Assembly: GCA_030424715.1 (NCBI GenBank)
Contig: JAUHWH010000001.1
Span: 558,001 to 622,000 of the forward strand
Source of the DNA: Bdellovibrionia bacterium
Lineage (GTDB): Bacteria; Bdellovibrionota; Bdellovibrionia; Bdellovibrionales; JAGQZY01
Direction of reading: 5' to 3'
Length of the DNA stretch: 64,000 nt
Shown: one piece after another, positions 1 to 64,000 of the stretch
Position numbering within the stretch: the stretch's first letter is position 1
Layout of the letters: every line of letters begins with the position of its first letter
Translations under genes and position numbers: made by a program
The notes under the pieces: model-generated
The model's input: the letters and a program-made list of their open reading frames with translations, nothing else
Database searches by the model: none
Told to the model about the DNA's origin: nothing

Positions 1-1047
1 TTGACTATCCAGTTCGAGGCTCAATCTATCGTCACTGAAACTATTGAGAATATCCAAAATATACTTTGCATTAAAGCCTATTTTTAAGTCTTCCCCAGTG
101 TAATCCACATCAATTTCTTCTTTAGCATCTCCCAACTCAGGGTTGTTCGAGCTAATTTCCATTTTTCCTTTAGCCAAGGCGATGGTGACACCCTTTGATT
201 TTTGATTTGATAACAAAGACACACGCTTTATGGAGCTCAAAAGAGATTCCCTGTTAATCGACGCCGTTTTCTTCAAATTCAGTGGAATAAGCTGTTGATA
301 GTTGGGATATTTGCCTTCGATCAATCTTACCATCAGCACTGTGGTTCCCGTTTTAACAATCAACTGCGACCCTTCGACGGCCATTTGGATAGGTTGGTCG
401 CTAAAATCAATGATCTTCTTAACCTCAGCAAGTCCCTTGCGAGGGATGATAACGCCGGCATTGATAATATTTGCCGTTTCATCGTCAGTGAATCGATCCA
501 CCAAGCTAAGGCGATGTCCATCGGTGGCAACCATTCGAAACTGGGTGCGTCCTTCCACAGTATTTTTTTCGAAATACACTCCGTTCAAGTGGTACCTCGT
601 CTCGTCATTGGAAACGCTGTAGATGGTTCTTTCGATCATATCCAGAAGAACTTCGGGATTCACTTCAATAAAATCATTGGTCTTAAATGTGGGAAACACT
701 GGGTATTCCTCAGGTGAGATTCCCACAATGTTAAACACAGATTTATTTTGTTTAATTTGCAACCGGTTATTACTTTTCGTTTCTAGTCCAATGGGACCTT
801 CGCTAAGTTCTCGAACGATATCAAAAAGGTTTTTAGCATTTACCGCGATTTTACCTTCCGTTTCAATTTGGACAGTGGCTTGATCGGTGAGACTGACTTC
901 AAGGTCTGTCGCAAAAACTTGCAAATGTCCCTCTTCTGCCTGAAGGAGAATGTTGATCAAAATTGGCATGGTGTTTCGTTTTTCTACGATGTTTTGAGTT
1001 TTGCTCAGCAATGCAACCAAATCTTTTTTATCCACTTTGATTTTCAT
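1..1047 (-). CDS. dnaN: DNA polymerase III sliding clamp (beta subunit), 3' end cut by window edge
   Basis: Ring-shaped processivity clamp that holds DNA polymerase III on DNA. The minus-strand frame opens with ATG at 1047, preceded by AAGGGGAGC, and stays open for 349 codons to base 1. The start reads MKIKVDKKDLVALLS, followed by a KRNTMPIL-like segment typical of DnaN. At the edge the reading NSLDILNSFS corresponds to the conserved region just before the C-terminus, so roughly 20 residues are missing (family about 366 aa). It lies downstream of dnaA on the same strand, the usual dnaA-dnaN order, but about 340 bases of origin-like DNA separate the two. Identification is firm; only the C-terminal end is unseen. 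Confidence 0.95.
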   Translation of the reverse strand, partial: MKIKVDKKDLVALLSKTQNIVEKRNTMPILINILLQAEEGHLQVFATDLEVSLTDQATVQIETEGKIAVNAKNLFDIVRELSEGPIGLETKSNNRLQIKQNKSVFNIVGISPEEYPVFPTFKTNDFIEVNPEVLLDMIERTIYSVSNDETRYHLNGVYFEKNTVEGRTQFRMVATDGHRLSLVDRFTDDETANIINAGVIIPRKGLAEVKKIIDFSDQPIQMAVEGSQLIVKTGTTVLMVRLIEGKYPNYQQLIPLNLKKTASINRESLLSSIKRVSLLSNQKSKGVTIALAKGKMEISSNNPELGDAKEEIDVDYTGEDLKIGFNAKYILDILNSFSDDRLSLELDSQ

Positions 1048-1387
1048 AATGCTCCCCTTTGGATTCCAAGTTTTTTGCCGAGCTAAGTTCTAATGGCTTC
1101 TTGAAAGTTAAAACTAGGAAATACTACCCAGCCCATTGAACATTGTCTCTGACAAAATTATTTTATTTTTTGGCCCCTTTAAATAACTACCTCTGTTAAT
1201 AATTAAACTAGTAGTAGTAGTAGGCCCTGTTCAAACCGCTGTTATTATCCTAAGTCACTAAAAATTCAATCGATTCGCTGTGGATTAATCTTGTTAAAAG
1301 TCGACCTCAAACTTGAGAGATTTTGTGGATAAAAATTATCCCGCTTTTATTCAACAAATTAGCCACATGGTTTTCCACAAGCGATAT
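1048..1387. other. oriC: Putative chromosomal origin (oriC) between dnaA and dnaN
   Basis: This 340-base gap holds no gene. On the minus strand it contains a perfect DnaA box TTATCCACA (1324-1332), a one-mismatch box TAATCCACA (1279-1287), and on the plus strand TTTTCCACA (1371-1379). Further on are a GC patch (about 1223-1228) and five consecutive TAG triplets (1209-1223). The DNA from about 1131 to 1210 is strongly AT-rich. Read on the minus strand the order is boxes, GC patch, CTA/TAG trio tract, AT-rich DNA, which matches the bacterial basal unwinding element. The dnaA-dnaN gap is a classic origin position. Function is inferred; strand asymmetry was not computed. Confidence 0.75.
1209..1223. 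repeat. TAG x5 trinucleotide tract, candidate DnaA-trio
   Basis: Five perfect tandem TAG triplets sit between a GC patch and AT-rich DNA inside the putative origin. DnaA-trio elements are repeats read 3'-GAT-5' on the strand DnaA binds while it melts the origin. The orientation relative to the DnaA boxes at 1279-1287 and 1324-1332 is the expected one. The nearest good box is about 55 bases away, farther than in the Bacillus case; a poor box-like sequence lies at 1229-1237. Confidence 0.55.
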
Positions 1388-2821
1388 TCACACCCCTGTG
1401 ATATTGTGGATTCTGCTCTGTAAGTCTTCGAAATCCTTCTTTAAATCAGAATTTTTAACCAGTTCTCTTTCGATTTTCCGCAACGCGTTTAAAACTGTCG
1501 TATGATCCCTTCCACCGAAGGCTCGACCTATCTCAACCAACGATTTATCGAGATGTTTTTTGATCAAATACATACTGAGTTGCCGCGCCAGAAGAAGTGG
1601 TTTGCTACGGTTTTTAGACTTTAAATCGACAACCCTGACTTTAAAATGTTCGGCAGCAAGTTTCTGAATATCCTCGATGGTCATCGTGGTAGTTTCATCA
1701 TGGACAGCCAGTACTTTTTTGGTGAGGTCTAAATTGATTTGCAGACCCTGGAGTTCAGAGAACATTTTGACTTTATTTAAATTCCCTTCGAGCTCTCGAA
1801 TGGATCGTTTTGAAATCTTAGCGATATATGTCGCGACCTCATTTGAAATAGGAATCATTCTTTTTTCGGCTTTATAACGAAGAATGGCGAGTCGAGTTTC
1901 AAATTCGGGCATCTGAATGTCGGCGATCAAACCCCACTCCAAGCGAGTGCGAATTCGATCTTCTAAACCTTTGATATCTTTAGGCATTCGGTCGCTAGCA
2001 ACCACCACCTGTCGACCCTTCTCGAAGAAGTCGTTGAGGGTGTGAAAAAACTCTTCTTGAACGGCCTCACCCTTACCAAGCACTTGGATATCATCCATTA
2101 AAAGAAGGTCACATTTTTCGCGGTACCGGTGCCTGAACTTATCCATCTCTCCACGGCGAATGCTGGAAATACACTCATTTAAAAAGCGCTCTGCCGAAAT
2201 ATAAAAAATCTTAAGATGAGGGAGGTTTTCTCGAATATGGTTCCCGACAGCATGAAGCAAGTGGGTTTTACCCATCCCCGTGGGACCACAAATAAACAAT
2301 GGATTATACCCCTCGGATCCCGGTCTTTGTGCGATTCTGTAGGATGTAGCGTGGGCAAATTCATTGTTTCTCCCCACCACGAAGGTTGAAAAAGAATATT
2401 CAGAGTTAAGGAAATCCGTGTTTTTTTGGCCCGATCTCATATTCATCACCGATGTTGAGGCTGAATAAGTCGGTTTAGGCTCTGAAAAAGTCTCCACACT
2501 GTTCATTGCTTGGTGGAGAGCGGCCGGGCTTTCAGGGTCCACGGGCAGTGATTTACCCGTCACAACAAGCTCAACTTCAAACGGATTTTGGATTAAACAG
2601 GAGATCTCAGAACAAATTCGATCAAAAAGGTTCTCTGATATCCAATACTTATGAAGCTCGGTTGGCACCCCAAGTTTGAACCTTTGGGAGTTTCCCGAGA
2701 GATTCTCGATATCTAGCAAATCAGTGGGTTCGAACCAAGTTTGTAAGAGTTTGTTGCCGGAGTTCTTGGAAGTGAGATTATTCTTTACAAGTCCCCAAAA
2801 TTGTTCTTTTTTTTCTTGCAC
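1388..2821 (-). CDS. dnaA: Chromosomal replication initiator DnaA
   Basis: AAA+ ATPase that binds DnaA boxes and opens oriC. The protein has the N-terminal domain I/II, Walker A GPTGMGKT (residues 179-186 from the chosen start), Walker B LLLMDDIQ, and a C-terminal DNA-binding helix-turn-helix with the DnaA signature GGRDHTTVLNA. I chose GTG at 2821 (477 aa) over the in-frame ATG at 2863 (491 aa). The GTG has GGGGA six bases upstream (complement of 2828-2832), whereas the ATG has no ribosome site. A promoter whose -10 is at 2864-2869 would also start transcription downstream of that ATG. It faces away from the rpmH operon and is followed by the origin spacer and dnaN. Identity is certain; the start is inferred. 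Confidence 0.97.
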   Translation of the reverse strand: MQEKKEQFWGLVKNNLTSKNSGNKLLQTWFEPTDLLDIENLSGNSQRFKLGVPTELHKYWISENLFDRICSEISCLIQNPFEVELVVTGKSLPVDPESPAALHQAMNSVETFSEPKPTYSASTSVMNMRSGQKNTDFLNSEYSFSTFVVGRNNEFAHATSYRIAQRPGSEGYNPLFICGPTGMGKTHLLHAVGNHIRENLPHLKIFYISAERFLNECISSIRRGEMDKFRHRYREKCDLLLMDDIQVLGKGEAVQEEFFHTLNDFFEKGRQVVVASDRMPKDIKGLEDRIRTRLEWGLIADIQMPEFETRLAILRYKAEKRMIPISNEVATYIAKISKRSIRELEGNLNKVKMFSELQGLQINLDLTKKVLAVHDETTTMTIEDIQKLAAEHFKVRVVDLKSKNRSKPLLLARQLSMYLIKKHLDKSLVEIGRAFGGRDHTTVLNALRKIERELVKNSDLKKDFEDLQSRIHNITGV

Positions 2822-2863
2822 GATCTGTCCCCAAAACACTGAAAAAAATTCAGATTTCCACAT

Positions 2864-2892
2864 GTAATAGCAAGTGATGCATAGAGATTCAA
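2864..2892 (-). promoter_or_regulatory. Predicted sigma70-type promoter of dnaA
   Basis: On the minus strand TTGAAT (2887-2892) and TATTAC (2864-2869) are separated by 17 bases. The predicted transcript starts near 2857, upstream of the GTG at 2821 and downstream of the alternative ATG at 2863. A weak DnaA-box-like ATTTCCACA at 2854-2862 overlaps the start site, so autoregulation is possible but unproven. Confidence 0.5.
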
Positions 2893-2896
2893 CAGC

Positions 2897-2925
2897 TTGA
2901 CGTTTTTAACGCTTTATGGTTTAAA
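2897..2925 (+). promoter_or_regulatory. Predicted sigma70-type promoter of the rpmH operon
   Basis: TTGACG (2897-2902) and TTTAAA (2920-2925) are spaced by 17 bases, about 55 bases before rpmH. It lies back to back with the dnaA promoter on the other strand; the two -35 elements are only four bases apart. Confidence 0.5.
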
Positions 2926-2981
2926 CGGCCTTTCCAGAAACTTCAGGACAGACGTACATTTAGGTCGTAAAGAGGTAAAAA

Positions 2982-3131
2982 ATGAAAAGAACGTATCAGC
3001 CAAAAAGAAAACGCCGCAAAACCAAACACGGTTTCCGTGCCCGAATGGCCACCAAAAGTGGACAAGATGTTATCAACAGACGTCGTGCTAAAGGGCGTAA
3101 AAGATTGGCAGTGGCAATTAGCGGTAAATAA
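2982..3131 (+). CDS. rpmH: 50S ribosomal protein L34
   Basis: Small, very basic protein of the large ribosomal subunit, 49 residues. It starts [18 protein letters not shown], the near-universal L34 beginning, and continues with the usual [10 protein letters not shown] and [10 protein letters not shown] segments. AGAGGT (2971-2976) serves as ribosome site. It is the first gene of the rpmH-rnpA-yidD-yidC-jag-mnmE-mnmG-rsmG run, a conserved origin-proximal order. The protein is in a different frame from, and unrelated to, a longer open frame overlapping it. Confidence 0.97.
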
Positions 3132-3134
3132 GTT

Positions 3135-3458
3135 TTGCCGTCGTTAAAGCGTCAGTTAGAATTCCAAAAGTTAAGACAAGAAGGAGACTTCCTTCACATC
3201 ACCCACTGGCTCGCTGTTAGTTACTCAAAAAATGCAAATAAGTCTTTGAGATGGGGATGGACTATCTCAAGGAAAGTTGGAAATGCAGTGACCCGAAACC
3301 GGCTAAGGCGCTGGGGTAAAGAGTTTGTACGTGATTTTACTAAAAACAATATGGATATCAATTTTATCTTTAAAAATAGAGGGAAAGACTTCTACAAAAA
3401 ACTTTCTCATGATGAATTTGATAAAGCCCTTGAAAAAGTTTTTCGCAAAGCTTTATAG
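3135..3458 (+). CDS. rnpA: Ribonuclease P protein component
   Basis: Basic protein partner of the RNase P ribozyme, which removes 5' leaders from tRNA precursors. The 107-residue product carries the family motif RNRLRRWGKEFVR near residues 55-67, and an N-terminal SLKRQLEFQKLRQEG segment typical of RnpA. The start must be TTG at 3135: the frame opens just after the rpmH stop (3129-3131), with no ATG or GTG before the conserved region. No clear ribosome site is visible, so translation is probably coupled to rpmH. Its 3' end overlaps yidD by about 50 bases. Confidence 0.93.
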   Translation: MPSLKRQLEFQKLRQEGDFLHITHWLAVSYSKNANKSLRWGWTISRKVGNAVTRNRLRRWGKEFVRDFTKNNMDINFIFKNRGKDFYKKLSHDEFDKALEKVFRKAL

Positions 3459-3681
3459 ATCATTGTTGTTCTTTTTCTATACCCTTTACAAGGTCGCATT
3501 GCGGCCTCAGCTTGGGTATTCTTGCAAGTTTAGCCCGTCTTGTTCCTCTTTCTCCGAAGAGGCTTTCCGTGTTCATTCAGTAACGAGGGCGACTTTTTTA
3601 ACAGCTTTTAGAATTTTGAGATGCCACCCCTTTTGCGAAGGTGGGTTTGATCCTGTTCCTGAAAAAGAGAAGGGGGCTTAA
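3409..3681 (+). CDS. yidD: Membrane protein insertion efficiency factor YidD
   Basis: Small membrane-associated protein that assists YidC. The diagnostic core is present: CKFSPSCSSFSEEA, followed by RILRCHPFCEGGFDPVP, matching the YidD pattern of paired cysteines and RCHPxxxGGxDPVP. The open frame extends further upstream, but that part is antisense-like filler overlapping rnpA. ATG at 3409 or 3412 gives about 90 residues, close to the family length. The overlap of about 50 bases with rnpA in another frame is usual for this pair. The stop is two bases before the yidC start, so the genes are surely co-translated. The exact start is uncertain. Confidence 0.88.
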   Translation: MMNLIKPLKKFFAKLYRSLLFFFYTLYKVALRPQLGYSCKFSPSCSSFSEEAFRVHSVTRATFLTAFRILRCHPFCEGGFDPVPEKEKGA

Positions 3682-3683
3682 TA

Positions 3684-5294
3684 ATGGACGATAACAACAA
3701 TAACTTTTTAGATAAAAACACGCTTACGGCCATCGTACTATCTGTATTGGTTTTGGTCGGTTGGCAGAGCTATATGGGTAAAAAGTATCCAAACGCTGGC
3801 AAGTCATCCACTGCAACAAACCAAGAGGCTGCGCAAAAGACAATAGCTGCTTCGAGCCGCACACAAGGCGCCGCTCCTGATGCGATGGAGCCAATGTCGC
3901 AGGAGGGTGCTGCCGCCGAGAAAGACCAAGTCGTTGCTGCTGTGACAATGTCATTGGATTTCCCGAACTTCGAAGCGGATCTGGTTTCTACCGGTATGGG
4001 GCTTAAAAACATAAAGTTAAAGAACTACTCTGATCGCAAAGGGCAGAAGATTGAGTTCAGTCACCCTCAAGAAAAGTTTGGCAGTTATGCCACTCTCTAT
4101 CAAGGGAAGCCGCTAAACTTTAAAGTCGATAGAAAGAGTGAAAAACACTTTATCGGCGTGGCTCAAGTTGGCCAACAGACACTAGTAAAAGAAATGATAT
4201 TTGATAGCGAGAACTATCTGGTCAGCGTGAGTTTGAAGAGTATTAATGGCCAAGCGAAAATTGGCGAAACCTTTGAAACTCGCATCACTAGCAAAGTATT
4301 AAAGGTGAAGTCCTCGATGTTCACGCCGGCTTATGAAGGCACTGAGTTCTTTACAATCAACGATGGTAGTGAAGAGCGAGAAAGACTCGATATTGAAACG
4401 GCTTATTCAGAGAATTTTGAAAAGTCCTCTCTAACTTCAATTGGGACGCAGTACTTCGCCGTGGCTTTGAATGACCACTCGCCTACGATCCCTAAAACCA
4501 AAGTGACCTACGACCCTGAAATCCAAATGGCTTCGGCTTCTGTTTTTCATCCAGCGGCCACCCAGGGCACTCAGACGGAAATTCGATTTGATGGTTTTAT
4601 GGGTCCCAAAAAATATGACATTTTGAACTCTTTGGATCCTCGGTTTGTTCAAATGATAAACTATGGGATGTTTAGTATCCTAAGCAAACCGATGTTATCT
4701 ATGCTCAAGTGGCTTCACAATCTCTTTGGTAATTGGGGGGTTGCGATTATCCTTCTGACTGTCTTTATCAGACTGTTACTCTTGCCCATCAATGTTTCTT
4801 CTCTGAAATCCATGAAGAAGATGCAAAAGATTCAACCACAGCTGAAGGTTATAAAAGAGAAATACAAAGACGACCCACAACGGGTAAACCAAGAGACTAT
4901 GGCTCTCATGAAGAAAGAGAAAGCCAATCCTATAGGGGGCTGTTTACCGATGCTGTTGCAGTTTCCCGTATTTCTCGCGCTCTACTCAGTCCTTGGACAA
5001 AGTGTCGAGCTTTACAAGTCGCCGTTTATTTTTTGGATTCAGGATTTGAGCTATCAGGATCCTTTTTTCGTGCTGCCAGTGGCTGTCGGTGCATTGTACT
5101 TTGTGCAGATGAGCATTACACCTCAACCTGCCGATCCGACACAGGCTAAGGTCATGAAGTTTATCCCGATTTTATTTTGTTTTTTTATGATTACCGTTCC
5201 TAGTGGGCTCACTCTTTATTTCTTTGTGAACACAATTTTTGGAATTGGACAAACTTTTATCTTTCAGCGCGAGAAACAAAAAGCAGCTGCATAA
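3684..5294 (+). CDS. yidC: Membrane protein insertase YidC
   Basis: Inner-membrane insertase/chaperone (Oxa1 family) that places proteins in the membrane alone or with SecYEG. It has 536 residues, the size of the Gram-negative form. An N-terminal membrane anchor (about residues 13-28) is followed by an Ala/Gln/Glu-rich linker and the large periplasmic domain. The C-terminal 60K insertase core runs from about residue 340, with WGVAIILLTVFIRLLLLP and the NPIGGCLPMLLQ segment. GAAGGGGGC before the ATG is the ribosome site. It sits between yidD and the jag-type gene as in most bacteria. Confidence 0.96.
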   Translation: MDDNNNNFLDKNTLTAIVLSVLVLVGWQSYMGKKYPNAGKSSTATNQEAAQKTIAASSRTQGAAPDAMEPMSQEGAAAEKDQVVAAVTMSLDFPNFEADLVSTGMGLKNIKLKNYSDRKGQKIEFSHPQEKFGSYATLYQGKPLNFKVDRKSEKHFIGVAQVGQQTLVKEMIFDSENYLVSVSLKSINGQAKIGETFETRITSKVLKVKSSMFTPAYEGTEFFTINDGSEERERLDIETAYSENFEKSSLTSIGTQYFAVALNDHSPTIPKTKVTYDPEIQMASASVFHPAATQGTQTEIRFDGFMGPKKYDILNSLDPRFVQMINYGMFSILSKPMLSMLKWLHNLFGNWGVAIILLTVFIRLLLLPINVSSLKSMKKMQKIQPQLKVIKEKYKDDPQRVNQETMALMKKEKANPIGGCLPMLLQFPVFLALYSVLGQSVELYKSPFIFWIQDLSYQDPFFVLPVAVGALYFVQMSITPQPADPTQAKVMKFIPILFCFFMITVPSGLTLYFFVNTIFGIGQTFIFQREKQKAAA

Positions 5295-5303
5295 GGAGGT
5301 CGT

Positions 5304-5837
5304 ATGGGACTATTTACAAAATTATTTGGTGGGAAATCTGCAAACACCGAAGGTCAGTCGTTTATTTCGGAACTACTAGACGGTACTATCGAAAAAGCGG
5401 GTTTGGACATTTCATATGAAATTAAAGCCACTGTCGAAAATGATAAAGACATCGTCAAGATTGAGTTTCATGGAGAAGACGAAGATCTTTTCACCAATAA
5501 AGATGGCGCTCTGCTCGATGCCTTTCAATTGTTCTTAAAGCGTGCTTTGCAACACGATCAACCAGAGGACAGCACCCATCTCTCTTGTGATTGCAATGGC
5601 TTTCGTGAGAAGGCAAATCAACATTTGGTTGAATTGGCTGAAAAACTTAAAAACAAGGCGCTCGATCAAGGAAAGTCTGTCTACGTCCGCGCCTTGGCCC
5701 CCAAAGATCGTAAGATTGTGCATCAGTTTTTAGCCGATGACGAGAGAGTAAAAAGTCGCTCCGTTGGTGACGGTCTCTACAAAAAAATTAAAATCTATCC
5801 GACTAAAAAGGATGGAGAGCGTCCGTCCACTCATTGA
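5304..5837 (+). CDS. Jag/KhpB-type KH-R3H RNA-binding protein
   Basis: Predicted cytoplasmic RNA-binding protein. Residues about 20-90 resemble the KH-like domain of Jag proteins (SELLDGTIEKAGL, then a GEDEDLFTNKDGALLDAFQ region). Residues about 95-170 form an R3H-type domain ending FLADDERVKSRSVGDG. The GxxG loop of the KH domain is not recognisable (TNKDGA), and the Jag-N domain found in Firmicutes is absent; the protein starts with MGLFTKLFGG instead. TAAGGAGG lies before the ATG at good spacing. Position after yidC supports the Jag assignment. The function in Gram-negatives is poorly defined. Confidence 0.85.
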   Translation: MGLFTKLFGGKSANTEGQSFISELLDGTIEKAGLDISYEIKATVENDKDIVKIEFHGEDEDLFTNKDGALLDAFQLFLKRALQHDQPEDSTHLSCDCNGFREKANQHLVELAEKLKNKALDQGKSVYVRALAPKDRKIVHQFLADDERVKSRSVGDGLYKKIKIYPTKKDGERPSTH

Positions 5838-5838
5838 T

Positions 5839-7239
5839 ATGGTTCAATATAAAGACCTCTTGTCAGATACTATTTGTTCTCCAATCACGGCACCTGGTTA
5901 CTCCGGTGTCGCGGTTCTGAGAATCTCTGGCGACAAGGCATTTGAAGTGGCCAAAACCGTTTCAGACATCAAAACCACCACTCCAGAATCCCATCATGCC
6001 TACTTAGCCAATATTTTTGACAAAGAGGGTTCAAAGGTTGACCAAGTTCTTCTGACCTATTTTTCGAAAGGCCAATCCTTTACTGGAGATGAAGTTGTTG
6101 AGCTTTCGTGCCATGGCAACCCGTTGCTGATTAACGCTATTATGAAAAGCTGTTTAGAGGCCGGTTGTCGAACAGCTGAACGCGGTGAATTTTCTTTTCG
6201 TGCCTACTATAACGGGAAAATTGACCTCATCCAGGCTGAATCTATTCAACAATTGGTGACCTCAAACACAAAAGTTGGCTCCCAAGCTTTTCTTTCGCAG
6301 TTAGAAGGTCGGTTGTCTCAGGAGTTCAATAAAATTCAGGATCTTTTAATTCTGGGGATGGCCCACCTTGAGGCCTCTATTGACTTCGTAGAGCAAGATA
6401 TAGAGACGGCAGAATTGACTGAGGTGCAGGTTATCGTCGATCAAGTTAAAGAGTTAGTACAAGCCCTGCTCAACTCCTACAGCACTGGAAAAAGTCTGCA
6501 AGAATCCTGCAAAGTCGTGCTTCTAGGGCAACCGAATACCGGTAAATCAAGTTTGTTCAATCGGTTGGTCGCTGATGATCGTGCGATCGTTACCGAGATT
6601 CCTGGCACGACTCGAGATCTCATCACGGAACAAAGGTTTTTGGGTAACCATTCGTTAACCTTTGTCGACAGCGCGGGTCTTCGATCCACAGACGATCAAA
6701 TCGAGGTCATTGGAATCAATAAGGGCCTTGCGTCGGCCCGTGAATCCCAAATTATTTTATTTGTTTTAGATAGCAGCAACCCTGAGGGCGTAGAGTTTTT
6801 AAAGGAATGCCCATCGGATAAGACAATTCTTGTTCTGAATAAGGGGGACTTACTTGACAAAAATGTTCCGCAGGATTGTTTCAAAAATCAGACGCTCAAT
6901 AAACTTGGTATTGATTTACCCGAAGAGTCGGTAGCAATCGTTTCCTGTTTAACGGGAGATGGGCTCAATTCTTTGCTCGACATGATTGATAGACGGGTGA
7001 ACTCGCTGTTAAAAGTCGATGAGACAGCTTTAGTCACTCAAGCGAGGCACTATAATCATTTGTGTGATTTATCTGAGATCCTTGAAACCGCGAGTCTCCA
7101 GATTAAACAATCTGAGAGTCCAGACATTATTTCTCAGGAGCTTTTGATGGGTTTAACCGAGATCCACCAGCTTTTGGGAAAAGAGTATGATGACGAGGTT
7201 TTAGATAAGATTTTTAGCCAGTTCTGTATAGGGAAGTAG
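5839..7239 (+). CDS. mnmE: tRNA modification GTPase MnmE
   Basis: GTPase that, with MnmG, builds the 5-carboxymethylaminomethyl group on wobble uridine 34 of certain tRNAs. From ATG 5839 the protein has 466 residues, the family length. It shows the TrmE N-terminal domain (PGYSGVAVLRISG), the G1 loop GQPNTGKS (230-237), the GTTRD and DSAGL switch motifs, and the C-terminal FCIGK with the catalytic cysteine. Upstream in-frame ATGs at 5764 and 5812 lie inside the jag gene and add non-conserved residues. No strong ribosome site is seen at any of the three starts. mnmG follows six bases later. Confidence 0.95.
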   Translation: MVQYKDLLSDTICSPITAPGYSGVAVLRISGDKAFEVAKTVSDIKTTTPESHHAYLANIFDKEGSKVDQVLLTYFSKGQSFTGDEVVELSCHGNPLLINAIMKSCLEAGCRTAERGEFSFRAYYNGKIDLIQAESIQQLVTSNTKVGSQAFLSQLEGRLSQEFNKIQDLLILGMAHLEASIDFVEQDIETAELTEVQVIVDQVKELVQALLNSYSTGKSLQESCKVVLLGQPNTGKSSLFNRLVADDRAIVTEIPGTTRDLITEQRFLGNHSLTFVDSAGLRSTDDQIEVIGINKGLASARESQIILFVLDSSNPEGVEFLKECPSDKTILVLNKGDLLDKNVPQDCFKNQTLNKLGIDLPEESVAIVSCLTGDGLNSLLDMIDRRVNSLLKVDETALVTQARHYNHLCDLSEILETASLQIKQSESPDIISQELLMGLTEIHQLLGKEYDDEVLDKIFSQFCIGK

Positions 7240-7245
7240 AAAAAG

Positions 7246-9111
7246 ATGTCCGATCGTTTTGACAGTATTATAGTTGGGGCGGGGCATGCTGGTATTGAAG
7301 CCGCATTTGCCTGTGCCCGTAAAGGGTTGAAAACCCTTATTGTGACTTCCGATATATCTAAATCCGGTTTTATGAGCTGTAATCCTTCTATTGGTGGGCT
7401 CGGTAAAGGTCATATGGTTAAAGAGATTGATGCTTTGGGTGGCATCATGGGTTTAATGGCTGACAAGGTGACTATTCAGTTCAAAAAGCTGAACACTAAG
7501 AAAGGGCCAGCAGTTCGAGGAACCCGAGTCCAGTGTGACAAAGACCTTTACTGTAACGAGATGGTTAGTTTTTTAAAAGCCCAGGAAAACCTTATGCTTA
7601 TGGAGTCTGACGTCACCTCTTTGATTATTGAGGGCGAGGAAGTCAGGGGTGTGGTCCTTGGAGACGGATCCAGCGTACGGTCAAAAACGGTGATTATTAC
7701 CACAGGCACTTTCATGAATGGGGTCATGCATATTGGTGATAAAAAGATCACCGGAGGACGGGTTGGCGAAAAAGCCACCGTTGGTTTATCTGATCAATTA
7801 TTGGATCGAGGTTTTGAGGTCCTGCGGCTAAAGACTGGGACCCCTCCACGGCTTGAAAAGTCATCCATCGATTGGGACAAAACCAAACCTCAGTTTGGGG
7901 ACTCTAATTATCAACCTTTCAGCTTCAAGAGTCCAAGACAGTTAAATTTGCCCCAAATCGCATGTTATTTGACCAACACATCAGAAGAAACTCACGATAT
8001 TATCCGTAAAAATATTGATAAATCACCCATGTTCTCGGGACAAATTTCTGGTTTGGGCCCGCGCTATTGTCCAAGTATCGAAGACAAAATAACCCGCTTC
8101 TCTGAGAAGAGCTCTCATCAGACCTTTTTGGAGCAAGAGGGCTTACAATCGAATTCGATTTACCTCCAGGGAATATCGACAAGTCTGCCTGAGGAAGTTC
8201 AACTAGAATTTCTTAGAACGATTCCTGGTTTAGAAAATGTACTTATGATTCGGCCCGGTTACGCCGTCGAGTACGACTTTATTGTTCCAACAGAACTGGG
8301 CTTAACCCTTGAAACCAAAAAATTGAAGAACCTATTTTTGGCGGGGCAAATCAACGGAACCAGTGGTTACGAAGAGGCGGCTGGGCAAGGTTTGGTTGCC
8401 GGCGTGAACGCTGCAGCCAAGGTTTTGGATCAGAACGAATTTATTTTATCTCGAGATGAAGCTTACATTGGTGTGCTCGTTGATGACCTTGTTACCAAAG
8501 GCACAAAAGAGCCCTACCGCATGTTCACTTCTCGTGCTGAGCACCGTCTAGTTTTAAGAGAAGACAATAATATCGAGCGGTTGCACTCAAAGGCGAAATC
8601 CTTCGGTTTGCTTAGTGATGAACATATCGTTCTGGCGGAATCGATTTTGGCCGAAAGAGAGTCCCTTTTCTCTGAACTTGATGAACAAAAAATCAGTCCA
8701 ACTCAGCAATGTTTGGATCAGTTGAAGACACTCGGTACTAAGCCCATCAATAAGCAAATCACATTGGCCGACCTTCTACGCCGGTCTGAAATCAGGATAG
8801 AAGATCTCAAGATGTTTCATGAAGAGATATCGAGTGATCAATTTATCGTAGAGCCTGTAGAAATTAGGGTAAAATACCGAGGGTATATCGACCGACAAAA
8901 TGAATTTATCCGACAGTCAAAAAAAATGGAAAATATGAAAATACATCCTGAAATCGACTATTTTAAGATCTTGGGACTTTCCAGAGAAGAAATGGAAAAG
9001 CTTGAAAAGTTGCGTCCGAAAACCATTGCGCAGGCCCAAAGAATCAGCGGTGTGAATCCCTCTGCCATTCAAGCCATTCTAATGTACAGCCGCAGGGAGT
9101 TTGGGAAATGA
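7246..9111 (+). CDS. mnmG: tRNA uridine-34 modification FAD enzyme MnmG (GidA)
   Basis: FAD-dependent partner of MnmE in wobble-uridine modification. It has 621 residues. The N-terminal dinucleotide fold is [13 protein letters not shown], and the GidA signatures [12 protein letters not shown] and [12 protein letters not shown] (FAD region) are present. The C-terminal helical part contains [17 protein letters not shown]. The ATG follows the mnmE stop by six bases, and the TGA stop overlaps the rsmG start as ATGA. The mnmE-mnmG-rsmG-parA-parB order next to the origin is widely conserved. Confidence 0.96.
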
Positions 9112-9746
9112 CTAATGATATCAGTATTTTAGAAGAATTGATCCCGGGCATTAGTCCAGACCTTAAAGAGTCGTTCGAACGTTTTTTCTCAATAATCGAA
9201 CAATATAACGATAAAATTAACCTTGTTTCAAAGGGTACTGTTGCAAGGGCTGGCGTAAAACATTTTTCGGATTGTTACCAGGGCTTGATTTCAGTAATCG
9301 ATCCACTTTCGAATGAACATCCGATTTTTGATTTTGGTTCAGGAAATGGATTTCCAGGAATCATCGCAGGAATGATGATTCCCAAAAGTACGATCATTTT
9401 GGTTGAAAGGGATCAAAGAAAAGCTGAGTTTTTGAAAATTGCCTGCGACCGACTTGGGCTTAAAAATATAGAAGTCTATGGTGGAAGTGTAAACGATCTG
9501 GCCGACGGAAGTTGTCACAACATTATCAGCAGAGCAATGGCCCCTCTGCCTAAATTCCTATTAGAGACAAGAGCTGTCACTGCCCCCGGAGCTAATGCCT
9601 TTCTTTTTAAAAGCGATCACTGGTCTACTGAGTTTAGCTTGGTCCCTCCCCAAGTTTTTGAGTTTTGGGAGGTTGAAATGCACCATAGCTATGATCTACC
9701 CAATAATGATGCGGAACGCTTTATAATTCGCTGTTCCCGCAGGTGA
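9108..9746 (+). CDS. rsmG: 16S rRNA (guanine527-N7)-methyltransferase RsmG
   Basis: SAM-dependent methyltransferase that makes m7G527 in the 530 loop of 16S rRNA. The 212-residue protein has the family N-terminus ([17 protein letters not shown]), the SAM-binding loop [11 protein letters not shown] and the later [12 protein letters not shown] acidic motif. Its start overlaps the mnmG stop by four bases, indicating coupled translation. No clear terminator follows before the parS site at 9965. Confidence 0.94.
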
Positions 9747-9964
9747 GCCTATTTCATGGCTCTATCGCTGGATGCGGCGGTCCCCCGTCTCGTTTTTCTG
9801 GTTGTCTGCCGAATTTAGGATAAAATGGTATATAGACGCGCTTCTCGCAAAGTTTTCTAAAGTTCTGAGGGTCTAATCCGTGTTTTCGAGACTTTTCGCC
9901 CTTAATTGGTCAGGTTTTCAAGACACTTGGGCGTGGAGAGGGCTTTGATGCATTTTTGTTAAGA

Positions 9965-9980
9965 TGTTCCACGTGGAACA
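9965..9980. other. parS: parS centromere site 1
   Basis: The perfect 16-base palindrome TGTTCCACGTGGAACA is a canonical ParB-binding parS sequence. Here it lies inside a longer perfect palindrome of 24 bases (9961-9984). It is about 1.4 kb before parB and in the origin-proximal region, as expected. The 257-base spacer from 9747 to 10003 holds nothing else I can name. Confidence 0.93.
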
Positions 9981-10003
9981 TCTTCTTTTGCTTTCTATGA
10001 CGA

Positions 10004-10444
10004 CTAGAGTTCGATGGCTGTTCTATAACGATTGAGCCAAGGGCGAGCAAGAGGGTTCAGTTTTTTATCCACGAAATAGGCCTCCACCTCTTTTTCAGCC
10101 TGTTTTTTCAAGTTTTCATTGTTTTTTCGATCAACCAGGGAGTTGTAACGCTTTTTCCGCCGTATTTTTAGGAAAGCAAGCCACTGATTGATCTCTTTTT
10201 TGTACTTCTCACCTTGATGGATCTCTTTTTTAATACTATCCCGCAGCTCTCCATCGATATCCGGATCATTAAGAACACCCTTCACCTGCTGGAGTTCACT
10301 ATCCAGAGTAGTCAGGTCTTCTTGGAGGCTAGCTATTCGCTTATTCATATCTTCGACAGCCTTATCAGATGAAATATCATAGGTAATCTTAGACTCACAG
10401 CCGAATAATGTGGTCGCCAGAAGCAATATAATGAGGTTTCGCAT
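10004..10444 (-). CDS. Small predicted lipoprotein with coiled coil, between two parS sites
   Basis: Unrecognised exported protein of about 146 residues. The N-terminus MRNLIILLLATTLFGC is a classic lipoprotein signal with lipobox LFGC. The mature part is highly charged, with a predicted coiled coil (about residues 25-70: NKRIASLQEDL, LDSELQQVKGVL) and a Lys/Arg/Glu-rich second half. An alternative ATG four codons upstream (10456) overlaps parS site 2. Neither start has a strong ribosome site. The gene is the only minus-strand gene between rsmG and atpC and is bracketed by parS sites, so ParB binding would cover its promoter region. Confidence 0.7.
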   Translation of the reverse strand: MRNLIILLLATTLFGCESKITYDISSDKAVEDMNKRIASLQEDLTTLDSELQQVKGVLNDPDIDGELRDSIKKEIHQGEKYKKEINQWLAFLKIRRKKRYNSLVDRKNNENLKKQAEKEVEAYFVDKKLNPLARPWLNRYRTAIEL

Positions 10445-10455
10445 AAATATATACA

Positions 10456-10471
10456 TGTTCCACGTGGAACA
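10456..10471. other. parS: parS centromere site 2
   Basis: Second exact copy of TGTTCCACGTGGAACA, 491 bases from the first. It lies 62 bases upstream of parA, and its first bases overlap the alternative ATG (10456) of the minus-strand lipoprotein gene. ParB bound here could repress parA and the lipoprotein gene; this is inference from position. Confidence 0.93.
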
Positions 10472-10533
10472 TCGGCATTTCTACTTGAAAAGTTAACAAA
10501 ACAAGCCATACTTTTTCAAAAGGAAGGTTTTTT

Positions 10534-11349
10534 ATGGCCAAGGTAGTATGCATAGTTAACCAAAAAGGAGGAGTTGGTAAGACGACGTCCTCAGTGAACA
10601 TCTCAGCAGCCCTAGCCAGTATGGGTAAGCGAGTACTCATCGTGGATTTAGACCCTCAGGGGAACGCCTCGAGTGGGATAGGCCTTAAGCGGCATGAGTT
10701 CCAAGAGTCGAATGTCTATCATTTATTGATAGCTGAAGCGGAGATTCAAGATGTTATCTACAAAAGCCCATTCGAAAACCTTTCAGTGATTCCAGCGAAT
10801 GCTGACCTTGTTGGTGCTGAAATCGAGCTAGTGAACGAACACCAGCGGGAATTCCGGTTGAAAAAGGCTTTTTCCCTGATCCAGGACGATTTTGACTATA
10901 TATTTATTGATTGCCCGCCATCGTTGGGCCTATTGACTCTGAATGCATTGACCTCGGCCCAATCTTTTCTGGTGCCTCTGCAGTGTGAGTACTATGCCCT
11001 AGAAGGGTTAAGCCAACTCTTAAACACGGCCGGACTTGTTAAGAAGAGTTTAAACCCTGAATTAAAAATAGAGGGTATCCTTTTGACCATGTTTGATAGC
11101 CGAAACAACTTATCTCACCAAGTTGTTGGTGAGATACGTAGTCACTTTAGCGAAAAGGTATTCAAATCAGTAATACCGCGCAACGTCAGACTGAGTGAGG
11201 CGCCTAGTCACGGCCTACCCATTTTTGAATACGACAAAAAGTCAGTCGGTTCACGTAAGTATATGGAATTAGCTAAAGAAATTGTGGATAATAACGAAAA
11301 GGTGGTCACCACTTCACCAAATGAGGGAGAGCAACATGCCCAGCTTTGA
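10534..11349 (+). CDS. parA: Chromosome-partitioning ATPase ParA (Soj)
   Basis: Walker-type ATPase that binds nucleoid DNA nonspecifically and drives separation of ParB-parS complexes. It has 271 residues with the deviant Walker A KGGVGKTT (11-18, with signature lysine K11) and the acidic IDCPPSLGLLTLNAL motif. Like other chromosomal ParAs it lacks the extended N-terminal HTH of plasmid types. AAGGAAGG precedes the ATG. The stop lies inside the parB coding region, a 14-base overlap that couples the two. A weak promoter (TTGAAA at 10485-10490) lies just after parS site 2. Confidence 0.95.
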   Translation: MAKVVCIVNQKGGVGKTTSSVNISAALASMGKRVLIVDLDPQGNASSGIGLKRHEFQESNVYHLLIAEAEIQDVIYKSPFENLSVIPANADLVGAEIELVNEHQREFRLKKAFSLIQDDFDYIFIDCPPSLGLLTLNALTSAQSFLVPLQCEYYALEGLSQLLNTAGLVKKSLNPELKIEGILLTMFDSRNNLSHQVVGEIRSHFSEKVFKSVIPRNVRLSEAPSHGLPIFEYDKKSVGSRKYMELAKEIVDNNEKVVTTSPNEGEQHAQL

Positions 11350-12397
11350 TAGTCAAAAGAGCAATTCTGGGAAGAAGCGCCTAGGCAGAGGCTTGGGTAG
11401 TCTCCTGGAGACCAGCGCCAGTGATTTTGAAGATACTAAGGCTCCGGCGGCAAAAGACGCTACCCCAGACAGGTTGGAAAAAGAGAGTAGAAAGTTAGCT
11501 GCCAAGGCCGAAACCCCTTCGGCACAGCAAACAAAACCTAAGCAGAACACAGAAAAGACTACGCCCGTCCCAGAGAAGTCTAGTGTTAACAGTGACTTAG
11601 AGCCAGGAATGAGAGTCTGGAGTTTGGCTGTTGAGAAAGTCGTTCCCAACCAAACGCAGCCGCGAAAAGACTTTCTGAAAGAACCTTTGGCTGAACTCGC
11701 TCAATCAATCAAAGAACAAGGGGTTCTCCAGCCGATTACTGTTAGAAAAAAAGGCGATAAATATGAGATTATAGCCGGAGAAAGACGCTGGCGCGCTTCT
11801 CAGATAGCGGGTCTCCAAGAAGTACCGGCCATTGTCAGAGATGTGGGTGATCAAAAATCCATGGAATTGGCTCTTATTGAAAACCTTCAACGTGAAAACT
11901 TAAATCCCGTGGAAGAAGCCATGGGCTATCAACTATTAATCGATGATTACGAGCTGTCTCAGCAAGAATTAGCATCAAAAGTAGGCAAAAGCAGAAGTTC
12001 GGTTACTAATAGTCTGCGAGTTTTAACGTTGCCGCGCGACGTCAGGCAGATGCTTCGCCAGGGATTGATTTCAGTAGGTCACGCAAAAGTATTACTGGGC
12101 GTTGAAGACATCAAAGCCCAAACCAACTTGGCGAGGCAGGCGGTACAAAAGAAATTATCAGTCCGGGCATTAGAAAAAGAAGTTAATAAATCAAAACGTT
12201 CGAAGGCGTCAGATATTAACGGTTTAGACGTTAGTGAACGTTTGGCCAAAGGACTAGCCACTGATCTGCAGAAAGCGCTGGGCACAAAAGTTCAAATTCA
12301 GTACCAGGGGGGTAAGGGGAAGATTCAAATTTCCTTTTATTCTGATGACGAGTTATCGAGTCTCTGCGACAAAATTAAAAACAGCGGAAAAGCCTAG
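11336..12397 (+). CDS. parB: Chromosome-partitioning protein ParB
   Basis: CTP-dependent clamp that loads at parS and spreads along DNA. From ATG 11336 (ribosome site GAGGGAGAG) it has 353 residues. The order is an N-terminal ParA-stimulating motif (KRLGRGLGSLL), a long low-complexity linker rich in Ala/Lys/Pro, and the ParB nuclease-like/CTPase core. That core includes QPRKDF, a CTP-binding motif GERRWRAS, and ENLQRENLNPVEEA. A helix-turn-helix and a C-terminal dimer domain follow. The open frame could begin at 11282, but that has no support. The linker is longer than in many ParBs. Confidence 0.95.
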   Translation: MPSFDSQKSNSGKKRLGRGLGSLLETSASDFEDTKAPAAKDATPDRLEKESRKLAAKAETPSAQQTKPKQNTEKTTPVPEKSSVNSDLEPGMRVWSLAVEKVVPNQTQPRKDFLKEPLAELAQSIKEQGVLQPITVRKKGDKYEIIAGERRWRASQIAGLQEVPAIVRDVGDQKSMELALIENLQRENLNPVEEAMGYQLLIDDYELSQQELASKVGKSRSSVTNSLRVLTLPRDVRQMLRQGLISVGHAKVLLGVEDIKAQTNLARQAVQKKLSVRALEKEVNKSKRSKASDINGLDVSERLAKGLATDLQKALGTKVQIQYQGGKGKIQISFYSDDELSSLCDKIKNSGKA

Positions 12398-12414
12398 GAC
12401 CCTCAGGGGTCCTA
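12395..12414. terminator. Hairpin at the end of parB, possible weak terminator
   Basis: An 8-base perfect stem (TAGGACCC / GGGTCCTA) with a four-base loop starts in the parB stop codon. No T tract follows, so it may be an mRNA-stabilising hairpin and not an intrinsic terminator. Confidence 0.35.
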
Positions 12415-12442
12415 TCCCAAAACCCACGCCGTTCAAATTCAC

Positions 12443-12470
12443 TTGACCCTTCCGGTTAAGGGCTTTAAAT
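12443..12470 (+). promoter_or_regulatory. Possible promoter of the ATP synthase operon
   Basis: TTGACC (12443-12448) is followed after 16 bases by TTAAAT (12465-12470), 34 bases before the first ATP synthase gene. The -35 is good and the -10 moderate. It is the best candidate in the 107-base gap after parB. Confidence 0.35.
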
Positions 12471-12504
12471 CATACCTAAATTTCCAAAGAACGGTTGTAT
12501 ATAT

Positions 12505-12951
12505 ATGAGTCAAGTAATTGAGATCCTTACCTCCCTTGGCATAGACAGCACAGTCTATTTTCAATTCGGTATATTTTCTGTGGCCTTTATTTCTATGAAA
12601 TATATTGTTTTTAACCCCTACTTAGCGGCCTACGATGAAAGAGTTCGTCAAACCGTGGGTGGCCAAGAAGAGGCCCATCAGCTTTTAGAAGAGGCTGAAA
12701 AACAAGAAGCTCTCTTCGCCGCGGAAGCAAAAAAATTAAATGGAAGAATTAAAGAGATCTTTGGGACTTTCAACTTGAAAGCAAAAAAAGAAGTGGAAGA
12801 CATTTTGGGAACCGCAAAAAAAGAAGCCGAAGCGCAAACAGAATTGGCTCGTAAAGAACTTGAAGCTTCTGTTGCAGACGCTCGCAAAGAAATGGAAAGT
12901 CATATCCCAGAAATTTCCTCAAACATTCAAAACAAGTTTGTGAGGCAGTAG
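12505..12951 (+). CDS. ATP synthase F0 subunit b-type stalk protein (b')
   Basis: Peripheral-stalk subunit of the F1F0 ATP synthase, 148 residues. One N-terminal membrane helix (about residues 18-38, FQFGIFSVAFISMKYIVF) leads to the NPYLAAYDERVRQT segment, then a long Lys/Glu/Ala-rich helix expected to form the stalk coiled coil. It is followed by a second b-type gene two bases after its stop, so the stalk is probably a b/b' heterodimer. Which of the two is called b' is a convention; this one is first and has no cleavable signal. Confidence 0.85.
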   Translation: MSQVIEILTSLGIDSTVYFQFGIFSVAFISMKYIVFNPYLAAYDERVRQTVGGQEEAHQLLEEAEKQEALFAAEAKKLNGRIKEIFGTFNLKAKKEVEDILGTAKKEAEAQTELARKELEASVADARKEMESHIPEISSNIQNKFVRQ

Positions 12952-12952
12952 T

Positions 12953-13498
12953 ATGATTTTCTATCGACTGACTTTTTTGGTAACTTTACTGGCGTCTGTT
13001 CAAGCCTTTGCTGCCGCAGGTAGCGTGCCTGCAGGAACAGTGATTTCTCAATTGGCGAACCTAAGTATTTTGATCGGAGCGATTTATTTTTCCCAGAGAA
13101 AAAATATTGCTAAGGCCTTCGCGGACAAGAGAGAGTCTTTTTTGGCAAGCGTTCGGGCTGCTTCAAATTCTAAGAAAGAAGCAGAAGAAAAGCTGAAAGA
13201 GGTGAAGACCCGCGTTCAGAAAATGCAATCCACTTTTGACGCGCAAGTCGCCGAAGCTGAAAAGAATGCAGAAGAATCATATCGTTCACAACTTGCTGAC
13301 GGCAAAAATGAAGCTCTACGAATAAAAGAATCGGCGCAAACATCTTTAGAGTTTGAGACCCAAAAACAAATCGAAACTTTACGACTCGAGACGTTCCATA
13401 AGTCCGCCGGTCTAGCCGAGAAGAATCTGCAAAACCAAATGACTCCTGAACAGCTCAAAACGTGGAACAACAAATTTTCTCAAGAAGGGATGCACTAG
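12953..13498 (+). CDS. atpF: ATP synthase F0 subunit b
   Basis: Second stalk subunit, 181 residues. The N-terminus looks like a cleavable signal peptide (FLVTLLASVQAFAAAG), followed by a membrane helix (about residues 30-47, QLANLSILIGAIYFS) and a long charged coiled-coil tail. A signal peptide ahead of the b-subunit helix is unusual for the general family. The gene starts two bases after the preceding b-type gene and ends directly before atpH. Low sequence conservation is normal for b subunits, so position supports the call more than sequence does. Confidence 0.85.
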   Translation: MIFYRLTFLVTLLASVQAFAAAGSVPAGTVISQLANLSILIGAIYFSQRKNIAKAFADKRESFLASVRAASNSKKEAEEKLKEVKTRVQKMQSTFDAQVAEAEKNAEESYRSQLADGKNEALRIKESAQTSLEFETQKQIETLRLETFHKSAGLAEKNLQNQMTPEQLKTWNNKFSQEGMH

Positions 13499-14038
13499 AT
13501 GTCTCAACTTTCCGAGCGATACGCCACGGCTCTTTACGACGTCACTCAAAAAACCGGTAACACGGGCGAAGTTCTCGAAACATTGATGGCCCTTCGTGAA
13601 TCGTTGGCGGAGAACAAAATGATCGAAGAGGTCCTTAGCACTCCCTTAATTTCGGATGCTGAAAAAGAGGAGATCTTAAAAAAAGCTGTGGCTTCGTCGT
13701 TGACTGATGAACTCACCACTTTTTTTCAACTCCTCACGAAAAATAACAGACTTTCTGAACTGCCACAAATTGTCACGGCTTACCAAGAAAAAGTCTCTGC
13801 GGAGATGGGAATCGAAAGCGGTTCCGTTCGATCAGCCTCCGAATTATCCGACTCTGAAAAAAGCAGCGTTCAATCTTTGATCGAGAAAAAACTAGGTAAG
13901 AAAGTTGAACTTGAGTACTCGGTTGACCCTAAAATGGTAGGCGGTATCGAAGCGAAGGTTGGCAGCTACATTTTTGAAAACAGTATTAAAACCCATATGC
14001 AGAAATTAAATGATTTTATAACGAGGAGAGTACAATAA
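13499..14038 (+). CDS. atpH: ATP synthase F1 subunit delta
   Basis: Connects the top of F1 to the b stalk (OSCP-like). It has 179 residues, starting LSERYATALYDV, the typical delta N-terminus. The C-terminal region VEYSVDPKMVGGIEAKVGSYIFENSI is replaced here by a close variant ending with ITRRVQ-like residues. GAAGGG upstream of the ATG is the ribosome site. The stop is immediately followed by the atpA start. Confidence 0.95.
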   Translation: MSQLSERYATALYDVTQKTGNTGEVLETLMALRESLAENKMIEEVLSTPLISDAEKEEILKKAVASSLTDELTTFFQLLTKNNRLSELPQIVTAYQEKVSAEMGIESGSVRSASELSDSEKSSVQSLIEKKLGKKVELEYSVDPKMVGGIEAKVGSYIFENSIKTHMQKLNDFITRRVQ

Positions 14039-15559
14039 ATGGCTACTAAAATTCGCGCTGATGAAATAAGCCGTATCCTTAAAGAGCAAATTGAAAAATA
14101 TAACACCCAGCTTGAAGTCAAAGAAACAGGGACTGTGTTGTCCGTTGGAGATGGTGTGGCTCGGATTTATGGTCTACAAACGGCCATGGCCGGTGAGCTC
14201 GTTGAGTTCCCGGGTGACATCTTTGGGATGGTACTCAATCTCGAACAAGATTCTGTTGGTGTTGTTATCTTTGGTGAAGATAAAAACATTAAAGAGGGCG
14301 ATACTGTCAAAAGAACGCAAAAGATTGTGGAGGTCCCGGTTGGTGAAGGTCTTCTTGGTCGAGTTGTTGATGTGTTGGGTAATCCCATCGACGGCAAAGG
14401 ACCTATCGAAGCCAAAGAAAATCGCGTCATTGATATTAAAGCTCCAGGCATCGTTGCAAGACAACCTGTTCACGAACCTCTTCAAACCGGAATTAAAGCC
14501 ATCGATTCCATGATTCCTATTGGGCGAGGCCAACGAGAACTTATCATTGGAGATCGACAGACTGGAAAAACTGCGATCGCAATCGACACAATTATCAATC
14601 AAAAAGGCAAAGACGTTCAGTGTTTCTATGTTGCCATTGGACAAAAGCAATCCACTATCGCTCTCGTCGTTGAAAAACTTCGAGAGGCCGGAGCACTTGA
14701 CTATACAACTATCATTGCCGCTGGAGCCTCCGCCCCAGCTCCCATGCAGTATCTTGCACCCTATGCCGGAACAGCGATGGCAGAATACTTCAGAGATTCA
14801 GGGCGCCACGCACTTATCGTCTATGACGATTTGACAAAGCAAGCACAAGCCTATCGTCAACTGTCGTTACTTTTGCGTCGCCCACCGGGTCGCGAAGCCT
14901 ATCCGGGAGATGTGTTCTACGTTCACTCAAGACTTCTCGAGCGCGCCGCCAAAATGTCTGATGCTGAGGGCGGTGGATCACTAACGGCGCTTCCGATTAT
15001 TGAGACTCAGGCCGGTGATATCTCCGCTTATATTCCGACAAACGTGATCTCCATCACTGATGGACAGATATTCCTTCTTGGTGATTTATTTCATAAAGGG
15101 ATTCGTCCAGCGGTTGACGTTGGTAAGTCAGTGTCTCGAGTGGGCGGAGCCGCCCAGATTAAGGCCATGAAAAAGGTCGGTGGAACTTTAAAACTCGCTC
15201 TTGCTCAATATCGCGAGCTCGAGGCTTTCGCAGCCTTTGCATCAGATTTGGATCCGGCTTCTAAAGCGCAGCTTGCTCGAGGTGAGCGTTTGGTTGAACT
15301 CTTAAAGCAAGCTCAGTACACGCCATATGAAGTGGCTGATCAGATTATCGGTATTTATGCGGCCTCAAAAGGCGCTGTCGATGATCTCCAAGTTAAAGAC
15401 GTGCAAAGGTTCGAAGCGGAGTTTCTACAATTTGTAAAACAAAAATTTTCAGGTGTTATTGATGGGATCAATAAAGAGAAAAAGTTGTCTGATTCGGTTG
15501 TTGCTGATCTCGATTCTGCAATTACCGAGTTTAAAGCGACGTTTGAACCATCGAAATAG
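14039..15559 (+). CDS. atpA: ATP synthase F1 subunit alpha
   Basis: Non-catalytic nucleotide-binding subunit of F1. It is 506 residues long with Walker A GDRQTGKT (171-178), the family pattern [13 protein letters not shown], and the alpha/beta signature region near [15 protein letters not shown]. The start [18 protein letters not shown] matches the alpha N-terminal helix that binds delta. A GAGGAG run lies upstream in the end of atpH. Ten bases separate it from atpG. Confidence 0.98.
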
Positions 15560-15568
15560 GGTGAATGA

Positions 15569-17920
<2,352 letters not shown>

Positions 17921-17921
<1 letters not shown>

Positions 17922-18328
17922 TGTTTGCGCTTAATATAGTCACTCCCAACAAAAAACTAGTGGCAGGTGCAGAGATGGAAGAAGTCTTTGTCCCCGCTTT
18001 CAGAGGTGAACTCAATATACTCCCGGGACACGCACCGCTTGTGAGCACCCTGAGCGAGGGCGTTCTAAAGTATCGCCTAAAGGGAACCTCAGGAACCAAT
18101 GCCGTGGCGATCTCTTGGGGCTATATAGAAATCACCCCTGATGGCGTGAATATTCTAGCTGAGACTGCAGAAGAAAAGTCCGAAATTGATCTAGAGCGCG
18201 CCAAAGAAGCCCTTAAAACGGCAGAAGATTCGTTGCATGCTCCGGGTGTTACCCCCGAAGATATTGAGAAATATCATCGTAAGAGAAAGAGAGCCGAAGC
18301 GCGCATCAGCGTTGTATCGGAGCAATAA
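17921..18328 (+). CDS. atpC: ATP synthase F1 subunit epsilon
   Basis: Rotor subunit that couples gamma to the c ring and can inhibit ATP hydrolysis. It has 135 residues: an N-terminal beta sandwich (VPAFRGELNILPGHAPLVSTL, the family signature in part) and two C-terminal helices with ERAKEALKTAE and YHRKRKRAEARI. It overlaps atpD by one base. A clear intrinsic terminator follows. The a and c subunit genes (atpB, atpE) are not in this operon or elsewhere in the window. Confidence 0.96.
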
Positions 18329-18860
18329 GATCTGTTGCAACGGTTCGACTTTTACGTCTGGTATAAAATAGGGGCCGTTTAGGCTCCTTTTTTATTGAAT
18401 TGGGGGGAAGTCTTTTGGGGGTATGGTAAGCCGTGCTTTCGCAAAGGTCGTCTTATCATTCCTCACCCACCAAAAATAGTTATTGATAGCATAAGACATC
18501 CTTATGGAAAGGTGTCTCGCTTTTAAGCTGACATCCGAATTTGGCAAGAAAACCAAGATCCAAGACTCAAAAGCCGTTTTCTGAGATCAGATAGGTTTAA
18601 ATCACCTTAGAGCAAAGTACTTCTTTCAAAATCTCCTTATTACGGGCACTTGAATGTGGCCCTCATTTGGGCAAACTTTCTCTTATGGGCGCCATAAGTA
18701 ATTGGAAATACTAGCTGAATATCTTTCAGTGGTGTCAAATTCTACCATGTAACATTTACCCCAGTGGCAATTAGCATTGATCTTTTATCTCAAAAGAGAG
18801 ATTTTTGTTGTCTGATTTATTGGGATTAACGGGGGGGCACAAACATTAGGGGCCTTTATC
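18329..18860. other. Non-coding gap between the ATP synthase operon and the exported-protein block
   Basis: This 532-base gap holds the atpC terminator near its start and a second weak hairpin at 18494-18517 (AGACATC / GGTGTCT, then CGCTTTT). AGGGG lies about 11 bases before the next ATG as a ribosome site. I see no open frame, tRNA or known RNA motif. The promoter of the 18861 gene must lie here, but I could not pick a convincing one. Confidence 0.6.
18369..18393 (+). terminator. Intrinsic terminator of the ATP synthase operon
   Basis: Stem AGGGGCC / GGCTCCT (one G-U pair), loop of five, followed by TTTTTT. It is 41 bases after the atpC stop. Confidence 0.85.
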
Positions 18861-21800
18861 ATGAAACGAAGTTTCACCGTTGCCATTCCAGCAATGATCA
18901 TCTTGTTATTTTCATCATTGTTCTTTGCATCTTGTACATACGTCACACCGGAAGCTGAAAATCCTAATCCAGGGTTAGAGAAAGACAACGTAAAGTATCT
19001 CGTTACCGATGGTGTTCTCGCTCTTAAAAAAGAGGTCCTCGGTTACGAAACCAACCAACAAACCAATCAGGTAAAAGAACCTGTCGGAAAGCTTTGGCTT
19101 TGTGGCTGGGCGCCCGTTTCCAGCGGCGGTGGTGTTAAAGGTTGGGGCGGATTAACAAATACGCCTTACAACACTCGCCATTGTAATATGGAAATGCGCA
19201 TCTCTAAAGATGGTCGAAATCTTTTGGCAAAAAATGTGGATCTCAACTACCCCGGCGACTTTGAAAAATGGGATCTTCTTTTTACGATCCCCATCCTTCA
19301 ACATTACTTCTATGAAAAAGAAGTGGACTCAAGAGGCCGCGAGCTGAATCGTTACGCAAAAGTATCGGATCGAAAGAACTGGAAACTGGCTCCGATCATG
19401 GATCTTGACCTGAGAGGCATAAAGTTTGAAGACAAAACAAAAAGTCCAGAGGGGTTCTCTACAGTAGCGTCGATCCTGCAGGCAGCGGGAGGATCACTCA
19501 CGGATGTTTACGATATTGAAATATCGAAAGAGAACGATCAACAGTTTATTGGATTTACAGCCACAAGAACACACAGTTTCTACGGCTCTCTCATTCAAAA
19601 CGAATGGCGCTTTAACTTCCTCGAAATCAAAGAAAACCCCGGGTTCAAAAAAACGGCTTACAACACTCGTAGCGCCAAATACATGAACATCCTTCACGTT
19701 CTCGGGAATCAGCCAAATGGTGACCGTGCCGACGAAGTCAATTGGGCTGCCCATTGGGATGTGTCTGAGCCCGTTGAATTTTGCATTAACGGTTTTCCTG
19801 AAGACTGGCGTGGGTATCAAAACATCGGTCAAGATGTGATCGATGAGATGAACGCGGCCATGGAAAAAATCGGTGCCGTGAAAAAGGGCCAGAAGGCGTT
19901 TGTGGTGTCCACCAAAAAGCCCAAGTACCACTTTGACTTAAGGTGCCCAAGTATTTCGTGGGTGGATGATCCCATTCTCTCGTTCCGTGCCCCCTTGGGA
20001 ATTGGGTTAGTTAACACCAACGTCGCCACGGGCGAAATTCTTTGGGGTGGTGCTGTGATTTGGGGCGGTCTTATCGATCGCATTATCAACAGAGACAGCG
20101 AGTCAGCGGTAGACGCGATGGCCAATGCAACTCACAAAATGCTGCAAGACATTGATGGCCTAAAAAACAATCCCTACTTCGAAGACATCGGTGCACAATT
20201 GCAACTCAATAAGTGGTCTCGTGGTGCCCTTGGTTACAATAACCTTCAGACCCTAGTTGAAAAAACAATGGGTCAAAGAGAAGAAAGCACCTTTGACCAA
20301 GTGGCGCAATTTCGAGAAGAAACCCTTGCCCGACTCGACAAATTTGAGAAAGAGGAGAACCCCGAACAAAGAGAGGCCATGTTAAACAACTTGATTCAAG
20401 ACCTTCAAGTCGTAGAACGAATCAAGGACTTTTCGATTGATGGCCAGTCTATAGAGCCCCTTAGCTTGTCCGATTCTGATCTTGCCTTTGATGCACGATA
20501 CAATCCGACGGAACAAGAATTCATTGATGATTTGAATCGTTTTACGGGATTTGTAAAAAGCGTTTCCTATACTGGTGATGAGAAAACCAGCCTTGCCAAC
20601 GCCCAAGGACACATGGACATCGATCAGGCCACTCGCTTGGCCCGTGAATTTATCTCAACTCACGCCGAGCTACCCTTTGACTACGACAACCGTTTTGAAA
20701 ACCATTATGACGCCTGGGCCTCGGCCACAAGCTCGATGGCTGGTCTCGAGAAAGCCGCCGCTGCTTATTCGACAATCAAAAACGTCACGTTGCACGAACT
20801 CGGTCACGTGGTCGGGCTCGGTCACCAATTTGAAGGCAACCGCATGCCCGTTCGTGGCACCGTACCCGACAAAGTTTACGATGCTTTGGCGGCAGAGGTT
20901 CCGAATCGTCACAACTATAGCTCGATCATGGATTACCAGAGCGGTCATACTGAAGTGTCTTTACCGAAAGAAAAAGTAAAGATGCAGGTTCAAGATGAGC
21001 TTACTTTGGCATATCTCTATAATCAGCAGTACGCCACATACCGAGCGGGTGACGAAGATTGGACCTTTTTTACGGTCCGAGAAGACGGCATCATTCCCGT
21101 TGAGACGCCCATGAACGGAAACATGTATCCGGCTCGTTACATGCCCCAGTGTTCGGATCTCGATGCGCTCTTGGCATCAAGCCCCTACTGCCGCCGTTGG
21201 GACCGGGGTCACGATGCACCAACGATGGTCGAAGAAAATTTGAAAGAGTACACAGATTCTTTTATCTCACAACTGAATTCATTCACCGAAGCGACAGGAT
21301 CCAATCCTTACTTTGCTAAGTACCGATTGTGGGCCAGCACCTATCGCCTAATGAACTACAATCGTGCTTTCTACGATACCATGAGATATCATCTATCGAA
21401 CAACGACGTTTACCAAAGTGCTTTTCGAAAAATTAGAAACAGCGAAAGTGCGTTGTTGAGCTTTTCAAAAGCTTGTATCGACCCCACCCAAGCCACCGAT
21501 GATACCTGGGGTGTGGAGTTTGCGAAACTGGCCATCCAGCCACTTTATACGGAGGCAGGAGCCAACACTCTCGAAGAGCTTCAACGCGGACAGAGTCAGG
21601 CAAGTTACCAAGCTTTGTACAGTCAGTACAAGAGCATCGTCGGCAATACCAACACGCGGGACCTTGATGCCGATGGTTTTGATCGCCTTGAAGAAAAACT
21701 AAATGCTAATGGCCTTGCTTTCTCGGAGATGCAAAAACTGTGTCGAGCATCGAAGCGCTCTCTCGATGTAGCGAAACTGTTGTTGAGCCTTAAGGGCCCC

Positions 21801-22865
21801 GATCACCCGAAAATGAACTACGACACAGCAATCGTTCCGACGGGCTTACGAGGCGGAGAGGCAACTTCCGATTGGTCACGAGCTTTTGGTACCTACGAGC
21901 AGCTGGGACTACTCCCTCTGAAGATTGCTGCGCTCGATGTTTTGACCGCGACGGCTTCCACTTTTCAGTATGGTTGGTGGAATATTCCGAAGTATAAATT
22001 CAACGACCCCAACGATGGGAAGTTTGGTTACTTCGCGATGTACCCCGAAGAGTTCACTGACGTGGTTGGTACAGCGGTGAAAAATAATATGGGATTCGGC
22101 GGTACAAAACTGCAAGACGCTGCGACAATGAGTATTGCCAACCTCTATATGAATTACTTTTTGAGACGAACTTTTGTTTGGAGTAACGACAACCAGGCCC
22201 GTGGTTTTAATACCGATTATCTGACTGAGTTGAAAGCGCAAACGAAATTTCAAGTTGCGGTGAGTCCGGTGTTGTTGCAGTCTATCGATATCCCAGGTGA
22301 GCCGACCAATAAGCGTTTTGGATTTCGCCCCACGCTTTACAGCATGAGAACGGGAAAAACGACAGATTTGCCAGAAGCCTACCTGTTGCCCGAGAAAAAA
22401 GTGATCGTCCGAGGGAATGATTCTCAGATCATATTACCCATATCTAAACTTCGTTTTATGAGCCAGAATACGGCCTATGTATGGGCGTTGGAAGTCACAT
22501 ATGACAAAACCTCCTATGATGATCCTCTCCAAGGTTTTACTGTGAAGAATTCGATTTCAGAACTGACTACCCAAGAGCTTGATAAATGTATCGCGGGGGC
22601 TGCTGGCTTAGCGACCTTTTTTAATACAAACGAAGAGTTCACAGGCTTTCAGATCGATCCGGCCATTGCGACGGATCCCGATGCACAGACGAATTTCGAA
22701 ATCTCTCTGCAAGAGGCCTTCAAAGCCTATCAAAACAGAGAGGGGCAAACACCCACCCAGATTGGTTGTGAAGAATCTTTAAAAGGGGTTGGACTCGTCA
22801 CCTCGACGGCTCTTTCCTTGAATGGATTTATTCTTCCACAAGTCTTCGAGTACATAAAGAAATAA
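18861..22865 (+). CDS. Giant exported lipoprotein with metzincin-type zinc protease motif
   Basis: Unnamed 1,334-residue protein. The N-terminus MKRSFTVAIPAMIILLFSSL and FFASC (Cys25) looks like a lipoprotein signal. At residue 645 is HELGHVVGLGH, a complete HExxHxxGxxH zinc site (H645, E646, H649, H655). It is followed by SIMDY with M690 as the likely Met-turn, so a metzincin-like endopeptidase is well supported. The arrangement recalls large bacterial DUF4953-type zinc proteases, but I could not confirm that. A DLDADGFDRLEE stretch near residue 935 could bind calcium. The remaining roughly 1,000 residues match nothing I know. It is the first gene of a four-gene exported block; the next gene starts 11 bases after its stop. 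Probably anchored in the outer membrane. Confidence 0.85.
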   Translation: MKRSFTVAIPAMIILLFSSLFFASCTYVTPEAENPNPGLEKDNVKYLVTDGVLALKKEVLGYETNQQTNQVKEPVGKLWLCGWAPVSSGGGVKGWGGLTNTPYNTRHCNMEMRISKDGRNLLAKNVDLNYPGDFEKWDLLFTIPILQHYFYEKEVDSRGRELNRYAKVSDRKNWKLAPIMDLDLRGIKFEDKTKSPEGFSTVASILQAAGGSLTDVYDIEISKENDQQFIGFTATRTHSFYGSLIQNEWRFNFLEIKENPGFKKTAYNTRSAKYMNILHVLGNQPNGDRADEVNWAAHWDVSEPVEFCINGFPEDWRGYQNIGQDVIDEMNAAMEKIGAVKKGQKAFVVSTKKPKYHFDLRCPSISWVDDPILSFRAPLGIGLVNTNVATGEILWGGAVIWGGLIDRIINRDSESAVDAMANATHKMLQDIDGLKNNPYFEDIGAQLQLNKWSRGALGYNNLQTLVEKTMGQREESTFDQVAQFREETLARLDKFEKEENPEQREAMLNNLIQDLQVVERIKDFSIDGQSIEPLSLSDSDLAFDARYNPTEQEFIDDLNRFTGFVKSVSYTGDEKTSLANAQGHMDIDQATRLAREFISTHAELPFDYDNRFENHYDAWASATSSMAGLEKAAAAYSTIKNVTLHELGHVVGLGHQFEGNRMPVRGTVPDKVYDALAAEVPNRHNYSSIMDYQSGHTEVSLPKEKVKMQVQDELTLAYLYNQQYATYRAGDEDWTFFTVREDGIIPVETPMNGNMYPARYMPQCSDLDALLASSPYCRRWDRGHDAPTMVEENLKEYTDSFISQLNSFTEATGSNPYFAKYRLWASTYRLMNYNRAFYDTMRYHLSNNDVYQSAFRKIRNSESALLSFSKACIDPTQATDDTWGVEFAKLAIQPLYTEAGANTLEELQRGQSQASYQALYSQYKSIVGNTNTRDLDADGFDRLEEKLNANGLAFSEMQKLCRASKRSLDVAKLLLSLKGPDHPKMNYDTAIVPTGLRGGEATSDWSRAFGTYEQLGLLPLKIAALDVLTATASTFQYGWWNIPKYKFNDPNDGKFGYFAMYPEEFTDVVGTAVKNNMGFGGTKLQDAATMSIANLYMNYFLRRTFVWSNDNQARGFNTDYLTELKAQTKFQVAVSPVLLQSIDIPGEPTNKRFGFRPTLYSMRTGKTTDLPEAYLLPEKKVIVRGNDSQIILPISKLRFMSQNTAYVWALEVTYDKTSYDDPLQGFTVKNSISELTTQELDKCIAGAAGLATFFNTNEEFTGFQIDPAIATDPDAQTNFEISLQEAFKAYQNREGQTPTQIGCEESLKGVGLVTSTALSLNGFILPQVFEYIKK

Positions 22866-22876
22866 GGAGCAATGAA

Positions 22877-25800
22877 ATGTTAACAGCGAACAAAATAATA
22901 AATATTGTGTACGGGCTGATCATTGCTGCCACTGTCGCCAACTGCAGTCCTCGCAGCGCTGAACGCAAGCGAAGTTTCTCAGATGATGCCGTGAAGACGG
23001 CGACCCCCGAGAGCACCAATCTTAAAGCGCAAAAGAATGAACGCCTCGAGGCGGCTCTTTCTGATATCGAGCCTTTTCTGGTCAGCCAGATTACCGGACC
23101 TGACGATGCCATCGATCCAAACGGCTTGATGTCTAAAGTGATTCTTCCTCTGAAAGAAATCATCCTTAACGTAGACTCTCTCGCGGCTCCAGAAAACCGT
23201 TTTGCGAAAACAGACGAAGGGCGCTTTATCATGCCTCGTCTGGTGAGTCTTTTTAACCAAGCCTTGTTATTAGTTAACAAAACAGAACCAAGTCTTATTG
23301 CGGGAACCAATATAATCACCCAGTACAAACAAGTTTTGCTATGGGATTGTAGCGGTGCTTCGTTAGAGGGATCCTGCCAGTTTATCAAGTACTTCAGAAA
23401 AACGGATGGCATCAACATGGGCAAAATTGTGAAGCTCATGCATGACCAAGAAGGGACCTCTGACTATGAAAAGATGCGTCTTATCCGAGCGGGTCTTGAA
23501 GTCAAAAATCGGCGTTTAGATAGCTCACTACGTTTTATGCTCCTCGAAAGAATAGCCCAGTCATCGTTGCAAGGCGTAGACAACAAAGCGATCGACTACA
23601 ATCATGCTCGCTTTGTTCAGGAAGTAAACTTATTCGCAAACGTCCTCAATATCAGCGGTAGCGAAATTCAGTCCGACAATGGATACATCTCACTGATTGA
23701 GGCTCTAAACCCTTGGAAGCTTTCTCGTAACGTTGACGATGCGAAAAATCCAGCGATGTCTAACATAATTAAAATCGCCAGTGAAAAGCTCCTTTATAAA
23801 GAGGATGGTAGCCTTTCAGATCTTATCAAGAACGAAGTCATTCCATCGTTGCTGTACAAGCTTGGCGATGACTTTGAGCAAGGAGTTCTTTTCCAAAAGG
23901 CCAACCTTCGTGGCGAATGGAAGCCGGACTACGATGCTTATTTAGCGGCAAAGGCCGAAGACAAGCCCATGGTGCTTTCGGATCTACAAAAAGAACTGTT
24001 CCCCATTGTCGAAGAGTCTCTCGAAATTGAATTATATGGAGACGAGAGCAAGGGTATTTTAAAGACCCTTCTTTCCGACGTGTCTTTTGAAGAAGACTCT
24101 CTCGATGAATACTTCTATTTGGCCCACCAGGCTTTCTATGCCCACTTTAGTTTAGAAGATGCCACGGCTTTTTGGGGAGGAACTAAGAAAGACTCTTCAA
24201 GGCTAATGAATGAGCTTGAGAAGCTTCTGAAAGTCCAAATCGTTAATAACATCGTGTTGACAAACACTCGGATGAACAACTTTTATAACAGAAACGAAAA
24301 CACTAAATTGATTGAACTTTTGCGGGAGTCAGACAAAGAGGCCAGCAAGATTCGTAAAGCTTGGTCGAAAACAATTGTACGTGCTCAGACAGTGAAAAGC
24401 CTGATCACTCGAGTGATCAATCCGAACTCTCTTTCAGGAGAGGACCGGCGTGCTTACGATCGTATCAACTCATCGATCGATGCTTTGAAAAAGAACATCA
24501 AGTTTCTCGCCACCTATCCAAACATGTTTCCTTTGATGCATGTCATGGCGTCTTTAGATATGAAAGACTCCATTTCTTGGTGGGGACGAAAGTTTACCAT
24601 CGATAGCGCAACAATAATTAGTAATTTCTTTGCGGGTTATTTTCCGCCTTGGTTCAACTTCGGCAACGACAGTGACAGTTTGGACCCCGTAGAGATCGTT
24701 TACACTTATTATTACGCTCTGGTCACCCAGACATTTGAAACCTATTCAACGAGCTCCATTGTCAACTTTAGTCATGCCGACTTCTTTAAAGTGGTAGTAA
24801 AACGTCTGATCCTTGATGAAGAAGAAGATTTGGACGATAAGCGCAGGGCCCTTCTTAAAGATATCGAGGACTACAAGAACAACGCCGTTGCCCTAAAGAG
24901 AATGTGTGATGAAGAGGCGAATCTTCAGAGACAAGAAAAGCAAGAGCTCGAGAAACTGAAAGAATCTCTTGGCGAAGACTTCGATTGGTACGAAGTTATG
25001 AAAAACGCTGGTGTCATGAAGCGTCGACTGCAGGTGAAAAATCAGTTTGGTTTCGTGGACATGAGCTATATGCCCTACGACGGCACGAATAACAAGACAG
25101 ACAAAGTGGGACGTTACCTACATGAGCTTTACTCCAGCAATGTGTTGAATGTGATTTCTAAAATGCGCACGAGTTTTCCTCGCAAGAGTATTGTCGCAGA
25201 GACCATTGTTGAAGTGTTTAAGTCTACGAAGGGTGGCGAGCAGTCCGAGATTGATAAAATTGTTGAAGATCAGTTTTCCGAGTATAATCGTCTAAAGTCG
25301 GAATACATCAAAATTTATAACGACGCGGAAAAAGACTTTAGAAGCTGTGACTGGCTGTTCTTAGCGAGAGATCGTGACATCAGACATATGTTGGTTTTTC
25401 GAGAGGTTGAGTATCTTGGTGCTTTGTTTGATGAGGTTTGGGAGGTTCTTTCACCACTCACAAAAGAACAGCGGGCCAATCTCTCGTCATCGGACGAGGT
25501 TTACCAACAGCTTGAAGAAATTAAGAAGAAGTACTCTACCTACACCCAAGATGACTTCTACACCCAAGACCGTCTGAAGCCGGGGTTTCCTGCCGAGTAT
25601 CAAGAGCGCTTTGGCTATAATACAATTTCTCCGTCTCGTTTAACTTCGTTTAAGATGGACACTGCGGCGCGAGTCTATGCCTATTTCCAAGAATTGTTCC
25701 CTGGGGAATACAGCATCTCCATGCCGGCTGATTTTAAAACAACTGGCATTTACGCGGAGGCGAGTCCCGCTTTAGTGTACTTCGATTGGGAAAAGTCGAA

Positions 25801-26683
25801 AGAAGCCTCAAAAGAAGAGTTTATAAAGTCGGGAATCAAAGCTCTGGCCGATCAAATGACATGGGCTGGAGGTCCACCTTCAGTTGCCACGATTGTCAAT
25901 AAAGGCGAAATCCTTGTGAATCTCTTTAAGTTGGGAACTTTAACTAAAGATGTTGATGTTGACTGTGCCAGCGAGTCTCTTTCAGAAGAGATGCGTGCCG
26001 AGAACTGCGTAAGAGTGAGTGCAAAAGAAATTATTGAGCACTTTAAGAAAGCCATTCACTTCTTGAATCTCGATGATAGAGATTTGGAGTTGCTCGATCT
26101 GCTTGGCAAAGAGAACAAGTACGCACAATCTCAGTACGAAGATTTCATTAAGAGACAAGACGAGCACAGACTCTATTCTTTCTACGATATGATTTTTCGA
26201 AGAATCTATTCGGACAGTCGAGTCAAAGATTCAGAGGTTATTTGGTTCAAAGACACCTTGGTGAGTTATGTGAACTCGGTTCACAAAATTCAGGGTTCGA
26301 CTTTTATCTTTCCGTATAGTGATCGCCTCAATGAAATCTTTGTGGAGAAGTATTCCGGTTGGTTAGAGCAATACTATAAACAAACTGAAGAGTTTTTAAA
26401 CGAAGTAAAAGTTCAATTGGCCGAAGGTGTGGAGCCATTCCAATTTAAATACCGAACAGACCGTTCTCACCGAATTGGTTTGGAGTCGAACGATTGGAGC
26501 ACTAACAAAAACGTCAGCCTTGAACCCTTGGTTAGTGATCTGATTTACGGGAAATTTGAGGGCTTCAGTCAGCAGATGAACAACGACACCAGTGGATATT
26601 TCTCTCCGATTGTGTGGAAATACACTCGAGAAATCCAACAACTCGCTAAGCCCATCGCCGATGATAGCCAGGGAGATCAGTAA
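22877..26683 (+). CDS. Giant exported lipoprotein, paralogue A
   Basis: Unrecognised 1,268-residue protein. A hydrophobic signal ends at Cys23 followed by SPRS, a probable lipoprotein although the -1 residue (Asn) is unusual. It is rich in charged helical segments, including a likely coiled coil near residues 650-715 (EEANLQRQEKQELEKLKESL). It is homologous to the gene at 27597: both share CSP(R/K)S after the signal, a paired-Cys region, a (R)NRR helix, a NPW/APW motif, WW followed by F.ID and PWFNF, and a C..LFIA(H/R)D segment. AAGGAG precedes the ATG. GGGAGA near its end serves the next gene. The function is unknown; no catalytic motif was seen. Confidence 0.8.
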   Translation: MLTANKIINIVYGLIIAATVANCSPRSAERKRSFSDDAVKTATPESTNLKAQKNERLEAALSDIEPFLVSQITGPDDAIDPNGLMSKVILPLKEIILNVDSLAAPENRFAKTDEGRFIMPRLVSLFNQALLLVNKTEPSLIAGTNIITQYKQVLLWDCSGASLEGSCQFIKYFRKTDGINMGKIVKLMHDQEGTSDYEKMRLIRAGLEVKNRRLDSSLRFMLLERIAQSSLQGVDNKAIDYNHARFVQEVNLFANVLNISGSEIQSDNGYISLIEALNPWKLSRNVDDAKNPAMSNIIKIASEKLLYKEDGSLSDLIKNEVIPSLLYKLGDDFEQGVLFQKANLRGEWKPDYDAYLAAKAEDKPMVLSDLQKELFPIVEESLEIELYGDESKGILKTLLSDVSFEEDSLDEYFYLAHQAFYAHFSLEDATAFWGGTKKDSSRLMNELEKLLKVQIVNNIVLTNTRMNNFYNRNENTKLIELLRESDKEASKIRKAWSKTIVRAQTVKSLITRVINPNSLSGEDRRAYDRINSSIDALKKNIKFLATYPNMFPLMHVMASLDMKDSISWWGRKFTIDSATIISNFFAGYFPPWFNFGNDSDSLDPVEIVYTYYYALVTQTFETYSTSSIVNFSHADFFKVVVKRLILDEEEDLDDKRRALLKDIEDYKNNAVALKRMCDEEANLQRQEKQELEKLKESLGEDFDWYEVMKNAGVMKRRLQVKNQFGFVDMSYMPYDGTNNKTDKVGRYLHELYSSNVLNVISKMRTSFPRKSIVAETIVEVFKSTKGGEQSEIDKIVEDQFSEYNRLKSEYIKIYNDAEKDFRSCDWLFLARDRDIRHMLVFREVEYLGALFDEVWEVLSPLTKEQRANLSSSDEVYQQLEEIKKKYSTYTQDDFYTQDRLKPGFPAEYQERFGYNTISPSRLTSFKMDTAARVYAYFQELFPGEYSISMPADFKTTGIYAEASPALVYFDWEKSKEASKEEFIKSGIKALADQMTWAGGPPSVATIVNKGEILVNLFKLGTLTKDVDVDCASESLSEEMRAENCVRVSAKEIIEHFKKAIHFLNLDDRDLELLDLLGKENKYAQSQYEDFIKRQDEHRLYSFYDMIFRRIYSDSRVKDSEVIWFKDTLVSYVNSVHKIQGSTFIFPYSDRLNEIFVEKYSGWLEQYYKQTEEFLNEVKVQLAEGVEPFQFKYRTDRSHRIGLESNDWSTNKNVSLEPLVSDLIYGKFEGFSQQMNNDTSGYFSPIVWKYTREIQQLAKPIADDSQGDQ

Positions 26684-27607
26684 GTGAAATCTGCCGCCGT
26701 TTGTCTTTTTGGCTTGATTTTGGCTTTCAATACGTCATTGGCCGTTGCTGCTCCGGAGCTGAAGTCCGACAGTAAGGCCACTGATGAGGATAGAGAAGAG
26801 GCAAAAAAGAAAAAAATTGGTGTGGACCAATCCGACTTTATGCCCGATGCGAACAGCTTCGGTTTTATCGTTTCCTACTCTGCGGCTTACAACGATTTAG
26901 AACAGGTTGATAACAAGACGGTTGGCCACAGAGTGAATTTTGCTGGGACTTACAGTTTTGACAAACATTGGAGTGCTTATTCTGCTGTGGGTGCGAGCCA
27001 CGAATCTTTTGGAACCAATATCGTGCGTGATAACGACAACGATCAGTTTCACAGGATCTCTAATCTCAATCTTGGCGTCGTTTATACCAAAAACAATCCG
27101 TTGAGTTTTATTAGCAGAAGCTCCAACACTTTAAACGTTGGAGCTCCAGTGAGCGAGCGGAGCCGAATCGATAAACACATTGCCAATATCTCTTTGACAA
27201 ACTTTATGCAAACACACAACTGGAAGAAGTTTTCTTTGTTTAATCGCTTCACGGGAAACTTTTTGTGGAACACCCAGCGGTTTACTATTTTTGATGATCC
27301 CCAATCCAATAGCGAAGGCGATCAACTCAATCGAGACTGGCTGGTTTCGAATAGTCTGGGTGTAACTTACATGATTCTTCCGCGATTGGGCGCCCGCTTT
27401 AACTATCGGGTGGACATGGTTCGTCTCGTCGATGGTAGCTGGAATATGAGCTTTGGCGACAATCTGTCGATTTTTACGAATATCAGTGGTTTTCAAATTT
27501 TCTTAACGACCATTAATAATTCTTATCTAGAAAACGAGAGAATTGATCTTGGTTACTACGACAAATTCCGTCGAGTTTACCTAGGGGGGGTTACCTATGC
27601 CTTTTAA
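26684..27607 (+). CDS. Predicted outer-membrane beta-barrel protein
   Basis: A 307-residue exported protein starting with GTG directly after the previous stop, so translation is coupled. The signal peptide ends near AVAAPEL. A charged segment (DEDREEAKKKKIG) is followed by alternating polar/hydrophobic strands with many aromatic and Gly residues, such as GFIVSYSAAYNDL and SLGVTYMILPRLGARFNY. It ends GGVTYAF, and a C-terminal Phe is the usual signal for barrel assembly by BamA. The segments suggest roughly ten to twelve strands, but I did not compute this. It is sandwiched between the two paralogous giant lipoproteins, which suggests they act together at the outer membrane. Confidence 0.75.
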   Translation: MKSAAVCLFGLILAFNTSLAVAAPELKSDSKATDEDREEAKKKKIGVDQSDFMPDANSFGFIVSYSAAYNDLEQVDNKTVGHRVNFAGTYSFDKHWSAYSAVGASHESFGTNIVRDNDNDQFHRISNLNLGVVYTKNNPLSFISRSSNTLNVGAPVSERSRIDKHIANISLTNFMQTHNWKKFSLFNRFTGNFLWNTQRFTIFDDPQSNSEGDQLNRDWLVSNSLGVTYMILPRLGARFNYRVDMVRLVDGSWNMSFGDNLSIFTNISGFQIFLTTINNSYLENERIDLGYYDKFRRVYLGGVTYAF

Positions 27608-30600
27608 ATCAGTACTGGCAACGCTCTTTCTTATGCTTGGTGTTGGCTGTAGTCCCAAGAGTATACCAAACCATCAGACGGCGATCCCCGATGAAGTCAC
27701 TCAGTCGGCCGAACCCGATGTTGTAAAAGAGCAATCCGATCAACGGGTCTCTTCTGTGCGATATGGGGAAGACCACTTTCGAATGCAGGCGCTGATCACT
27801 GATGGCACGGTCAGTTCCTTGACCGAGGCACTGTCTTTTTTGGAAAGTCAAATTTACGGGCCGAAAGCCTCCGACAAGAGCTTCTATACTAGTCCGGAAT
27901 ACAGCGGATACTTAGACCTTTATGTTCAAGTGTCTCGCGCCATCAAAAAAGGCTATAGCGAAGAAAGTGACCTTTACCAAAAATGGAGTTTGTCGGAAAC
28001 GCGCTTTTATGATTTTTTCTTAGCAGGTTGTGTCGGGGCCACGGAGTCACTCTGCGAACGCTTAGAGCACGCCTTACTCAAAGAAGCTTCGACGGCACAG
28101 CTAATTATTGATATTGCCGATAAACAAGAAGACCCCCTCAAGCGCCTGGCTCTCTTAGGCGCGGCTTTTGACGTATCTAATCGTCGCAGAAATCCAAGGC
28201 TTGAAAGTCTTTATCTCGATATGGGCCTCCAGGTATTGGGAGCAGTCGAAGAGGCAAAGATAGATCTACAGAGCGATAAAACGTCGCTCCACTTCGTCAA
28301 TGTTCTAAGCTTGATTAACCAGATCTCATGGAAAAACCCGACAGAGTCGACAATCGCCCGCTTTCAAGCCATTGCCCCATGGAACGTCGAGGGGAATTCG
28401 ACGAAACTCCTCAACGAACTCCGAAAAAAGTTGGTTCCGTTTTTGCCCATCTACTCCCGTGAAAGTGTTGCGATAAAGGAGGCCACCCGGGCTGTTGTTA
28501 AAAAGAGAATCGAAGGGCTAGTTGCGGGTGGTCGAACCCTTTCCGATTATCCGGCTTTCGAAAACGTCGAGATACGCTCCTTGTTGGCCCTCGATCCCGA
28601 GGTGGCTTTTCTTGCTGCGGAATTGTATTTTCAAAATGTCTCGTTAGTGGCTGCGAACAGCTATTTAGAAAATATTGTAGATAAGAGTCGGTTTGTTGAT
28701 CAAGCTTTCAATGCGGCTAAAACATTGGTGCGCTGGGATGTTGCCCACCTCAGTATTGAGAGCACGGAACGCCTGAGTCAGAAGTTCAGTGAGCAGGATG
28801 CAAAAACCAATGCCTTTTTTCAAGAGACCTTAGAGTGGAGTAAAACCCTAACCCCTCTATGGAATGAATTTCACACCGTGCGTCTTTGGACGATTAAGTC
28901 GTTCATTGAGGCAAACGCTCGTCATGGAGCTGCTAGCACCGATGCGTCGGCCCGCGAGTTCTTCAACGCCATCAATCGAAATATCATGAAAACAACTGTT
29001 TTTCCAAACATGCTAGCCTTTGCTTTTCACATGGCTAAGACAGAGTGGTCGGCGGAGATTCGAATTTGGTGGTTTGTCTTCAATATCGACACAACCATTA
29101 TGATGGATTACTTCCTTACCGGACAATATCGGTACCCCTGGTTTAATTTCACCAACTTGAAGCAAGGTGCAGGAGGTTGGCGCCCCCAAGAGAAGACCTC
29201 GTTATTTCGTTCTGAGTTGTACGATAGCTTTTACTACTTCTTTGCCACGAAAACCCATGCAGTCTATGGAATCAATGCTGATGAGCTGATCACCTTGGCC
29301 AGCGAAACTCTTATCAAAAAGAGACGAAGCCGTTTTGATGAATTGATAGAACAATACAGACAGCGTTACTTCCCCGATAACACTGCACCCAGTGTTTTTG
29401 TAAAATGGTGTGAGGGTATCAAAAGTGGCGAACCACAAAAAGAAACACTACTGTTCTATGAGACGGACGAGTATCTCTCGCCGCACAACCGAGAGCTTGT
29501 TTCTGATTACACCTATGGAGTACGAGATGTCTTTTACGCCGATGCTTTAGGCATACCCCATAACGGCGGTGATACGGGCCTGACGTTTATCGATCGCTAT
29601 CGCCTCGAGCTTAGAGAAATCGACCATTATCTCAACCAATATGTGGCTATCGCGAAGCGCCTGAAACAGAGTCATCCGCAGTTGGCTATTGGTAATTTCG
29701 TCGAATCTGAACGCAAACTTGCTGAGTTTGATCTTTTCAATATGAAGTTTATGGGAACCCAGAAGTACGTTGCCGACAAAATTGGCGATTGCCTTTTCAT
29801 CGCTCATGACGAAACTCGCCGCAGAACGAAGCAGAGCGTTTTTGCTCAGCACACCTATAATACGAAGATCGTTCACCCCCTTATGAAAGCCGTGAAAGAG
29901 AAAGAGATATCGTTAACAGAAGCCAATGATGTGATTCAACAGTTTCACAAGAACCAACCCGGTATTTTTGACAAAATTGAGGCGAGCAATTCCGGGATAC
30001 CCTACTATGTCGTCCACAAAGTTGGCTTTATGTTGCGAAATCGTCTGTTTCTCACAGAAGGGCGGGTGTTTGACCATCCCGTCACAGGAACAGTGACTAT
30101 AGAGCCTATTGTTGGCTCGCACCTTAGTATTGCTGTGCCTTCGAATCTGCTAGAGGACAATGACAACCCCTTTCTTGGTACCAAAAATGAAACGGAAACC
30201 GTTTATAGTGTGAGTTACGAGGAGGAGGCCGAGGAATTTGGTCAGTCTGTTCTTTACCGAACGACGGACCCGGATAGAGAAGAATCGTTTAGTAAAAAGT
30301 TTACTGAGTGGGATAAGCAGGATGCCGAAAAATACGCGGAGTACTTTCGGTACGTGACCCAGTATGAAGTGATGATGCTTCTTATGGGAGATTATAAGTA
30401 TTTGGACGTAACCGCCCCTGGGTGTGATGTCATAAACCCGTCTGAGCTCGACGACTCTTGTATTTTAACGGCAAAGCCAGACATGTCCAATGTGATCGAC
30501 GTGATTCGACAATCAATTTTTGCCTATGTTCTCACGGAAGAAGACAAAGAGTATTTCCGCCTTAAAGGGGGGCAAGGATGGACTAGCCAGGATGCCCTTC

Positions 30601-31187
30601 ATCACGTATTAAAGTTCGACCCCTTCCGCCCCCTCGATTATCAGACTCGGGCTTTGCCCTTTAAGGAGTTAGCGGGTGCTTTTGATTTTACTTATTCGTT
30701 GATGAGAGAGGATTTTCTTGGCACAAACTTCGCGTCGGAGTGGGAGATCGAGGCAAACAAGGCCACGGATCGTCCACCGAGTTACGACTGTGTCGTAAAC
30801 CGGGATGGCTGCAATTGGGGAAGTGAAAAGCTACGAGCTCAGGAGTTCTTTTGGGCGCGGGGTAAAAAAGCTCGTCCAATTTTCAACTATGACACCGCAA
30901 TTGTTCGAGATGACTATAATCACGTTCGTAGCGAAGTGAAGAAAAAGATAGGGCACCTTCAAAACTTAGAAAATAACCGCTTTAAATACCTAGAGGAGCT
31001 GAAAAAGGGCCACTACGACGCAGATTTTTTTGATATTAACATGAATTTGCTCGACAGACCTTCTCGTCTGATTCCTTTAAGTCAGCGTTTTTTAAATAAC
31101 GACCGCGTTTACGAAAAGTTCTTTGTGGAAGAGACAGAAGGTTTCTTCGACAGTGAGAAGGACTGGTCCAGTTATGTTATTCAATAG
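27597..31187 (+). CDS. Giant exported lipoprotein, paralogue B
   Basis: Unrecognised 1,196-residue protein whose ATG overlaps the end of the barrel gene by 11 bases. The signal FLMLGVGC ends at Cys18, followed by SPKS. It is clearly related to the gene at 22877: shared features in the same order include GC/C spacing, the NRR helix, APW, IWWFVFNIDTTIM, YPWFNF, GDCLFIAHDE, and a late DV...C...C segment. It differs enough to be an old duplication. It also holds NYDTAIV (from residue 1097), found as well in the metalloprotease (from residue 986). No known domain or catalytic motif was seen. A strong terminator follows, ending the block. Confidence 0.8.
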   Translation: MPFKSVLATLFLMLGVGCSPKSIPNHQTAIPDEVTQSAEPDVVKEQSDQRVSSVRYGEDHFRMQALITDGTVSSLTEALSFLESQIYGPKASDKSFYTSPEYSGYLDLYVQVSRAIKKGYSEESDLYQKWSLSETRFYDFFLAGCVGATESLCERLEHALLKEASTAQLIIDIADKQEDPLKRLALLGAAFDVSNRRRNPRLESLYLDMGLQVLGAVEEAKIDLQSDKTSLHFVNVLSLINQISWKNPTESTIARFQAIAPWNVEGNSTKLLNELRKKLVPFLPIYSRESVAIKEATRAVVKKRIEGLVAGGRTLSDYPAFENVEIRSLLALDPEVAFLAAELYFQNVSLVAANSYLENIVDKSRFVDQAFNAAKTLVRWDVAHLSIESTERLSQKFSEQDAKTNAFFQETLEWSKTLTPLWNEFHTVRLWTIKSFIEANARHGAASTDASAREFFNAINRNIMKTTVFPNMLAFAFHMAKTEWSAEIRIWWFVFNIDTTIMMDYFLTGQYRYPWFNFTNLKQGAGGWRPQEKTSLFRSELYDSFYYFFATKTHAVYGINADELITLASETLIKKRRSRFDELIEQYRQRYFPDNTAPSVFVKWCEGIKSGEPQKETLLFYETDEYLSPHNRELVSDYTYGVRDVFYADALGIPHNGGDTGLTFIDRYRLELREIDHYLNQYVAIAKRLKQSHPQLAIGNFVESERKLAEFDLFNMKFMGTQKYVADKIGDCLFIAHDETRRRTKQSVFAQHTYNTKIVHPLMKAVKEKEISLTEANDVIQQFHKNQPGIFDKIEASNSGIPYYVVHKVGFMLRNRLFLTEGRVFDHPVTGTVTIEPIVGSHLSIAVPSNLLEDNDNPFLGTKNETETVYSVSYEEEAEEFGQSVLYRTTDPDREESFSKKFTEWDKQDAEKYAEYFRYVTQYEVMMLLMGDYKYLDVTAPGCDVINPSELDDSCILTAKPDMSNVIDVIRQSIFAYVLTEEDKEYFRLKGGQGWTSQDALHHVLKFDPFRPLDYQTRALPFKELAGAFDFTYSLMREDFLGTNFASEWEIEANKATDRPPSYDCVVNRDGCNWGSEKLRAQEFFWARGKKARPIFNYDTAIVRDDYNHVRSEVKKKIGHLQNLENNRFKYLEELKKGHYDADFFDINMNLLDRPSRLIPLSQRFLNNDRVYEKFFVEETEGFFDSEKDWSSYVIQ

Positions 31188-31214
31188 TCAACGGTCAGTT
31201 GACGTACAGCACGG

Positions 31215-31243
31215 GCCCGGCAATGATTGTCGGGCTTTTTTTT
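31215..31243 (+). terminator. Intrinsic terminator of the exported-protein block
   Basis: Stem GCCCGGC / GTCGGGC (one G-U pair) with a seven-base loop, followed by eight T residues, 28 bases after the stop of the last giant lipoprotein gene. Confidence 0.88.
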
Positions 31244-31306
31244 GACAAAAAAAGATCAGCCTAAAAACGTCGAAGCAAAAAAGGAGAGCTCTTTATTCTG
31301 GAATCA

Positions 31307-31873
31307 GTGGTATCAAAAGTTGTTCAAAATGGCACCCGTTTGGCGATTCACGGTCGCGGTCTGCTTTATCTTGTGGAGATCAACCTTCACCTCTCAAGGG
31401 TTGAGGGTAATCTGGAGATTTTCATGACAGGAAAGCTTCGAGTGGGCCCTCTTAAGTCGACTTGTGAGGCCCACGCTCGATACGAGATGAAACCGGCCAA
31501 GGCCGGAGTTGTGTTGCAGAGTTTTGAAATTCAGGCGCCCCGTTTGAGCTTCAAAGAAACTTATGTCCGCGATACTGATCAATCCTTGTTTTTTAGCAAG
31601 GGCGCAGAGCAAGGTCAGATTCCACTGCCACCGGCGAGCCATGTGATTGACCCACTTCTTCTGGTTTACTGTTTGTACGAGAATACCAAGCTCGAAAATG
31701 GCCGTGTCGTTGGAGGCGGAAAGCTTCGAGAGCTGACATTCGAAGGGAGCGTTGGTGAAGGCTGCTTGTTGCTCGCTGGACAGCAGGCTCTAAGTTGGAC
31801 CTCCAACGATAAGAACAAGACTCTAAGGATACCAAAGCTGAAAATGGAATTACAACTTAAAGAGCCCGGTTGA
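31307..31873 (+). CDS. Hypothetical protein, about 190 residues, start codon unclear
   Basis: I do not recognise this protein. It has no signal peptide and no membrane segment. It contains beta-like stretches (RLAIHGRGLLYLVEINLHL, LRELTFEGSVGEGCLLLAG) and three cysteines. GTG at 31307 is the first standard start, giving 188 residues, but the good ribosome site AAGGAGAG (31281-31288) is 18 bases away. That site is ideally placed for ATT at 31295 or CTG at 31298 in the same frame, so a rare start is possible. It is convergent with the GH3 gene; the stops are seven bases apart. It may have its own promoter after the terminator. Confidence 0.6.
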   Translation: MVSKVVQNGTRLAIHGRGLLYLVEINLHLSRVEGNLEIFMTGKLRVGPLKSTCEAHARYEMKPAKAGVVLQSFEIQAPRLSFKETYVRDTDQSLFFSKGAEQGQIPLPPASHVIDPLLLVYCLYENTKLENGRVVGGGKLRELTFEGSVGEGCLLLAGQQALSWTSNDKNKTLRIPKLKMELQLKEPG

Positions 31874-31880
31874 AATGGGG

Positions 31881-33461
31881 TCAATTGACAGTTTTAGCGG
31901 GCTTTCTGGTGCTTTCTTCGGTTTTCGTCTTCTGTAAGTGAAAGCCGGCAAAACTCCCCAGCCTTGGGTGGTGAGAGTGGACATTAATAACTTTTCTATA
32001 GGCCTCTTCATGCTTTAAAAAAATCTGGTTGCTGGAATTGACGACCACTATTTTCTTCTTTATGGAAGCTGGAGCCGAGCGCAGAATCTTTGCCGTCACG
32101 GGTCCACTGAGGTGATAGATAATGGCATCGCTCTTTGCGTAGGGTTTCCAATCGCGGAACCCTTTGAGATGGTGAAGATTGCTTTTTTGTTGTTTTTTGT
32201 AGGAGGTGAGAAACCGCCATGAATAGCTGAAAACATCAATGTTCTGGTTGGCCAGACTCAACTCAGGGGCCTGGTTGGCAAAGACCTCATGAAAAATTTT
32301 ATCATAGGTTTGCTTTAAAGGAATATTAGCAATGGACCGTCTCAGGGATGTCGTTGGTGTCTTTTTATAGAACTGAGCTTTGAAGCGCAGCAAGCGCTCA
32401 AGGCTTTCGTTCAATCGTTGTTGAGAGATCCGTCCGTCTTTTACCGCTTTTATAACAGCCGATACTGCTTGCTTCTGGACACGATAGTTCCAGCCCACCA
32501 TCACCAGGTCATTTCCGGCAAGAATTGCTTTTACGGCTCTCTCTCCTACGGAAAGCTGACTCAGTTTCGCGCCCCCCATCTGGATATCATCAGTCATTAG
32601 AATACCATCAAAACCGAGGCCAGAGCGTAATACATTCTTCAGTAATAATGGTGAGAAACTGGCTGGAGTGCGGCTCGGATCGATCAACGGATAAGAGATG
32701 TGAGACGCCATGATCGCAAATGGAATGCGATTGTTTTGCATTTCTTTATAGGGAGCGATGTCGTTAAACAGAAGTTCGGTGAGAGTGACTTGTTTGTAAG
32801 GTGTTTTGAGGTGAGAGTCAGTTTTCACACCACCGTGACCGGGAAAGTGTTTCGCTGTGGGTAGAATACCGGCGTCGATGAGTCCTTTGGAAAACGCAGT
32901 GGACATCTGGTTAACGATCTCTTTTTGGTCGCTGAATGATCGGTTACCGAGAAAGTCAGAAAAATTAGCGTTGGAAATGTCGACCACCGGTGCAAGGTTC
33001 ATGTTGAAGCCCAGGGCCGTCATCAGTTGCCCTGTTACAAACCCAGCGTCTTGGACAAGCGGCGCATTGTCGGTGAGGGCAAGAGTTCTCGCACTCGGGA
33101 GAGAGGGAGATGTTTTGATCCGAATCACCCGCCCGCCCTCTTGGTCGACGGCAATAAGAAGCGGAACTTTAGAGTTTTTGAGGGATTGCGATTGAGCCTT
33201 GATATTGAGATCTCTCACTTGAACCAGTGTTTTAATATTACGTCCGAAGATAATAATGGCTCCCGGATACAGATTCTCAAGTTGCCTTTTTAAGGACTGG
33301 TTAAACTGGGAGCCGGTGAATCCAAAAATGAACAATTGCCCAACCTTTTTCTCCAATGGCATTTCTTGGATCAATTTTTCAATCGATTTATCGCGATCAA
33401 AGCCGAAGCTACTGGATGGACTGAGCAACAGAATAGACAAAACAAAGAAGATATTTTTCAT
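31881..33461 (-). CDS. Secreted GH3 glycosidase, beta-N-acetylhexosaminidase-like
   Basis: Probably cleaves N-acetylglucosamine from peptidoglycan fragments or related glycans. The N-terminus (NIFFVLSILLLSPSSSFG) is a signal peptide, so the enzyme is periplasmic or secreted, unlike cytoplasmic NagZ. The GH3 barrel runs to about residue 360, with AVDQEGGRV, KHFPGHG (204-210), the DSH dyad (D215, H217) and the nucleophile motif TDD (290-292). The protein has 526 residues, whereas NagZ has about 340. The extra 160 or so residues at the C-terminus include a LAGFHL-like end and resemble no domain I can name. It lies 57 bases downstream of mfd on the same strand. Confidence 0.88.
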   Translation of the reverse strand: MKNIFFVLSILLLSPSSSFGFDRDKSIEKLIQEMPLEKKVGQLFIFGFTGSQFNQSLKRQLENLYPGAIIIFGRNIKTLVQVRDLNIKAQSQSLKNSKVPLLIAVDQEGGRVIRIKTSPSLPSARTLALTDNAPLVQDAGFVTGQLMTALGFNMNLAPVVDISNANFSDFLGNRSFSDQKEIVNQMSTAFSKGLIDAGILPTAKHFPGHGGVKTDSHLKTPYKQVTLTELLFNDIAPYKEMQNNRIPFAIMASHISYPLIDPSRTPASFSPLLLKNVLRSGLGFDGILMTDDIQMGGAKLSQLSVGERAVKAILAGNDLVMVGWNYRVQKQAVSAVIKAVKDGRISQQRLNESLERLLRFKAQFYKKTPTTSLRRSIANIPLKQTYDKIFHEVFANQAPELSLANQNIDVFSYSWRFLTSYKKQQKSNLHHLKGFRDWKPYAKSDAIIYHLSGPVTAKILRSAPASIKKKIVVVNSSNQIFLKHEEAYRKVINVHSHHPRLGSFAGFHLQKTKTEESTRKPAKTVN

Positions 33462-33518
33462 TCATATAGTCTAACATTGCTGAATTGCGAAAGACTATAG
33501 CATGGACGTCTTCCTGAC

Positions 33519-36500
33519 TTAGGGGCAGAGTTTGAGCAGTTGGGAGACCTCGTCATAGACTCTTGGCCAGGTGATCTCTTTCATTCGGATCTTGAGCCGA
33601 TTGTCTGGCGCGATACTAAACTTCTTATTGTTTTGAGCCGTCAATTTTATAACTTTCTCCACGGGAAGTGGCGTATGGTCCGTAAAGCTTAAAACTAAAT
33701 TCTCTCGACCACTGGAGATGTCTTTAATCCCAAGAGTCATACAAAGGTGTCGAATCAGCATAAGACCGAGGAGGTTGACCACCTCTTCGGGAGGCTTTCC
33801 GAACTGGTCCTTGAGTTCTTCTTCAAGGTCGTCGATATCGTTCTCAGACTCGATTTGAGTGAGGGCGCGATAATAAGACAGGCGCAAGCGAATATTGGCA
33901 ATGTATGTACTAGGGATAAAGGCTTTGATTTTAAGATTGATATCTGGCTCGACAGTCTCGTTTCGTTGGCCACCCTTGGCTTCTTCAATGGCCTCTTCAA
34001 GAAGTTGCATATAAAACTCGTAACCAACGCTGTCTATAACGCCGGACTGTTCTTCGCCCAAGAGGGTTCCCGCACCCCTTAATTCTAAGTCGTACTGGGC
34101 AATTTGCATTCCACTGCCGAGTGTCGTGTGCTCCTGAATGACCTTAAGTCGTTCTTTGGCGATGTCCGTGAGCTTCTTGTTGGGCTCGGTGAGTAGATAG
34201 CAGTAGGCTCGTCGTCCACTTCTTCCGACACGTCCCCTTAGCTGATAAAGTTGACTCAGTCCAAATCGGTCCGCTTGGTTGATTAATATTGTGTTAGCAT
34301 TTGGAATATCGACTCCGGACTCAACGATAGCTGATGCCACGAGAACTTTGATCTCATTATTAAAAAACGAAACCATAACAGATTCCAGTTCCTTTTCTTT
34401 GAGTTGTCCATGACCAACGCCGATGGGAACTCCGGGGAGGATCTCGCGCAACTCCTCGGCCACTGAGTAGATACTTTGCACCCGGTTGTGCAAGAAAAAC
34501 ACTTGTCCGTCTCTCTGTATTTCAGTTTCGATGGCCCGTTTAATAATCTCTTTGTCAAACCGACAGATGAAGGTTCGAATTTCCAATCGGTCGACTGGCG
34601 CAGTGTTGATAAGACTGAGGTCGCGGATCTTCAGCAAACTCATATTGAGAGTTCGGGGAATCGGTGTGGCCGAAAGACTGACTGTGTCCACATTGACCTT
34701 TATCTTTCTTATTCTTTCTTTGTGCTTCACGCCGAATTTTTGTTCTTCATCAATCACTAAAAGGCCAAGGTTTTTAAAGCGAACGTCTTTACTCAGAAGA
34801 CGGTGGGTGCCGATGAGGATGTCGACTTCACCCTGCGCCGTTTTTTCTAGAGTCTTTTTAACCTGCGTTGCTGGTTGAAGGCGGTTCACCACCTGAATAT
34901 TCAGGGGCCAGTCCTTGAAACGCTTTTTAAAAGTCTCAAAATGTTGCATGGTCAGGACGGTTGTCGGAGCAAGGACCGCGACTTGCTTTTTGTTGTTTGC
35001 GACAACAAAAGCCGCTCGCATGGCAACCTCGGTCTTTCCAAAGCCCACATCGCCGCAGATCAAACGATCCATTGGTTTGTTAGAGGTGAGGTCTTCTAAG
35101 ACATTCTCGATGGCCTTCATCTGGTCGTCGGTTTCTTGGTAAGGGAAGGCATTGAAAAAGTCTATGGTGTCACTATCATCGATTTGGTAAGGAGATCGGG
35201 TGGCTTGGTTTCTGTCGGCGTAAAGCTGAATAAGGTCATGGGCCAGTTCACGAAGACGTTTTTTGGTTTTCGTTTTGATATTAGCAAAACGGGACCCACC
35301 CAGTTTGTCCAGCATGGGCTCCACTTTCTCGGAGCTGTACTTATGAATCTGATGGATGCGATAAATGGGTAGAAAAAGCTTATCTTTGTCTTTAAACTCC
35401 AGAGAAATAAATTCTGTTTCTATGCCCGCTACGGGCATTTTAATGAGTCCTTTGAATTGACTGACACCGTGAATGGCATGAATCACAAAATCATTTTCCT
35501 TGAGCTCTCCAAAGCTAAGATGTTGACTTCGTTTGGTGGACTCTTTTCGAGCATTTTTTTGGAAGGCTCGCCCAAGAAAATGTTCAAGGCTGAAAATTGC
35601 CATGTCTTCTGGGGCCAAGAGAAAGCTCTGTTTTAATTTTCGAGGGAAAAAGTGCAAGCAATCAAAGTGAGAGTCTTTTTTCACGGCCTCGAAATCAAAG
35701 TCGTCTTCCTCATGAAACACCGAGGTATATCCCTCGCTTTCAAAGGCCAACTTGAGTCGATCGAACTGTGGCTTTCCTTTGATAGAAAACAATTTAAAAG
35801 ATCTTTCGGGCAGTTCGTTCACTTTTTTAAGAAGTGCGGCCATCTGTTCATTGAATTTTGTGACTTTAGGTTTATTAATCGGCTTTGTGTTGAGCTGGAT
35901 AACTCGCTCCGACATTCCCGCTGCCGAGTCGATGATATTAAGTCGTTCGACCGAGATTTTTCGCTTAAAAGATTTTTCCAGTGTCATGAAATCGGCGAAG
36001 AGTTCCGTTGGCGCCAGCGGGTGACGAGACTGATCGTAAAACCCATTCAGCAAGGCGAGTTCATTCTGTCTAGCCGTTTCTACATTCACATGTTCGAGAA
36101 CCCAGACGTTAGGTTTTTCTTGGAAGAAATCGAAGGCGGTATGGCCCTCGGGGTGAAACAGAGGAAGGTGGTATTCCAGATTTTCGCAATATTCGTTTTT
36201 TCGTAGGTGATTGGCCATTACTTGCAAGTCGGGGCTATTATGCTGCAGCAGACTTTGTGAGGCGGAGAGAATATTTTTTGGCGTCAGAGCCACTTCGCGT
36301 GCGGGGCAGACCGTAAACCCGTCAATTTCGTTGATTGTTCGTTGGGTGGCAGGATCAAAGGACCTCAGGCTTTCGATTTCATCGTCAAACAATTCAATGC
36401 GAACGGGGTTCTTCATCTGAGGAGAAAAGATATCGACGAGACCACCACGATTGGAGAAATGCCCCCGGTCTTCTACGATCGGGCTCGGTAAGTATCCGAT

Positions 36501-36941
36501 AGTATGGAGCTTTTCAAATATATCCCGTGATAAATTGTCGCCCTTTTTGAATTCAATGCAACGATCAAAGAAGGTCTCCGGTGGCATTGATTTTTGTAAA
36601 AGGCCCAAAATTGGGGCAACAAAAACATGATTGTCGTTTTCATTTAAAGCATGGAAAAGCCACTCGAGCCGACCTTGAATCTGGCGGTGACTGATTTGAA
36701 CACCAGCAAAAACGTGGGGGTCGTATTGGGGTAATAGATAAGCTCGTTTGTCGGTCCAAAATGCGTAATTTTCAAGAAAAGACTGGGCCTCCACCATGTT
36801 TTCCACAATGACCAATTGGGGACCTTTTAAGGCCTCCGTCGTTCCAAGGTAAAATGCTAGTGACTCTACCGGTAGAGCGGTCGTCACGTGGAGAGAAAAC
36901 TCGGGGTCTTTTCCGAGAAGGCCATCAAGGTAGCTTCGCAT
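33519..36941 (-). CDS. mfd: Transcription-repair coupling factor Mfd
   Basis: DNA translocase that removes RNA polymerase stalled at lesions and recruits UvrA. It has 1,140 residues, the family length. The N-terminal UvrB-like region is followed by the RNA-polymerase-binding CarD-like domain (LKENDFVIHAIHGVSQFKG). The RecG-like helicase has Walker A GDVGFGKT (630-637), DEEQKFGVKHKE, SATPIPRTL and QLRGRVGRSGRRAYCYL, and a TRCF C-terminal domain follows. It is divergent from nuoA across a 152-base gap. No strong ribosome site precedes the ATG. Confidence 0.96.
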   Translation of the reverse strand: MRSYLDGLLGKDPEFSLHVTTALPVESLAFYLGTTEALKGPQLVIVENMVEAQSFLENYAFWTDKRAYLLPQYDPHVFAGVQISHRQIQGRLEWLFHALNENDNHVFVAPILGLLQKSMPPETFFDRCIEFKKGDNLSRDIFEKLHTIGYLPSPIVEDRGHFSNRGGLVDIFSPQMKNPVRIELFDDEIESLRSFDPATQRTINEIDGFTVCPAREVALTPKNILSASQSLLQHNSPDLQVMANHLRKNEYCENLEYHLPLFHPEGHTAFDFFQEKPNVWVLEHVNVETARQNELALLNGFYDQSRHPLAPTELFADFMTLEKSFKRKISVERLNIIDSAAGMSERVIQLNTKPINKPKVTKFNEQMAALLKKVNELPERSFKLFSIKGKPQFDRLKLAFESEGYTSVFHEEDDFDFEAVKKDSHFDCLHFFPRKLKQSFLLAPEDMAIFSLEHFLGRAFQKNARKESTKRSQHLSFGELKENDFVIHAIHGVSQFKGLIKMPVAGIETEFISLEFKDKDKLFLPIYRIHQIHKYSSEKVEPMLDKLGGSRFANIKTKTKKRLRELAHDLIQLYADRNQATRSPYQIDDSDTIDFFNAFPYQETDDQMKAIENVLEDLTSNKPMDRLICGDVGFGKTEVAMRAAFVVANNKKQVAVLAPTTVLTMQHFETFKKRFKDWPLNIQVVNRLQPATQVKKTLEKTAQGEVDILIGTHRLLSKDVRFKNLGLLVIDEEQKFGVKHKERIRKIKVNVDTVSLSATPIPRTLNMSLLKIRDLSLINTAPVDRLEIRTFICRFDKEIIKRAIETEIQRDGQVFFLHNRVQSIYSVAEELREILPGVPIGVGHGQLKEKELESVMVSFFNNEIKVLVASAIVESGVDIPNANTILINQADRFGLSQLYQLRGRVGRSGRRAYCYLLTEPNKKLTDIAKERLKVIQEHTTLGSGMQIAQYDLELRGAGTLLGEEQSGVIDSVGYEFYMQLLEEAIEEAKGGQRNETVEPDINLKIKAFIPSTYIANIRLRLSYYRALTQIESENDIDDLEEELKDQFGKPPEEVVNLLGLMLIRHLCMTLGIKDISSGRENLVLSFTDHTPLPVEKVIKLTAQNNKKFSIAPDNRLKIRMKEITWPRVYDEVSQLLKLCP

Positions 36942-37093
36942 GATTTCTTATTCGGGAGTCCCCTTTTAAAGTCAAAGAAGGGGCTGAATTTACTGATAAA
37001 GATGCTATGCGGCACCCAGTGGATACTGGAGCCCCGAGCCGTCTCGTTGTATAGATAGTCCTCAATATATTTTTTTAAAATAGGAAGTGGATT

Positions 37094-37465
37094 ATGGAAG
37101 CTCTTGTGCCGATCCTGGTTCTCACCCTTGTGGTAGCAACCTTTGGCAGTTTACTGGTTTATGTCTCGTCGATTCTTGGTCCCAAAAAGCACTACACCCG
37201 TACAAAATATATGCCTTATGAGTGCGGTCTTCCGGGGACGGAGAGCGAAACCACCAATGTTTCTGTGCGCTACTACCTTACGGCTATTTTGTTTATCGTT
37301 TTTGATATCGAGATATTGTTTATGTATCCATGGGCTCTGACCTACCGTGATTTTATCGAAGCTGGCCACGGGGCTTACATTTTTTGGGTCATGTTTGTGT
37401 TCATCGCTCTTTTTCTGTTTGGTTTGATTTGGGAAATTCGTTCTAAAGCATTGGAGTGGGACTAA
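37094..37465 (+). CDS. nuoA: NADH-quinone oxidoreductase subunit A
   Basis: Membrane-arm subunit of respiratory complex I, 123 residues with three membrane helices (about 7-29, 62-82, 92-112). The conserved YECGLPGTE loop and the FDIEILFMYPWA segment are present. AGGAAGTGG precedes the ATG. The stop TAA overlaps the nuoH ATG (TAATG). It is the first gene of a seven-gene membrane-arm cluster. Confidence 0.96.
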   Translation: MEALVPILVLTLVVATFGSLLVYVSSILGPKKHYTRTKYMPYECGLPGTESETTNVSVRYYLTAILFIVFDIEILFMYPWALTYRDFIEAGHGAYIFWVMFVFIALFLFGLIWEIRSKALEWD

Positions 37466-38580
37466 TGGGAGCCAGTGGATTTGAAATCGTAGTCAATACG
37501 ATAAAAATGTTAGCGATTTTTTTGTTGATGGTTCAGCTTGTTCCCATTTTGGTTTGGGTCGAGAGAAGGGGCTCCGCCTATATTCAAAACCGCTTTGGCC
37601 CCAACCGGGTAGGACCTCTTGGGTTAACTCAATTGTTGGCTGATGCTGTAAAATTTCTTTTTAAAGAGGAGTTCCGACCGCCATCTAGCGTAGCCTTCAT
37701 GTACTACGCAGCACCCGTTTTGGCGTTGATTCCCGGAGCCTTGGCCTTTGCAGCCATCCCCTTATCCGCGCCGTTCACCCTTGATTACGATGGTCAAACC
37801 TACAACTTCTTGTTTCAAAGCTATCAACTGGGAGCTGGCATCGTATTTGTTTTGGCGGTGTCTTCACTGGGGGCCTACGCTTTGCTTTTTGCCGGGTGGG
37901 GATCTGGAAATAAATATTCACTGATGGGAGCCTTGCGAGCGAGCGCTCAAATGATCAGCTACGAATTGGCCCTGGGATTGTCATTGGTAGGCATATTAAT
38001 GATTTATGGGACCTTTTCATTTTCAGAAATGGTATCGGCTCAGCAGGGACCGCTGAATTTTGTTCTTTTTGGTACCCCTGTCGTCATTGATTTTCTCCCC
38101 AACTGGGGTATTTTTTATCAGCCCCTCGGGTTTATTTTATTTTTCGCGGCGACTTTTGCCGAAACCAACCGGGCTCCGTTTGATCTGCCAGAGGCCGAAG
38201 CGGAACTCGTGGCAGGGTATCACACGGAATATGGCGGTTTAAAAATGCTCATGTTCTATATCGGCGAGTATGGCCACATGATGGTGGCATCGGCGTTGCT
38301 GACGACGTTTTATTTCGGTGGGTGGGATCTTCCCTTTGGGTCTGAATTTTTGAAAGAAGCTTTGCCGTCGTCCTTTATATATTCGCTCGTTATGCATTTG
38401 GTTTTTATGGGCAAGGTCTTGTTCTTTTTATGGGTTTTTGTGTGGGTCCGATGGACGGTCCCACGTTTTCGTTATGACCAGTTAATGGATCTTGGGTGGA
38501 AGACGATGCTTCCGGTAGCCCTGGCAAACACCGTTGCTACTGCTGTGATCGTGGTGCTATTCAATTCGGTGGGGAGATAG
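37465..38580 (+). CDS. nuoH: NADH-quinone oxidoreductase subunit H
   Basis: Membrane subunit at the junction with the peripheral arm, forming part of the quinone pocket. From ATG 37465 it has 371 residues and about eight helices. WVERRGSAYIQNRFGPNRVGP and ETNRAPFDLPEAEAELVAGYHTEY (shortened here to EAEAELVAGYHTEYGG) are the two classic NuoH signatures. A GTG three codons upstream is possible, but GGAG (37453-37456) fits the ATG better. It overlaps the nuoA stop. Confidence 0.96.
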   Translation: MGASGFEIVVNTIKMLAIFLLMVQLVPILVWVERRGSAYIQNRFGPNRVGPLGLTQLLADAVKFLFKEEFRPPSSVAFMYYAAPVLALIPGALAFAAIPLSAPFTLDYDGQTYNFLFQSYQLGAGIVFVLAVSSLGAYALLFAGWGSGNKYSLMGALRASAQMISYELALGLSLVGILMIYGTFSFSEMVSAQQGPLNFVLFGTPVVIDFLPNWGIFYQPLGFILFFAATFAETNRAPFDLPEAEAELVAGYHTEYGGLKMLMFYIGEYGHMMVASALLTTFYFGGWDLPFGSEFLKEALPSSFIYSLVMHLVFMGKVLFFLWVFVWVRWTVPRFRYDQLMDLGWKTMLPVALANTVATAVIVVLFNSVGR

Positions 38581-38583
38581 TCG

Positions 38584-39108
38584 ATGGCAGATATCGTTGT
38601 ATTCTATATTTTTGCTGGAATTAGTCTAGCCGCCGCCGCTGGAGTGGTGTTTCATCCGAATCCGGTGGTGAGCGTGCTTCACCTTGTGGCCGCTATGGTT
38701 GGTGTTTCGGGTTTGTTTTTTACCCTGGGAGCTCCGTTTATAGGGATGGTGCAGATTCTGGTCTATGCCGGTGCGGTTATCATTCTCTTTCTGTTTGTGG
38801 TTATGATTTTCGACTTAAAAACAGACGGTAAAAATCCCTTTACCTATGGATTAGTGACCCATTATGCGAAGCTTCTTTTTATCGGTTGCTTAACGGGCCT
38901 TCTGTTATCAAAGCTGTTGTTCAAACTTGATGGATTCGAGTTTCAATCACCGGACCCTTTGGCCCCTCAGTATGAGGTCCGTAATTTAGCGAAGGTGATG
39001 TTCACCGATTATATGTTTATGTTTGAAGTTTTGGGTCTTCTCCTTTTAGTGATTCCAATTGGTGCCGTGGCCCTCTCTCGTGTTCGTGGAGGAACCCATG
39101 CAGAGTAG
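38584..39108 (+). CDS. nuoJ: NADH-quinone oxidoreductase subunit J
   Basis: Membrane-arm subunit, 174 residues with about five helices. It has the NPVVSVLHLV and GMVQILVYAGAVIILFLFVVM segments, the latter containing the pi-bulge helix that flips during turnover. It follows nuoH by three bases, and its end overlaps nuoK by 11 bases. Confidence 0.95.
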   Translation: MADIVVFYIFAGISLAAAAGVVFHPNPVVSVLHLVAAMVGVSGLFFTLGAPFIGMVQILVYAGAVIILFLFVVMIFDLKTDGKNPFTYGLVTHYAKLLFIGCLTGLLLSKLLFKLDGFEFQSPDPLAPQYEVRNLAKVMFTDYMFMFEVLGLLLLVIPIGAVALSRVRGGTHAE

Positions 39109-39415
39109 TTTATCAATCGAGATCACCCATTATCTGTTTGTTTCGGGGGCCATGTTTGTGTTGGGCCTCGCCGGCGTCTTGCTGAGAAAAAACATCATTG
39201 TTATATTGATGTCCGTGGAGCTGATGCTAAATGCGGTCAATTTGGCTTTTGTCACCTTCGGGTACTATTTGCAGGATGTTAATGGCGCCATCATCACTCT
39301 TTTTGTTATTGCCATTGCCGCGGCAGAAGCGGCTGTGGGCCTGGCACTCGTGGTTATGATCTATAAAAACTATAAAGAAACCAACATCCGCTTTTTTGAG
39401 CACTTGAAAGGATAG
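39098..39415 (+). CDS. nuoK: NADH-quinone oxidoreductase subunit K
   Basis: Three-helix membrane subunit, 105 residues from ATG 39098 (ribosome site GAGGAA). The conserved acidic residues lie in VELMLNAVNL and AAAEAAVGLALVV, both typical NuoK helices in the proton path. The frame could extend to 39059, but that is inside nuoJ. nuoL follows by nine bases. Confidence 0.96.
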   Translation: MQSSLSIEITHYLFVSGAMFVLGLAGVLLRKNIIVILMSVELMLNAVNLAFVTFGYYLQDVNGAIITLFVIAIAAAEAAVGLALVVMIYKNYKETNIRFFEHLKG

Positions 39416-39424
39416 GGGACGAAT

Positions 39425-41350
39425 ATGTTTTATGCACTACTCTTTGCCCCGTTGATCGGCTTTTTCATAAATGGTGTTCGGTTTCGTAGCAAGAATGCGC
39501 AGGTTGCCGGAGCGATTGCCTGCACGGCAATGGCCGTGTCGTTTGTTTCAGCTGTCGGCTTCTTCTTTAAGCTGAAGGGCCTCCCCGTTGATGAAAGAGC
39601 GTTACAGTTCTTGCTGTTTGATTGGATAAAGGTTGGAGACTTTTCAGCGCCCATGGCCTTTACCATAGACCCCTTGTCCATGGTGATGACCTTAATTATC
39701 ACAGGGGTTGGTTTTCTTATCCATCTCTTTAGCGTTGGTTACATGAGCCACGATGAACGACCGGCCAAATACTTTAGCTATTTGAACCTGTTTGTTTTCA
39801 ACATGTTACTTCTCGTACTCGGTAGTAATCTTTTAGTCATGTTTGTCGGTTGGGAAGGTGTTGGACTTTGCTCGTATTTGCTTATTGGTTTCTGGTTCAC
39901 CGATCCAGCCAAAGCCGCCGCGGGAATGAAGGCCTTTATCACCAATAGAATTGGAGATGCCGGGTTCTTACTGGGTATTTTCACTCTGTTTGGGTTGACC
40001 AGCACGGTCTCTTTTGCTGAGGTGAACAGCTACTTTCTTAACAACCCCAATATGTTGTCAACGGCATGGGGAGCTCCCGTAACCTTAGCCTGTCTCTTTC
40101 TGTTTATTGGAGCCATGGGTAAGTCGGCACAGATCCCTCTTTATGTTTGGTTGCCCGATGCAATGGCCGGCCCAACACCAGTGTCAGCATTGATCCATGC
40201 TGCCACCATGGTAACGGCTGGTGTCTATATGATTATAAGACTCAATCCGGTTTTTCTTGCCGCCCCTAACGCCATGATGGTCATTGCTTTTATCGGCGCT
40301 CTCACCGCACTGATGGCGGCAAGTATTGGACTTGTGCAAAACGATATTAAAAAGGTTTTGGCTTATTCCACTGTCTCGCAACTTGGTTATATGTTTTTAG
40401 CTGTCGGAGTCGGAGCTTTCGGTGCGGCATTGGCCCACCTTATGACTCATGCGTTTTTTAAAGCGCTGATGTTCCTTGGCTCAGGATCTGTGATTCATGC
40501 CATGCACGAAGAGCAAGATATGAGAAAGATGGGGGGGCTTAGAAAGCTCATGCCGGTCACTCATTTCACCTTTTTGATGGGTTGGTTGGCGATTATTGGA
40601 GCCCCCGGGTTTTCAGGTTTCTTTTCAAAAGATGAAATTCTTTGGATGTCGTTTCATTCACCCCGAGGCAGTATTGTTCTATGGGTGATTGGTGCGGTTG
40701 CAGCCTTACTGACGGCATTTTATATGACGCGCTTGATGGCGATGACCTTCTGGGGACGCTCAAGAGTTCCGGAGAACGTTCATCCCCACGAGTCGCCCTT
40801 GTCTATGACAATTCCGCTGATGGTGTTGGCTTTTCTTTCTGTATTTGCCGGCTTTCTTTGTATCCCCCATGGCATTAGTACCATTCTGCCAGGGCACCCC
40901 CATAACTTTTTAGATGAGTGGATTCATCCATTAATGGCATCCTTTGAAATGCCCCATGGACCGAATGATTTAGCCATTGAATTTACACTAATGGGTCTGA
41001 CGCTGCTTGGTATTTTGGCCAGTGTTTTATTGGCTCGTTATCTTTACATCACTAAGCCAGAGGCTGCGGATAGCGCTGCTAAAAAGTACAGCGCGGCCCA
41101 CAAGCTGCTTCTTAATAAGTACTGGGTCGACGAAGCTTATTTCAAAGGGCTTATCAATCCAATAATTCGTATTTCCAGAACTCTATGGGTTCGGGTTGAC
41201 GTGAAGATAATTGATAAATGCACCTACGCTGTCTCCGACATGGTTAAAAATGCCGGTGGCGGTTTAAAAATGGTGCAATCTGGAAACTTGCAAGTCTATG
41301 GCCTCTATATATTGATTGGTCTTGTCTTCAGTGTATGGTTTTTACTATAG
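39425..41350 (+). CDS. nuoL: NADH-quinone oxidoreductase subunit L
   Basis: Large antiporter-like proton pump at the far end of the membrane arm, 641 residues. It has MFVGWEGVGLCSYLLIGFW, MGKSAQIPLYVWLPDAM and the AGPTPVSALIHAATMVTAGVY run (pieces of the Proton_antipo_M core), with the key lysine and histidine sites. The C-terminal part has the long lateral helix expected of NuoL. GGGGAC lies upstream of the ATG. Confidence 0.97.
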   Translation: MFYALLFAPLIGFFINGVRFRSKNAQVAGAIACTAMAVSFVSAVGFFFKLKGLPVDERALQFLLFDWIKVGDFSAPMAFTIDPLSMVMTLIITGVGFLIHLFSVGYMSHDERPAKYFSYLNLFVFNMLLLVLGSNLLVMFVGWEGVGLCSYLLIGFWFTDPAKAAAGMKAFITNRIGDAGFLLGIFTLFGLTSTVSFAEVNSYFLNNPNMLSTAWGAPVTLACLFLFIGAMGKSAQIPLYVWLPDAMAGPTPVSALIHAATMVTAGVYMIIRLNPVFLAAPNAMMVIAFIGALTALMAASIGLVQNDIKKVLAYSTVSQLGYMFLAVGVGAFGAALAHLMTHAFFKALMFLGSGSVIHAMHEEQDMRKMGGLRKLMPVTHFTFLMGWLAIIGAPGFSGFFSKDEILWMSFHSPRGSIVLWVIGAVAALLTAFYMTRLMAMTFWGRSRVPENVHPHESPLSMTIPLMVLAFLSVFAGFLCIPHGISTILPGHPHNFLDEWIHPLMASFEMPHGPNDLAIEFTLMGLTLLGILASVLLARYLYITKPEAADSAAKKYSAAHKLLLNKYWVDEAYFKGLINPIIRISRTLWVRVDVKIIDKCTYAVSDMVKNAGGGLKMVQSGNLQVYGLYILIGLVFSVWFLL

Positions 41351-41360
41351 AGGTCCGACG

Positions 41361-42914
41361 ATGTTATTAAGCTCGCTTATTTTCCTACCCCTGTTGTTTG
41401 TTGTACTGGTTGCGATTGCTCCGTCATGGTTGGCTAAGCCGATCACCTTGGTGTCGACAATCATGCACTTTTTGTTCTCTTTAATGCTGTTCAAACACTT
41501 CGATCCGAACACGGCGGCATTGCAGTTGGTTGAAAAGAGCCCCTGGCTTAAAGAGTTAGGGGTGAGTTATTTTATCGGTGTGGATGGAATCTCCTTTTGG
41601 CTTATCATTTTGACCACATTTTTAACTCCTGTTGTGGTGGCCGCAAGTTGGTCGACCATTAACAAACAGGTGAAGGCCTTCCATATATCGGTGTTGGTTT
41701 TAGAAGCGGCTATGATCGGTTCGTTTGTCGCCTTCGATACGATTTTGTTTTACGTGTTTTTTGAGCTATCGCTGATCCCGATGTACTTTATTGTCGGTAT
41801 TTGGGGTGGAGAAAACCGAATCTACGCTACAATGAAGTTTTTTATCTACACGATGGTGGGCTCTCTTCTGATGCTCGCAGGGATTATTTATCTGATCTTT
41901 CAGTGTGATGTTCAGCTCGGAGAGCTAAGTGCTAGTGTGCTGGATTTCTACCGTCTTGATTTAACATTTGTCGGCGGCACTTTTATGAGCCCTCAGAACA
42001 TCTTGTTTTTTGTGTTTTGTCTGGCTTTTGCGATTAAGGTGCCGATGTTCCCTTTTCACACATGGTTGCCTGATGCCCACGTTCAGGCACCCACCGGTGG
42101 GTCGATGATCCTCGCCGGGGTGATGTTGAAAATGGGAACCTATGGTTTTTTGCGGTTCGTTCTACCCATGTTTCCAGAAGCCGTCGCCGTCTGGACGCCG
42201 CTCTTTATGGGCCTGGGAGTGGTGGGGATTATCTATGGAGCCTTAGTGGCCATGGTACAGGTTGATATGAAAAAGCTCGTGGCCTATTCCTCTGTCTCGC
42301 ACATGGGCTATGTTATTTTGGGCTTATTTACGATGAATCTCTATGGTTTACAGGGTTCTCTTTTTCAAATGCTCGCGCACGGGATCAGCACTGGCGCCCT
42401 GTTTATGTTGGTTGGGGTGATCTACGAAAGAACCCACTCTCGAAAAATCGCTGATTACGGTGGCCTAGCCAAAGCTCTGCCGATCTACGCGATTTGCTTT
42501 TTAATAGTAACTTTTTCCAGTATCGCGGTTCCGATGACCAATGGATTTGTTGGTGAGTTTTTGATTCTATTTGGCACATGGCAAGCTGCCCCCGTTTATG
42601 CTGGATTCGCTGTTTTAGGTGTCATCTTAGGCGCCGCTTACATGCTGTGGATGGTAAAGAAGGTGTTTTTTGGAGAAGATGGAGAAGTCATTAAGAAGTA
42701 TCCGTCGATGCCAGATATGAACCTTCGGGAACTCCTTACAATGGCGCCTTTGATTGTCTTAATATTTTGGATGGGTTTATTCCCAGGTGTGTTTCTAAAG
42801 TATTCGAACAAGAGCATGGAAAACCTGGTTCAGAATAAAGAAGAGTATCGAATCAAGTTACAAAGCTTTCGTACAACCGAGCTTCCTGAAATAGGAGATA
42901 GACGTGAATTTTAA
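41361..42914 (+). CDS. nuoM: NADH-quinone oxidoreductase subunit M
   Basis: Second antiporter-like pump, 517 residues from ATG 41361 with AGAGGT as ribosome site. It carries GVDGISFW, ELSLIPMYFIVGIWGG, PFHTWLPDAHVQAPTGGS and AYSSVSHMGYVILG, all standard NuoM motifs. The frame could extend back to a TTG at 41316 within nuoL, but those residues are not conserved. It overlaps nuoN by 11 bases. Confidence 0.97.
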   Translation: MLLSSLIFLPLLFVVLVAIAPSWLAKPITLVSTIMHFLFSLMLFKHFDPNTAALQLVEKSPWLKELGVSYFIGVDGISFWLIILTTFLTPVVVAASWSTINKQVKAFHISVLVLEAAMIGSFVAFDTILFYVFFELSLIPMYFIVGIWGGENRIYATMKFFIYTMVGSLLMLAGIIYLIFQCDVQLGELSASVLDFYRLDLTFVGGTFMSPQNILFFVFCLAFAIKVPMFPFHTWLPDAHVQAPTGGSMILAGVMLKMGTYGFLRFVLPMFPEAVAVWTPLFMGLGVVGIIYGALVAMVQVDMKKLVAYSSVSHMGYVILGLFTMNLYGLQGSLFQMLAHGISTGALFMLVGVIYERTHSRKIADYGGLAKALPIYAICFLIVTFSSIAVPMTNGFVGEFLILFGTWQAAPVYAGFAVLGVILGAAYMLWMVKKVFFGEDGEVIKKYPSMPDMNLRELLTMAPLIVLIFWMGLFPGVFLKYSNKSMENLVQNKEEYRIKLQSFRTTELPEIGDRREF

Positions 42915-44397
42915 TTTATCTGAACTTATCGTAGTAGCCCCCCTGTTTTGGCTTTTTATTGCGAGTATTGTTCCAATGACGGTGAAGGCTTTTCGCGATG
43001 GCCAAGAGATGAACCCATTCACGTCTCTTATGTATGCCACGTTTGGGCTCGTTGGGGCAGCGGCGCTGACCCTGTCGGCGGTAAAAGGTTTTTGGAAGAT
43101 CTCAGGACTCAACTTTGTTGAAGCATTTTCTCGAGCCATCGTGATTGACGGAATTACGGTTTGGGGTTCTTACATCATTTTTGTGGTTGTTGGTTTTTGT
43201 TTGTTTCTTCTCTATGATTCAAAAGAGACACGAGACAAACTATTCTCCGAACATATTTTTTTAGTTTTGAACGCCACAATCGGCATGGCGCTGGTGGTAA
43301 TGTCCAATAACTTGATTGTAACCTTTATCTCGATTGAGTTGATGTCTTTATCGCTCTACCTTCTCATTGCTCTGAATAAAGAGAGGCTTCTCTCCAAAGA
43401 GGCAGCCCTTAAGTACTTTGTGTTAGGAGGGGTGGGGTCGGCCATACTTCTTTATGGAATTGCTTTCATTTATGGGGGCGCCGGTACAACCAACTTGCAA
43501 GAGGTTGGGGAGCTAGCCGCGCAACTTTTTGAAAATAATGTATTTTTTCGTTTCGGAACGATCCTAACTTGTGTTGGGTTTGCCTTTAAGATTTCGCTTG
43601 TGCCGTTTCACTCCTGGGCGCCCGATGTTTACCAAGGAGCTGCAACTCCAGTAACGGGTATTATGGCCACGGCAGTAAAAGTGGCCTCGTTCATCGCATT
43701 TTTACGATTTTTTCTTTACGCCGACTTTTACGACCTAAACTCTGACCAGTTTGTCTGGTTTATGCAATGGCTGGCGGCGTTGACCATGATCGTTGGTAAT
43801 GTGGCGGCGATCATGCAAGACAATTTCAAGAGAATGCTCGCCTACTCCAGTGTCGCCCATTCGGGTTATGCCTTCATGGCGGTGATCGTTGCCTCTTTTG
43901 GCACTGACAGTGATGCTGGGGTCACCAGTCTGATGTTCTACTTGCTGTCTTATTCCATTATGACAGTGGGGACGTTTGCTTTAGTTGTGGTTTTTGAAAA
44001 GTCAGCAGACACCGTTTTGTTAACCACCGACCTCAAGGGCCTTTCGAAACGATCGCCGGCCCTCGCTCTTGGTCTCTCCCTGCTTCTCTTTAGCCTCGCC
44101 GGTCTTCCTCCAAGCATTGGCTTCTTCGGTAAGTTCTATGTGTTTTCTGCGACGATTGAGCAGGGTTTTTACTGGTTGACCTTCGTTGGAGTCTTAAGCT
44201 CAATCATCAGTGTTTACTACTACCTCCGCCCTGTCGTGGTGATGTATATGATGGATGGTGAGGGCTTTGAAGTTCGAAAAGAGGCATTCTTTTCGCGGAG
44301 TATAGTGGTTCTTTCAGCCATCGGGGTTTGCGTGCTGGGTCTTTTGTCTTCCAGAATCTTCCGATTTGTGCAAAGCTCAATTACTGAGTCGTTATGA
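42904..44397 (+). CDS. nuoN: NADH-quinone oxidoreductase subunit N
   Basis: Third antiporter-like pump, 497 residues, starting with GTG at 42904 behind AGGAGA. It has ELMSLSLYLLIALNKERLLSKEAALKYF (read as ELMSLSLYLL and EAALKYFVLGG), PFHSWAPDVYQGA and AYSSVAHSGYAFM. It ends the nuo cluster. The peripheral-arm genes (B, C, D, E, F, G, I) are not in the window. A P-loop NTPase gene follows after only 21 bases. Confidence 0.96.
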   Translation: MNFNLSELIVVAPLFWLFIASIVPMTVKAFRDGQEMNPFTSLMYATFGLVGAAALTLSAVKGFWKISGLNFVEAFSRAIVIDGITVWGSYIIFVVVGFCLFLLYDSKETRDKLFSEHIFLVLNATIGMALVVMSNNLIVTFISIELMSLSLYLLIALNKERLLSKEAALKYFVLGGVGSAILLYGIAFIYGGAGTTNLQEVGELAAQLFENNVFFRFGTILTCVGFAFKISLVPFHSWAPDVYQGAATPVTGIMATAVKVASFIAFLRFFLYADFYDLNSDQFVWFMQWLAALTMIVGNVAAIMQDNFKRMLAYSSVAHSGYAFMAVIVASFGTDSDAGVTSLMFYLLSYSIMTVGTFALVVVFEKSADTVLLTTDLKGLSKRSPALALGLSLLLFSLAGLPPSIGFFGKFYVFSATIEQGFYWLTFVGVLSSIISVYYYLRPVVVMYMMDGEGFEVRKEAFFSRSIVVLSAIGVCVLGLLSSRIFRFVQSSITESL

Positions 44398-44418
44398 TTT
44401 TTTTTGGGGAGGGATTAA

Positions 44419-46731
44419 ATGGTCAACCAAGTCATTTTCATAATGGCTCTTCTACTCCCTTTTCAAATGATAACGGCCCAGGACTTAGAGGGCAGTCAAA
44501 AAACCTCTGTATCTTATAGTGAGCGACTTTCCGAGCTGGATAAACGCTTGGAGCGAATTCACCAAGACAAAGAATCTCTGACCACCGAGGCAAAATATAA
44601 CAAAGTCAGTGTTTTGTGGGAGGACGTGGCGAAGAACCTCAAACAGCATTTTGTTTCATACAGCGATGCGGAAGGGGTGAACAGACCCTGGCAAGAGGGC
44701 GTCGCTTTACGTTTTCAGTTGCTACGTAAAGTCAGCAACGAGAGAGAGCAGGCGCTTCAGGAGCTCGCGTTAGAAGGAAAGAGTATTTTTAGTGTCGATT
44801 CCAATACCCTGCGAAGAATCGGCGTTGAGATTAGGATCATTCCCTACAAGTTCTTAGCCTACTTCTATGAGCGTTGGAACTGGGTGAAAACCCGCTTGTC
44901 TGAAGGCTTCGTTGGAGCCCTTCATGTCTTCTTGCAGCTTTTCTTCATTCTGCTGTTGGCTCTTGTGCCTGTGGTCTTCTTTAAGGTGGCGAAGCTCGTC
45001 GAGTCAAAGATTGAGAAACAAAAAAAGGTCTCTTTCTATTTAAGTTTTCGTTCCCAATGGCACCGCAACCTCACCACAGGTCTAACGCTGCTAAGCGAGT
45101 ACCTCCCTTGGTTGTTCACGCTACTAGCCCTAGAGGTCGTGGATATTTTACTAGCCTCCTCTGAATTTACAGAGTTGACCTATGTTACCGTGTATCTCTC
45201 CTATTACGTTTATTATAAGGTGTTTCGGGTGACCCTTGAGTTGGTGTTGAGGGAGGTGGCAAGTTCTAGCCTTGTTGCTCCCAAAGAGGATATCAATAAG
45301 AAAATCCGCACGACGTCTCGCTTTTTGGGTTTGGTTTTGCTTACGACCTATTGTGTAAAGATGGCTTTTTTGTCTATCTTGGGGCAGTCCATTCTGTTTT
45401 CTATCATTGAGCCATTTTTTGGCTTTATTGTTTTGGCCCTGCTGTTTTTTGTATCTAGCCGCTGGGAACTGGAAATCGAACATTACCTGAAGCAGACCAA
45501 TGTGTTCTTTCTCCAGGCCGTTGCCCGTCGGATGGAGAATCGGTTTTCGTTATTCTTGAGTTTGCCGGCTTTGGTCTTGGTAGGGATCCATTTTCTTTTG
45601 AACCGAACCGTTCTCTGGGGTAGCCAGTTTGAGTTTATGAAGGTGGTGTATGCGAAAGTTCTCAGGGTAAAGTATGAAACTACGAAGAACGATTCTCTTA
45701 ATATGGAGAAAGTCGACGAGGATTATGTCGAAAAGTTTTTTGCCGCCAGTGAGCAGTATCGTAACCCCAAGGTTATAGATACGGATTTTTATCAAGACAT
45801 TGTGAAGCAGTTAGATTTATGGGCTGCAGACGAATCTACAGAGCAAACAGTAGCTATTTTTGGCAGTAGGGGCTGTGGTAAGACCCGTGTGTTGAGAGAG
45901 TTGGAAGCTCACTATTCGGAAATGGGTCACGAATGCCTTGCTATCGACGTGACACCCAAGATTTTCACAGAAAAAGGCTTGGATACTATTATTGAACAAG
46001 TGGAGAAGGCTTCGAAAGATGAAAACCTTATCGTGTTTTTAGACAACGCCCACAACCTCTTTTTATCAACCGTCGGTGGGTTTAGTACTTATCGTGTTTT
46101 CTTAGAAAAAATTGAAGAAATGAAAAATGTTTTTTGGGTCGCCACATACGGTGACTTTTCCTGGCAACTACTAGGTAGTGTTGTCGGCAAAAACCAGTAT
46201 TTTCGAATTGAACAGAAGGTGCCTCGCTGGACTATCGAAGAAATCAAAAATTGTATTTTGAAAACTCACGAAGTGGTGGGGCGCAAACTTGTTTATGACG
46301 AGATTTTTCGCTCCAGTCAGAAGCTTGAAGAGGGTGTTGCGTCCGCCGAGAATCGCTTTTTCTATTTAATTTGGGAGAAATCTGGTGGTATTCCGGGCCT
46401 GGCCCAGTCTTTCTGGCTTCGAAGTCTACGTCGAACCCATGGCGAGTCTCTAAAGGTCTGTCTCCCGGTGGAAAATCCGATATCAGAACTCAGCCATCTT
46501 AACCAGGAAATGCATTTTGTGTATGCCTCCATTATGAAGCACGAGAACTTGAACGTCAGTGAGGCGGCACGGGCCACCAATCTGCCGAGAGCCATCGTTA
46601 AACAGGCGATGTTTCGTGGCCTTGAAGAGGGTTTTCTTTGTGAAGATCATGGGCGCTATCGCTTCACCATGGACTGGTATGAAGATGTTAAAAAATATTT
46701 AAAAGGGAAGAACCTCATATATGAATTCTAA
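44419..46731 (+). CDS. Membrane-bound P-loop NTPase paired with an MscS channel
   Basis: Unnamed 770-residue protein. Residues 1-21 look like a signal peptide, and residues 22-160 are a periplasmic, partly coiled-coil domain. About five to six membrane helices lie between 165 and 400. The cytoplasmic half holds Walker A GSRGCGKT (482-489), Walker B LIVFLDNAH (D542) and a C-terminal winged-helix-like region (EAARATNLPRAIVKQAMF). The ATPase resembles the ORC/Cdc6-like or STAND-type ATP switches, but the exact family is uncertain. GGGGAGGG precedes the ATG. It overlaps the MscS gene by 11 bases, so the two are translated together. It could gate or sense for the channel; this is inference. Confidence 0.75.
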   Translation: MVNQVIFIMALLLPFQMITAQDLEGSQKTSVSYSERLSELDKRLERIHQDKESLTTEAKYNKVSVLWEDVAKNLKQHFVSYSDAEGVNRPWQEGVALRFQLLRKVSNEREQALQELALEGKSIFSVDSNTLRRIGVEIRIIPYKFLAYFYERWNWVKTRLSEGFVGALHVFLQLFFILLLALVPVVFFKVAKLVESKIEKQKKVSFYLSFRSQWHRNLTTGLTLLSEYLPWLFTLLALEVVDILLASSEFTELTYVTVYLSYYVYYKVFRVTLELVLREVASSSLVAPKEDINKKIRTTSRFLGLVLLTTYCVKMAFLSILGQSILFSIIEPFFGFIVLALLFFVSSRWELEIEHYLKQTNVFFLQAVARRMENRFSLFLSLPALVLVGIHFLLNRTVLWGSQFEFMKVVYAKVLRVKYETTKNDSLNMEKVDEDYVEKFFAASEQYRNPKVIDTDFYQDIVKQLDLWAADESTEQTVAIFGSRGCGKTRVLRELEAHYSEMGHECLAIDVTPKIFTEKGLDTIIEQVEKASKDENLIVFLDNAHNLFLSTVGGFSTYRVFLEKIEEMKNVFWVATYGDFSWQLLGSVVGKNQYFRIEQKVPRWTIEEIKNCILKTHEVVGRKLVYDEIFRSSQKLEEGVASAENRFFYLIWEKSGGIPGLAQSFWLRSLRRTHGESLKVCLPVENPISELSHLNQEMHFVYASIMKHENLNVSEAARATNLPRAIVKQAMFRGLEEGFLCEDHGRYRFTMDWYEDVKKYLKGKNLIYEF

Positions 46732-47548
46732 CGACAGCCTTTCGGAATTTTTACAGCTTCTCCAGTTTCAAAAGATCTCAACACTTGTCGTTGGACTGAT
46801 TCTAATTGTCGCTGTTGGGAAGTTTTTAAAATCCTTATCGGGTAAACTGGGGGAAAGTGCTCCGAACTACCGTCTGCAGTTTCTACAGGTGACAACGATC
46901 TTGTCTTTTTTGCTGTATATCCTCGGAACTGTCGGCCTCGTCTTTGGAGTTCTTAAACCATCCAAAGAGTTACTTCTTGCTTTGGGTGGGTCGGCTGCTG
47001 TGGCTGTAGGGTTTTCTCTGAAAGACTTGGTCGGATCTATCGTTGCCGGTGTCACGTTGTTGTTTGACCGCCCTTTTCAGGTTGGGGACCGAGTGACCTT
47101 TGACGACACCTACGGTGAGATTACCAATATTGGACTCAGGGCTGTTCGACTTCAGACTCTTGATGACAACGAAGTGACGATTCCAAATTCCAAATTTATG
47201 TCAGAGTGGGTCGCTTCAGGTAACTCCGGCGCATTGGACATGATGATTGTTTGCACCTTCCACCTAGCCCTGGATTCTGATGTTGCAAAAGCTAAGAACC
47301 TCATCTACCAAGTGGTGGCAACGAGCCGGTTTGTCTTTTTAAAGAAACCAATCAAGGTGCTTGTCTCAGAGTCCTATGAAAACTTTGAACTCGTTCTAAA
47401 GATAGCCGTGAAAGCCTATGTTTTTGATGTCCGATTTGAAAAAGACTTTGAATCAGATATTTATGAGCGTGGAACGGCTATTTTGGCTCGCAATGACATC
47501 AAGAGACCCCAGGGCCTTTTGCCATCAGAGATGCCCCCGGCCCATTAA
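46721..47548 (+). CDS. MscS-family mechanosensitive channel
   Basis: Small-conductance channel of the inner membrane, 275 residues. Three N-terminal membrane helices precede the pore-lining TM3 with AVAVGFSLKDLVGSIVAG, then the beta domain (FQVGDRVTF, YGEITNIGLRAVRLQT, VTIPNSKFM) and the C-terminal alpha/beta domain. This is a plain MscS architecture. The gene is coupled to the upstream membrane NTPase by overlap. Its stop lies one base from the stop of the convergent patatin gene. Confidence 0.92.
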   Translation: MNSNDSLSEFLQLLQFQKISTLVVGLILIVAVGKFLKSLSGKLGESAPNYRLQFLQVTTILSFLLYILGTVGLVFGVLKPSKELLLALGGSAAVAVGFSLKDLVGSIVAGVTLLFDRPFQVGDRVTFDDTYGEITNIGLRAVRLQTLDDNEVTIPNSKFMSEWVASGNSGALDMMIVCTFHLALDSDVAKAKNLIYQVVATSRFVFLKKPIKVLVSESYENFELVLKIAVKAYVFDVRFEKDFESDIYERGTAILARNDIKRPQGLLPSEMPPAH

Positions 47549-47549
47549 T

Positions 47550-48755
47550 TTATAGATCGTGTTTTCTAAGCTGATTCAGCGCCGACCGAAATCCCGTTTG
47601 TACTATTTTCGATAGAATTTTCGGATTCAGGCTGAAGTGATCGGCAAAAAACATCTCGTAGTCATGGGGATTGGGGTGAATGTAGAGGTAGTCCACATTC
47701 GGCCGGTAGTCGGCCCTTTCTTCAATAATATTAAGGAGTTTATCCATATCCTCTTTTGGCAGTTGTTTTTGTTTGAAGTAACCCCGAATAGCATGGTGAA
47801 TCTTATCCACCGCATCGTGGGCCGAAATCTGAGCCTCTATTTTTTGTTGAACGACTTGGTAGAGGGCCTGGTTAAATATCAAGGGAATGCCGTACTCGTG
47901 CAGGCTCCCCATATTCTTGTTGTAATGATAGGGCTGTATCGAGTAACTGGCGATGATCAGGTCACACCCTTGGTCTTTGGCGACGTGCGTCGACAGCGTG
48001 TCTCGAATCTCCCCATCGAAGTAGAAGATCTCCTTTCCTCTTTCATTGATGATTCCATAGGGTGCAAACACCGGTGGGAGACTGGCCGAAGCGGCGACGG
48101 CCTCAGAAACTTTGGCATAGTTGGCCCATCCAATGTGTTTAATTTTTGAAGTTTGTTCATAAGCCCCAAAAATAACTTTTCTTGAGTGATTCAGCTGAGT
48201 GGCAACGATATAGAGTTCCGCCCCCAAAGACTCGAAGGTGTTTTCGGGCCAAACATGCTCACGGACATAGCGTTCTAGACCTTTGGCGGTGACAAGGCCA
48301 TTGATCTTTAATCCATTTTTAACCATGGCCTCGAGCCCACCGGTTAACATCGACCGCCCTTTTAATAAGTTTGGAAGAAGCTTTATCCAGTTTTTTCCGT
48401 TGATAGAAAAAATGTCAGAGTAGGAAATCGGCTTGAGTGATTCTTGAAAACTATCGTCTTCGCGAAGTCCTTTGAGGTCCCATTCTGACCCTTTTTCGAA
48501 AGCTGATATAATGGCTTGAAGTGAGTATCCACTGGCTAGGAATGCGCTAATAACCGCTCCAGCACTGGATCCTACGTAAAGCTTAATCACCTTGTCAGAA
48601 TCTGAGTACTTAGAGGCGACCTCTTCTTTTGAGCCGCCGGCGAAGCGAAAGCCCTTCTCTTTAAGAGCCAAACAGACTCCGATATGAAAAGCGGCTGCTT
48701 TGATACCACCGCCACTTAGGGCTAGGCCGATCTTCTTTTTTCCCTTAAGTTTCAT
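47550..48755 (-). CDS. Patatin-like phospholipase
   Basis: Predicted serine acyl hydrolase acting on phospholipids, 401 residues and no signal peptide. The oxyanion loop is SGGGIKAAAF (14-23), the nucleophile elbow GSSAG has S64, and the catalytic aspartate lies in FDGE (D247), giving the Ser-Asp dyad. An insertion and a C-terminal extension of about 120 residues are not recognisable. Secreted or injected patatins occur in predatory and pathogenic bacteria, but nothing here shows export. The gene converges with mscS and diverges from the HTH gene at 48922. Confidence 0.88.
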   Translation of the reverse strand: MKLKGKKKIGLALSGGGIKAAAFHIGVCLALKEKGFRFAGGSKEEVASKYSDSDKVIKLYVGSSAGAVISAFLASGYSLQAIISAFEKGSEWDLKGLREDDSFQESLKPISYSDIFSINGKNWIKLLPNLLKGRSMLTGGLEAMVKNGLKINGLVTAKGLERYVREHVWPENTFESLGAELYIVATQLNHSRKVIFGAYEQTSKIKHIGWANYAKVSEAVAASASLPPVFAPYGIINERGKEIFYFDGEIRDTLSTHVAKDQGCDLIIASYSIQPYHYNKNMGSLHEYGIPLIFNQALYQVVQQKIEAQISAHDAVDKIHHAIRGYFKQKQLPKEDMDKLLNIIEERADYRPNVDYLYIHPNPHDYEMFFADHFSLNPKILSKIVQTGFRSALNQLRKHDL

Positions 48756-48921
48756 ACCCAGAATATATCAGTGGATTTCTAGTGAAATCAATGAGTTAGT
48801 TGGTAGTCTTTCGAGTGGTCATGTTGACTAGGTAGCGAAAACCAAGCCCAAAGCAGTGTTTAAGGGGGCTTATCAACTTATCCATTGTCTTAGTCATTGG
48901 ATATGCTAGGGTTGAGTAGTC

Positions 48922-49326
48922 ATGAATGAAGTAAGTATGGATAGTAATTGGTTGTCTTTATCTGAGTATTCGAGTGAATACGACATTAGCGTATCCACCT
49001 TGAGGCGGAGGATAAAAGCCAATAAAATCAAATATAAGCTGATTCATGGTAAGTATTTTTTGCCTAGGCAAGCCCAAACTCCCCAAAGCCAAACTTTCAC
49101 GCCCGTCCCAACTAATAAAGCGCCCGAAAGTTTAGCTCAAAAAGAGGATAATACCTTCGTAACCGCGAAGTCTTTGTTGGATGAACTCAAAAAGGCCTAT
49201 ATGCAGAGCTTGCAGGGCAAAGAAGAGCAAATTATCCAGCTGAAACAACAGATTAGTGACCTCAAAACCTTGGTCATGTATTTAGAAAGAGAAAACGACA
49301 AGCATGCGTCGTCTTCTAATAATTGA
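48922..49326 (+). CDS. Small helix-turn-helix protein with C-terminal coiled coil
   Basis: Predicted DNA-binding protein of 134 residues, unnamed. Residues about 10-45 (WLSLSEYSSEYDISVSTLRRRI, seen as YDISVSTLRRRIKANKIKY) resemble the MerR/excisionase-type winged helix. A Gln/Thr/Pro-rich linker follows. Residues 84-128 form a heptad-like coiled coil (LLDELKKAYM, IIQLKQQISDLK, LVMYLERENDK) for dimerisation. ATG at 48937 is an alternative start. No partner gene identifies its target; a stand-alone regulator is most likely. Confidence 0.7.
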   Translation: MNEVSMDSNWLSLSEYSSEYDISVSTLRRRIKANKIKYKLIHGKYFLPRQAQTPQSQTFTPVPTNKAPESLAQKEDNTFVTAKSLLDELKKAYMQSLQGKEEQIIQLKQQISDLKTLVMYLERENDKHASSSNN

Positions 49327-49345
49327 ATAGGGTCGCTCAAGACAT

Positions 49346-49377
49346 AAAAAAAGCCAAGGGTCGGTGTCCTTGGCTTT
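49346..49377 (-). terminator. Intrinsic terminator of lon
   Basis: Stem AAAGCCAAGG / CCTTGGCTTT with an eight-base loop. On the minus strand it is followed by seven T residues, so it terminates lon; on the plus strand it may weakly end the HTH gene. Confidence 0.85.
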
Positions 49378-49405
49378 CGTAAGGTCGGTACTAGAAGATT
49401 TAGGT

Positions 49406-51805
49406 TTAGGCTGCCGGCATGGTGGCTTTGGCCTTGCTTCCAGATGACTTCTTTTTGTTGGCTTTCACTTTTGATTTCAGAGCAATTTGCAGCACTTCGT
49501 CAAGGTGTTCTACAAAAATGAAGTTAATCTTGCTGCGAATTTCTTCAGGGATCTCATCCACATCTTTTTTGTTTGCAAGAGGACAGATCACAGTCGAAAT
49601 ATCATGGCTAAGAGCGGCGAGAGCCTTTTCTTTTATCCCACCAATGGGTAACACGCGCCCAGTCAGTGTTACTTCTCCAGTCATGGCCACATCTTTTCGA
49701 ACGGGATTATTAGTAATAATACTCACAATCGCCGTCGTCATAGTGATACCAGCGGATGGTCCATCTTTAGGAATTCCTCCAGCGGGCATATGAATGTGGA
49801 TATGGTTATTTTCAAACCATTTGGTGTCGATTCCAAGTTCATCGTAATGGGCTCGGGCATAAGAAATCGCAGCCGTTGCCGACTCTTTCATCACATCTCC
49901 CATTTGACCGGTCAGGGTGAATCCGCCTTTGCCTTTCATATTAAGAGCTTCTACGTAAAGAACCTCCCCACCCGCTTGGGTCCAGGCTAAGCCCGTGGAA
50001 ACCCCAACAACATCTTCTTGTAGCTTCTCTTCTTTGAGGTATTTAGGAGCCCCCAGAAAGTTAACCACTTGTTTACTATCAATAAAGAACTTGTTGGTTG
50101 CGCCCATAACCACTTCTTTGGCTACTTTTCGGCACAGAGATCCAATTTCACGTTCCAAGTTTCGAACACCGGCTTCTCTTGTGTAATGGGCGATGAGGTA
50201 GTTGATGCCGTCATCTTTAAACTCAATGTGGTCATTATCAACCCCATTGTTTTCGATTTGCTTTCGAATGAGATGCTTTTTCGTGATCTCGACCTTCTCA
50301 GCTTGGGTATAGCCCGAGATGGGAATCAACTCCATACGATCTCTAAGAGCCGCTGGGATGTTCTCAACGACGTTGGCAGTTGCGATGAACAGACATTTTG
50401 ATAAGTCGAAATCAACGTTAAGATAGTTGTCTCGAAAAGCGGCATTCTGTTCTGGATCCAATACCTCTAGCATTGCAGCACTTGGGTCGCCTCGAAAGTC
50501 GCTTCCAAGCTTGTCAATTTCATCAAGAACAATCACAGGATTGTTTGTTTGGATTTGCTTTAAAGCCTGTACGATCTTACCGGGCATGGCGCCGACATAA
50601 GTACGACGGTGACCCCTGATTTCTGCTTCGTCTTTAACTCCACCGAGAGCGATTCGAAAGTACTTGCGGTTCATAGACTTAGCAATACTCTTACCAAGAG
50701 ATGTTTTACCGACTCCCGGAGGCCCACAAAAACACAGAATGGGTCCTTTCATGTTGTCTTTGAGCTTTTTCACGGCTAGGAACTCAAGGATTCGCTCTTT
50801 GGCTTTTTCTAGACCATGGTGGTCGGCCTCTAATATCTTTTTTGCTTTAATAATTTCAATATTATCAATAGTTTCTTTGTTCCATGGGAGGTCTGCCATC
50901 CAATCGAGGTAGGTTCTGATCATGGAAGCTTCACTAGCATCGGGATGCATTCTCTCGAGGCGGCCCAGTTGCTTTACAACCTCTTTTTCAACTTCATCAG
51001 GCATTCCAGCAGTCATAATCTTTTGACGTAGCTCATCCATCTCATCATTTTTGGAATCCGCTTCACCCAATTCAGACTTTATAGCCTTCATTTGCTCTCG
51101 TAAAAAGTATTCACGCTGGCTCTTCGACATTTCATCTTTTGCCGTGGTTCTAATTTTGGCTTGCATTTGTAACACGTCGACTTCAGCAAGCAAAATCTCA
51201 TTAACCAAACGAAGACGCTCTAAGTGGTCGTCAGTCTCAAGGATTTTTTGTGCTTCATCGACTTTGAGTCCCATGTTCGAAGCAACAAGGTCGGCCACTC
51301 TTCCGGGGTCTACAATTTCTTGCAACACGAGAAGGATATCGGGTGATAAAACTTTGCCCAGGGCGATGACTTTTTCTAATTGTTCTTTTGTCGTTCTAAT
51401 CAAGGCTTCGGCTTTGAGTTGAAACTCTTCTGACTCGTCACTTTGTTCTACGACTTTTTCCACAGCGACATTGAAAAAAGGCTGGCTTTGATGAAATTTT
51501 GTGATCGTTGCCTTGGTCATTCCTTGGATAAGGATTTTGACACGGCCGTCAGCCAACTTTCTCATTCGAATAATCATGGCGACGGTTCCAACGCTGTAAA
51601 CGCTCTCTTCAGTCGGTGATTCTTCGGCTAAGTCTTTTTGTGAAGCCAAGAAGATCAGTCGGTTTTTCGCTAAACTGTCCTCAACGGCTTGTATAGAAGA
51701 TTCCCGCCCTACAAAAAGGGGAATTATCATATAAGGGAAAATGACTATATCCCGAACGGGTAACATAGGTATTTGTTCAGGGATTTGTAGGCTTTTATCA
51801 TCCAT
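49406..51805 (-). CDS. lon: ATP-dependent protease Lon
   Basis: Cytoplasmic AAA+ serine protease that degrades misfolded and regulatory proteins. It is 799 residues long: N-terminal substrate domain (starting PEQIPMLPVRDIVIFPYM), AAA+ module with Walker A GPPGVGKT (361-368) and LGGVKDEAEIRGHRRTY, and a protease domain with KDGPSAG (catalytic S684) and K727. The C-terminus is Lys/Ala/Ser-rich. GGAGG precedes the ATG. The 268-base gap upstream (51806-52073) shows no gene and no CIRCE-type heat-shock operator. Confidence 0.97.
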   Translation of the reverse strand: MDDKSLQIPEQIPMLPVRDIVIFPYMIIPLFVGRESSIQAVEDSLAKNRLIFLASQKDLAEESPTEESVYSVGTVAMIIRMRKLADGRVKILIQGMTKATITKFHQSQPFFNVAVEKVVEQSDESEEFQLKAEALIRTTKEQLEKVIALGKVLSPDILLVLQEIVDPGRVADLVASNMGLKVDEAQKILETDDHLERLRLVNEILLAEVDVLQMQAKIRTTAKDEMSKSQREYFLREQMKAIKSELGEADSKNDEMDELRQKIMTAGMPDEVEKEVVKQLGRLERMHPDASEASMIRTYLDWMADLPWNKETIDNIEIIKAKKILEADHHGLEKAKERILEFLAVKKLKDNMKGPILCFCGPPGVGKTSLGKSIAKSMNRKYFRIALGGVKDEAEIRGHRRTYVGAMPGKIVQALKQIQTNNPVIVLDEIDKLGSDFRGDPSAAMLEVLDPEQNAAFRDNYLNVDFDLSKCLFIATANVVENIPAALRDRMELIPISGYTQAEKVEITKKHLIRKQIENNGVDNDHIEFKDDGINYLIAHYTREAGVRNLEREIGSLCRKVAKEVVMGATNKFFIDSKQVVNFLGAPKYLKEEKLQEDVVGVSTGLAWTQAGGEVLYVEALNMKGKGGFTLTGQMGDVMKESATAAISYARAHYDELGIDTKWFENNHIHIHMPAGGIPKDGPSAGITMTTAIVSIITNNPVRKDVAMTGEVTLTGRVLPIGGIKEKALAALSHDISTVICPLANKKDVDEIPEEIRSKINFIFVEHLDEVLQIALKSKVKANKKKSSGSKAKATMPAA

Positions 51806-52073
51806 TCACGGCCTCCATCAGAAGTTCTCTGTTGCTCTAAGTAATATTCGGAAGATACGGGATATTATTTAGCGATATGGGGTCCCAAAAAGGTCGAGGT
51901 TCTTGCGACAATAAAACTGTTTAAGGTTTGTTGAGAAAAAACAGTGGCTTACTACTCTTTCGAGGTAGGGCATAGGGTAGAAATATATTTAAACGAAAGC
52001 AACCCCAGAGAGCACGAGGTCTCCTGGCGAAGGCCTCTAGGGCGAGAACTAGCGCTTCGTCGCTCGACAAAGG

Positions 52074-54065
52074 TCAGAGTGAGGTGGCCTCAAAAGGTAT
52101 GATTTCACCTTCTTTAACGGTCAGAGTCACCACGGGTCGGATAAACTCTTTTTTCTCGTTGAGCATAAGCGTGCTAATCGCACCGGGGATCCAACGGTTT
52201 TGCTTAATAATTTTAGTGAAGTCCAGACGCGAGGCAACCCCTTGCTCCAGAACAGAGCGAATCACTAAGCCAGAGTCGTATCCCAAAAGAGAAAAGGTCG
52301 ACGGGGCTTTGTTAAAAACCTCCGCATAGTTGCGATAAAACTGGGAACCAAGAAAACTTTCGTCTTTTCCATAAAAGCCGTCGGTGAAGATAGATTTAGA
52401 AACAAACTGTTGTCCACGTCGCAAGAACTCATTGCTGTTCCATATGTTAGTGCCGATGAGGTAGACATTGTTCACATCGTTATAAGCCAACATGGGAGCG
52501 ATTTGACCAAGGGCCTTGGGGCCATCAGGAATAAAAATGGCATCAAAATCGACAATCGGAGGAAGCAAACCAACGGGTGGCTTTTTACGTCGTCGTGAGT
52601 TCGGCGGCTGTTTTTCATACCATTCTTTAAGTCGCTTCGAGTATTCCACTTTGCGATCATCGATATAAAAAGTACCGACAAGTTTTTGGATGGGCTCGTT
52701 AAAGTCAGTCTCTCCGGGGAGATAAGACTGTGCTCCCGAGATCGTCCCGCCTTGTTCTTTTACCTTTTTCCAAAAAAGATTGCTAATTTTAACCCCGTAA
52801 GGGTCGTTGGGAAAAAGAATAGCAAACCGCTTAAAGTTGAGCTTGGTCATTGCTGTTTTGATAAGGGTGTCGATTTGAGATTCAATGGTAAGAGCATTTC
52901 GGAAAATATAGGGGCCGATATCGGTGAGTCCTTCTTTCTGGGATAGAGCTATAAAAGGAACGCCCATTTCTTGGGCCTGAATGGATGCGGAGTAGGCCGT
53001 TTTACCAAGAAGCCCACCAACCACTGCGATGGAGTGGTTTTCTTCGATGAGTCTTTTAACAGCTTTGCGGGCGTGTTCTGGTTTGCCCCGACTATCAATG
53101 ACGGCAAGGCGCACGTTTTGGCTGTTCTGCCCGCCCTTTATGCCAAGAGCCAGCTGAATGCCCCAGAGGGCTTCATAGCCTATACTGGAATAACGGCCAC
53201 TGAGGGGGAGAACGACCCCGATGGTTCTTTGGTTTACTTTCTCTCGAGCTGTTAATTGTTCAATGAGTTGCTTTGCCTGTGTGCTCGCGTAACTTTTGGG
53301 GCTCATAGAGATGACGCTTTCAAAGTAGGACTTGGCTTGGGAATATTTACCCTCTCCCATTAAAAACACACCGTACCGATACATAGCATCGACTTTTAAT
53401 TCTGATTGATCGCTGTCATTGGCAAAGTCCTTAAGTTCAGGACCGCTTAGTCTTGAGTCGAGAAAGGCTTTAGCTTTTCTTTTAAAGCTATCTCGCTTGG
53501 TGGCGACGGGATGTTCCTCGGAGAGTTTCACTAAAGTTTCGAAAGCTTCGAGCTGGGCGCCGGTCTTCATTAAAGCCGAAAAACGCACCTCTAACAGATC
53601 AGTCTGTTGCTCACGATTGAGTTTTGTTCTGAGAGATTGATCAATCAACTTTAGAGCTTTTCCGTACTCACCCATCTTGTAGGTTAAAATCCGGGCGGCA
53701 GCCACCCGCGCAATGGCATCACGGGAAGAGAAGATGTCAGTATTGTACAAGGCTTGGTAGGATCCGAGGGCGCTTTCCCAGTTTTCAATCCGGGAATAAG
53801 TTTTTGCTAGTAAAAAGAGAGCGTCATCCCCGGCCTCAGTTTTGCGATGAAATCTCAAAACTCCGTTGAGAGTATTGATCGCTTGGTTGTATTGGCGATC
53901 TTGATATTGTTGTTTGGCTTTGTTCAGCTGGGTTGTTACAGCATCGGGTGCTTTGTTTAGTTTCTCCTTTTGTCCAAAGGTCGCACAGGTGGCCAAACAG
54001 AAAAACATCATCAGACTGAGCGCTGTATTTATTATTGAGCGAAGACAATATGTTCGTAACATCAC
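52074..54065 (-). CDS. TPR plus periplasmic-binding-fold lipoprotein, LpoA-like
   Basis: Exported protein of 663 residues. A signal ends near Cys27 in LATC, a plausible lipobox. Residues about 40-280 are TPR-type helical repeats (QYQDRQYNQAINTLNGVL, MYRYGVFLMGEGKYSQAKSYFE). Residues about 285-660 form a type I periplasmic-binding fold (GVVLPLSGRYSSIGYEALWG, AVVGGLLGKTAYSAS, FAILFPNDPYG). This TPR-plus-binding-fold layout is that of LpoA, the outer-membrane activator of penicillin-binding protein 1A, but direct substrate binding is equally possible. It starts inside the end of the dnaJ-type gene (four-base overlap). Confidence 0.82.
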   Translation of the reverse strand: MMLRTYCLRSIINTALSLMMFFCLATCATFGQKEKLNKAPDAVTTQLNKAKQQYQDRQYNQAINTLNGVLRFHRKTEAGDDALFLLAKTYSRIENWESALGSYQALYNTDIFSSRDAIARVAAARILTYKMGEYGKALKLIDQSLRTKLNREQQTDLLEVRFSALMKTGAQLEAFETLVKLSEEHPVATKRDSFKRKAKAFLDSRLSGPELKDFANDSDQSELKVDAMYRYGVFLMGEGKYSQAKSYFESVISMSPKSYASTQAKQLIEQLTAREKVNQRTIGVVLPLSGRYSSIGYEALWGIQLALGIKGGQNSQNVRLAVIDSRGKPEHARKAVKRLIEENHSIAVVGGLLGKTAYSASIQAQEMGVPFIALSQKEGLTDIGPYIFRNALTIESQIDTLIKTAMTKLNFKRFAILFPNDPYGVKISNLFWKKVKEQGGTISGAQSYLPGETDFNEPIQKLVGTFYIDDRKVEYSKRLKEWYEKQPPNSRRRKKPPVGLLPPIVDFDAIFIPDGPKALGQIAPMLAYNDVNNVYLIGTNIWNSNEFLRRGQQFVSKSIFTDGFYGKDESFLGSQFYRNYAEVFNKAPSTFSLLGYDSGLVIRSVLEQGVASRLDFTKIIKQNRWIPGAISTLMLNEKKEFIRPVVTLTVKEGEIIPFEATSL

Positions 54066-54931
54066 GAGGATCTCCCCTTTAGATTCTTTAGATAGACTTG
54101 GTATTGTTGCATCATTTCACCTTGAGGCCAAGATCTCCGCTGAGATTCTAAGGCTTCTTTTTCAGAGTTTGAAAGTTTCTTAGGGTGTTCAATAAAAAAG
54201 TGAACCTCAAGGTCCCCCTTATAACGCCCTTCGTGGTCCGGCAAACCAAAGCCACGCAACGTCGTATCTAGATCTTCAAATTCACATGATTTTAATTTTA
54301 ATTTTCTAATGCCGGTAAGTGTGGGGACCTCAAGGGTTGATCCAAGAGCGATGTCTATATAGCTCACCGGTACATTGACCCGAAGATTGAGATCGTTTTT
54401 TAAAAACATCGGGTGGTTTTGATGTTGCACAATCACAAAAAGATCGCCAGCACCCGAAGTATCAACATCACCATAGCCAGAAAGTTTGAGGCGTTGCAGG
54501 TGATAGGCGCCGACCGGGACTTTAACCTTTAACTGAACGGTTTCTTTTTCATTTTTGTTGTTTCGAATGTAGCGAATGCCCCGTTCACAGCCTGTTACCA
54601 CGTCTTCTAAAGTGATAAAGAGAGTGTAACGTAGGTTTTGACTTTTTTTAGGGCGAGTTGCAGTCGATGACTTAGGCGCCGCTTGTGGCTGACGTTCTGC
54701 CGCAGGAGCCGTTCGGGGCTTGTAAAAACTGTCGTACTGCTTGCGAAGCTCTGGTGTGGATAGAAACTCATAAGCCTCTTTGATCTGGCTGAACAATTGC
54801 GCGGCGTCGAGATTTCCAGGGTTATGATCGGGGTGATACTTGAGAGCCAACTGTCGAAAAGCCGACTTGATCTGTTTCAAGCTCGACTTGTGATCGACAT
54901 TCAATATTTGATAATAGTCTTTTTTCGCCAA
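54062..54931 (-). CDS. DnaJ-family co-chaperone without zinc finger (CbpA-like)
   Basis: J-domain protein that stimulates DnaK. The J domain spans residues 1-70 with HPD at 33-35. A short Ala/Pro/Lys-rich linker follows, then the DnaJ C-terminal substrate-binding domains (ITLEDVVTGCERGIRY, KVKVPVGAY, GDLFVIVQ). It is 289 residues, with no CxxCxGxG zinc repeats, so it is type II. It is 12 bases downstream of grpE; dnaK itself is not in the window. It is co-translated with the LpoA-like gene. Confidence 0.9.
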   Translation of the reverse strand: MAKKDYYQILNVDHKSSLKQIKSAFRQLALKYHPDHNPGNLDAAQLFSQIKEAYEFLSTPELRKQYDSFYKPRTAPAAERQPQAAPKSSTATRPKKSQNLRYTLFITLEDVVTGCERGIRYIRNNKNEKETVQLKVKVPVGAYHLQRLKLSGYGDVDTSGAGDLFVIVQHQNHPMFLKNDLNLRVNVPVSYIDIALGSTLEVPTLTGIRKLKLKSCEFEDLDTTLRGFGLPDHEGRYKGDLEVHFFIEHPKKLSNSEKEALESQRRSWPQGEMMQQYQVYLKNLKGRSS

Positions 54932-54943
54932 TATAAGGTTAGT

Positions 54944-55498
54944 TTAGTCAGTTTTCGGTCGACTGACAATCACTTGCCCTGCTCGCAACAGTTTGTCGTG
55001 GTATTTAAAGGGGGACTTAAAGACTTGAGTGACATGACCTTCGGGCAGTTCATCACTTGGTTCGCTGCTAAGGGCCTCTTGGGTGTTAGGGTCAAAGGGT
55101 TGGCCAACGCAGTCGACTTCCACAATTCCGTGCTTCTCAAGGGTGGCTTTTAAGGATTGGGAAGTCATTTTGATGCCATTGACAAATTCAGCGAAGTTTT
55201 CGGCAGTGACTTCACTACTCAGCGCCGAGCGGAAAACATCGAGGGTGTCGAGCAGATCGCGAGCCAAGCGCTCAGAGCCGTACTTGAGCAACTGCGACCG
55301 TTCTTTAATATTCTGACGCTTAATGTTTTCCATTTCGGCTCTGAGATACAGGTGCTCTTTCTCCAGTTGAGCAAACCGGTCCTCTAAGCTGGGTGGCTCC
55401 GGACTGGGTACTTCTTGCGGAGCGGCCTCGTCGTTAGTCACCTCGTCTTGAGGTGGAGACTTGAGTTTTTCATTTTGATCATCTTTTTTTTCAGACAT
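54944..55498 (-). CDS. grpE: Nucleotide exchange factor GrpE
   Basis: Promotes ADP release from DnaK. From ATG 55498 it has 184 residues: an acidic, Pro/Glu-rich N-terminus (MSEKKDDQNEKL), a long dimerising helix (LYLRAEMENIKRQN), LLDTLDVFRSAL, and the C-terminal beta wing (GQPFDPNTQEALS, GHVTQVFKSPF). The frame reaches back to 55636, but that part overlaps the hemW end and is not conserved. AGGAACAGG lies before the chosen ATG. Confidence 0.94.
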   Translation of the reverse strand: MSEKKDDQNEKLKSPPQDEVTNDEAAPQEVPSPEPPSLEDRFAQLEKEHLYLRAEMENIKRQNIKERSQLLKYGSERLARDLLDTLDVFRSALSSEVTAENFAEFVNGIKMTSQSLKATLEKHGIVEVDCVGQPFDPNTQEALSSEPSDELPEGHVTQVFKSPFKYHDKLLRAGQVIVSRPKTD

Positions 55499-55538
55499 AA
55501 ACCTGTTCCTCGGTTCTTCAAAATAGGGGGCTCTCTTG

Positions 55539-56777
55539 TCAGTTGTCAATGTCTTGGGCTGAAAATAGGAGGCCCGAAAACACCTGATTGCTAACCAACA
55601 GCCCGTTATCAGACAGCCTCCAGCGGTCGCGATCAACGTTTAGCCACCCTTTCTTTTCTAAAACCACGAGGCGATCGGCAACTTTTGAAACAGTAGGCTC
55701 TCCATATTTATGACGCACTGAAGACAGATTGAGGCCGTCGTGGAGTCTGAGGTGGGTGTGGCAAAAGTCGGAAAGAGACTCGTGTTTCATGAGCGACTCG
55801 CGCTCATTTTTTGAGAATGAAGTTTCCAGAGATCCATCATGGGCCAGATCCTGAATTTTTTGCATATAGGCTTGGTAGCTCGAGGGATTCCAAAAACGAT
55901 AACCCCAATGGGGATCACGTTTATACGAGTGGGCGCTGAGCCCAACCCCCCAATAATTTTGGTCTGTCCAGTAAAGATTATTGTGACGAGACTCGAAGCC
56001 TGGTTTACTGAAGTTCGAAATTTCATACCTTTTCATTCCCATTTGGCCAAAGACCTGGAGAGTTCTATCGAACATTTCGGCCTGTTCTTCGTCGGAGCAT
56101 CGCCCCTGATTCATAGGGTGTTTTTCTGGCAACGTCAGGCAATAGGCGCTGATGTGGGGTGGGGAGATCTCCTGCATCTTCAACAGATCGGGTTCAAGTT
56201 GCTCAAGCCCCTGCTGGGGCAAAGAGAACAGGAGGTCCAGACTGTAATTTGTAAAGTGAGATTGGACGAGGTCAATTGTGTGGAGAGTGTCTTGGACGTT
56301 GTGCTCCCTGTTGCACGCTTTGAGATAGTCATCATTAAAACTCTGGCATCCAATACTGATGCGGTTGACTCCGGCTTGACGAAACCCTTCGCACTTTTGA
56401 GAAGACAATGTGGCCGGGTTGACCTCAAGAGTGATCTCTATATCAGGGAGAAACTCAAACCCGAGTGTTTTAAATTGGTCGATGATCTTTTTAATTTGTT
56501 CAGGAGTCAGGAGGCTTGGTGTGCCTCCGCCAAAGTAGATCGTCGAGAGCTTTTTCTCGGAGAAAATATTTTGCCGACATCGTATCTCTGTACATACCGC
56601 TTCGACGTAGGCGTCGTTGGCGGCTATTTGATCCTTGGCATAGGTCGCAAAATCACAGTAAGAGCACCGTTGAATACAAAAAGGGATATGTATATAGACG
56701 CCAAGGGTGTTTTCCATGCAGGTGGTGCTATCATGATTAATAAGACTCGGTCCATTAGATTTCCCGATGTCGACCAT
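55539..56777 (-). CDS. hemW: Heme chaperone HemW (radical SAM, coproporphyrinogen oxidase-like)
   Basis: Radical-SAM family protein that carries heme to respiratory enzymes. The iron-sulfur motif CxxxCxxC is at C34, C38 and C41 (HIPFCIQRCSYCDF). The HNNLYW motif and a GVGLSAHSY segment are typical of HemW/HemN-like proteins. The ATG at 56777 (412 aa) has AAGGG six bases upstream. The ATG at 56717 (392 aa) gives a more typical N-terminus (MENTLGVYIHIPFC) but lacks a ribosome site. HemW, not the oxidase HemN, is inferred from length and the HNxxYW motif. Confidence 0.88.
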   Translation of the reverse strand: MVDIGKSNGPSLINHDSTTCMENTLGVYIHIPFCIQRCSYCDFATYAKDQIAANDAYVEAVCTEIRCRQNIFSEKKLSTIYFGGGTPSLLTPEQIKKIIDQFKTLGFEFLPDIEITLEVNPATLSSQKCEGFRQAGVNRISIGCQSFNDDYLKACNREHNVQDTLHTIDLVQSHFTNYSLDLLFSLPQQGLEQLEPDLLKMQEISPPHISAYCLTLPEKHPMNQGRCSDEEQAEMFDRTLQVFGQMGMKRYEISNFSKPGFESRHNNLYWTDQNYWGVGLSAHSYKRDPHWGYRFWNPSSYQAYMQKIQDLAHDGSLETSFSKNERESLMKHESLSDFCHTHLRLHDGLNLSSVRHKYGEPTVSKVADRLVVLEKKGWLNVDRDRWRLSDNGLLVSNQVFSGLLFSAQDIDN

Positions 56778-56858
56778 AATACACCCTTATACCCCTGAAA
56801 TTATTGATCTATTTTGAGACGTTGGGCTAGACAAAACTCAAGAATATGTCTTGGATTT

Positions 56859-56887
56859 TTCGCAAACGGACAGGACTCGGGTATAAT
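56859..56887 (+). promoter_or_regulatory. Promoter placed for a leaderless transcript of the 56894 gene
   Basis: A perfect -10 TATAAT (56882-56887) ends six bases before the ATG at 56894, so transcription should start at or within a base of the A of ATG. The -35 (TTCGCA, 56859-56864) is weak but at 17-base spacing. Confidence 0.55.
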
Positions 56888-56893
56888 AGACCT

Positions 56894-57493
56894 ATGTCGA
56901 CGTTTCTGATTTTGGATTCTAATGATTACTTCCACACCGTGGTTGAGGACGCTTTTAAAGAGCGGCGAATTGAAACCTACCCTCACATAAAGACCTATGT
57001 GGTTGATATCTTGAAACACTATCTCTTTGTGGAGAACCTCTATGACCATCTCGACACTTCCGGCAAGAAGACTCGTAAAACCATCGCTGAGCTTTATCTG
57101 ACAGCGGGACAATCAGGAGGTAAAGACCGTGTCGAGAAGCTGAAGAAATTGGGCGATAGCTCACTTTATATATCTGGTTTCTTTTCAGACTCTTTCCAGC
57201 GAAAAATCATTGATGTGGATTACTATGTTGATATGGGAAAGCTGGCCTTCGAGTCCCTTTCCCACGACGTGTCTGAAGACACCTTTGCTAAGCTTTTTCG
57301 GGATATATCGGAGCATTTTTTGAACTTGGTTGACGTGCTTTCTCTGATCAGCCAAAAAGCGAAGATTATGGACCAAGAAAACGTCCTTCGTATGATGGAT
57401 CTCTACTCAAAGACAGGCTCGACCCTGATGGGAGAGACTCTCGCTGAAAAAGGCTACTTTAACCCCTCCATGAAAAAGACCACCAAACAGTAA
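56894..57493 (+). CDS. Hypothetical cytoplasmic protein, 199 residues
   Basis: I do not recognise this protein. From ATG 56894 it starts MSTFLILDSNDYFHTVVEDA, without a signal peptide. It is mainly helical and charged, with no cysteine. The middle reads GQSGGKDRVEKLKKLGDSSLYISGFFSDS, given here as DRVEKLKKLG then SLYISGFFSDSF; the rest is rich in Leu, Asp and Lys. It may belong to a small family restricted to related bacteria. The frame extends back to 56846, but the -10 at 56882 argues against that start. No ribosome site is possible on the predicted leaderless transcript. It precedes tatB. Confidence 0.75.
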   Translation: MSTFLILDSNDYFHTVVEDAFKERRIETYPHIKTYVVDILKHYLFVENLYDHLDTSGKKTRKTIAELYLTAGQSGGKDRVEKLKKLGDSSLYISGFFSDSFQRKIIDVDYYVDMGKLAFESLSHDVSEDTFAKLFRDISEHFLNLVDVLSLISQKAKIMDQENVLRMMDLYSKTGSTLMGETLAEKGYFNPSMKKTTKQ

Positions 57494-57518
57494 ATAAAGT
57501 TCATTTCTTTAAGACTCG

Positions 57519-57547
57519 TTGAATTTCTCTGCCTCTGAGGCTATCTT
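57519..57547 (+). promoter_or_regulatory. Promoter placed for a leaderless transcript of tatB
   Basis: TTGAAT (57519-57524) and TATCTT (57542-57547) are 17 bases apart, and the -10 ends six bases before the tatB ATG. The same spacing is seen at the preceding gene. The -35 is identical to that proposed for dnaA. Confidence 0.5.
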
Positions 57548-57553
57548 GAGACC

Positions 57554-57877
57554 ATGTTTAATATTGGCTTTACTGAATTTTTAGCAATTGGAGTCATCGC
57601 TCTTTTGGTGATCGGTCCCAAACAGTTACCTGAAGTGGCTCGGATTGTGGGGCGGATGCTGGGCGAATTCAAAAAAGCGACGCAAGAGCTGAGCGGAGGC
57701 TTGTTAGAGGTCACTCAAGAAGTGAAAGACTCTATCGATGAGACAAAGAATCAAATCATGAAAGAAAGTCGCAAAGTGACAGACTCGGTCGGCGATGCGA
57801 TAAAAGACGCCGCAAAAGCCCCGAGTGCTGCGGTTGAGCCACCGGAGCAAGAAAAGCAAAATGGAAAACAATCCTAG
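57554..57877 (+). CDS. tatB: Sec-independent translocase subunit TatB (TatA/B family)
   Basis: Membrane component of the twin-arginine export system that, with TatC, recognises folded substrates. It has 107 residues: one N-terminal membrane helix (about 6-21) opening FNIGFTEFLAIG, the GPKQLPEVAR hinge, an amphipathic helix and a long charged tail. The FxIGFxE start and the length favour TatB over TatA. No separate tatA is next to it. It overlaps tatC by 17 bases. Confidence 0.9.
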   Translation: MFNIGFTEFLAIGVIALLVIGPKQLPEVARIVGRMLGEFKKATQELSGGLLEVTQEVKDSIDETKNQIMKESRKVTDSVGDAIKDAAKAPSAAVEPPEQEKQNGKQS

Positions 57878-58601
57878 TCATCAAGATGATTTAACCCTCG
57901 TTGAACACTTATCTGAATTGCGAGACCGCTTGATCCGGGCCCTCGTCGCAGTGGCCGTTTTTTCTATTATAGCCTGGAACTTCAACGAGTTCTTTTTCTC
58001 CATCGTCAGAAAGCCGATTTTGCCATACCTGCCACAAAATGGTCTGGTCTTTACGGCTCCTATGGATAAGTTTATGGCTTACCTTAAAGTGTCGATCTTG
58101 ACCGGCGTGATTTTCTCTTGCCCTGTTTGGATTTATCAATTTTGGCGATTCGTAGCCCCAGGGCTCTATAAGGAAGAGAAAAAATATAGTTTTTACTTTA
58201 TTTTTTTCGGGACACTATTATTTTTAACAGGCGTTAACTTTGTATACTTCGTTGTCTATCCGGTCGCCTTTGAGTTTTTATTGAACTTTGGGGGCGACAC
58301 CGACAAAGCCATGATTACGATTAACGACTATCTGTCTTTCTTTATGACAACGACATTGGTGTTTGGCTTGGCTTTTGAGTTGCCCTTGGTGTTAACGCTG
58401 TTGGGAATGTTGGGGATCGTCAACAAGGCATTATTAATTGCATTGCGACGTTATGCCATTATTTTGATGTGTATTATGTCGGCGGTGATTACCCCACCCG
58501 ACGTGATGAGTATGGTTCTCTTGGTTTTGCCTCTTTGTGGTCTCTACGAACTCTCCATAGTTTTGGTGGGATGGTTTGGGCACAAGCCTGAGGAACTCTG
58601 A
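57861..58601 (+). CDS. tatC: Twin-arginine translocase subunit TatC
   Basis: Polytopic core of the Tat translocon, 246 residues from ATG 57861. The conserved cytoplasmic start LVEHLSELRDRLIRAL and six membrane helices are present, with VAPGLYKEEKKY and GLAFELPLVLTLL. The frame can extend to 57825 within tatB, but the conserved part begins after the chosen ATG. The TGA stop shares its A with the next ATG, coupling it to the phosphoesterase gene. Confidence 0.95.
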   Translation: MENNPSHQDDLTLVEHLSELRDRLIRALVAVAVFSIIAWNFNEFFFSIVRKPILPYLPQNGLVFTAPMDKFMAYLKVSILTGVIFSCPVWIYQFWRFVAPGLYKEEKKYSFYFIFFGTLLFLTGVNFVYFVVYPVAFEFLLNFGGDTDKAMITINDYLSFFMTTTLVFGLAFELPLVLTLLGMLGIVNKALLIALRRYAIILMCIMSAVITPPDVMSMVLLVLPLCGLYELSIVLVGWFGHKPEEL

Positions 58602-60055
58602 TGGGGAGCAACTTCAACCTCGACGAAGTTGACTTTTCAGTGGCGACCTTCACAGCTGTTGTTAGTGATCTGCACCTCTGTGAAGCAGAACCTGTACACC
58701 ACGCCCATCCCCTGTGGAAGAAGTACAAAACGCGAGAGTTTTTTTTCGATGAGGCATTTAAAACTTTTCTCGAGCATATTGATTCTGAAGCGGGCGATGA
58801 AAAAATCGAGTTGATCTTCAATGGTGACACTTTTGACTTTGATAGTATGACGTTTTTGCCCACCCATCCGACCTATCAAGTGTCTTGGCTTGAAAAAAAG
58901 CGGGGACTTGAGCCCGAAGAGGAAAAGTCCACAGATAAGATCCGAGTGATCCTCGATGACCACAAAATTTGGTGTGACGCTCTTCATTGGTTTATCGGCC
59001 GAGGGCATAAGGTCGTTTTTATTATCGGCAATCATGATCTCGAATTGCATTGGAAATCTGTTCAAATCGAGCTTTTAAATGGTCTAAACCTGTCGCCTGA
59101 AGAGAGAACTCGGGTGCGTTTTGTAGAGTGGTTTTACATCAGTAATAAAGACACCCTTATTGAGCATGGCAATCAGTATGATCCTTATTGTCTGTGTGAT
59201 GACCCGGTGAATCCCTTCGTGATTGATTACAACCGAGTGCAAGTCCGACTGCCCTTTGGAGATTGGGCCTGTCGCTATCTTGTGAATGGAATGGGTTATT
59301 TTAATCCCCATATTGAGGCCAATTACGTCATGTCCCTCCGCGAGTACGTCGGGTATTTCTTCAAGTACATGGTCCGGGCGCAACCGTTGATCCTTTGGAC
59401 ATGGTTCTGGAGCAGTATCGCTATTTTGTGGCGAACTATTTATTCTAATATGCAACGCCCCCTGTCCGACCCCCTCACCGTTGAAACTCGGGTTGAGGGT
59501 ATTGCGAAAAGATCCAATTCAACACCTCGAGTGGTGCGCGAGTTGAAAGCCCTTTTTGTAAAGCCTGCGGGCTCGAACCCCCTTCGAATTATGAAAGAAC
59601 TTTGGTTGGATCGCGCCTTTTTAGTGCTGATTTCCCTTTTTGTTTTGTTGCAGCTCTTTATAATTATAAAGCAGATCTACGCTCTGTCGTTTTTTTGGAT
59701 GTTCATACCCATTTTCATTTTGTTGCCGCCATTCATCCTTTATTCACGGGGGATAGAATCGAATATTGGTTATTATAAAAAGCCAAACGAGCAGATCTTA
59801 ACGACCTCTGGGTTGATTGCCGATGTCGGACGCGTGATCTACGGGCACACCCATGACGTTCGTCATGAGTTGATTGGTGGCGTGGAACATCTCAATTCCG
59901 GCACTTGGTCGCCGGCTTTTGCTGATGTCGAATGCACGATCGCCCATGACAGTAAAACCTATATCTGGATTCACCCTTCCGGCGAACATCGGTCCGCTAA
60001 GGTTTTAAAGGTTGAAAAGGGCAAAGTTGTTGATTTTTTCGCCAGCAAACACTGA
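58601..60055 (+). CDS. Membrane-attached calcineurin-like metallophosphoesterase
   Basis: Predicted phosphoesterase of 484 residues; the substrate is unknown. The metallophosphoesterase motifs occur in order: SDLHL (D23, H25), FNGDTFDFD, IIGNHDLELHW and YGHTHD, followed by HLNSGTW. Two hydrophobic segments near residues 345-390 (AFLVLISLFVLLQLFIIIKQ is one, split here as FLVLISLFVLLQLF) place a membrane hairpin between GNHD and GHTH. LpxH-like hydrolases share the motifs but are about half this size. It is co-translated with tatC, which hints at a cell-envelope role. It is not predicted to be a Tat substrate, having no twin-arginine signal. Confidence 0.85.
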   Translation: MGSNFNLDEVDFSVATFTAVVSDLHLCEAEPVHHAHPLWKKYKTREFFFDEAFKTFLEHIDSEAGDEKIELIFNGDTFDFDSMTFLPTHPTYQVSWLEKKRGLEPEEEKSTDKIRVILDDHKIWCDALHWFIGRGHKVVFIIGNHDLELHWKSVQIELLNGLNLSPEERTRVRFVEWFYISNKDTLIEHGNQYDPYCLCDDPVNPFVIDYNRVQVRLPFGDWACRYLVNGMGYFNPHIEANYVMSLREYVGYFFKYMVRAQPLILWTWFWSSIAILWRTIYSNMQRPLSDPLTVETRVEGIAKRSNSTPRVVRELKALFVKPAGSNPLRIMKELWLDRAFLVLISLFVLLQLFIIIKQIYALSFFWMFIPIFILLPPFILYSRGIESNIGYYKKPNEQILTTSGLIADVGRVIYGHTHDVRHELIGGVEHLNSGTWSPAFADVECTIAHDSKTYIWIHPSGEHRSAKVLKVEKGKVVDFFASKH

Positions 60056-60070
60056 AATAACGCTTGGCGA

Positions 60071-60093
60071 AAACCCCCATTTTTCAGGGGTTT
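60071..60093 (+). terminator. Hairpin after the tat operon, possible terminator
   Basis: Stem AAACCCC / GGGGTTT with a nine-base loop, 16 bases after the phosphoesterase stop. Only three T residues follow, so termination may be weak. Confidence 0.45.
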
Positions 60094-60137
60094 CCAGTGA
60101 ATCTGATACGCCAACGGCATGCCAAGTCGAAATATTT

Positions 60138-60167
60138 TTGTCTTCAGATCGAAATGTAGGGTAGATT
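60138..60167 (+). promoter_or_regulatory. Possible promoter of the histone gene
   Basis: TTGTCT (60138-60143) and TAGATT (60162-60167) with 18 bases between, about 43 bases before the histone ATG. It is the best fit in the 155-base gap. Confidence 0.4.
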
Positions 60168-60210
60168 AGCGAGTAACTTAAAGGAACCGCCTGACCATTG
60201 GGAGGTAATC

Positions 60211-60405
60211 ATGGCAAATGTATTGGTAGTGACAAGCAAAGTAAAAAAGTTCATCAAAGAAAGCTCTGGCTGTAACACTTCTGCGGAAACAGTTGATGTT
60301 TTAAGCAAAGCTGTTGAGCAACTTTGTAAAAAAGGTGTTGAGGCCGCTCAAGCGGATGGCCGTAAAACAGTAATGGCCCGTGACATTGTAATTGATCACA
60401 TTTAA
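60211..60405 (+). CDS. Bacterial histone (single histone-fold protein, Bd0055-like)
   Basis: A 64-residue protein covering one complete histone fold: helix 1 (about 9-17), loop 1, the long helix 2 (about 24-52) and short helix 3 (about 56-63, TVMARDIVIDHI). The sequence is nearly that of Bdellovibrio bacteriovorus Bd0055, an abundant nucleoid protein that binds DNA by an unconventional end-on mode. Recognisable features are MANVLVVTSKVKKFIKE, the SAETVDVLSKAVEQL helix and the RKTVMARDIV end. GGGAGG precedes the ATG. The gene stands alone with its own likely promoter and a strong terminator, as expected for a highly expressed chromatin protein. No N- or C-terminal tail is present. Confidence 0.93.
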   Translation: MANVLVVTSKVKKFIKESSGCNTSAETVDVLSKAVEQLCKKGVEAAQADGRKTVMARDIVIDHI

Positions 60406-60436
60406 ATCAAATTTAAATTTTTTTTAGATTTTTTTT

Positions 60437-60465
60437 AAAACCCCAAAACTTTTTGGGGTTTTTTT
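60437..60465. terminator. Intrinsic terminator between histone gene and ligA
   Basis: A near-perfect hairpin with CCCCAAAA / TTTTGGGG arms and a minimal loop, followed on the plus strand by seven T residues. It ends the histone transcript and overlaps the last codon of ligA; for ligA (minus strand) only four T residues follow. Confidence 0.88.
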
Positions 60466-62509
60466 ATATGTCGTTGATTTGTTTCTGGAGCTCATCCCAG
60501 CTCCAAACTGACACGCCTAATTTTTCGGCTTTCTCAAGCTTACTCCCCGCTTTATCTCCGGCCACCAGAACACTGGTTTTTTTACTAACAGACGAGCCAA
60601 CTTGACCACCGGCTTGCCGGATCATGTCTTGGACTTCGTTACGGGGGATCGGCAGGGTCCCCGTGACGACAAAGCTCATGTTGGCGAACTTTGAGCTCTG
60701 GCTCGCTGACACGCCCTTTATGGCTTTCGGGCGAAGACCGACCTTGATGAGCTCACGGACCTCCGACTGAAAGCGGGGTTGTGCCAAGGCTGTGGTCACG
60801 GATTTGGTGACCCGCGGGCCAATGTCTGGCAAAGCGAGCAGCTCTTCTTCGGAGGCCTTTAAAAAGGCATCAACGGTCTTAAAGTACTGAGCGAGGGTTC
60901 GGGCGGTTTGTTCACCGACAAAGCGAATACCGAGGCCGTAGATCAGTCGATGAAGTTCAGTCTCTTTGCTTGCTGCGATACTTTCTAAGAGATTGGTGGT
61001 GGATTTTTCTCCCTGTCGCTCCAAGCTGATGACATCTTCATACTTGAGTTTGTAGATGTCAGAGAATTTTTGGATCAACTTTTTATCAAAGAAAACCTCA
61101 ATCAAGCGAGCCCCGAGCTTATCAATGTTAAGAGCGTTGCGAGAGACAAAGTGCTTCAGAGACTCCACCATGACCGCCGGACAAAGGCTATTCTGGCATC
61201 GCTTGACAGCTTCATCAGGTTCTTGGTGGGCTGGCTCACCGCAAGCTGGACACTGCGCGGGGAGAGAAAAAGCTTTCGAAGACTTCGGTCGCTTTTCCTT
61301 GAGCACAGATAAAACTTCTGGAATCACGTCGCCTGCGCGGTGGACAATCACGGTGTCCCCTTTTCTGACGTCTTTGCGGTCGATCTCATCTTGGTTGTGA
61401 AGTGTGGCATGGGTGATGGTCACGCCCCCGACTGAGACCGGGGCCATGATAGCCACCGGGGTTAAGGCTCCCGTCCGCCCGACTTGGACGACGATATCTT
61501 CAATAATCGTTTGTGCCTGTTCTGGAGTGAATTTGGCGGCAAAAGCCCAGCGCGGGCTGCGGGCAATTTTACCTAGGCTCTTTTGCAGGCGAAAAGAGTT
61601 AACCTTGACGACAATCCCGTCGATTTCGAAATCAAGGCGAGAGCGAATTTTCTCGATATTTTTATAATACTCGATGACCTGTTGAGACCCAGTACAGATT
61701 TGTGAGAGGGCCTTTTGAGAAACCTCTGAGCCCGATGAGCAAGGCATTACGGGCAGTCCCATTTTAGAAAGATGTTCCTCAAATTCGAACTGCGACTCAG
61801 GATCAAAGCCCTCACTGAATCCCAAAGAATAGCAAAACATTTGCAGGTTTCTTGATTTTGCCACGCGGGAGTCAAGCTGACGGATCGTACCAGCCGCCGC
61901 GTTGCGGGGGTTGGCAAACGGAGGCAGACCATTTTCATCATTCGCATCATTGATTCTGAGAAACTCTTGCTTGAAAAGTAACACTTCGCCTCGGACATCA
62001 AGGCGAGGTGGCGGTTTTGAGCCGGTTAACTTTTTGGGGACACTGGCGATTGTTTTGATATTATTAAAAACGTCTTCGCCAAGGGAGCCGTCCCCCCTTG
62101 TGATCGCCCGCTCCAATATCCCATCAACGTAAACCAGCTCCATAGCCACCCCATCGTATTTGGGAGAACAAAAAAATTGCACTGGACTGTCGTCATTAAT
62201 CTGACGTTGAATCTTTTCTTCAAACTCCACAATCTCATCGGCGGAATAGGTGTTTTGGAGAGAGAGCATGGGCTCTTTATGCTGTACTTTTTTAAACTGA
62301 TCGAGAATGGGGCCACCAACATTTTGGGTGGGAGAGTCTTGGGTCGTAAGCTCGGGAAATTCATTTTCAAGGGCAACCAAACGTCCAAAGAGCTGGTCGT
62401 ATTCATAGTCTGAAATTTCTGGTTGGTCCAGGGTGTGATAAAGCTTGTCGTGTTTGCGAATCTCCTGGGAGAGACGCTTGATTTCTGCTTTGGCGTCGTT
62501 TTTTGTCAT
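60464..62509 (-). CDS. ligA: NAD-dependent DNA ligase LigA
   Basis: Joins nicks during replication and repair using NAD+. It has 681 residues: an N-terminal NAD-binding Ia domain (YDQLFGRLVALE), the nucleotidyltransferase with active-site lysine K117 in KYDG, and the OB fold. A zinc finger (CPACGEP...C...C), helix-hairpin-helix repeats (LPDIGPRV) and a C-terminal BRCT domain (FVVTGTLPIPRNEV) follow. All domains appear intact. The gene is convergent with the histone gene and divergent from gatC. Confidence 0.97.
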   Translation of the reverse strand: MTKNDAKAEIKRLSQEIRKHDKLYHTLDQPEISDYEYDQLFGRLVALENEFPELTTQDSPTQNVGGPILDQFKKVQHKEPMLSLQNTYSADEIVEFEEKIQRQINDDSPVQFFCSPKYDGVAMELVYVDGILERAITRGDGSLGEDVFNNIKTIASVPKKLTGSKPPPRLDVRGEVLLFKQEFLRINDANDENGLPPFANPRNAAAGTIRQLDSRVAKSRNLQMFCYSLGFSEGFDPESQFEFEEHLSKMGLPVMPCSSGSEVSQKALSQICTGSQQVIEYYKNIEKIRSRLDFEIDGIVVKVNSFRLQKSLGKIARSPRWAFAAKFTPEQAQTIIEDIVVQVGRTGALTPVAIMAPVSVGGVTITHATLHNQDEIDRKDVRKGDTVIVHRAGDVIPEVLSVLKEKRPKSSKAFSLPAQCPACGEPAHQEPDEAVKRCQNSLCPAVMVESLKHFVSRNALNIDKLGARLIEVFFDKKLIQKFSDIYKLKYEDVISLERQGEKSTTNLLESIAASKETELHRLIYGLGIRFVGEQTARTLAQYFKTVDAFLKASEEELLALPDIGPRVTKSVTTALAQPRFQSEVRELIKVGLRPKAIKGVSASQSSKFANMSFVVTGTLPIPRNEVQDMIRQAGGQVGSSVSKKTSVLVAGDKAGSKLEKAEKLGVSVWSWDELQKQINDI

Positions 62510-62606
62510 TGGGGAATTATGTGAGTCGAGGTTAAAGAGGTCAATGAAATATCTTTTATCATCCGATAAAAAAAGCTATATTAAGGGTCCTCTAAGGGAG
62601 GCTCAC

Positions 62607-62888
62607 TTGGCAAAAAATCAGCAGATTAAAGAGGTCGCTGACCTCGCGTGTTTGCAGATAGATGAAAGCGAAATTGAAACCTTTCAAAATCAGTTTGACG
62701 AGGCGATTCAATTTTTCGATAGGCTTTCTTCTCTTGATACTGCTGACATCAAACCGATGGTGACCCCTCATGATATGAAGACGCCTTTACGAGAAGATCG
62801 CGTTGTTCGTGATTTAACGGTCGATGAGCTTTTAGAAAATGCGCCAGATGTTAAAGACTCCCTGTTTCGTGTGCCTCCGGTGGTCTAA
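62607..62888 (+). CDS. gatC: Asp-tRNA(Asn)/Glu-tRNA(Gln) amidotransferase subunit C
   Basis: Stabilising subunit of the GatCAB transamidosome, 93 residues. The start is TTG at 62607 with AAGGGAGG (62594-62601) five bases upstream, giving MAKNQQIKEVADLACLQI as expected for GatC. The frame also holds an ATG at 62547 and reaches back to 62445, but those extensions lack a ribosome site, and the earliest overlaps ligA on the other strand. The family region VTPHDMKTPLREDRV is present. It overlaps gatA by one base (TAATG). Confidence 0.93.
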   Translation: MAKNQQIKEVADLACLQIDESEIETFQNQFDEAIQFFDRLSSLDTADIKPMVTPHDMKTPLREDRVVRDLTVDELLENAPDVKDSLFRVPPVV

Positions 62889-64000
62889 TGGATCTGTTAA
62901 ACTTATCAGCTTGCGATATACCCAACCTAGTGAAACAGAAAAGAGTTTCGGCAACGGAATTGCTGCAGGCTTTTTGGAAACGTGGGACGGACCTCAATCC
63001 GAAGGTGAATGCCCTCCTTGCCTTTAACGATGATGCTGAACAACGCGCAAAAAATATTGATAAGGGCTTGGTCAAGCCAGGCCGGCTGCTAGGTGTGCCG
63101 GTGGTTTTGAAAGACAACTTTTGTTTAAGGGGCATGAAAACAACGGCAGCATCTCGTATTTTAGAGAACTTCGTGGCCCCCTACACAGCCCATTGTGTGC
63201 AGCGTCTTATTGATGAGGGTGCGATTATTATAGCAAAGTCCAATCTCGACGAATTTGCCATGGGATCCTCCAATGAGAATTCTTACTTTGGCGCTTCCAA
63301 AAATCCCTGGGACTTGGAGCGCGTTCCTGGCGGATCTAGCGGTGGTTCCGCAGTGGCTGTGTCCACCCGGTTCGCTCCGGTGGCTTTGGGGTCTGACACA
63401 GGGGGATCCATTCGCCAACCGGCTAGTTTTTGCGGGGTTGTGGGGATAAAACCAACCTATGGGAGTGTTTCTCGTTACGGAATGATCGCCTTTGCCTCCT
63501 CCCTTGATCAGGCAGGCACCTTTGGCAAAACGGTGCGCGAGGCCGCGCTACCACTGGGTGCCATGATTCATAGAGACCCGAGAGACGGGACCAATGTTGA
63601 TGTGCCTTATTCTGAACTTTTGGGTGGCAGCCAATCGCTAAAAAAATGTCGTGTCGGTATTGCGAAAGAATATATGGTAGCCGGCTTAAGTTCGGATCTT
63701 TCACGCTCTATCGAGAGCATCATAAAAAAATTAGAGGCCGAAGGTTGTGAAGTTGTTGAAATCTCCTTGCCTCACACGACCTTTGCGATTCCAGTTTACT
63801 ATCTCGTGGCTGCCAGCGAAGCATCGAGCAACCTGTCGCGATACGATGGCGTTCGTTATGGGTTGCGAGATATTGAGACCCCTGACGGCCGACCAGCGGC
63901 GGATTTGGCTGAATTCTACAAAATGACCCGCAGTCGCGGTTTCGGAGAAGAGGTGAAGCGAAGAATTTTGTTGGGTACCTTCTCGTTGTCGGCGGGACAT
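62888..64000 (+). CDS. gatA: Asp-tRNA(Asn)/Glu-tRNA(Gln) amidotransferase subunit A, 3' end cut by window edge
   Basis: Amidase that frees ammonia from glutamine for converting misacylated Glu-tRNA(Gln) or Asp-tRNA(Asn). The frame is open from ATG 62888 for 371 codons to the window end; about 110-120 residues are missing. The catalytic Ser-cisSer-Lys triad is visible: K75 (VLKDNF), S150 (PGGSSGGS) and S174 (DTGGSIRQPA). It starts on the gatC stop. gatB would be expected just outside the window. Confidence 0.96.
   Translation, partial: MDLLNLSACDIPNLVKQKRVSATELLQAFWKRGTDLNPKVNALLAFNDDAEQRAKNIDKGLVKPGRLLGVPVVLKDNFCLRGMKTTAASRILENFVAPYTAHCVQRLIDEGAIIIAKSNLDEFAMGSSNENSYFGASKNPWDLERVPGGSSGGSAVAVSTRFAPVALGSDTGGSIRQPASFCGVVGIKPTYGSVSRYGMIAFASSLDQAGTFGKTVREAALPLGAMIHRDPRDGTNVDVPYSELLGGSQSLKKCRVGIAKEYMVAGLSSDLSRSIESIIKKLEAEGCEVVEISLPHTTFAIPVYYLVAASEASSNLSRYDGVRYGLRDIETPDGRPAADLAEFYKMTRSRGFGEEVKRRILLGTFSLSAGH

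Follow-up and report, generated by a model that had tools for sequence, protein, structure and literature searches.

Do four genes for exported proteins that stand in a row behind the atp operon of a Bdellovibrionia bacterium encode the parts of one machine, and if they do, what could such a machine be doing at the outer membrane? The question is raised by a window of 64,000 nucleotides, i.e., positions 558,001 to 622,000 of contig JAUHWH010000001.1 (GenBank assembly GCA_030424715.1), in which the genes, here called A, B, C, and D, are all read from the forward strand. An earlier reading of this DNA, made from the letters alone and referred to below as the original prediction, proposed a surface complex of a protease, two giant lipoproteins, and a barrel.

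Layout of the cassette and its protein families

Successive ORF calls in the block A-B-C-D are spaced by +11, 0, and -11 bases (Table 1), and by its sequence the block is a tight operon with its own terminator, which ranks best among the 28 terminators found in the region. Upstream lies the atp operon, whose last gene, atpC, ends at 18328 and carries a terminator of its own; downstream of D come a small ORF (orf188, 31307-31873), a nagZ-like gene (31881-33461), and then mfd on the reverse strand. The sizes, spacing, export signals, and terminator given in the original prediction were correct at every point checked. Elsewhere in the window (44419-46728), a 770-amino acid exported-looking protein ending in Phe is encoded after nuo-type genes.

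Table 1. Features of the four-gene cassette, in window positions.
Feature	Position	Strand	Description
Leader region	18329-18860	+	atpC terminator at 18370-18388, then ~470 bases; presumed location of the cassette promoter
Gene A	18861-22865	+	1334-aa metzincin lipoprotein, by sequence a divergent member of the DUF4953 (PF16313) met-zincin superfamily
Lipobox cysteine C25 of A	18933-18935	+	Invariant in 21 homologues
N-terminal beta domain of A, residues 56-257	19026-19631	+	Calycin/lipocalin-like in the predicted model, weak match
Zinc-binding motif HExxHxxGxxH of A, residues 645-655	20793-20825	+	HELGHVVGLGH; metal ligands invariant
Met-turn SIMDY of A, residues 688-692	20922-20936	+	M690 and Y692 invariant
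Gene B	22877-26683	+	1268-aa lipoprotein; paralogue of D; no known family
Gene C	26684-27607	+	307 aa, GTG start, end ...GGVTYAF; predicted outer-membrane beta-barrel; family otherwise found beside DUF4953 metzincins
Gene D	27597-31187	+	1196-aa lipoprotein; model mostly helical, no clear structural match
Intrinsic terminator	31213-31237	+	11 pairs, 6 of them G-C, then TTTTTT

By motif and predicted fold, the product of A belongs to the metzincin clan, and proteolysis is predicted from both. H645, E646, H649, G652, H655, and M690 are invariant in an alignment of 21 homologues, and the zinc ligands of the family stay invariant across 21-25 homologues; the metzincin assignment in the original prediction is thus borne out by a zinc site that is intact throughout and by a Met-turn whose methionine never changes. 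The window's A reaches 15.3 bits against the Pfam model DUF4953 (PF16313), for which the gathering cut-off is 24.2 bits, 20 of the 21 A proteins match the same model at E ≤0.1 (best 5e-10), and a paralogue of A elsewhere in the window's own genome scores above the cut-off. The zinc site is common to A and the DUF4953 met-zincin lipoproteins; A differs from them in its score below the cut-off and in having B and D alongside.

In the predicted model of A (residues 56-1255, 25 sequences; pLDDT 73.9, pTM 0.75), the catalytic part aligns best with ADAM10 (6be6; Z 7.5, 173 residues, rmsd 4.3) and also with ADAM17 and the fragilysins (Z 5.7-6.1 for the latter). All of these Z values are below 8, i.e., middling; it is mainly the invariant motif that carries the metzincin assignment. 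What sets A apart from its best structural matches (ADAM10, ADAM17, and Bacteroides fragilis fragilysin; Z 5.7-7.5) is that it is a bacterial lipoprotein, that its N-terminal domain is of beta type, that a long insertion is modelled with low confidence, and that its C-terminal part is large and helical. The remainder of the model gives weak calycin-like matches in the N-terminal part and weak helical-repeat matches in the C-terminal part, and a Foldseek search with the model of A or of D returned nothing at E 0.001 or better. Please note two peculiarities among the relatives: at L134:7682-10930, L142:7622-10528, L143:6150-9074, and L156:6375-9221, Asn or Ser replaces the Gly of the HExxHxxGxxH motif (HEFGHNLNLRHNF and similar), and at L071:9698-13530 the A gene lies in two adjoining frames, by a frameshift or an assembly error.

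B and D are 23% identical over 390 residues (BLASTP, E = 5e-12), and their sequences fall into two groups in a tree, with a support of 0.987 for the split; judged from this alignment and tree, they belong to one lipoprotein family that split into two lineages long ago. Like C25 of A, the lipobox cysteines C23 of B and C18 of D are invariant in homologues, and conserved cysteines are present in B and D. The predicted model of D (42 sequences) is mostly helical, with a mean pLDDT of 81.4 and a pTM of 0.75. A resemblance of D to karyopherin-type or helical-repeat proteins (Z up to 9.0) was dropped, this being the level expected for any helical protein, and a relation of A to B/D was rejected, the profiles being unrelated in profile comparison. 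Searches of B and D against Pfam, NCBIfam, and PDB sequences gave nothing convincing, B alone, used in a genome-wide scan, retrieved no relative, and none of 35 B/D members matched the SusD family at the sequence level, fold aside.

C has a signal peptide and a C-terminal Phe, and the profile of its family matches OmpX chains (8qpw) weakly, with E = 7e-5 over 86 positions; the assignment of C as an outer-membrane beta-barrel is supported by these features. A simple strand count on C gives 14 loose peaks and is unreliable. No match to DUF560, the Slam family, was found in 30 C-family members at E ≤0.1, and the 307-residue C has no Pfam match to the SusC-type TonB-dependent barrels (~100 kDa).

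Co-inheritance of the four genes

In a sample of 291 Bdellovibrionota genomes, long matches to A occur in 16 (best E per genome ≤1e-45; next genome, 3e-10). Strong matches to the B/D profile occur in the same 16 and in no others (E ≤1e-110; next, 8e-9), and these 16 also hold the strong matches to the C profile (E ≤1.2e-30; next, 1e-6). Two 16-genome sets would match exactly with a probability of about 1e-26 under the assumption, which does not hold, that genomes are independent. The carriers (G000, G014, G036, G043, G053, G125, G129, G191, G197, G199, G227, G231, G233, G239, G257, and G281) span six families (f1, f2, f3, f9, f17, and f27) and are interspersed with relatives that are without the genes.

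Gene order is equally constant. A is followed by B and then D at every A locus on a contig long enough, with or without C. Thirteen complete cassettes, carried by 12 of the 16 genomes, have C between B and D, as does a 14th cassette, KLAP46, in which A runs off the contig end. C precedes A in one cassette, L036, the second that the genome of the window contains. No barrel is linked in seven A-B-D cassettes, and the four sampled genomes with barrel-less cassettes (G053, G125, G129, and G197) all have C elsewhere; C is therefore possibly shared, or dispensable for B/D. In the remaining genomes among the 16, the genes are split over contig ends. The A of this C-A-B-D cassette (L036:6545-18891, G000:C13) shares only 25-28% identity with that of the window. 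G197 has three cassettes without a linked barrel, and its C-family barrel lies apart, beside a 506-amino acid lipoprotein (L123:8521-11384, G197:C11).

The three large proteins also diverge in step. Over 22 cassettes the tree-distance correlations are 0.88 for A-B, 0.84 for A-D, and 0.87 for B-D, and a single one of the 144 ways to reshuffle cassettes inside their genomes fits as well as the true pairing, probably the one that exchanges two sister cassettes of G125. The window's genus is represented in the sample by one more genome, G097, where atpC, orf188, and nagZ follow one another directly with no cassette at the site, and from this clean empty site we conclude that the cassette was gained or lost whole here. 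By the same token orf188 was rejected as a fifth cassette gene: it adjoins atpC in the cassette-free site, i.e., it is a flanking gene.

As read from distribution, gene order, and trees, A-B-C-D is a conserved, co-inherited unit whose proteins co-diverged. The original prediction had named rare co-occurrence of the four genes as the outcome that would speak against one unit, and the synteny search found the opposite. A scan with the A profile over 84,980 bacterial and archaeal species, among which the window's own genome may have been left out, found 27 loci, all of them in metagenome assemblies that bear the name of Bdellovibrionota or of one of its groups. As matched by the lengths of their contigs, 14 of the 15 other A-carrying genomes were recovered in the scan, which indicates good sensitivity for close relatives; distant versions elsewhere may have been missed.

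The barrel-metzincin pair beyond the cassette

The A profile reaches the DUF4953 superfamily in 225 of the 291 genomes, and at distant A-like loci a barrel-like gene of 250-360 amino acids lies beside the protease. Some of these earlier loci had been chosen for a weak C match, and the pattern was therefore retested on 20 further loci, selected only from the list of proteases, using barrel profiles that had been trained on the earlier ones; L181 is cut by a contig end, leaving 19 that could be evaluated. A barrel-family gene directly adjoins the protease, on the same strand and within 70 bases, at 16 of these 19. At the other three, one small gene intervenes (L180), the barrel is 1.6 kb off (L177), or there is none (L170). 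Elsewhere in the test loci, not one of 181 ORFs matches the barrel profiles.

The neighboring barrels appear related to C: their profile matches the C family with 99% probability over 235 columns, as compared with 1.3% or less for 11 other secreted proteins of similar size that served as the control. Taken singly, the neighboring barrels score from 96% down to below 1% against the C family, the divergent ones depending on the profile. The combined barrel profile matches 208 of the 291 genomes. The window's genome itself has four C-type barrels, each beside a superfamily metzincin (the window cassette, L036, L133, and L134). The pair is also seen outside the phylum, in Gammaproteobacteria, where two Vibrio plasmid records carry a DUF4953-type lipoprotein with a barrel-family gene just upstream: in L187 (pair at 2802-7642) the barrel has 279 amino acids and matches at E 1e-34, and in L186, a V. 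parahaemolyticus record (pair at 2768-7783), an interruption splits the barrel frame into two ORFs. With the window's own A as the query, a search of plasmids gave no match.

Judged from these neighborhoods, the older and most constant association is that of barrel and metzincin, nearly phylum-wide in Bdellovibrionota, and B/D is a later add-on to it, present in a minority of genomes (16 of 291). The surface complex of the original prediction is partly supported, in that the four genes form a conserved, co-inherited unit; its giant lipoproteins on or in the barrel find no support in the form proposed, the oldest association being barrel plus metzincin. A separate triad is found at L134, L142, L143, L145, L146, and L156, where a lipoprotein of 650-790 amino acids accompanies a DUF4953 metzincin and a C-family barrel. 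These lipoproteins were considered as relatives of B/D and rejected as such, since they form one family of their own with no detectable relation.

Possible function and its alternatives

There are precedents for machines of the outer membrane in which a barrel, lipoproteins, and an enzyme are united, i.e., the utilisomes (PMC7618045), and for barrels paired with a lipoprotein of their own, i.e., Slam (PMC5449769). By membership, as far as sequence comparison tells, the cassette is neither. It is like the SusCD utilisomes of Bacteroidetes (PMC7618045) in that a barrel, accessory lipoproteins, and a degrading enzyme are encoded together, the outer-membrane assembly being proposed here from the genes. 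It differs from them in that C is small (~300 amino acids) and not a SusC-type TonB-dependent transporter, that B and D have no detectable sequence relation to SusD, and that its enzyme is a protease. The likeness to Slam (PMC5449769) lies in an outer-membrane barrel gene that adjoins its own lipoprotein gene, whereas C is a smaller barrel, does not match DUF560, and has a protease of more than 900 residues as its partner. Our literature search, with most subscription papers outside its reach, found no paper on this cassette, DUF4953, or DUF5117, in line with the earlier statement that no described system of this composition is known.

Tentatively, and with a confidence a little short of even, we propose that the four gene products work together as one outer-membrane proteolytic complex. 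C would be the fixed partner of A in the outer membrane, either as an anchor or as a channel for products (transport is a guess), and A, held by its lipid anchor, would cut proteins at the cell surface or beyond it as an ADAM/fragilysin-like protease. B and D would build a large helical scaffold around the A-C pair that captures or presents the substrate, and different cassettes in one genome may serve different substrates. Such a complex would act like a protein-degrading utilisome without being a SusCD utilisome. The assembly in the outer membrane, its outward orientation, and the origin of the substrates from outside are what we infer. We place this outward proteolytic complex first for two reasons: the cassettes occur in duplicate and patchily and diverge fast, as suits parts exposed to a changing environment, and the barrel neighborhood fits anchoring or product uptake.

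The strongest rival makes C a dedicated display channel which, like Slam, moves A (in the cassettes also B and D) to the surface or holds it there, the protease being cargo rather than a functional partner. It draws on the near one-to-one neighborhood of barrel and lipoprotein, phylum-wide and in Vibrio, and on the finding that about 52% of Slam genes have a lipobox gene next to them (PMC5449769). However, with ~280-300 residues C could hardly accommodate the N-terminal part of Slam, DUF560 is not matched, and seven cassettes are without a linked barrel. We regard such a channel as unlikely, if a serious contender, and it could hold together with the outward proteolytic complex. Less probable again is a complex facing inward, in which A trims or clears outer-membrane proteins in maintenance or maturation, C is a membrane partner or a substrate, and B and D are periplasmic scaffolds. 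Lipoproteins can face the periplasm by default, the conserved cysteines of B/D fit either side of the membrane, and a core pair that is nearly phylum-wide is what a housekeeping role would lead one to expect, but up to three B/D cassettes per genome, patchy gain and loss, and fast divergence suit a role facing the environment better.

The original prediction had found prey attachment or invasion plausible, and an exported, multi-protein, protease-bearing cassette in a predator-related lineage does invite that thought. A prey-specific role is weakened by the presence of the core pair in most Bdellovibrionota and on Vibrio plasmids; moreover, full-length A and B/D are absent from every sampled genome of g10, the presumed genus Bdellovibrio with many complete genomes of 3-4 Mb, and all named records matching the A profile are metagenome assemblies. 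We consider it distinctly improbable. That the four genes are chance neighbors with separate jobs is hardly credible, being contradicted by the synteny result, i.e., the identical 16-genome distribution, the shared order across six families, and the congruent trees.

Going beyond the outward proteolytic complex itself, it is possible, and we hold this with more reserve, that we are looking at a class of proteolytic machine of the outer membrane not described before. Its core of barrel and metzincin, found almost throughout Bdellovibrionota and also in Vibrio, would in some lineages have grown to a complex of ~450 kDa (if one copy each) with two giant helical lipoproteins, and it may degrade external proteins or pass lipoproteins or peptides across the outer membrane. 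In Bdellovibrionota, predators among them, the digestion of proteins and their import across the cell's own outer membrane are poorly known, and the phylum-wide two-gene core is a specific, testable candidate for a machine. A Pfam family of unknown function, DUF4953, is now linked to a barrel partner covered by no curated family, and three protein families, i.e., B/D, the C barrels, and the partner lipoprotein of 650-790 amino acids, become available for the annotation of a large and mostly uncultured phylum.

Follow-up and report, generated by a model that had tools for sequence, protein, structure and literature searches.

A short open reading frame in a 64,000-nucleotide stretch of DNA from a Bdellovibrionia bacterium (the window) raises the question of whether this organism carries a histone of the kind known from Bdellovibrio bacteriovorus and, if so, how the protein would act on its chromosome. 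The ORF, at 60211–60405 on the + strand, is complete from its ATG to its TAA and encodes 64 aa (MANVLVVTSKVKKFIKESSGCNTSAETVDVLSKAVEQLCKKGVEAAQADGRKTVMARDIVIDHI). A preliminary description of this DNA had taken the product to be a tail-less histone fold and a clear homologue of Bd0055 (HBb) of B. bacteriovorus. Both points are upheld by the evidence below, while its views on the promoter, on the manner of DNA binding and on the gene standing alone need to be qualified.

Identity of the gene and its expression signals

The protein matches Pfam PF00808 (CBFD_NFYB_HMF) at 24.7 bits against a cut-off of 21.4, and the histone fold makes up the whole of it, with no tail. When compared by phmmer with PDB chains, residues 1–64 align without gaps to Bd0055/HBb (8fvx/8cmp) at E = 1.7e-28, which excludes a chance match; the next family, HTkC, follows at 4e-7. 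A profile built from 16 orthologues separates these further, with HBb at about 1e-39 and the next chain or family at 4e-11. In the alignment with Bd0055/HBb, 52 of the 64 residues are identical (81%). The AlphaFold model (pLDDT 83) has an alpha2 helix spanning residues 25–48 and an alpha3 of about 3 residues, and in a Foldseek search with this model ranks 1–5 are all HBb chains. The short alpha2 and truncated alpha3 of the HBb type are therefore present, on the basis of both the model and the gap-free alignment. In a tree based on an alignment of only 68 columns, the HBb, FtF and ZZ histones are each set apart by a single branch in 99% of 200 bootstrap trees, with the window protein placed in the HBb group together with Bd0055. 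Membership of the bacterial dimer class is defined by sequence clustering with Bd0055/HBb (Schwab 2024), and the window protein clusters in this way.

The identity, the identical DNA-contact residues, the position in the tree and the shared gene order together indicate orthology with Bd0055. The reading preferred here, at a probability of about 90%, is that the window gene is an orthologue of Bd0055/HBb, a 'bacterial dimer' alpha3 histone acting as a dimeric DNA-bending nucleoid protein. The gene itself is ordinary: it belongs to a family that was characterised recently, and is nearly universal in its order.

The likeness to HBb/Bd0055 extends to length, the lack of a tail, predicted fold, contacts, RD clamp and the ligA/gatCA neighbours. 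The difference lies in 12 substitutions, chiefly in loop 1 (residues 18–21) and on the alpha2 surface, and includes Q47 (60349–60351) in place of a K that is present in 54 of 55 aligned sequences. Residue 47 is near the L2 loop and is not among the listed DNA contacts. The FtF histones (HLp of Leptospira perolatii and HTkC of Thermococcus kodakarensis) share the alpha3-type fold, the RD clamp and the RKT loop, however their profile match is much weaker, the window histone has no basic tail, and the positions of the HLp tetramer residues R49 and N53 are A45 and D49. The ZZ histones (Bd3044 type) have a related alpha3 histone domain, yet form a separate tree group and carry an N-terminal ZZ-type zinc finger that is absent from this 64 aa protein, which is histone fold only. 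With the archaeal nucleosomal histones (HMfA/HMfB, HTkA) the histone fold, the L1–L2 DNA edge and the RD clamp are held in common, but identity in the fold search is 34% or lower. The features by which nucleosomal histones are defined (PMC10627809) are all missing: there is no sprocket arginine, alpha2 is shorter and has A48 in place of the tetramerising histidine, and alpha3 is of one turn rather than three.

The gene has its own signals for translation and termination, as had been described. A Shine-Dalgarno sequence, GGGAGG, is present at 60200–60205 (+), with the ATG 5 nt further on. On the 3' side of the stop codon, a strong intrinsic terminator hairpin at 60437–60462 (+) has 11 pairs, a fold energy of about -13 kcal/mol and a T run after it. 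The congener also has a hairpin and T run at the same position, differing in sequence from that of the window.

A likely promoter had also been claimed. A scan with the sigma-70 consensus upstream of the histone gene found no + strand promoter. There is, however, a conserved upstream block at 60126–60171 (+), including TTTTGTCTTCAGnTCnAAATG..TAGATTAGC (about 60136–60171), that is common to the window and the same-genus G001/L034 while the flanks diverge; L034 and G001 are identical here and were counted as one comparison. Within the block is a candidate weak -35/-10 pair, TTGTCT (60138–60143) and TAGATT (60162–60167) with an 18 nt spacer, and the congener retains a 45-base block with the same TTGTCT-18-TAGATT arrangement. 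The retention of the block, and of a terminator with changed sequence, is the pattern expected from constraint on function. The conservation of the block suggests that it may serve as a weak sigma-70 promoter. Several Bdellovibrio orthologues have a TTGTCA...CTATGCAAACCTTTTA block upstream in place of that of the window.

Predicted DNA contacts and mode of action

All of the DNA-contact residues named for HBb (PMC11317129) are unchanged in the window histone. The RKTxxxxD loop/RD clamp and the alpha1 lysines are complete (R51, K52, T53, D58, K10, K12 and K16), and the extended RD clamp (D49, R51, D58) is the same as in HBb. Across 55 aligned sequences the HBb contact residues are invariant or near-invariant, with the exception of A25 (36/55), and residues 7–10, 12–13, 15–16, 22–23 and 49–59 are invariant. 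The gene is under purifying selection, with a median pN/pS of 0.18 (range 0.09–0.30) against 54 full-length orthologues.

The HBb protein is known from apo and DNA-bound crystal structures (PDB 8FVX, 8FW7, 8CMP, 9EZZ and 9F0E). It binds, bends and compacts DNA, and its deletion failed (PMC11317129, PMC10627809). In attack-phase cells Bd0055 ranks 12th among 2,125 proteins, and no protein is more abundant than it in the nucleoid fraction (PMC10627809). Dimerisation, bending, high abundance and probable essentiality would be expected of the window histone by extension from this characterised orthologue. Two copies would pair through crossed alpha2 helices, and this homodimer would contact the DNA backbone at the minor groove irrespective of sequence. 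The predicted contacts are T8, S9, K10, K12 and K16 in alpha1, and N22–A25, K52, T53 and R57 along the loop1–loop2 edge. Isolated dimers would then bend the DNA and help to compact the nucleoid. Wrapped tetramers or hypernucleosomes would probably not be built, since the tetramerisation residues of both FtF and nucleosomal histones are absent, the positions concerned being A45, A48, D49 and I61. Wild-type Bd0055 does not wrap DNA, although it brings the ends of DNA together once mutated to A48H/S45F/I61L (PMC10627809). Having A48, A45 and I61, the window protein should likewise not wrap DNA.

The preliminary description held that Bd0055 binds DNA in a way unlike nucleosomes, and on this the published accounts are at odds. 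End-on sheathing of straight DNA was proposed by Hocher 2023 (PMC10627809), with the Bd0055 crystal structure 8fw7, FRET, AUC and MNase data in its favour, whereas Hu 2024 (PMC11317129) described bending via histone-like contacts. The residues involved in the sheath are identical in the window histone, so that an HBb orthologue coating straight DNA at 1 dimer per about 2.5 bp, with no bending, has to be weighed here too. Tethered particle motion, ligase circularisation, topology assays and two further crystal forms favour bending (PMC11317129), and a sheath over a 3.1 Mb chromosome would presumably demand a very large pool of protein. Coating of this kind is therefore considered unlikely for the window histone.

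A gene-specific regulatory role, like that of NF-Y/CBF, would be a different function altogether. The CBF/NF-Y transcription factors do fall under PF00808, but the window histone has no added domains and the contact residues touch the backbone only. In addition, HBb binding by DAP-seq is chromosome-wide and motif-free (PMC11317129), and HBb ranks first in abundance in the nucleoid fraction (PMC10627809). Such a role is extremely improbable, and the bending dimer is retained as the reading of this gene.

Locus and distribution in the Bdellovibrionales

The neighbours of the histone gene are as previously described. Upstream on the same strand are tatA, tatC and a calcineurin-like phosphoesterase gene, and downstream is a convergent ligA, then gatC and gatA. 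Among 79 compared loci, mostly from uncultured Bdellovibrionales genomes, ligA is in the fetched flank at 76 and is downstream on the opposite strand in 75 of these; 61 loci have gatC and 53 have the phosphoesterase gene. The locus of B. bacteriovorus (L066) is among those with the order of histone and convergent ligA. Because it adjoins convergent ligA and gatCA across the Bdellovibrionales, B. bacteriovorus included, the window gene is a vertically inherited orthologue. Horizontal acquisition of the window gene from archaea was considered for the Bdellovibrionales and rejected, position and sequence both being vertically conserved. A 215-aa ORF without a Pfam match is present upstream of tatA (56846–57493, +), and is beside tatA/tatC in the loci of 13 relatives.

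A search for HBb-type genes gave a match at E <= 1e-4 in 131 of the 141 genomes of the order. Setting aside six weak matches (E > 1e-14), probably of the ZZ type or of unclear kind, brings this to 125. With the weak matches removed, about 98 of the 103 good-quality genomes have the gene. The Bd0055-type histone is thus a core, vertically inherited gene of the Bdellovibrionales, and its place next to ligA is maintained across the order. Such retention speaks for a general role in the chromatin of the group and against a peculiarity of one predator. It is reasonable to suppose that histone-based chromatin probably extends to this organism, as had been proposed, although this is not news in itself, homologues of Bd0055 having already been reported in 67% of Bdellovibrionota genomes (Hocher 2023, PMC10627809).

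Further histones in the same genome

The gene was previously presented as a stand-alone histone, but the genome (3.13 Mb in 18 contigs) has two further histones and three HU/IHF-family genes. The window histone is as a result one of several candidate nucleoid proteins. Outside the window is a ZZ-type zinc-finger histone of 178 aa, of the Bd3044 type, which has cysteine pairs and bears its histone domain at the C-terminus (G000:C15:901252-901782 (-); L002:1468-2004 (-)). Also outside the window is an FtF-type histone of 79 aa, in which a lysine-rich N-terminal tail, MAKKKKKKVATKKRATAKKK, is joined to the histone fold (G000:C13:268157-268393 (-); L003:1495-1734 (-)). The profile of this FtF-type family has Leptospira HLp as its best match (E 1.7e-20), with HBb at 2.4e-12. 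The HLp tetramer residues R49, N53 and R55 (roles from PMC12701072) are invariant in the 19 aligned members of the family.

These additional proteins raise the prospect that the window gene is a minor paralogue, with packaging carried out by the tailed FtF-type histone or by HU. Codon use gives no mark of high expression that would speak against this. The histone CAI of 0.734, calculated against 23 ORFs from the ribosomal-protein and EF-G cluster, is equalled or exceeded by 31% of 64-codon segments drawn at random from window genes and is uninformative on expression. The window gene, however, has an intact ORF, is under strong purifying selection and is near-universal in the order, whereas the FtF-type gene is patchy (21 of 141 genomes) and is missing from the same-genus G001. 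A minor role is therefore very unlikely.

All 21 genomes with the FtF-type gene also have an HBb-type gene. A ZZ histone match is found in 58 of the 141 genomes of the order, and all three types are together in 9. The closest relative, the same-genus G001 (L144), has kept the HBb-type gene but has no ZZ and no tailed FtF-type histone; the latter two thus appear to have been gained or lost recently. A single Bdellovibrionales genome with all three types was not found described in a search of main texts, chiefly of papers outside the subscription journals, and no claim of priority is made.

The three-histone combination is a more interesting lead than the window gene itself and merits a separate look. 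It is possible, as a tentative proposal only, that this organism has a multi-histone chromatin made up of an HBb bending dimer, a tailed FtF tetramer wrapping about 60 bp, a ZZ histone and three HU-family proteins, with bending, wrapping and targeting divided among the three histones, in a combination that recurs in the Bdellovibrionales. Genomes with all three types, one of them lysine-tailed, would make it possible to compare, within one bacterium, what bending and wrapping histones each do.

When the neighbourhood of the FtF-type gene was compared in seven genomes, the genes next to it in the window organism had no match in the other six. According to Schwab 2024 (PMC11390915), FtF histones of the phylum are found mainly in the class Bacteriovoracia; a phylum search, in which they were common outside the order, agrees with this. 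Lysine-rich starts of variable length are present in most of the FtF-type members, with almost none in the shortest (G125 and G121).
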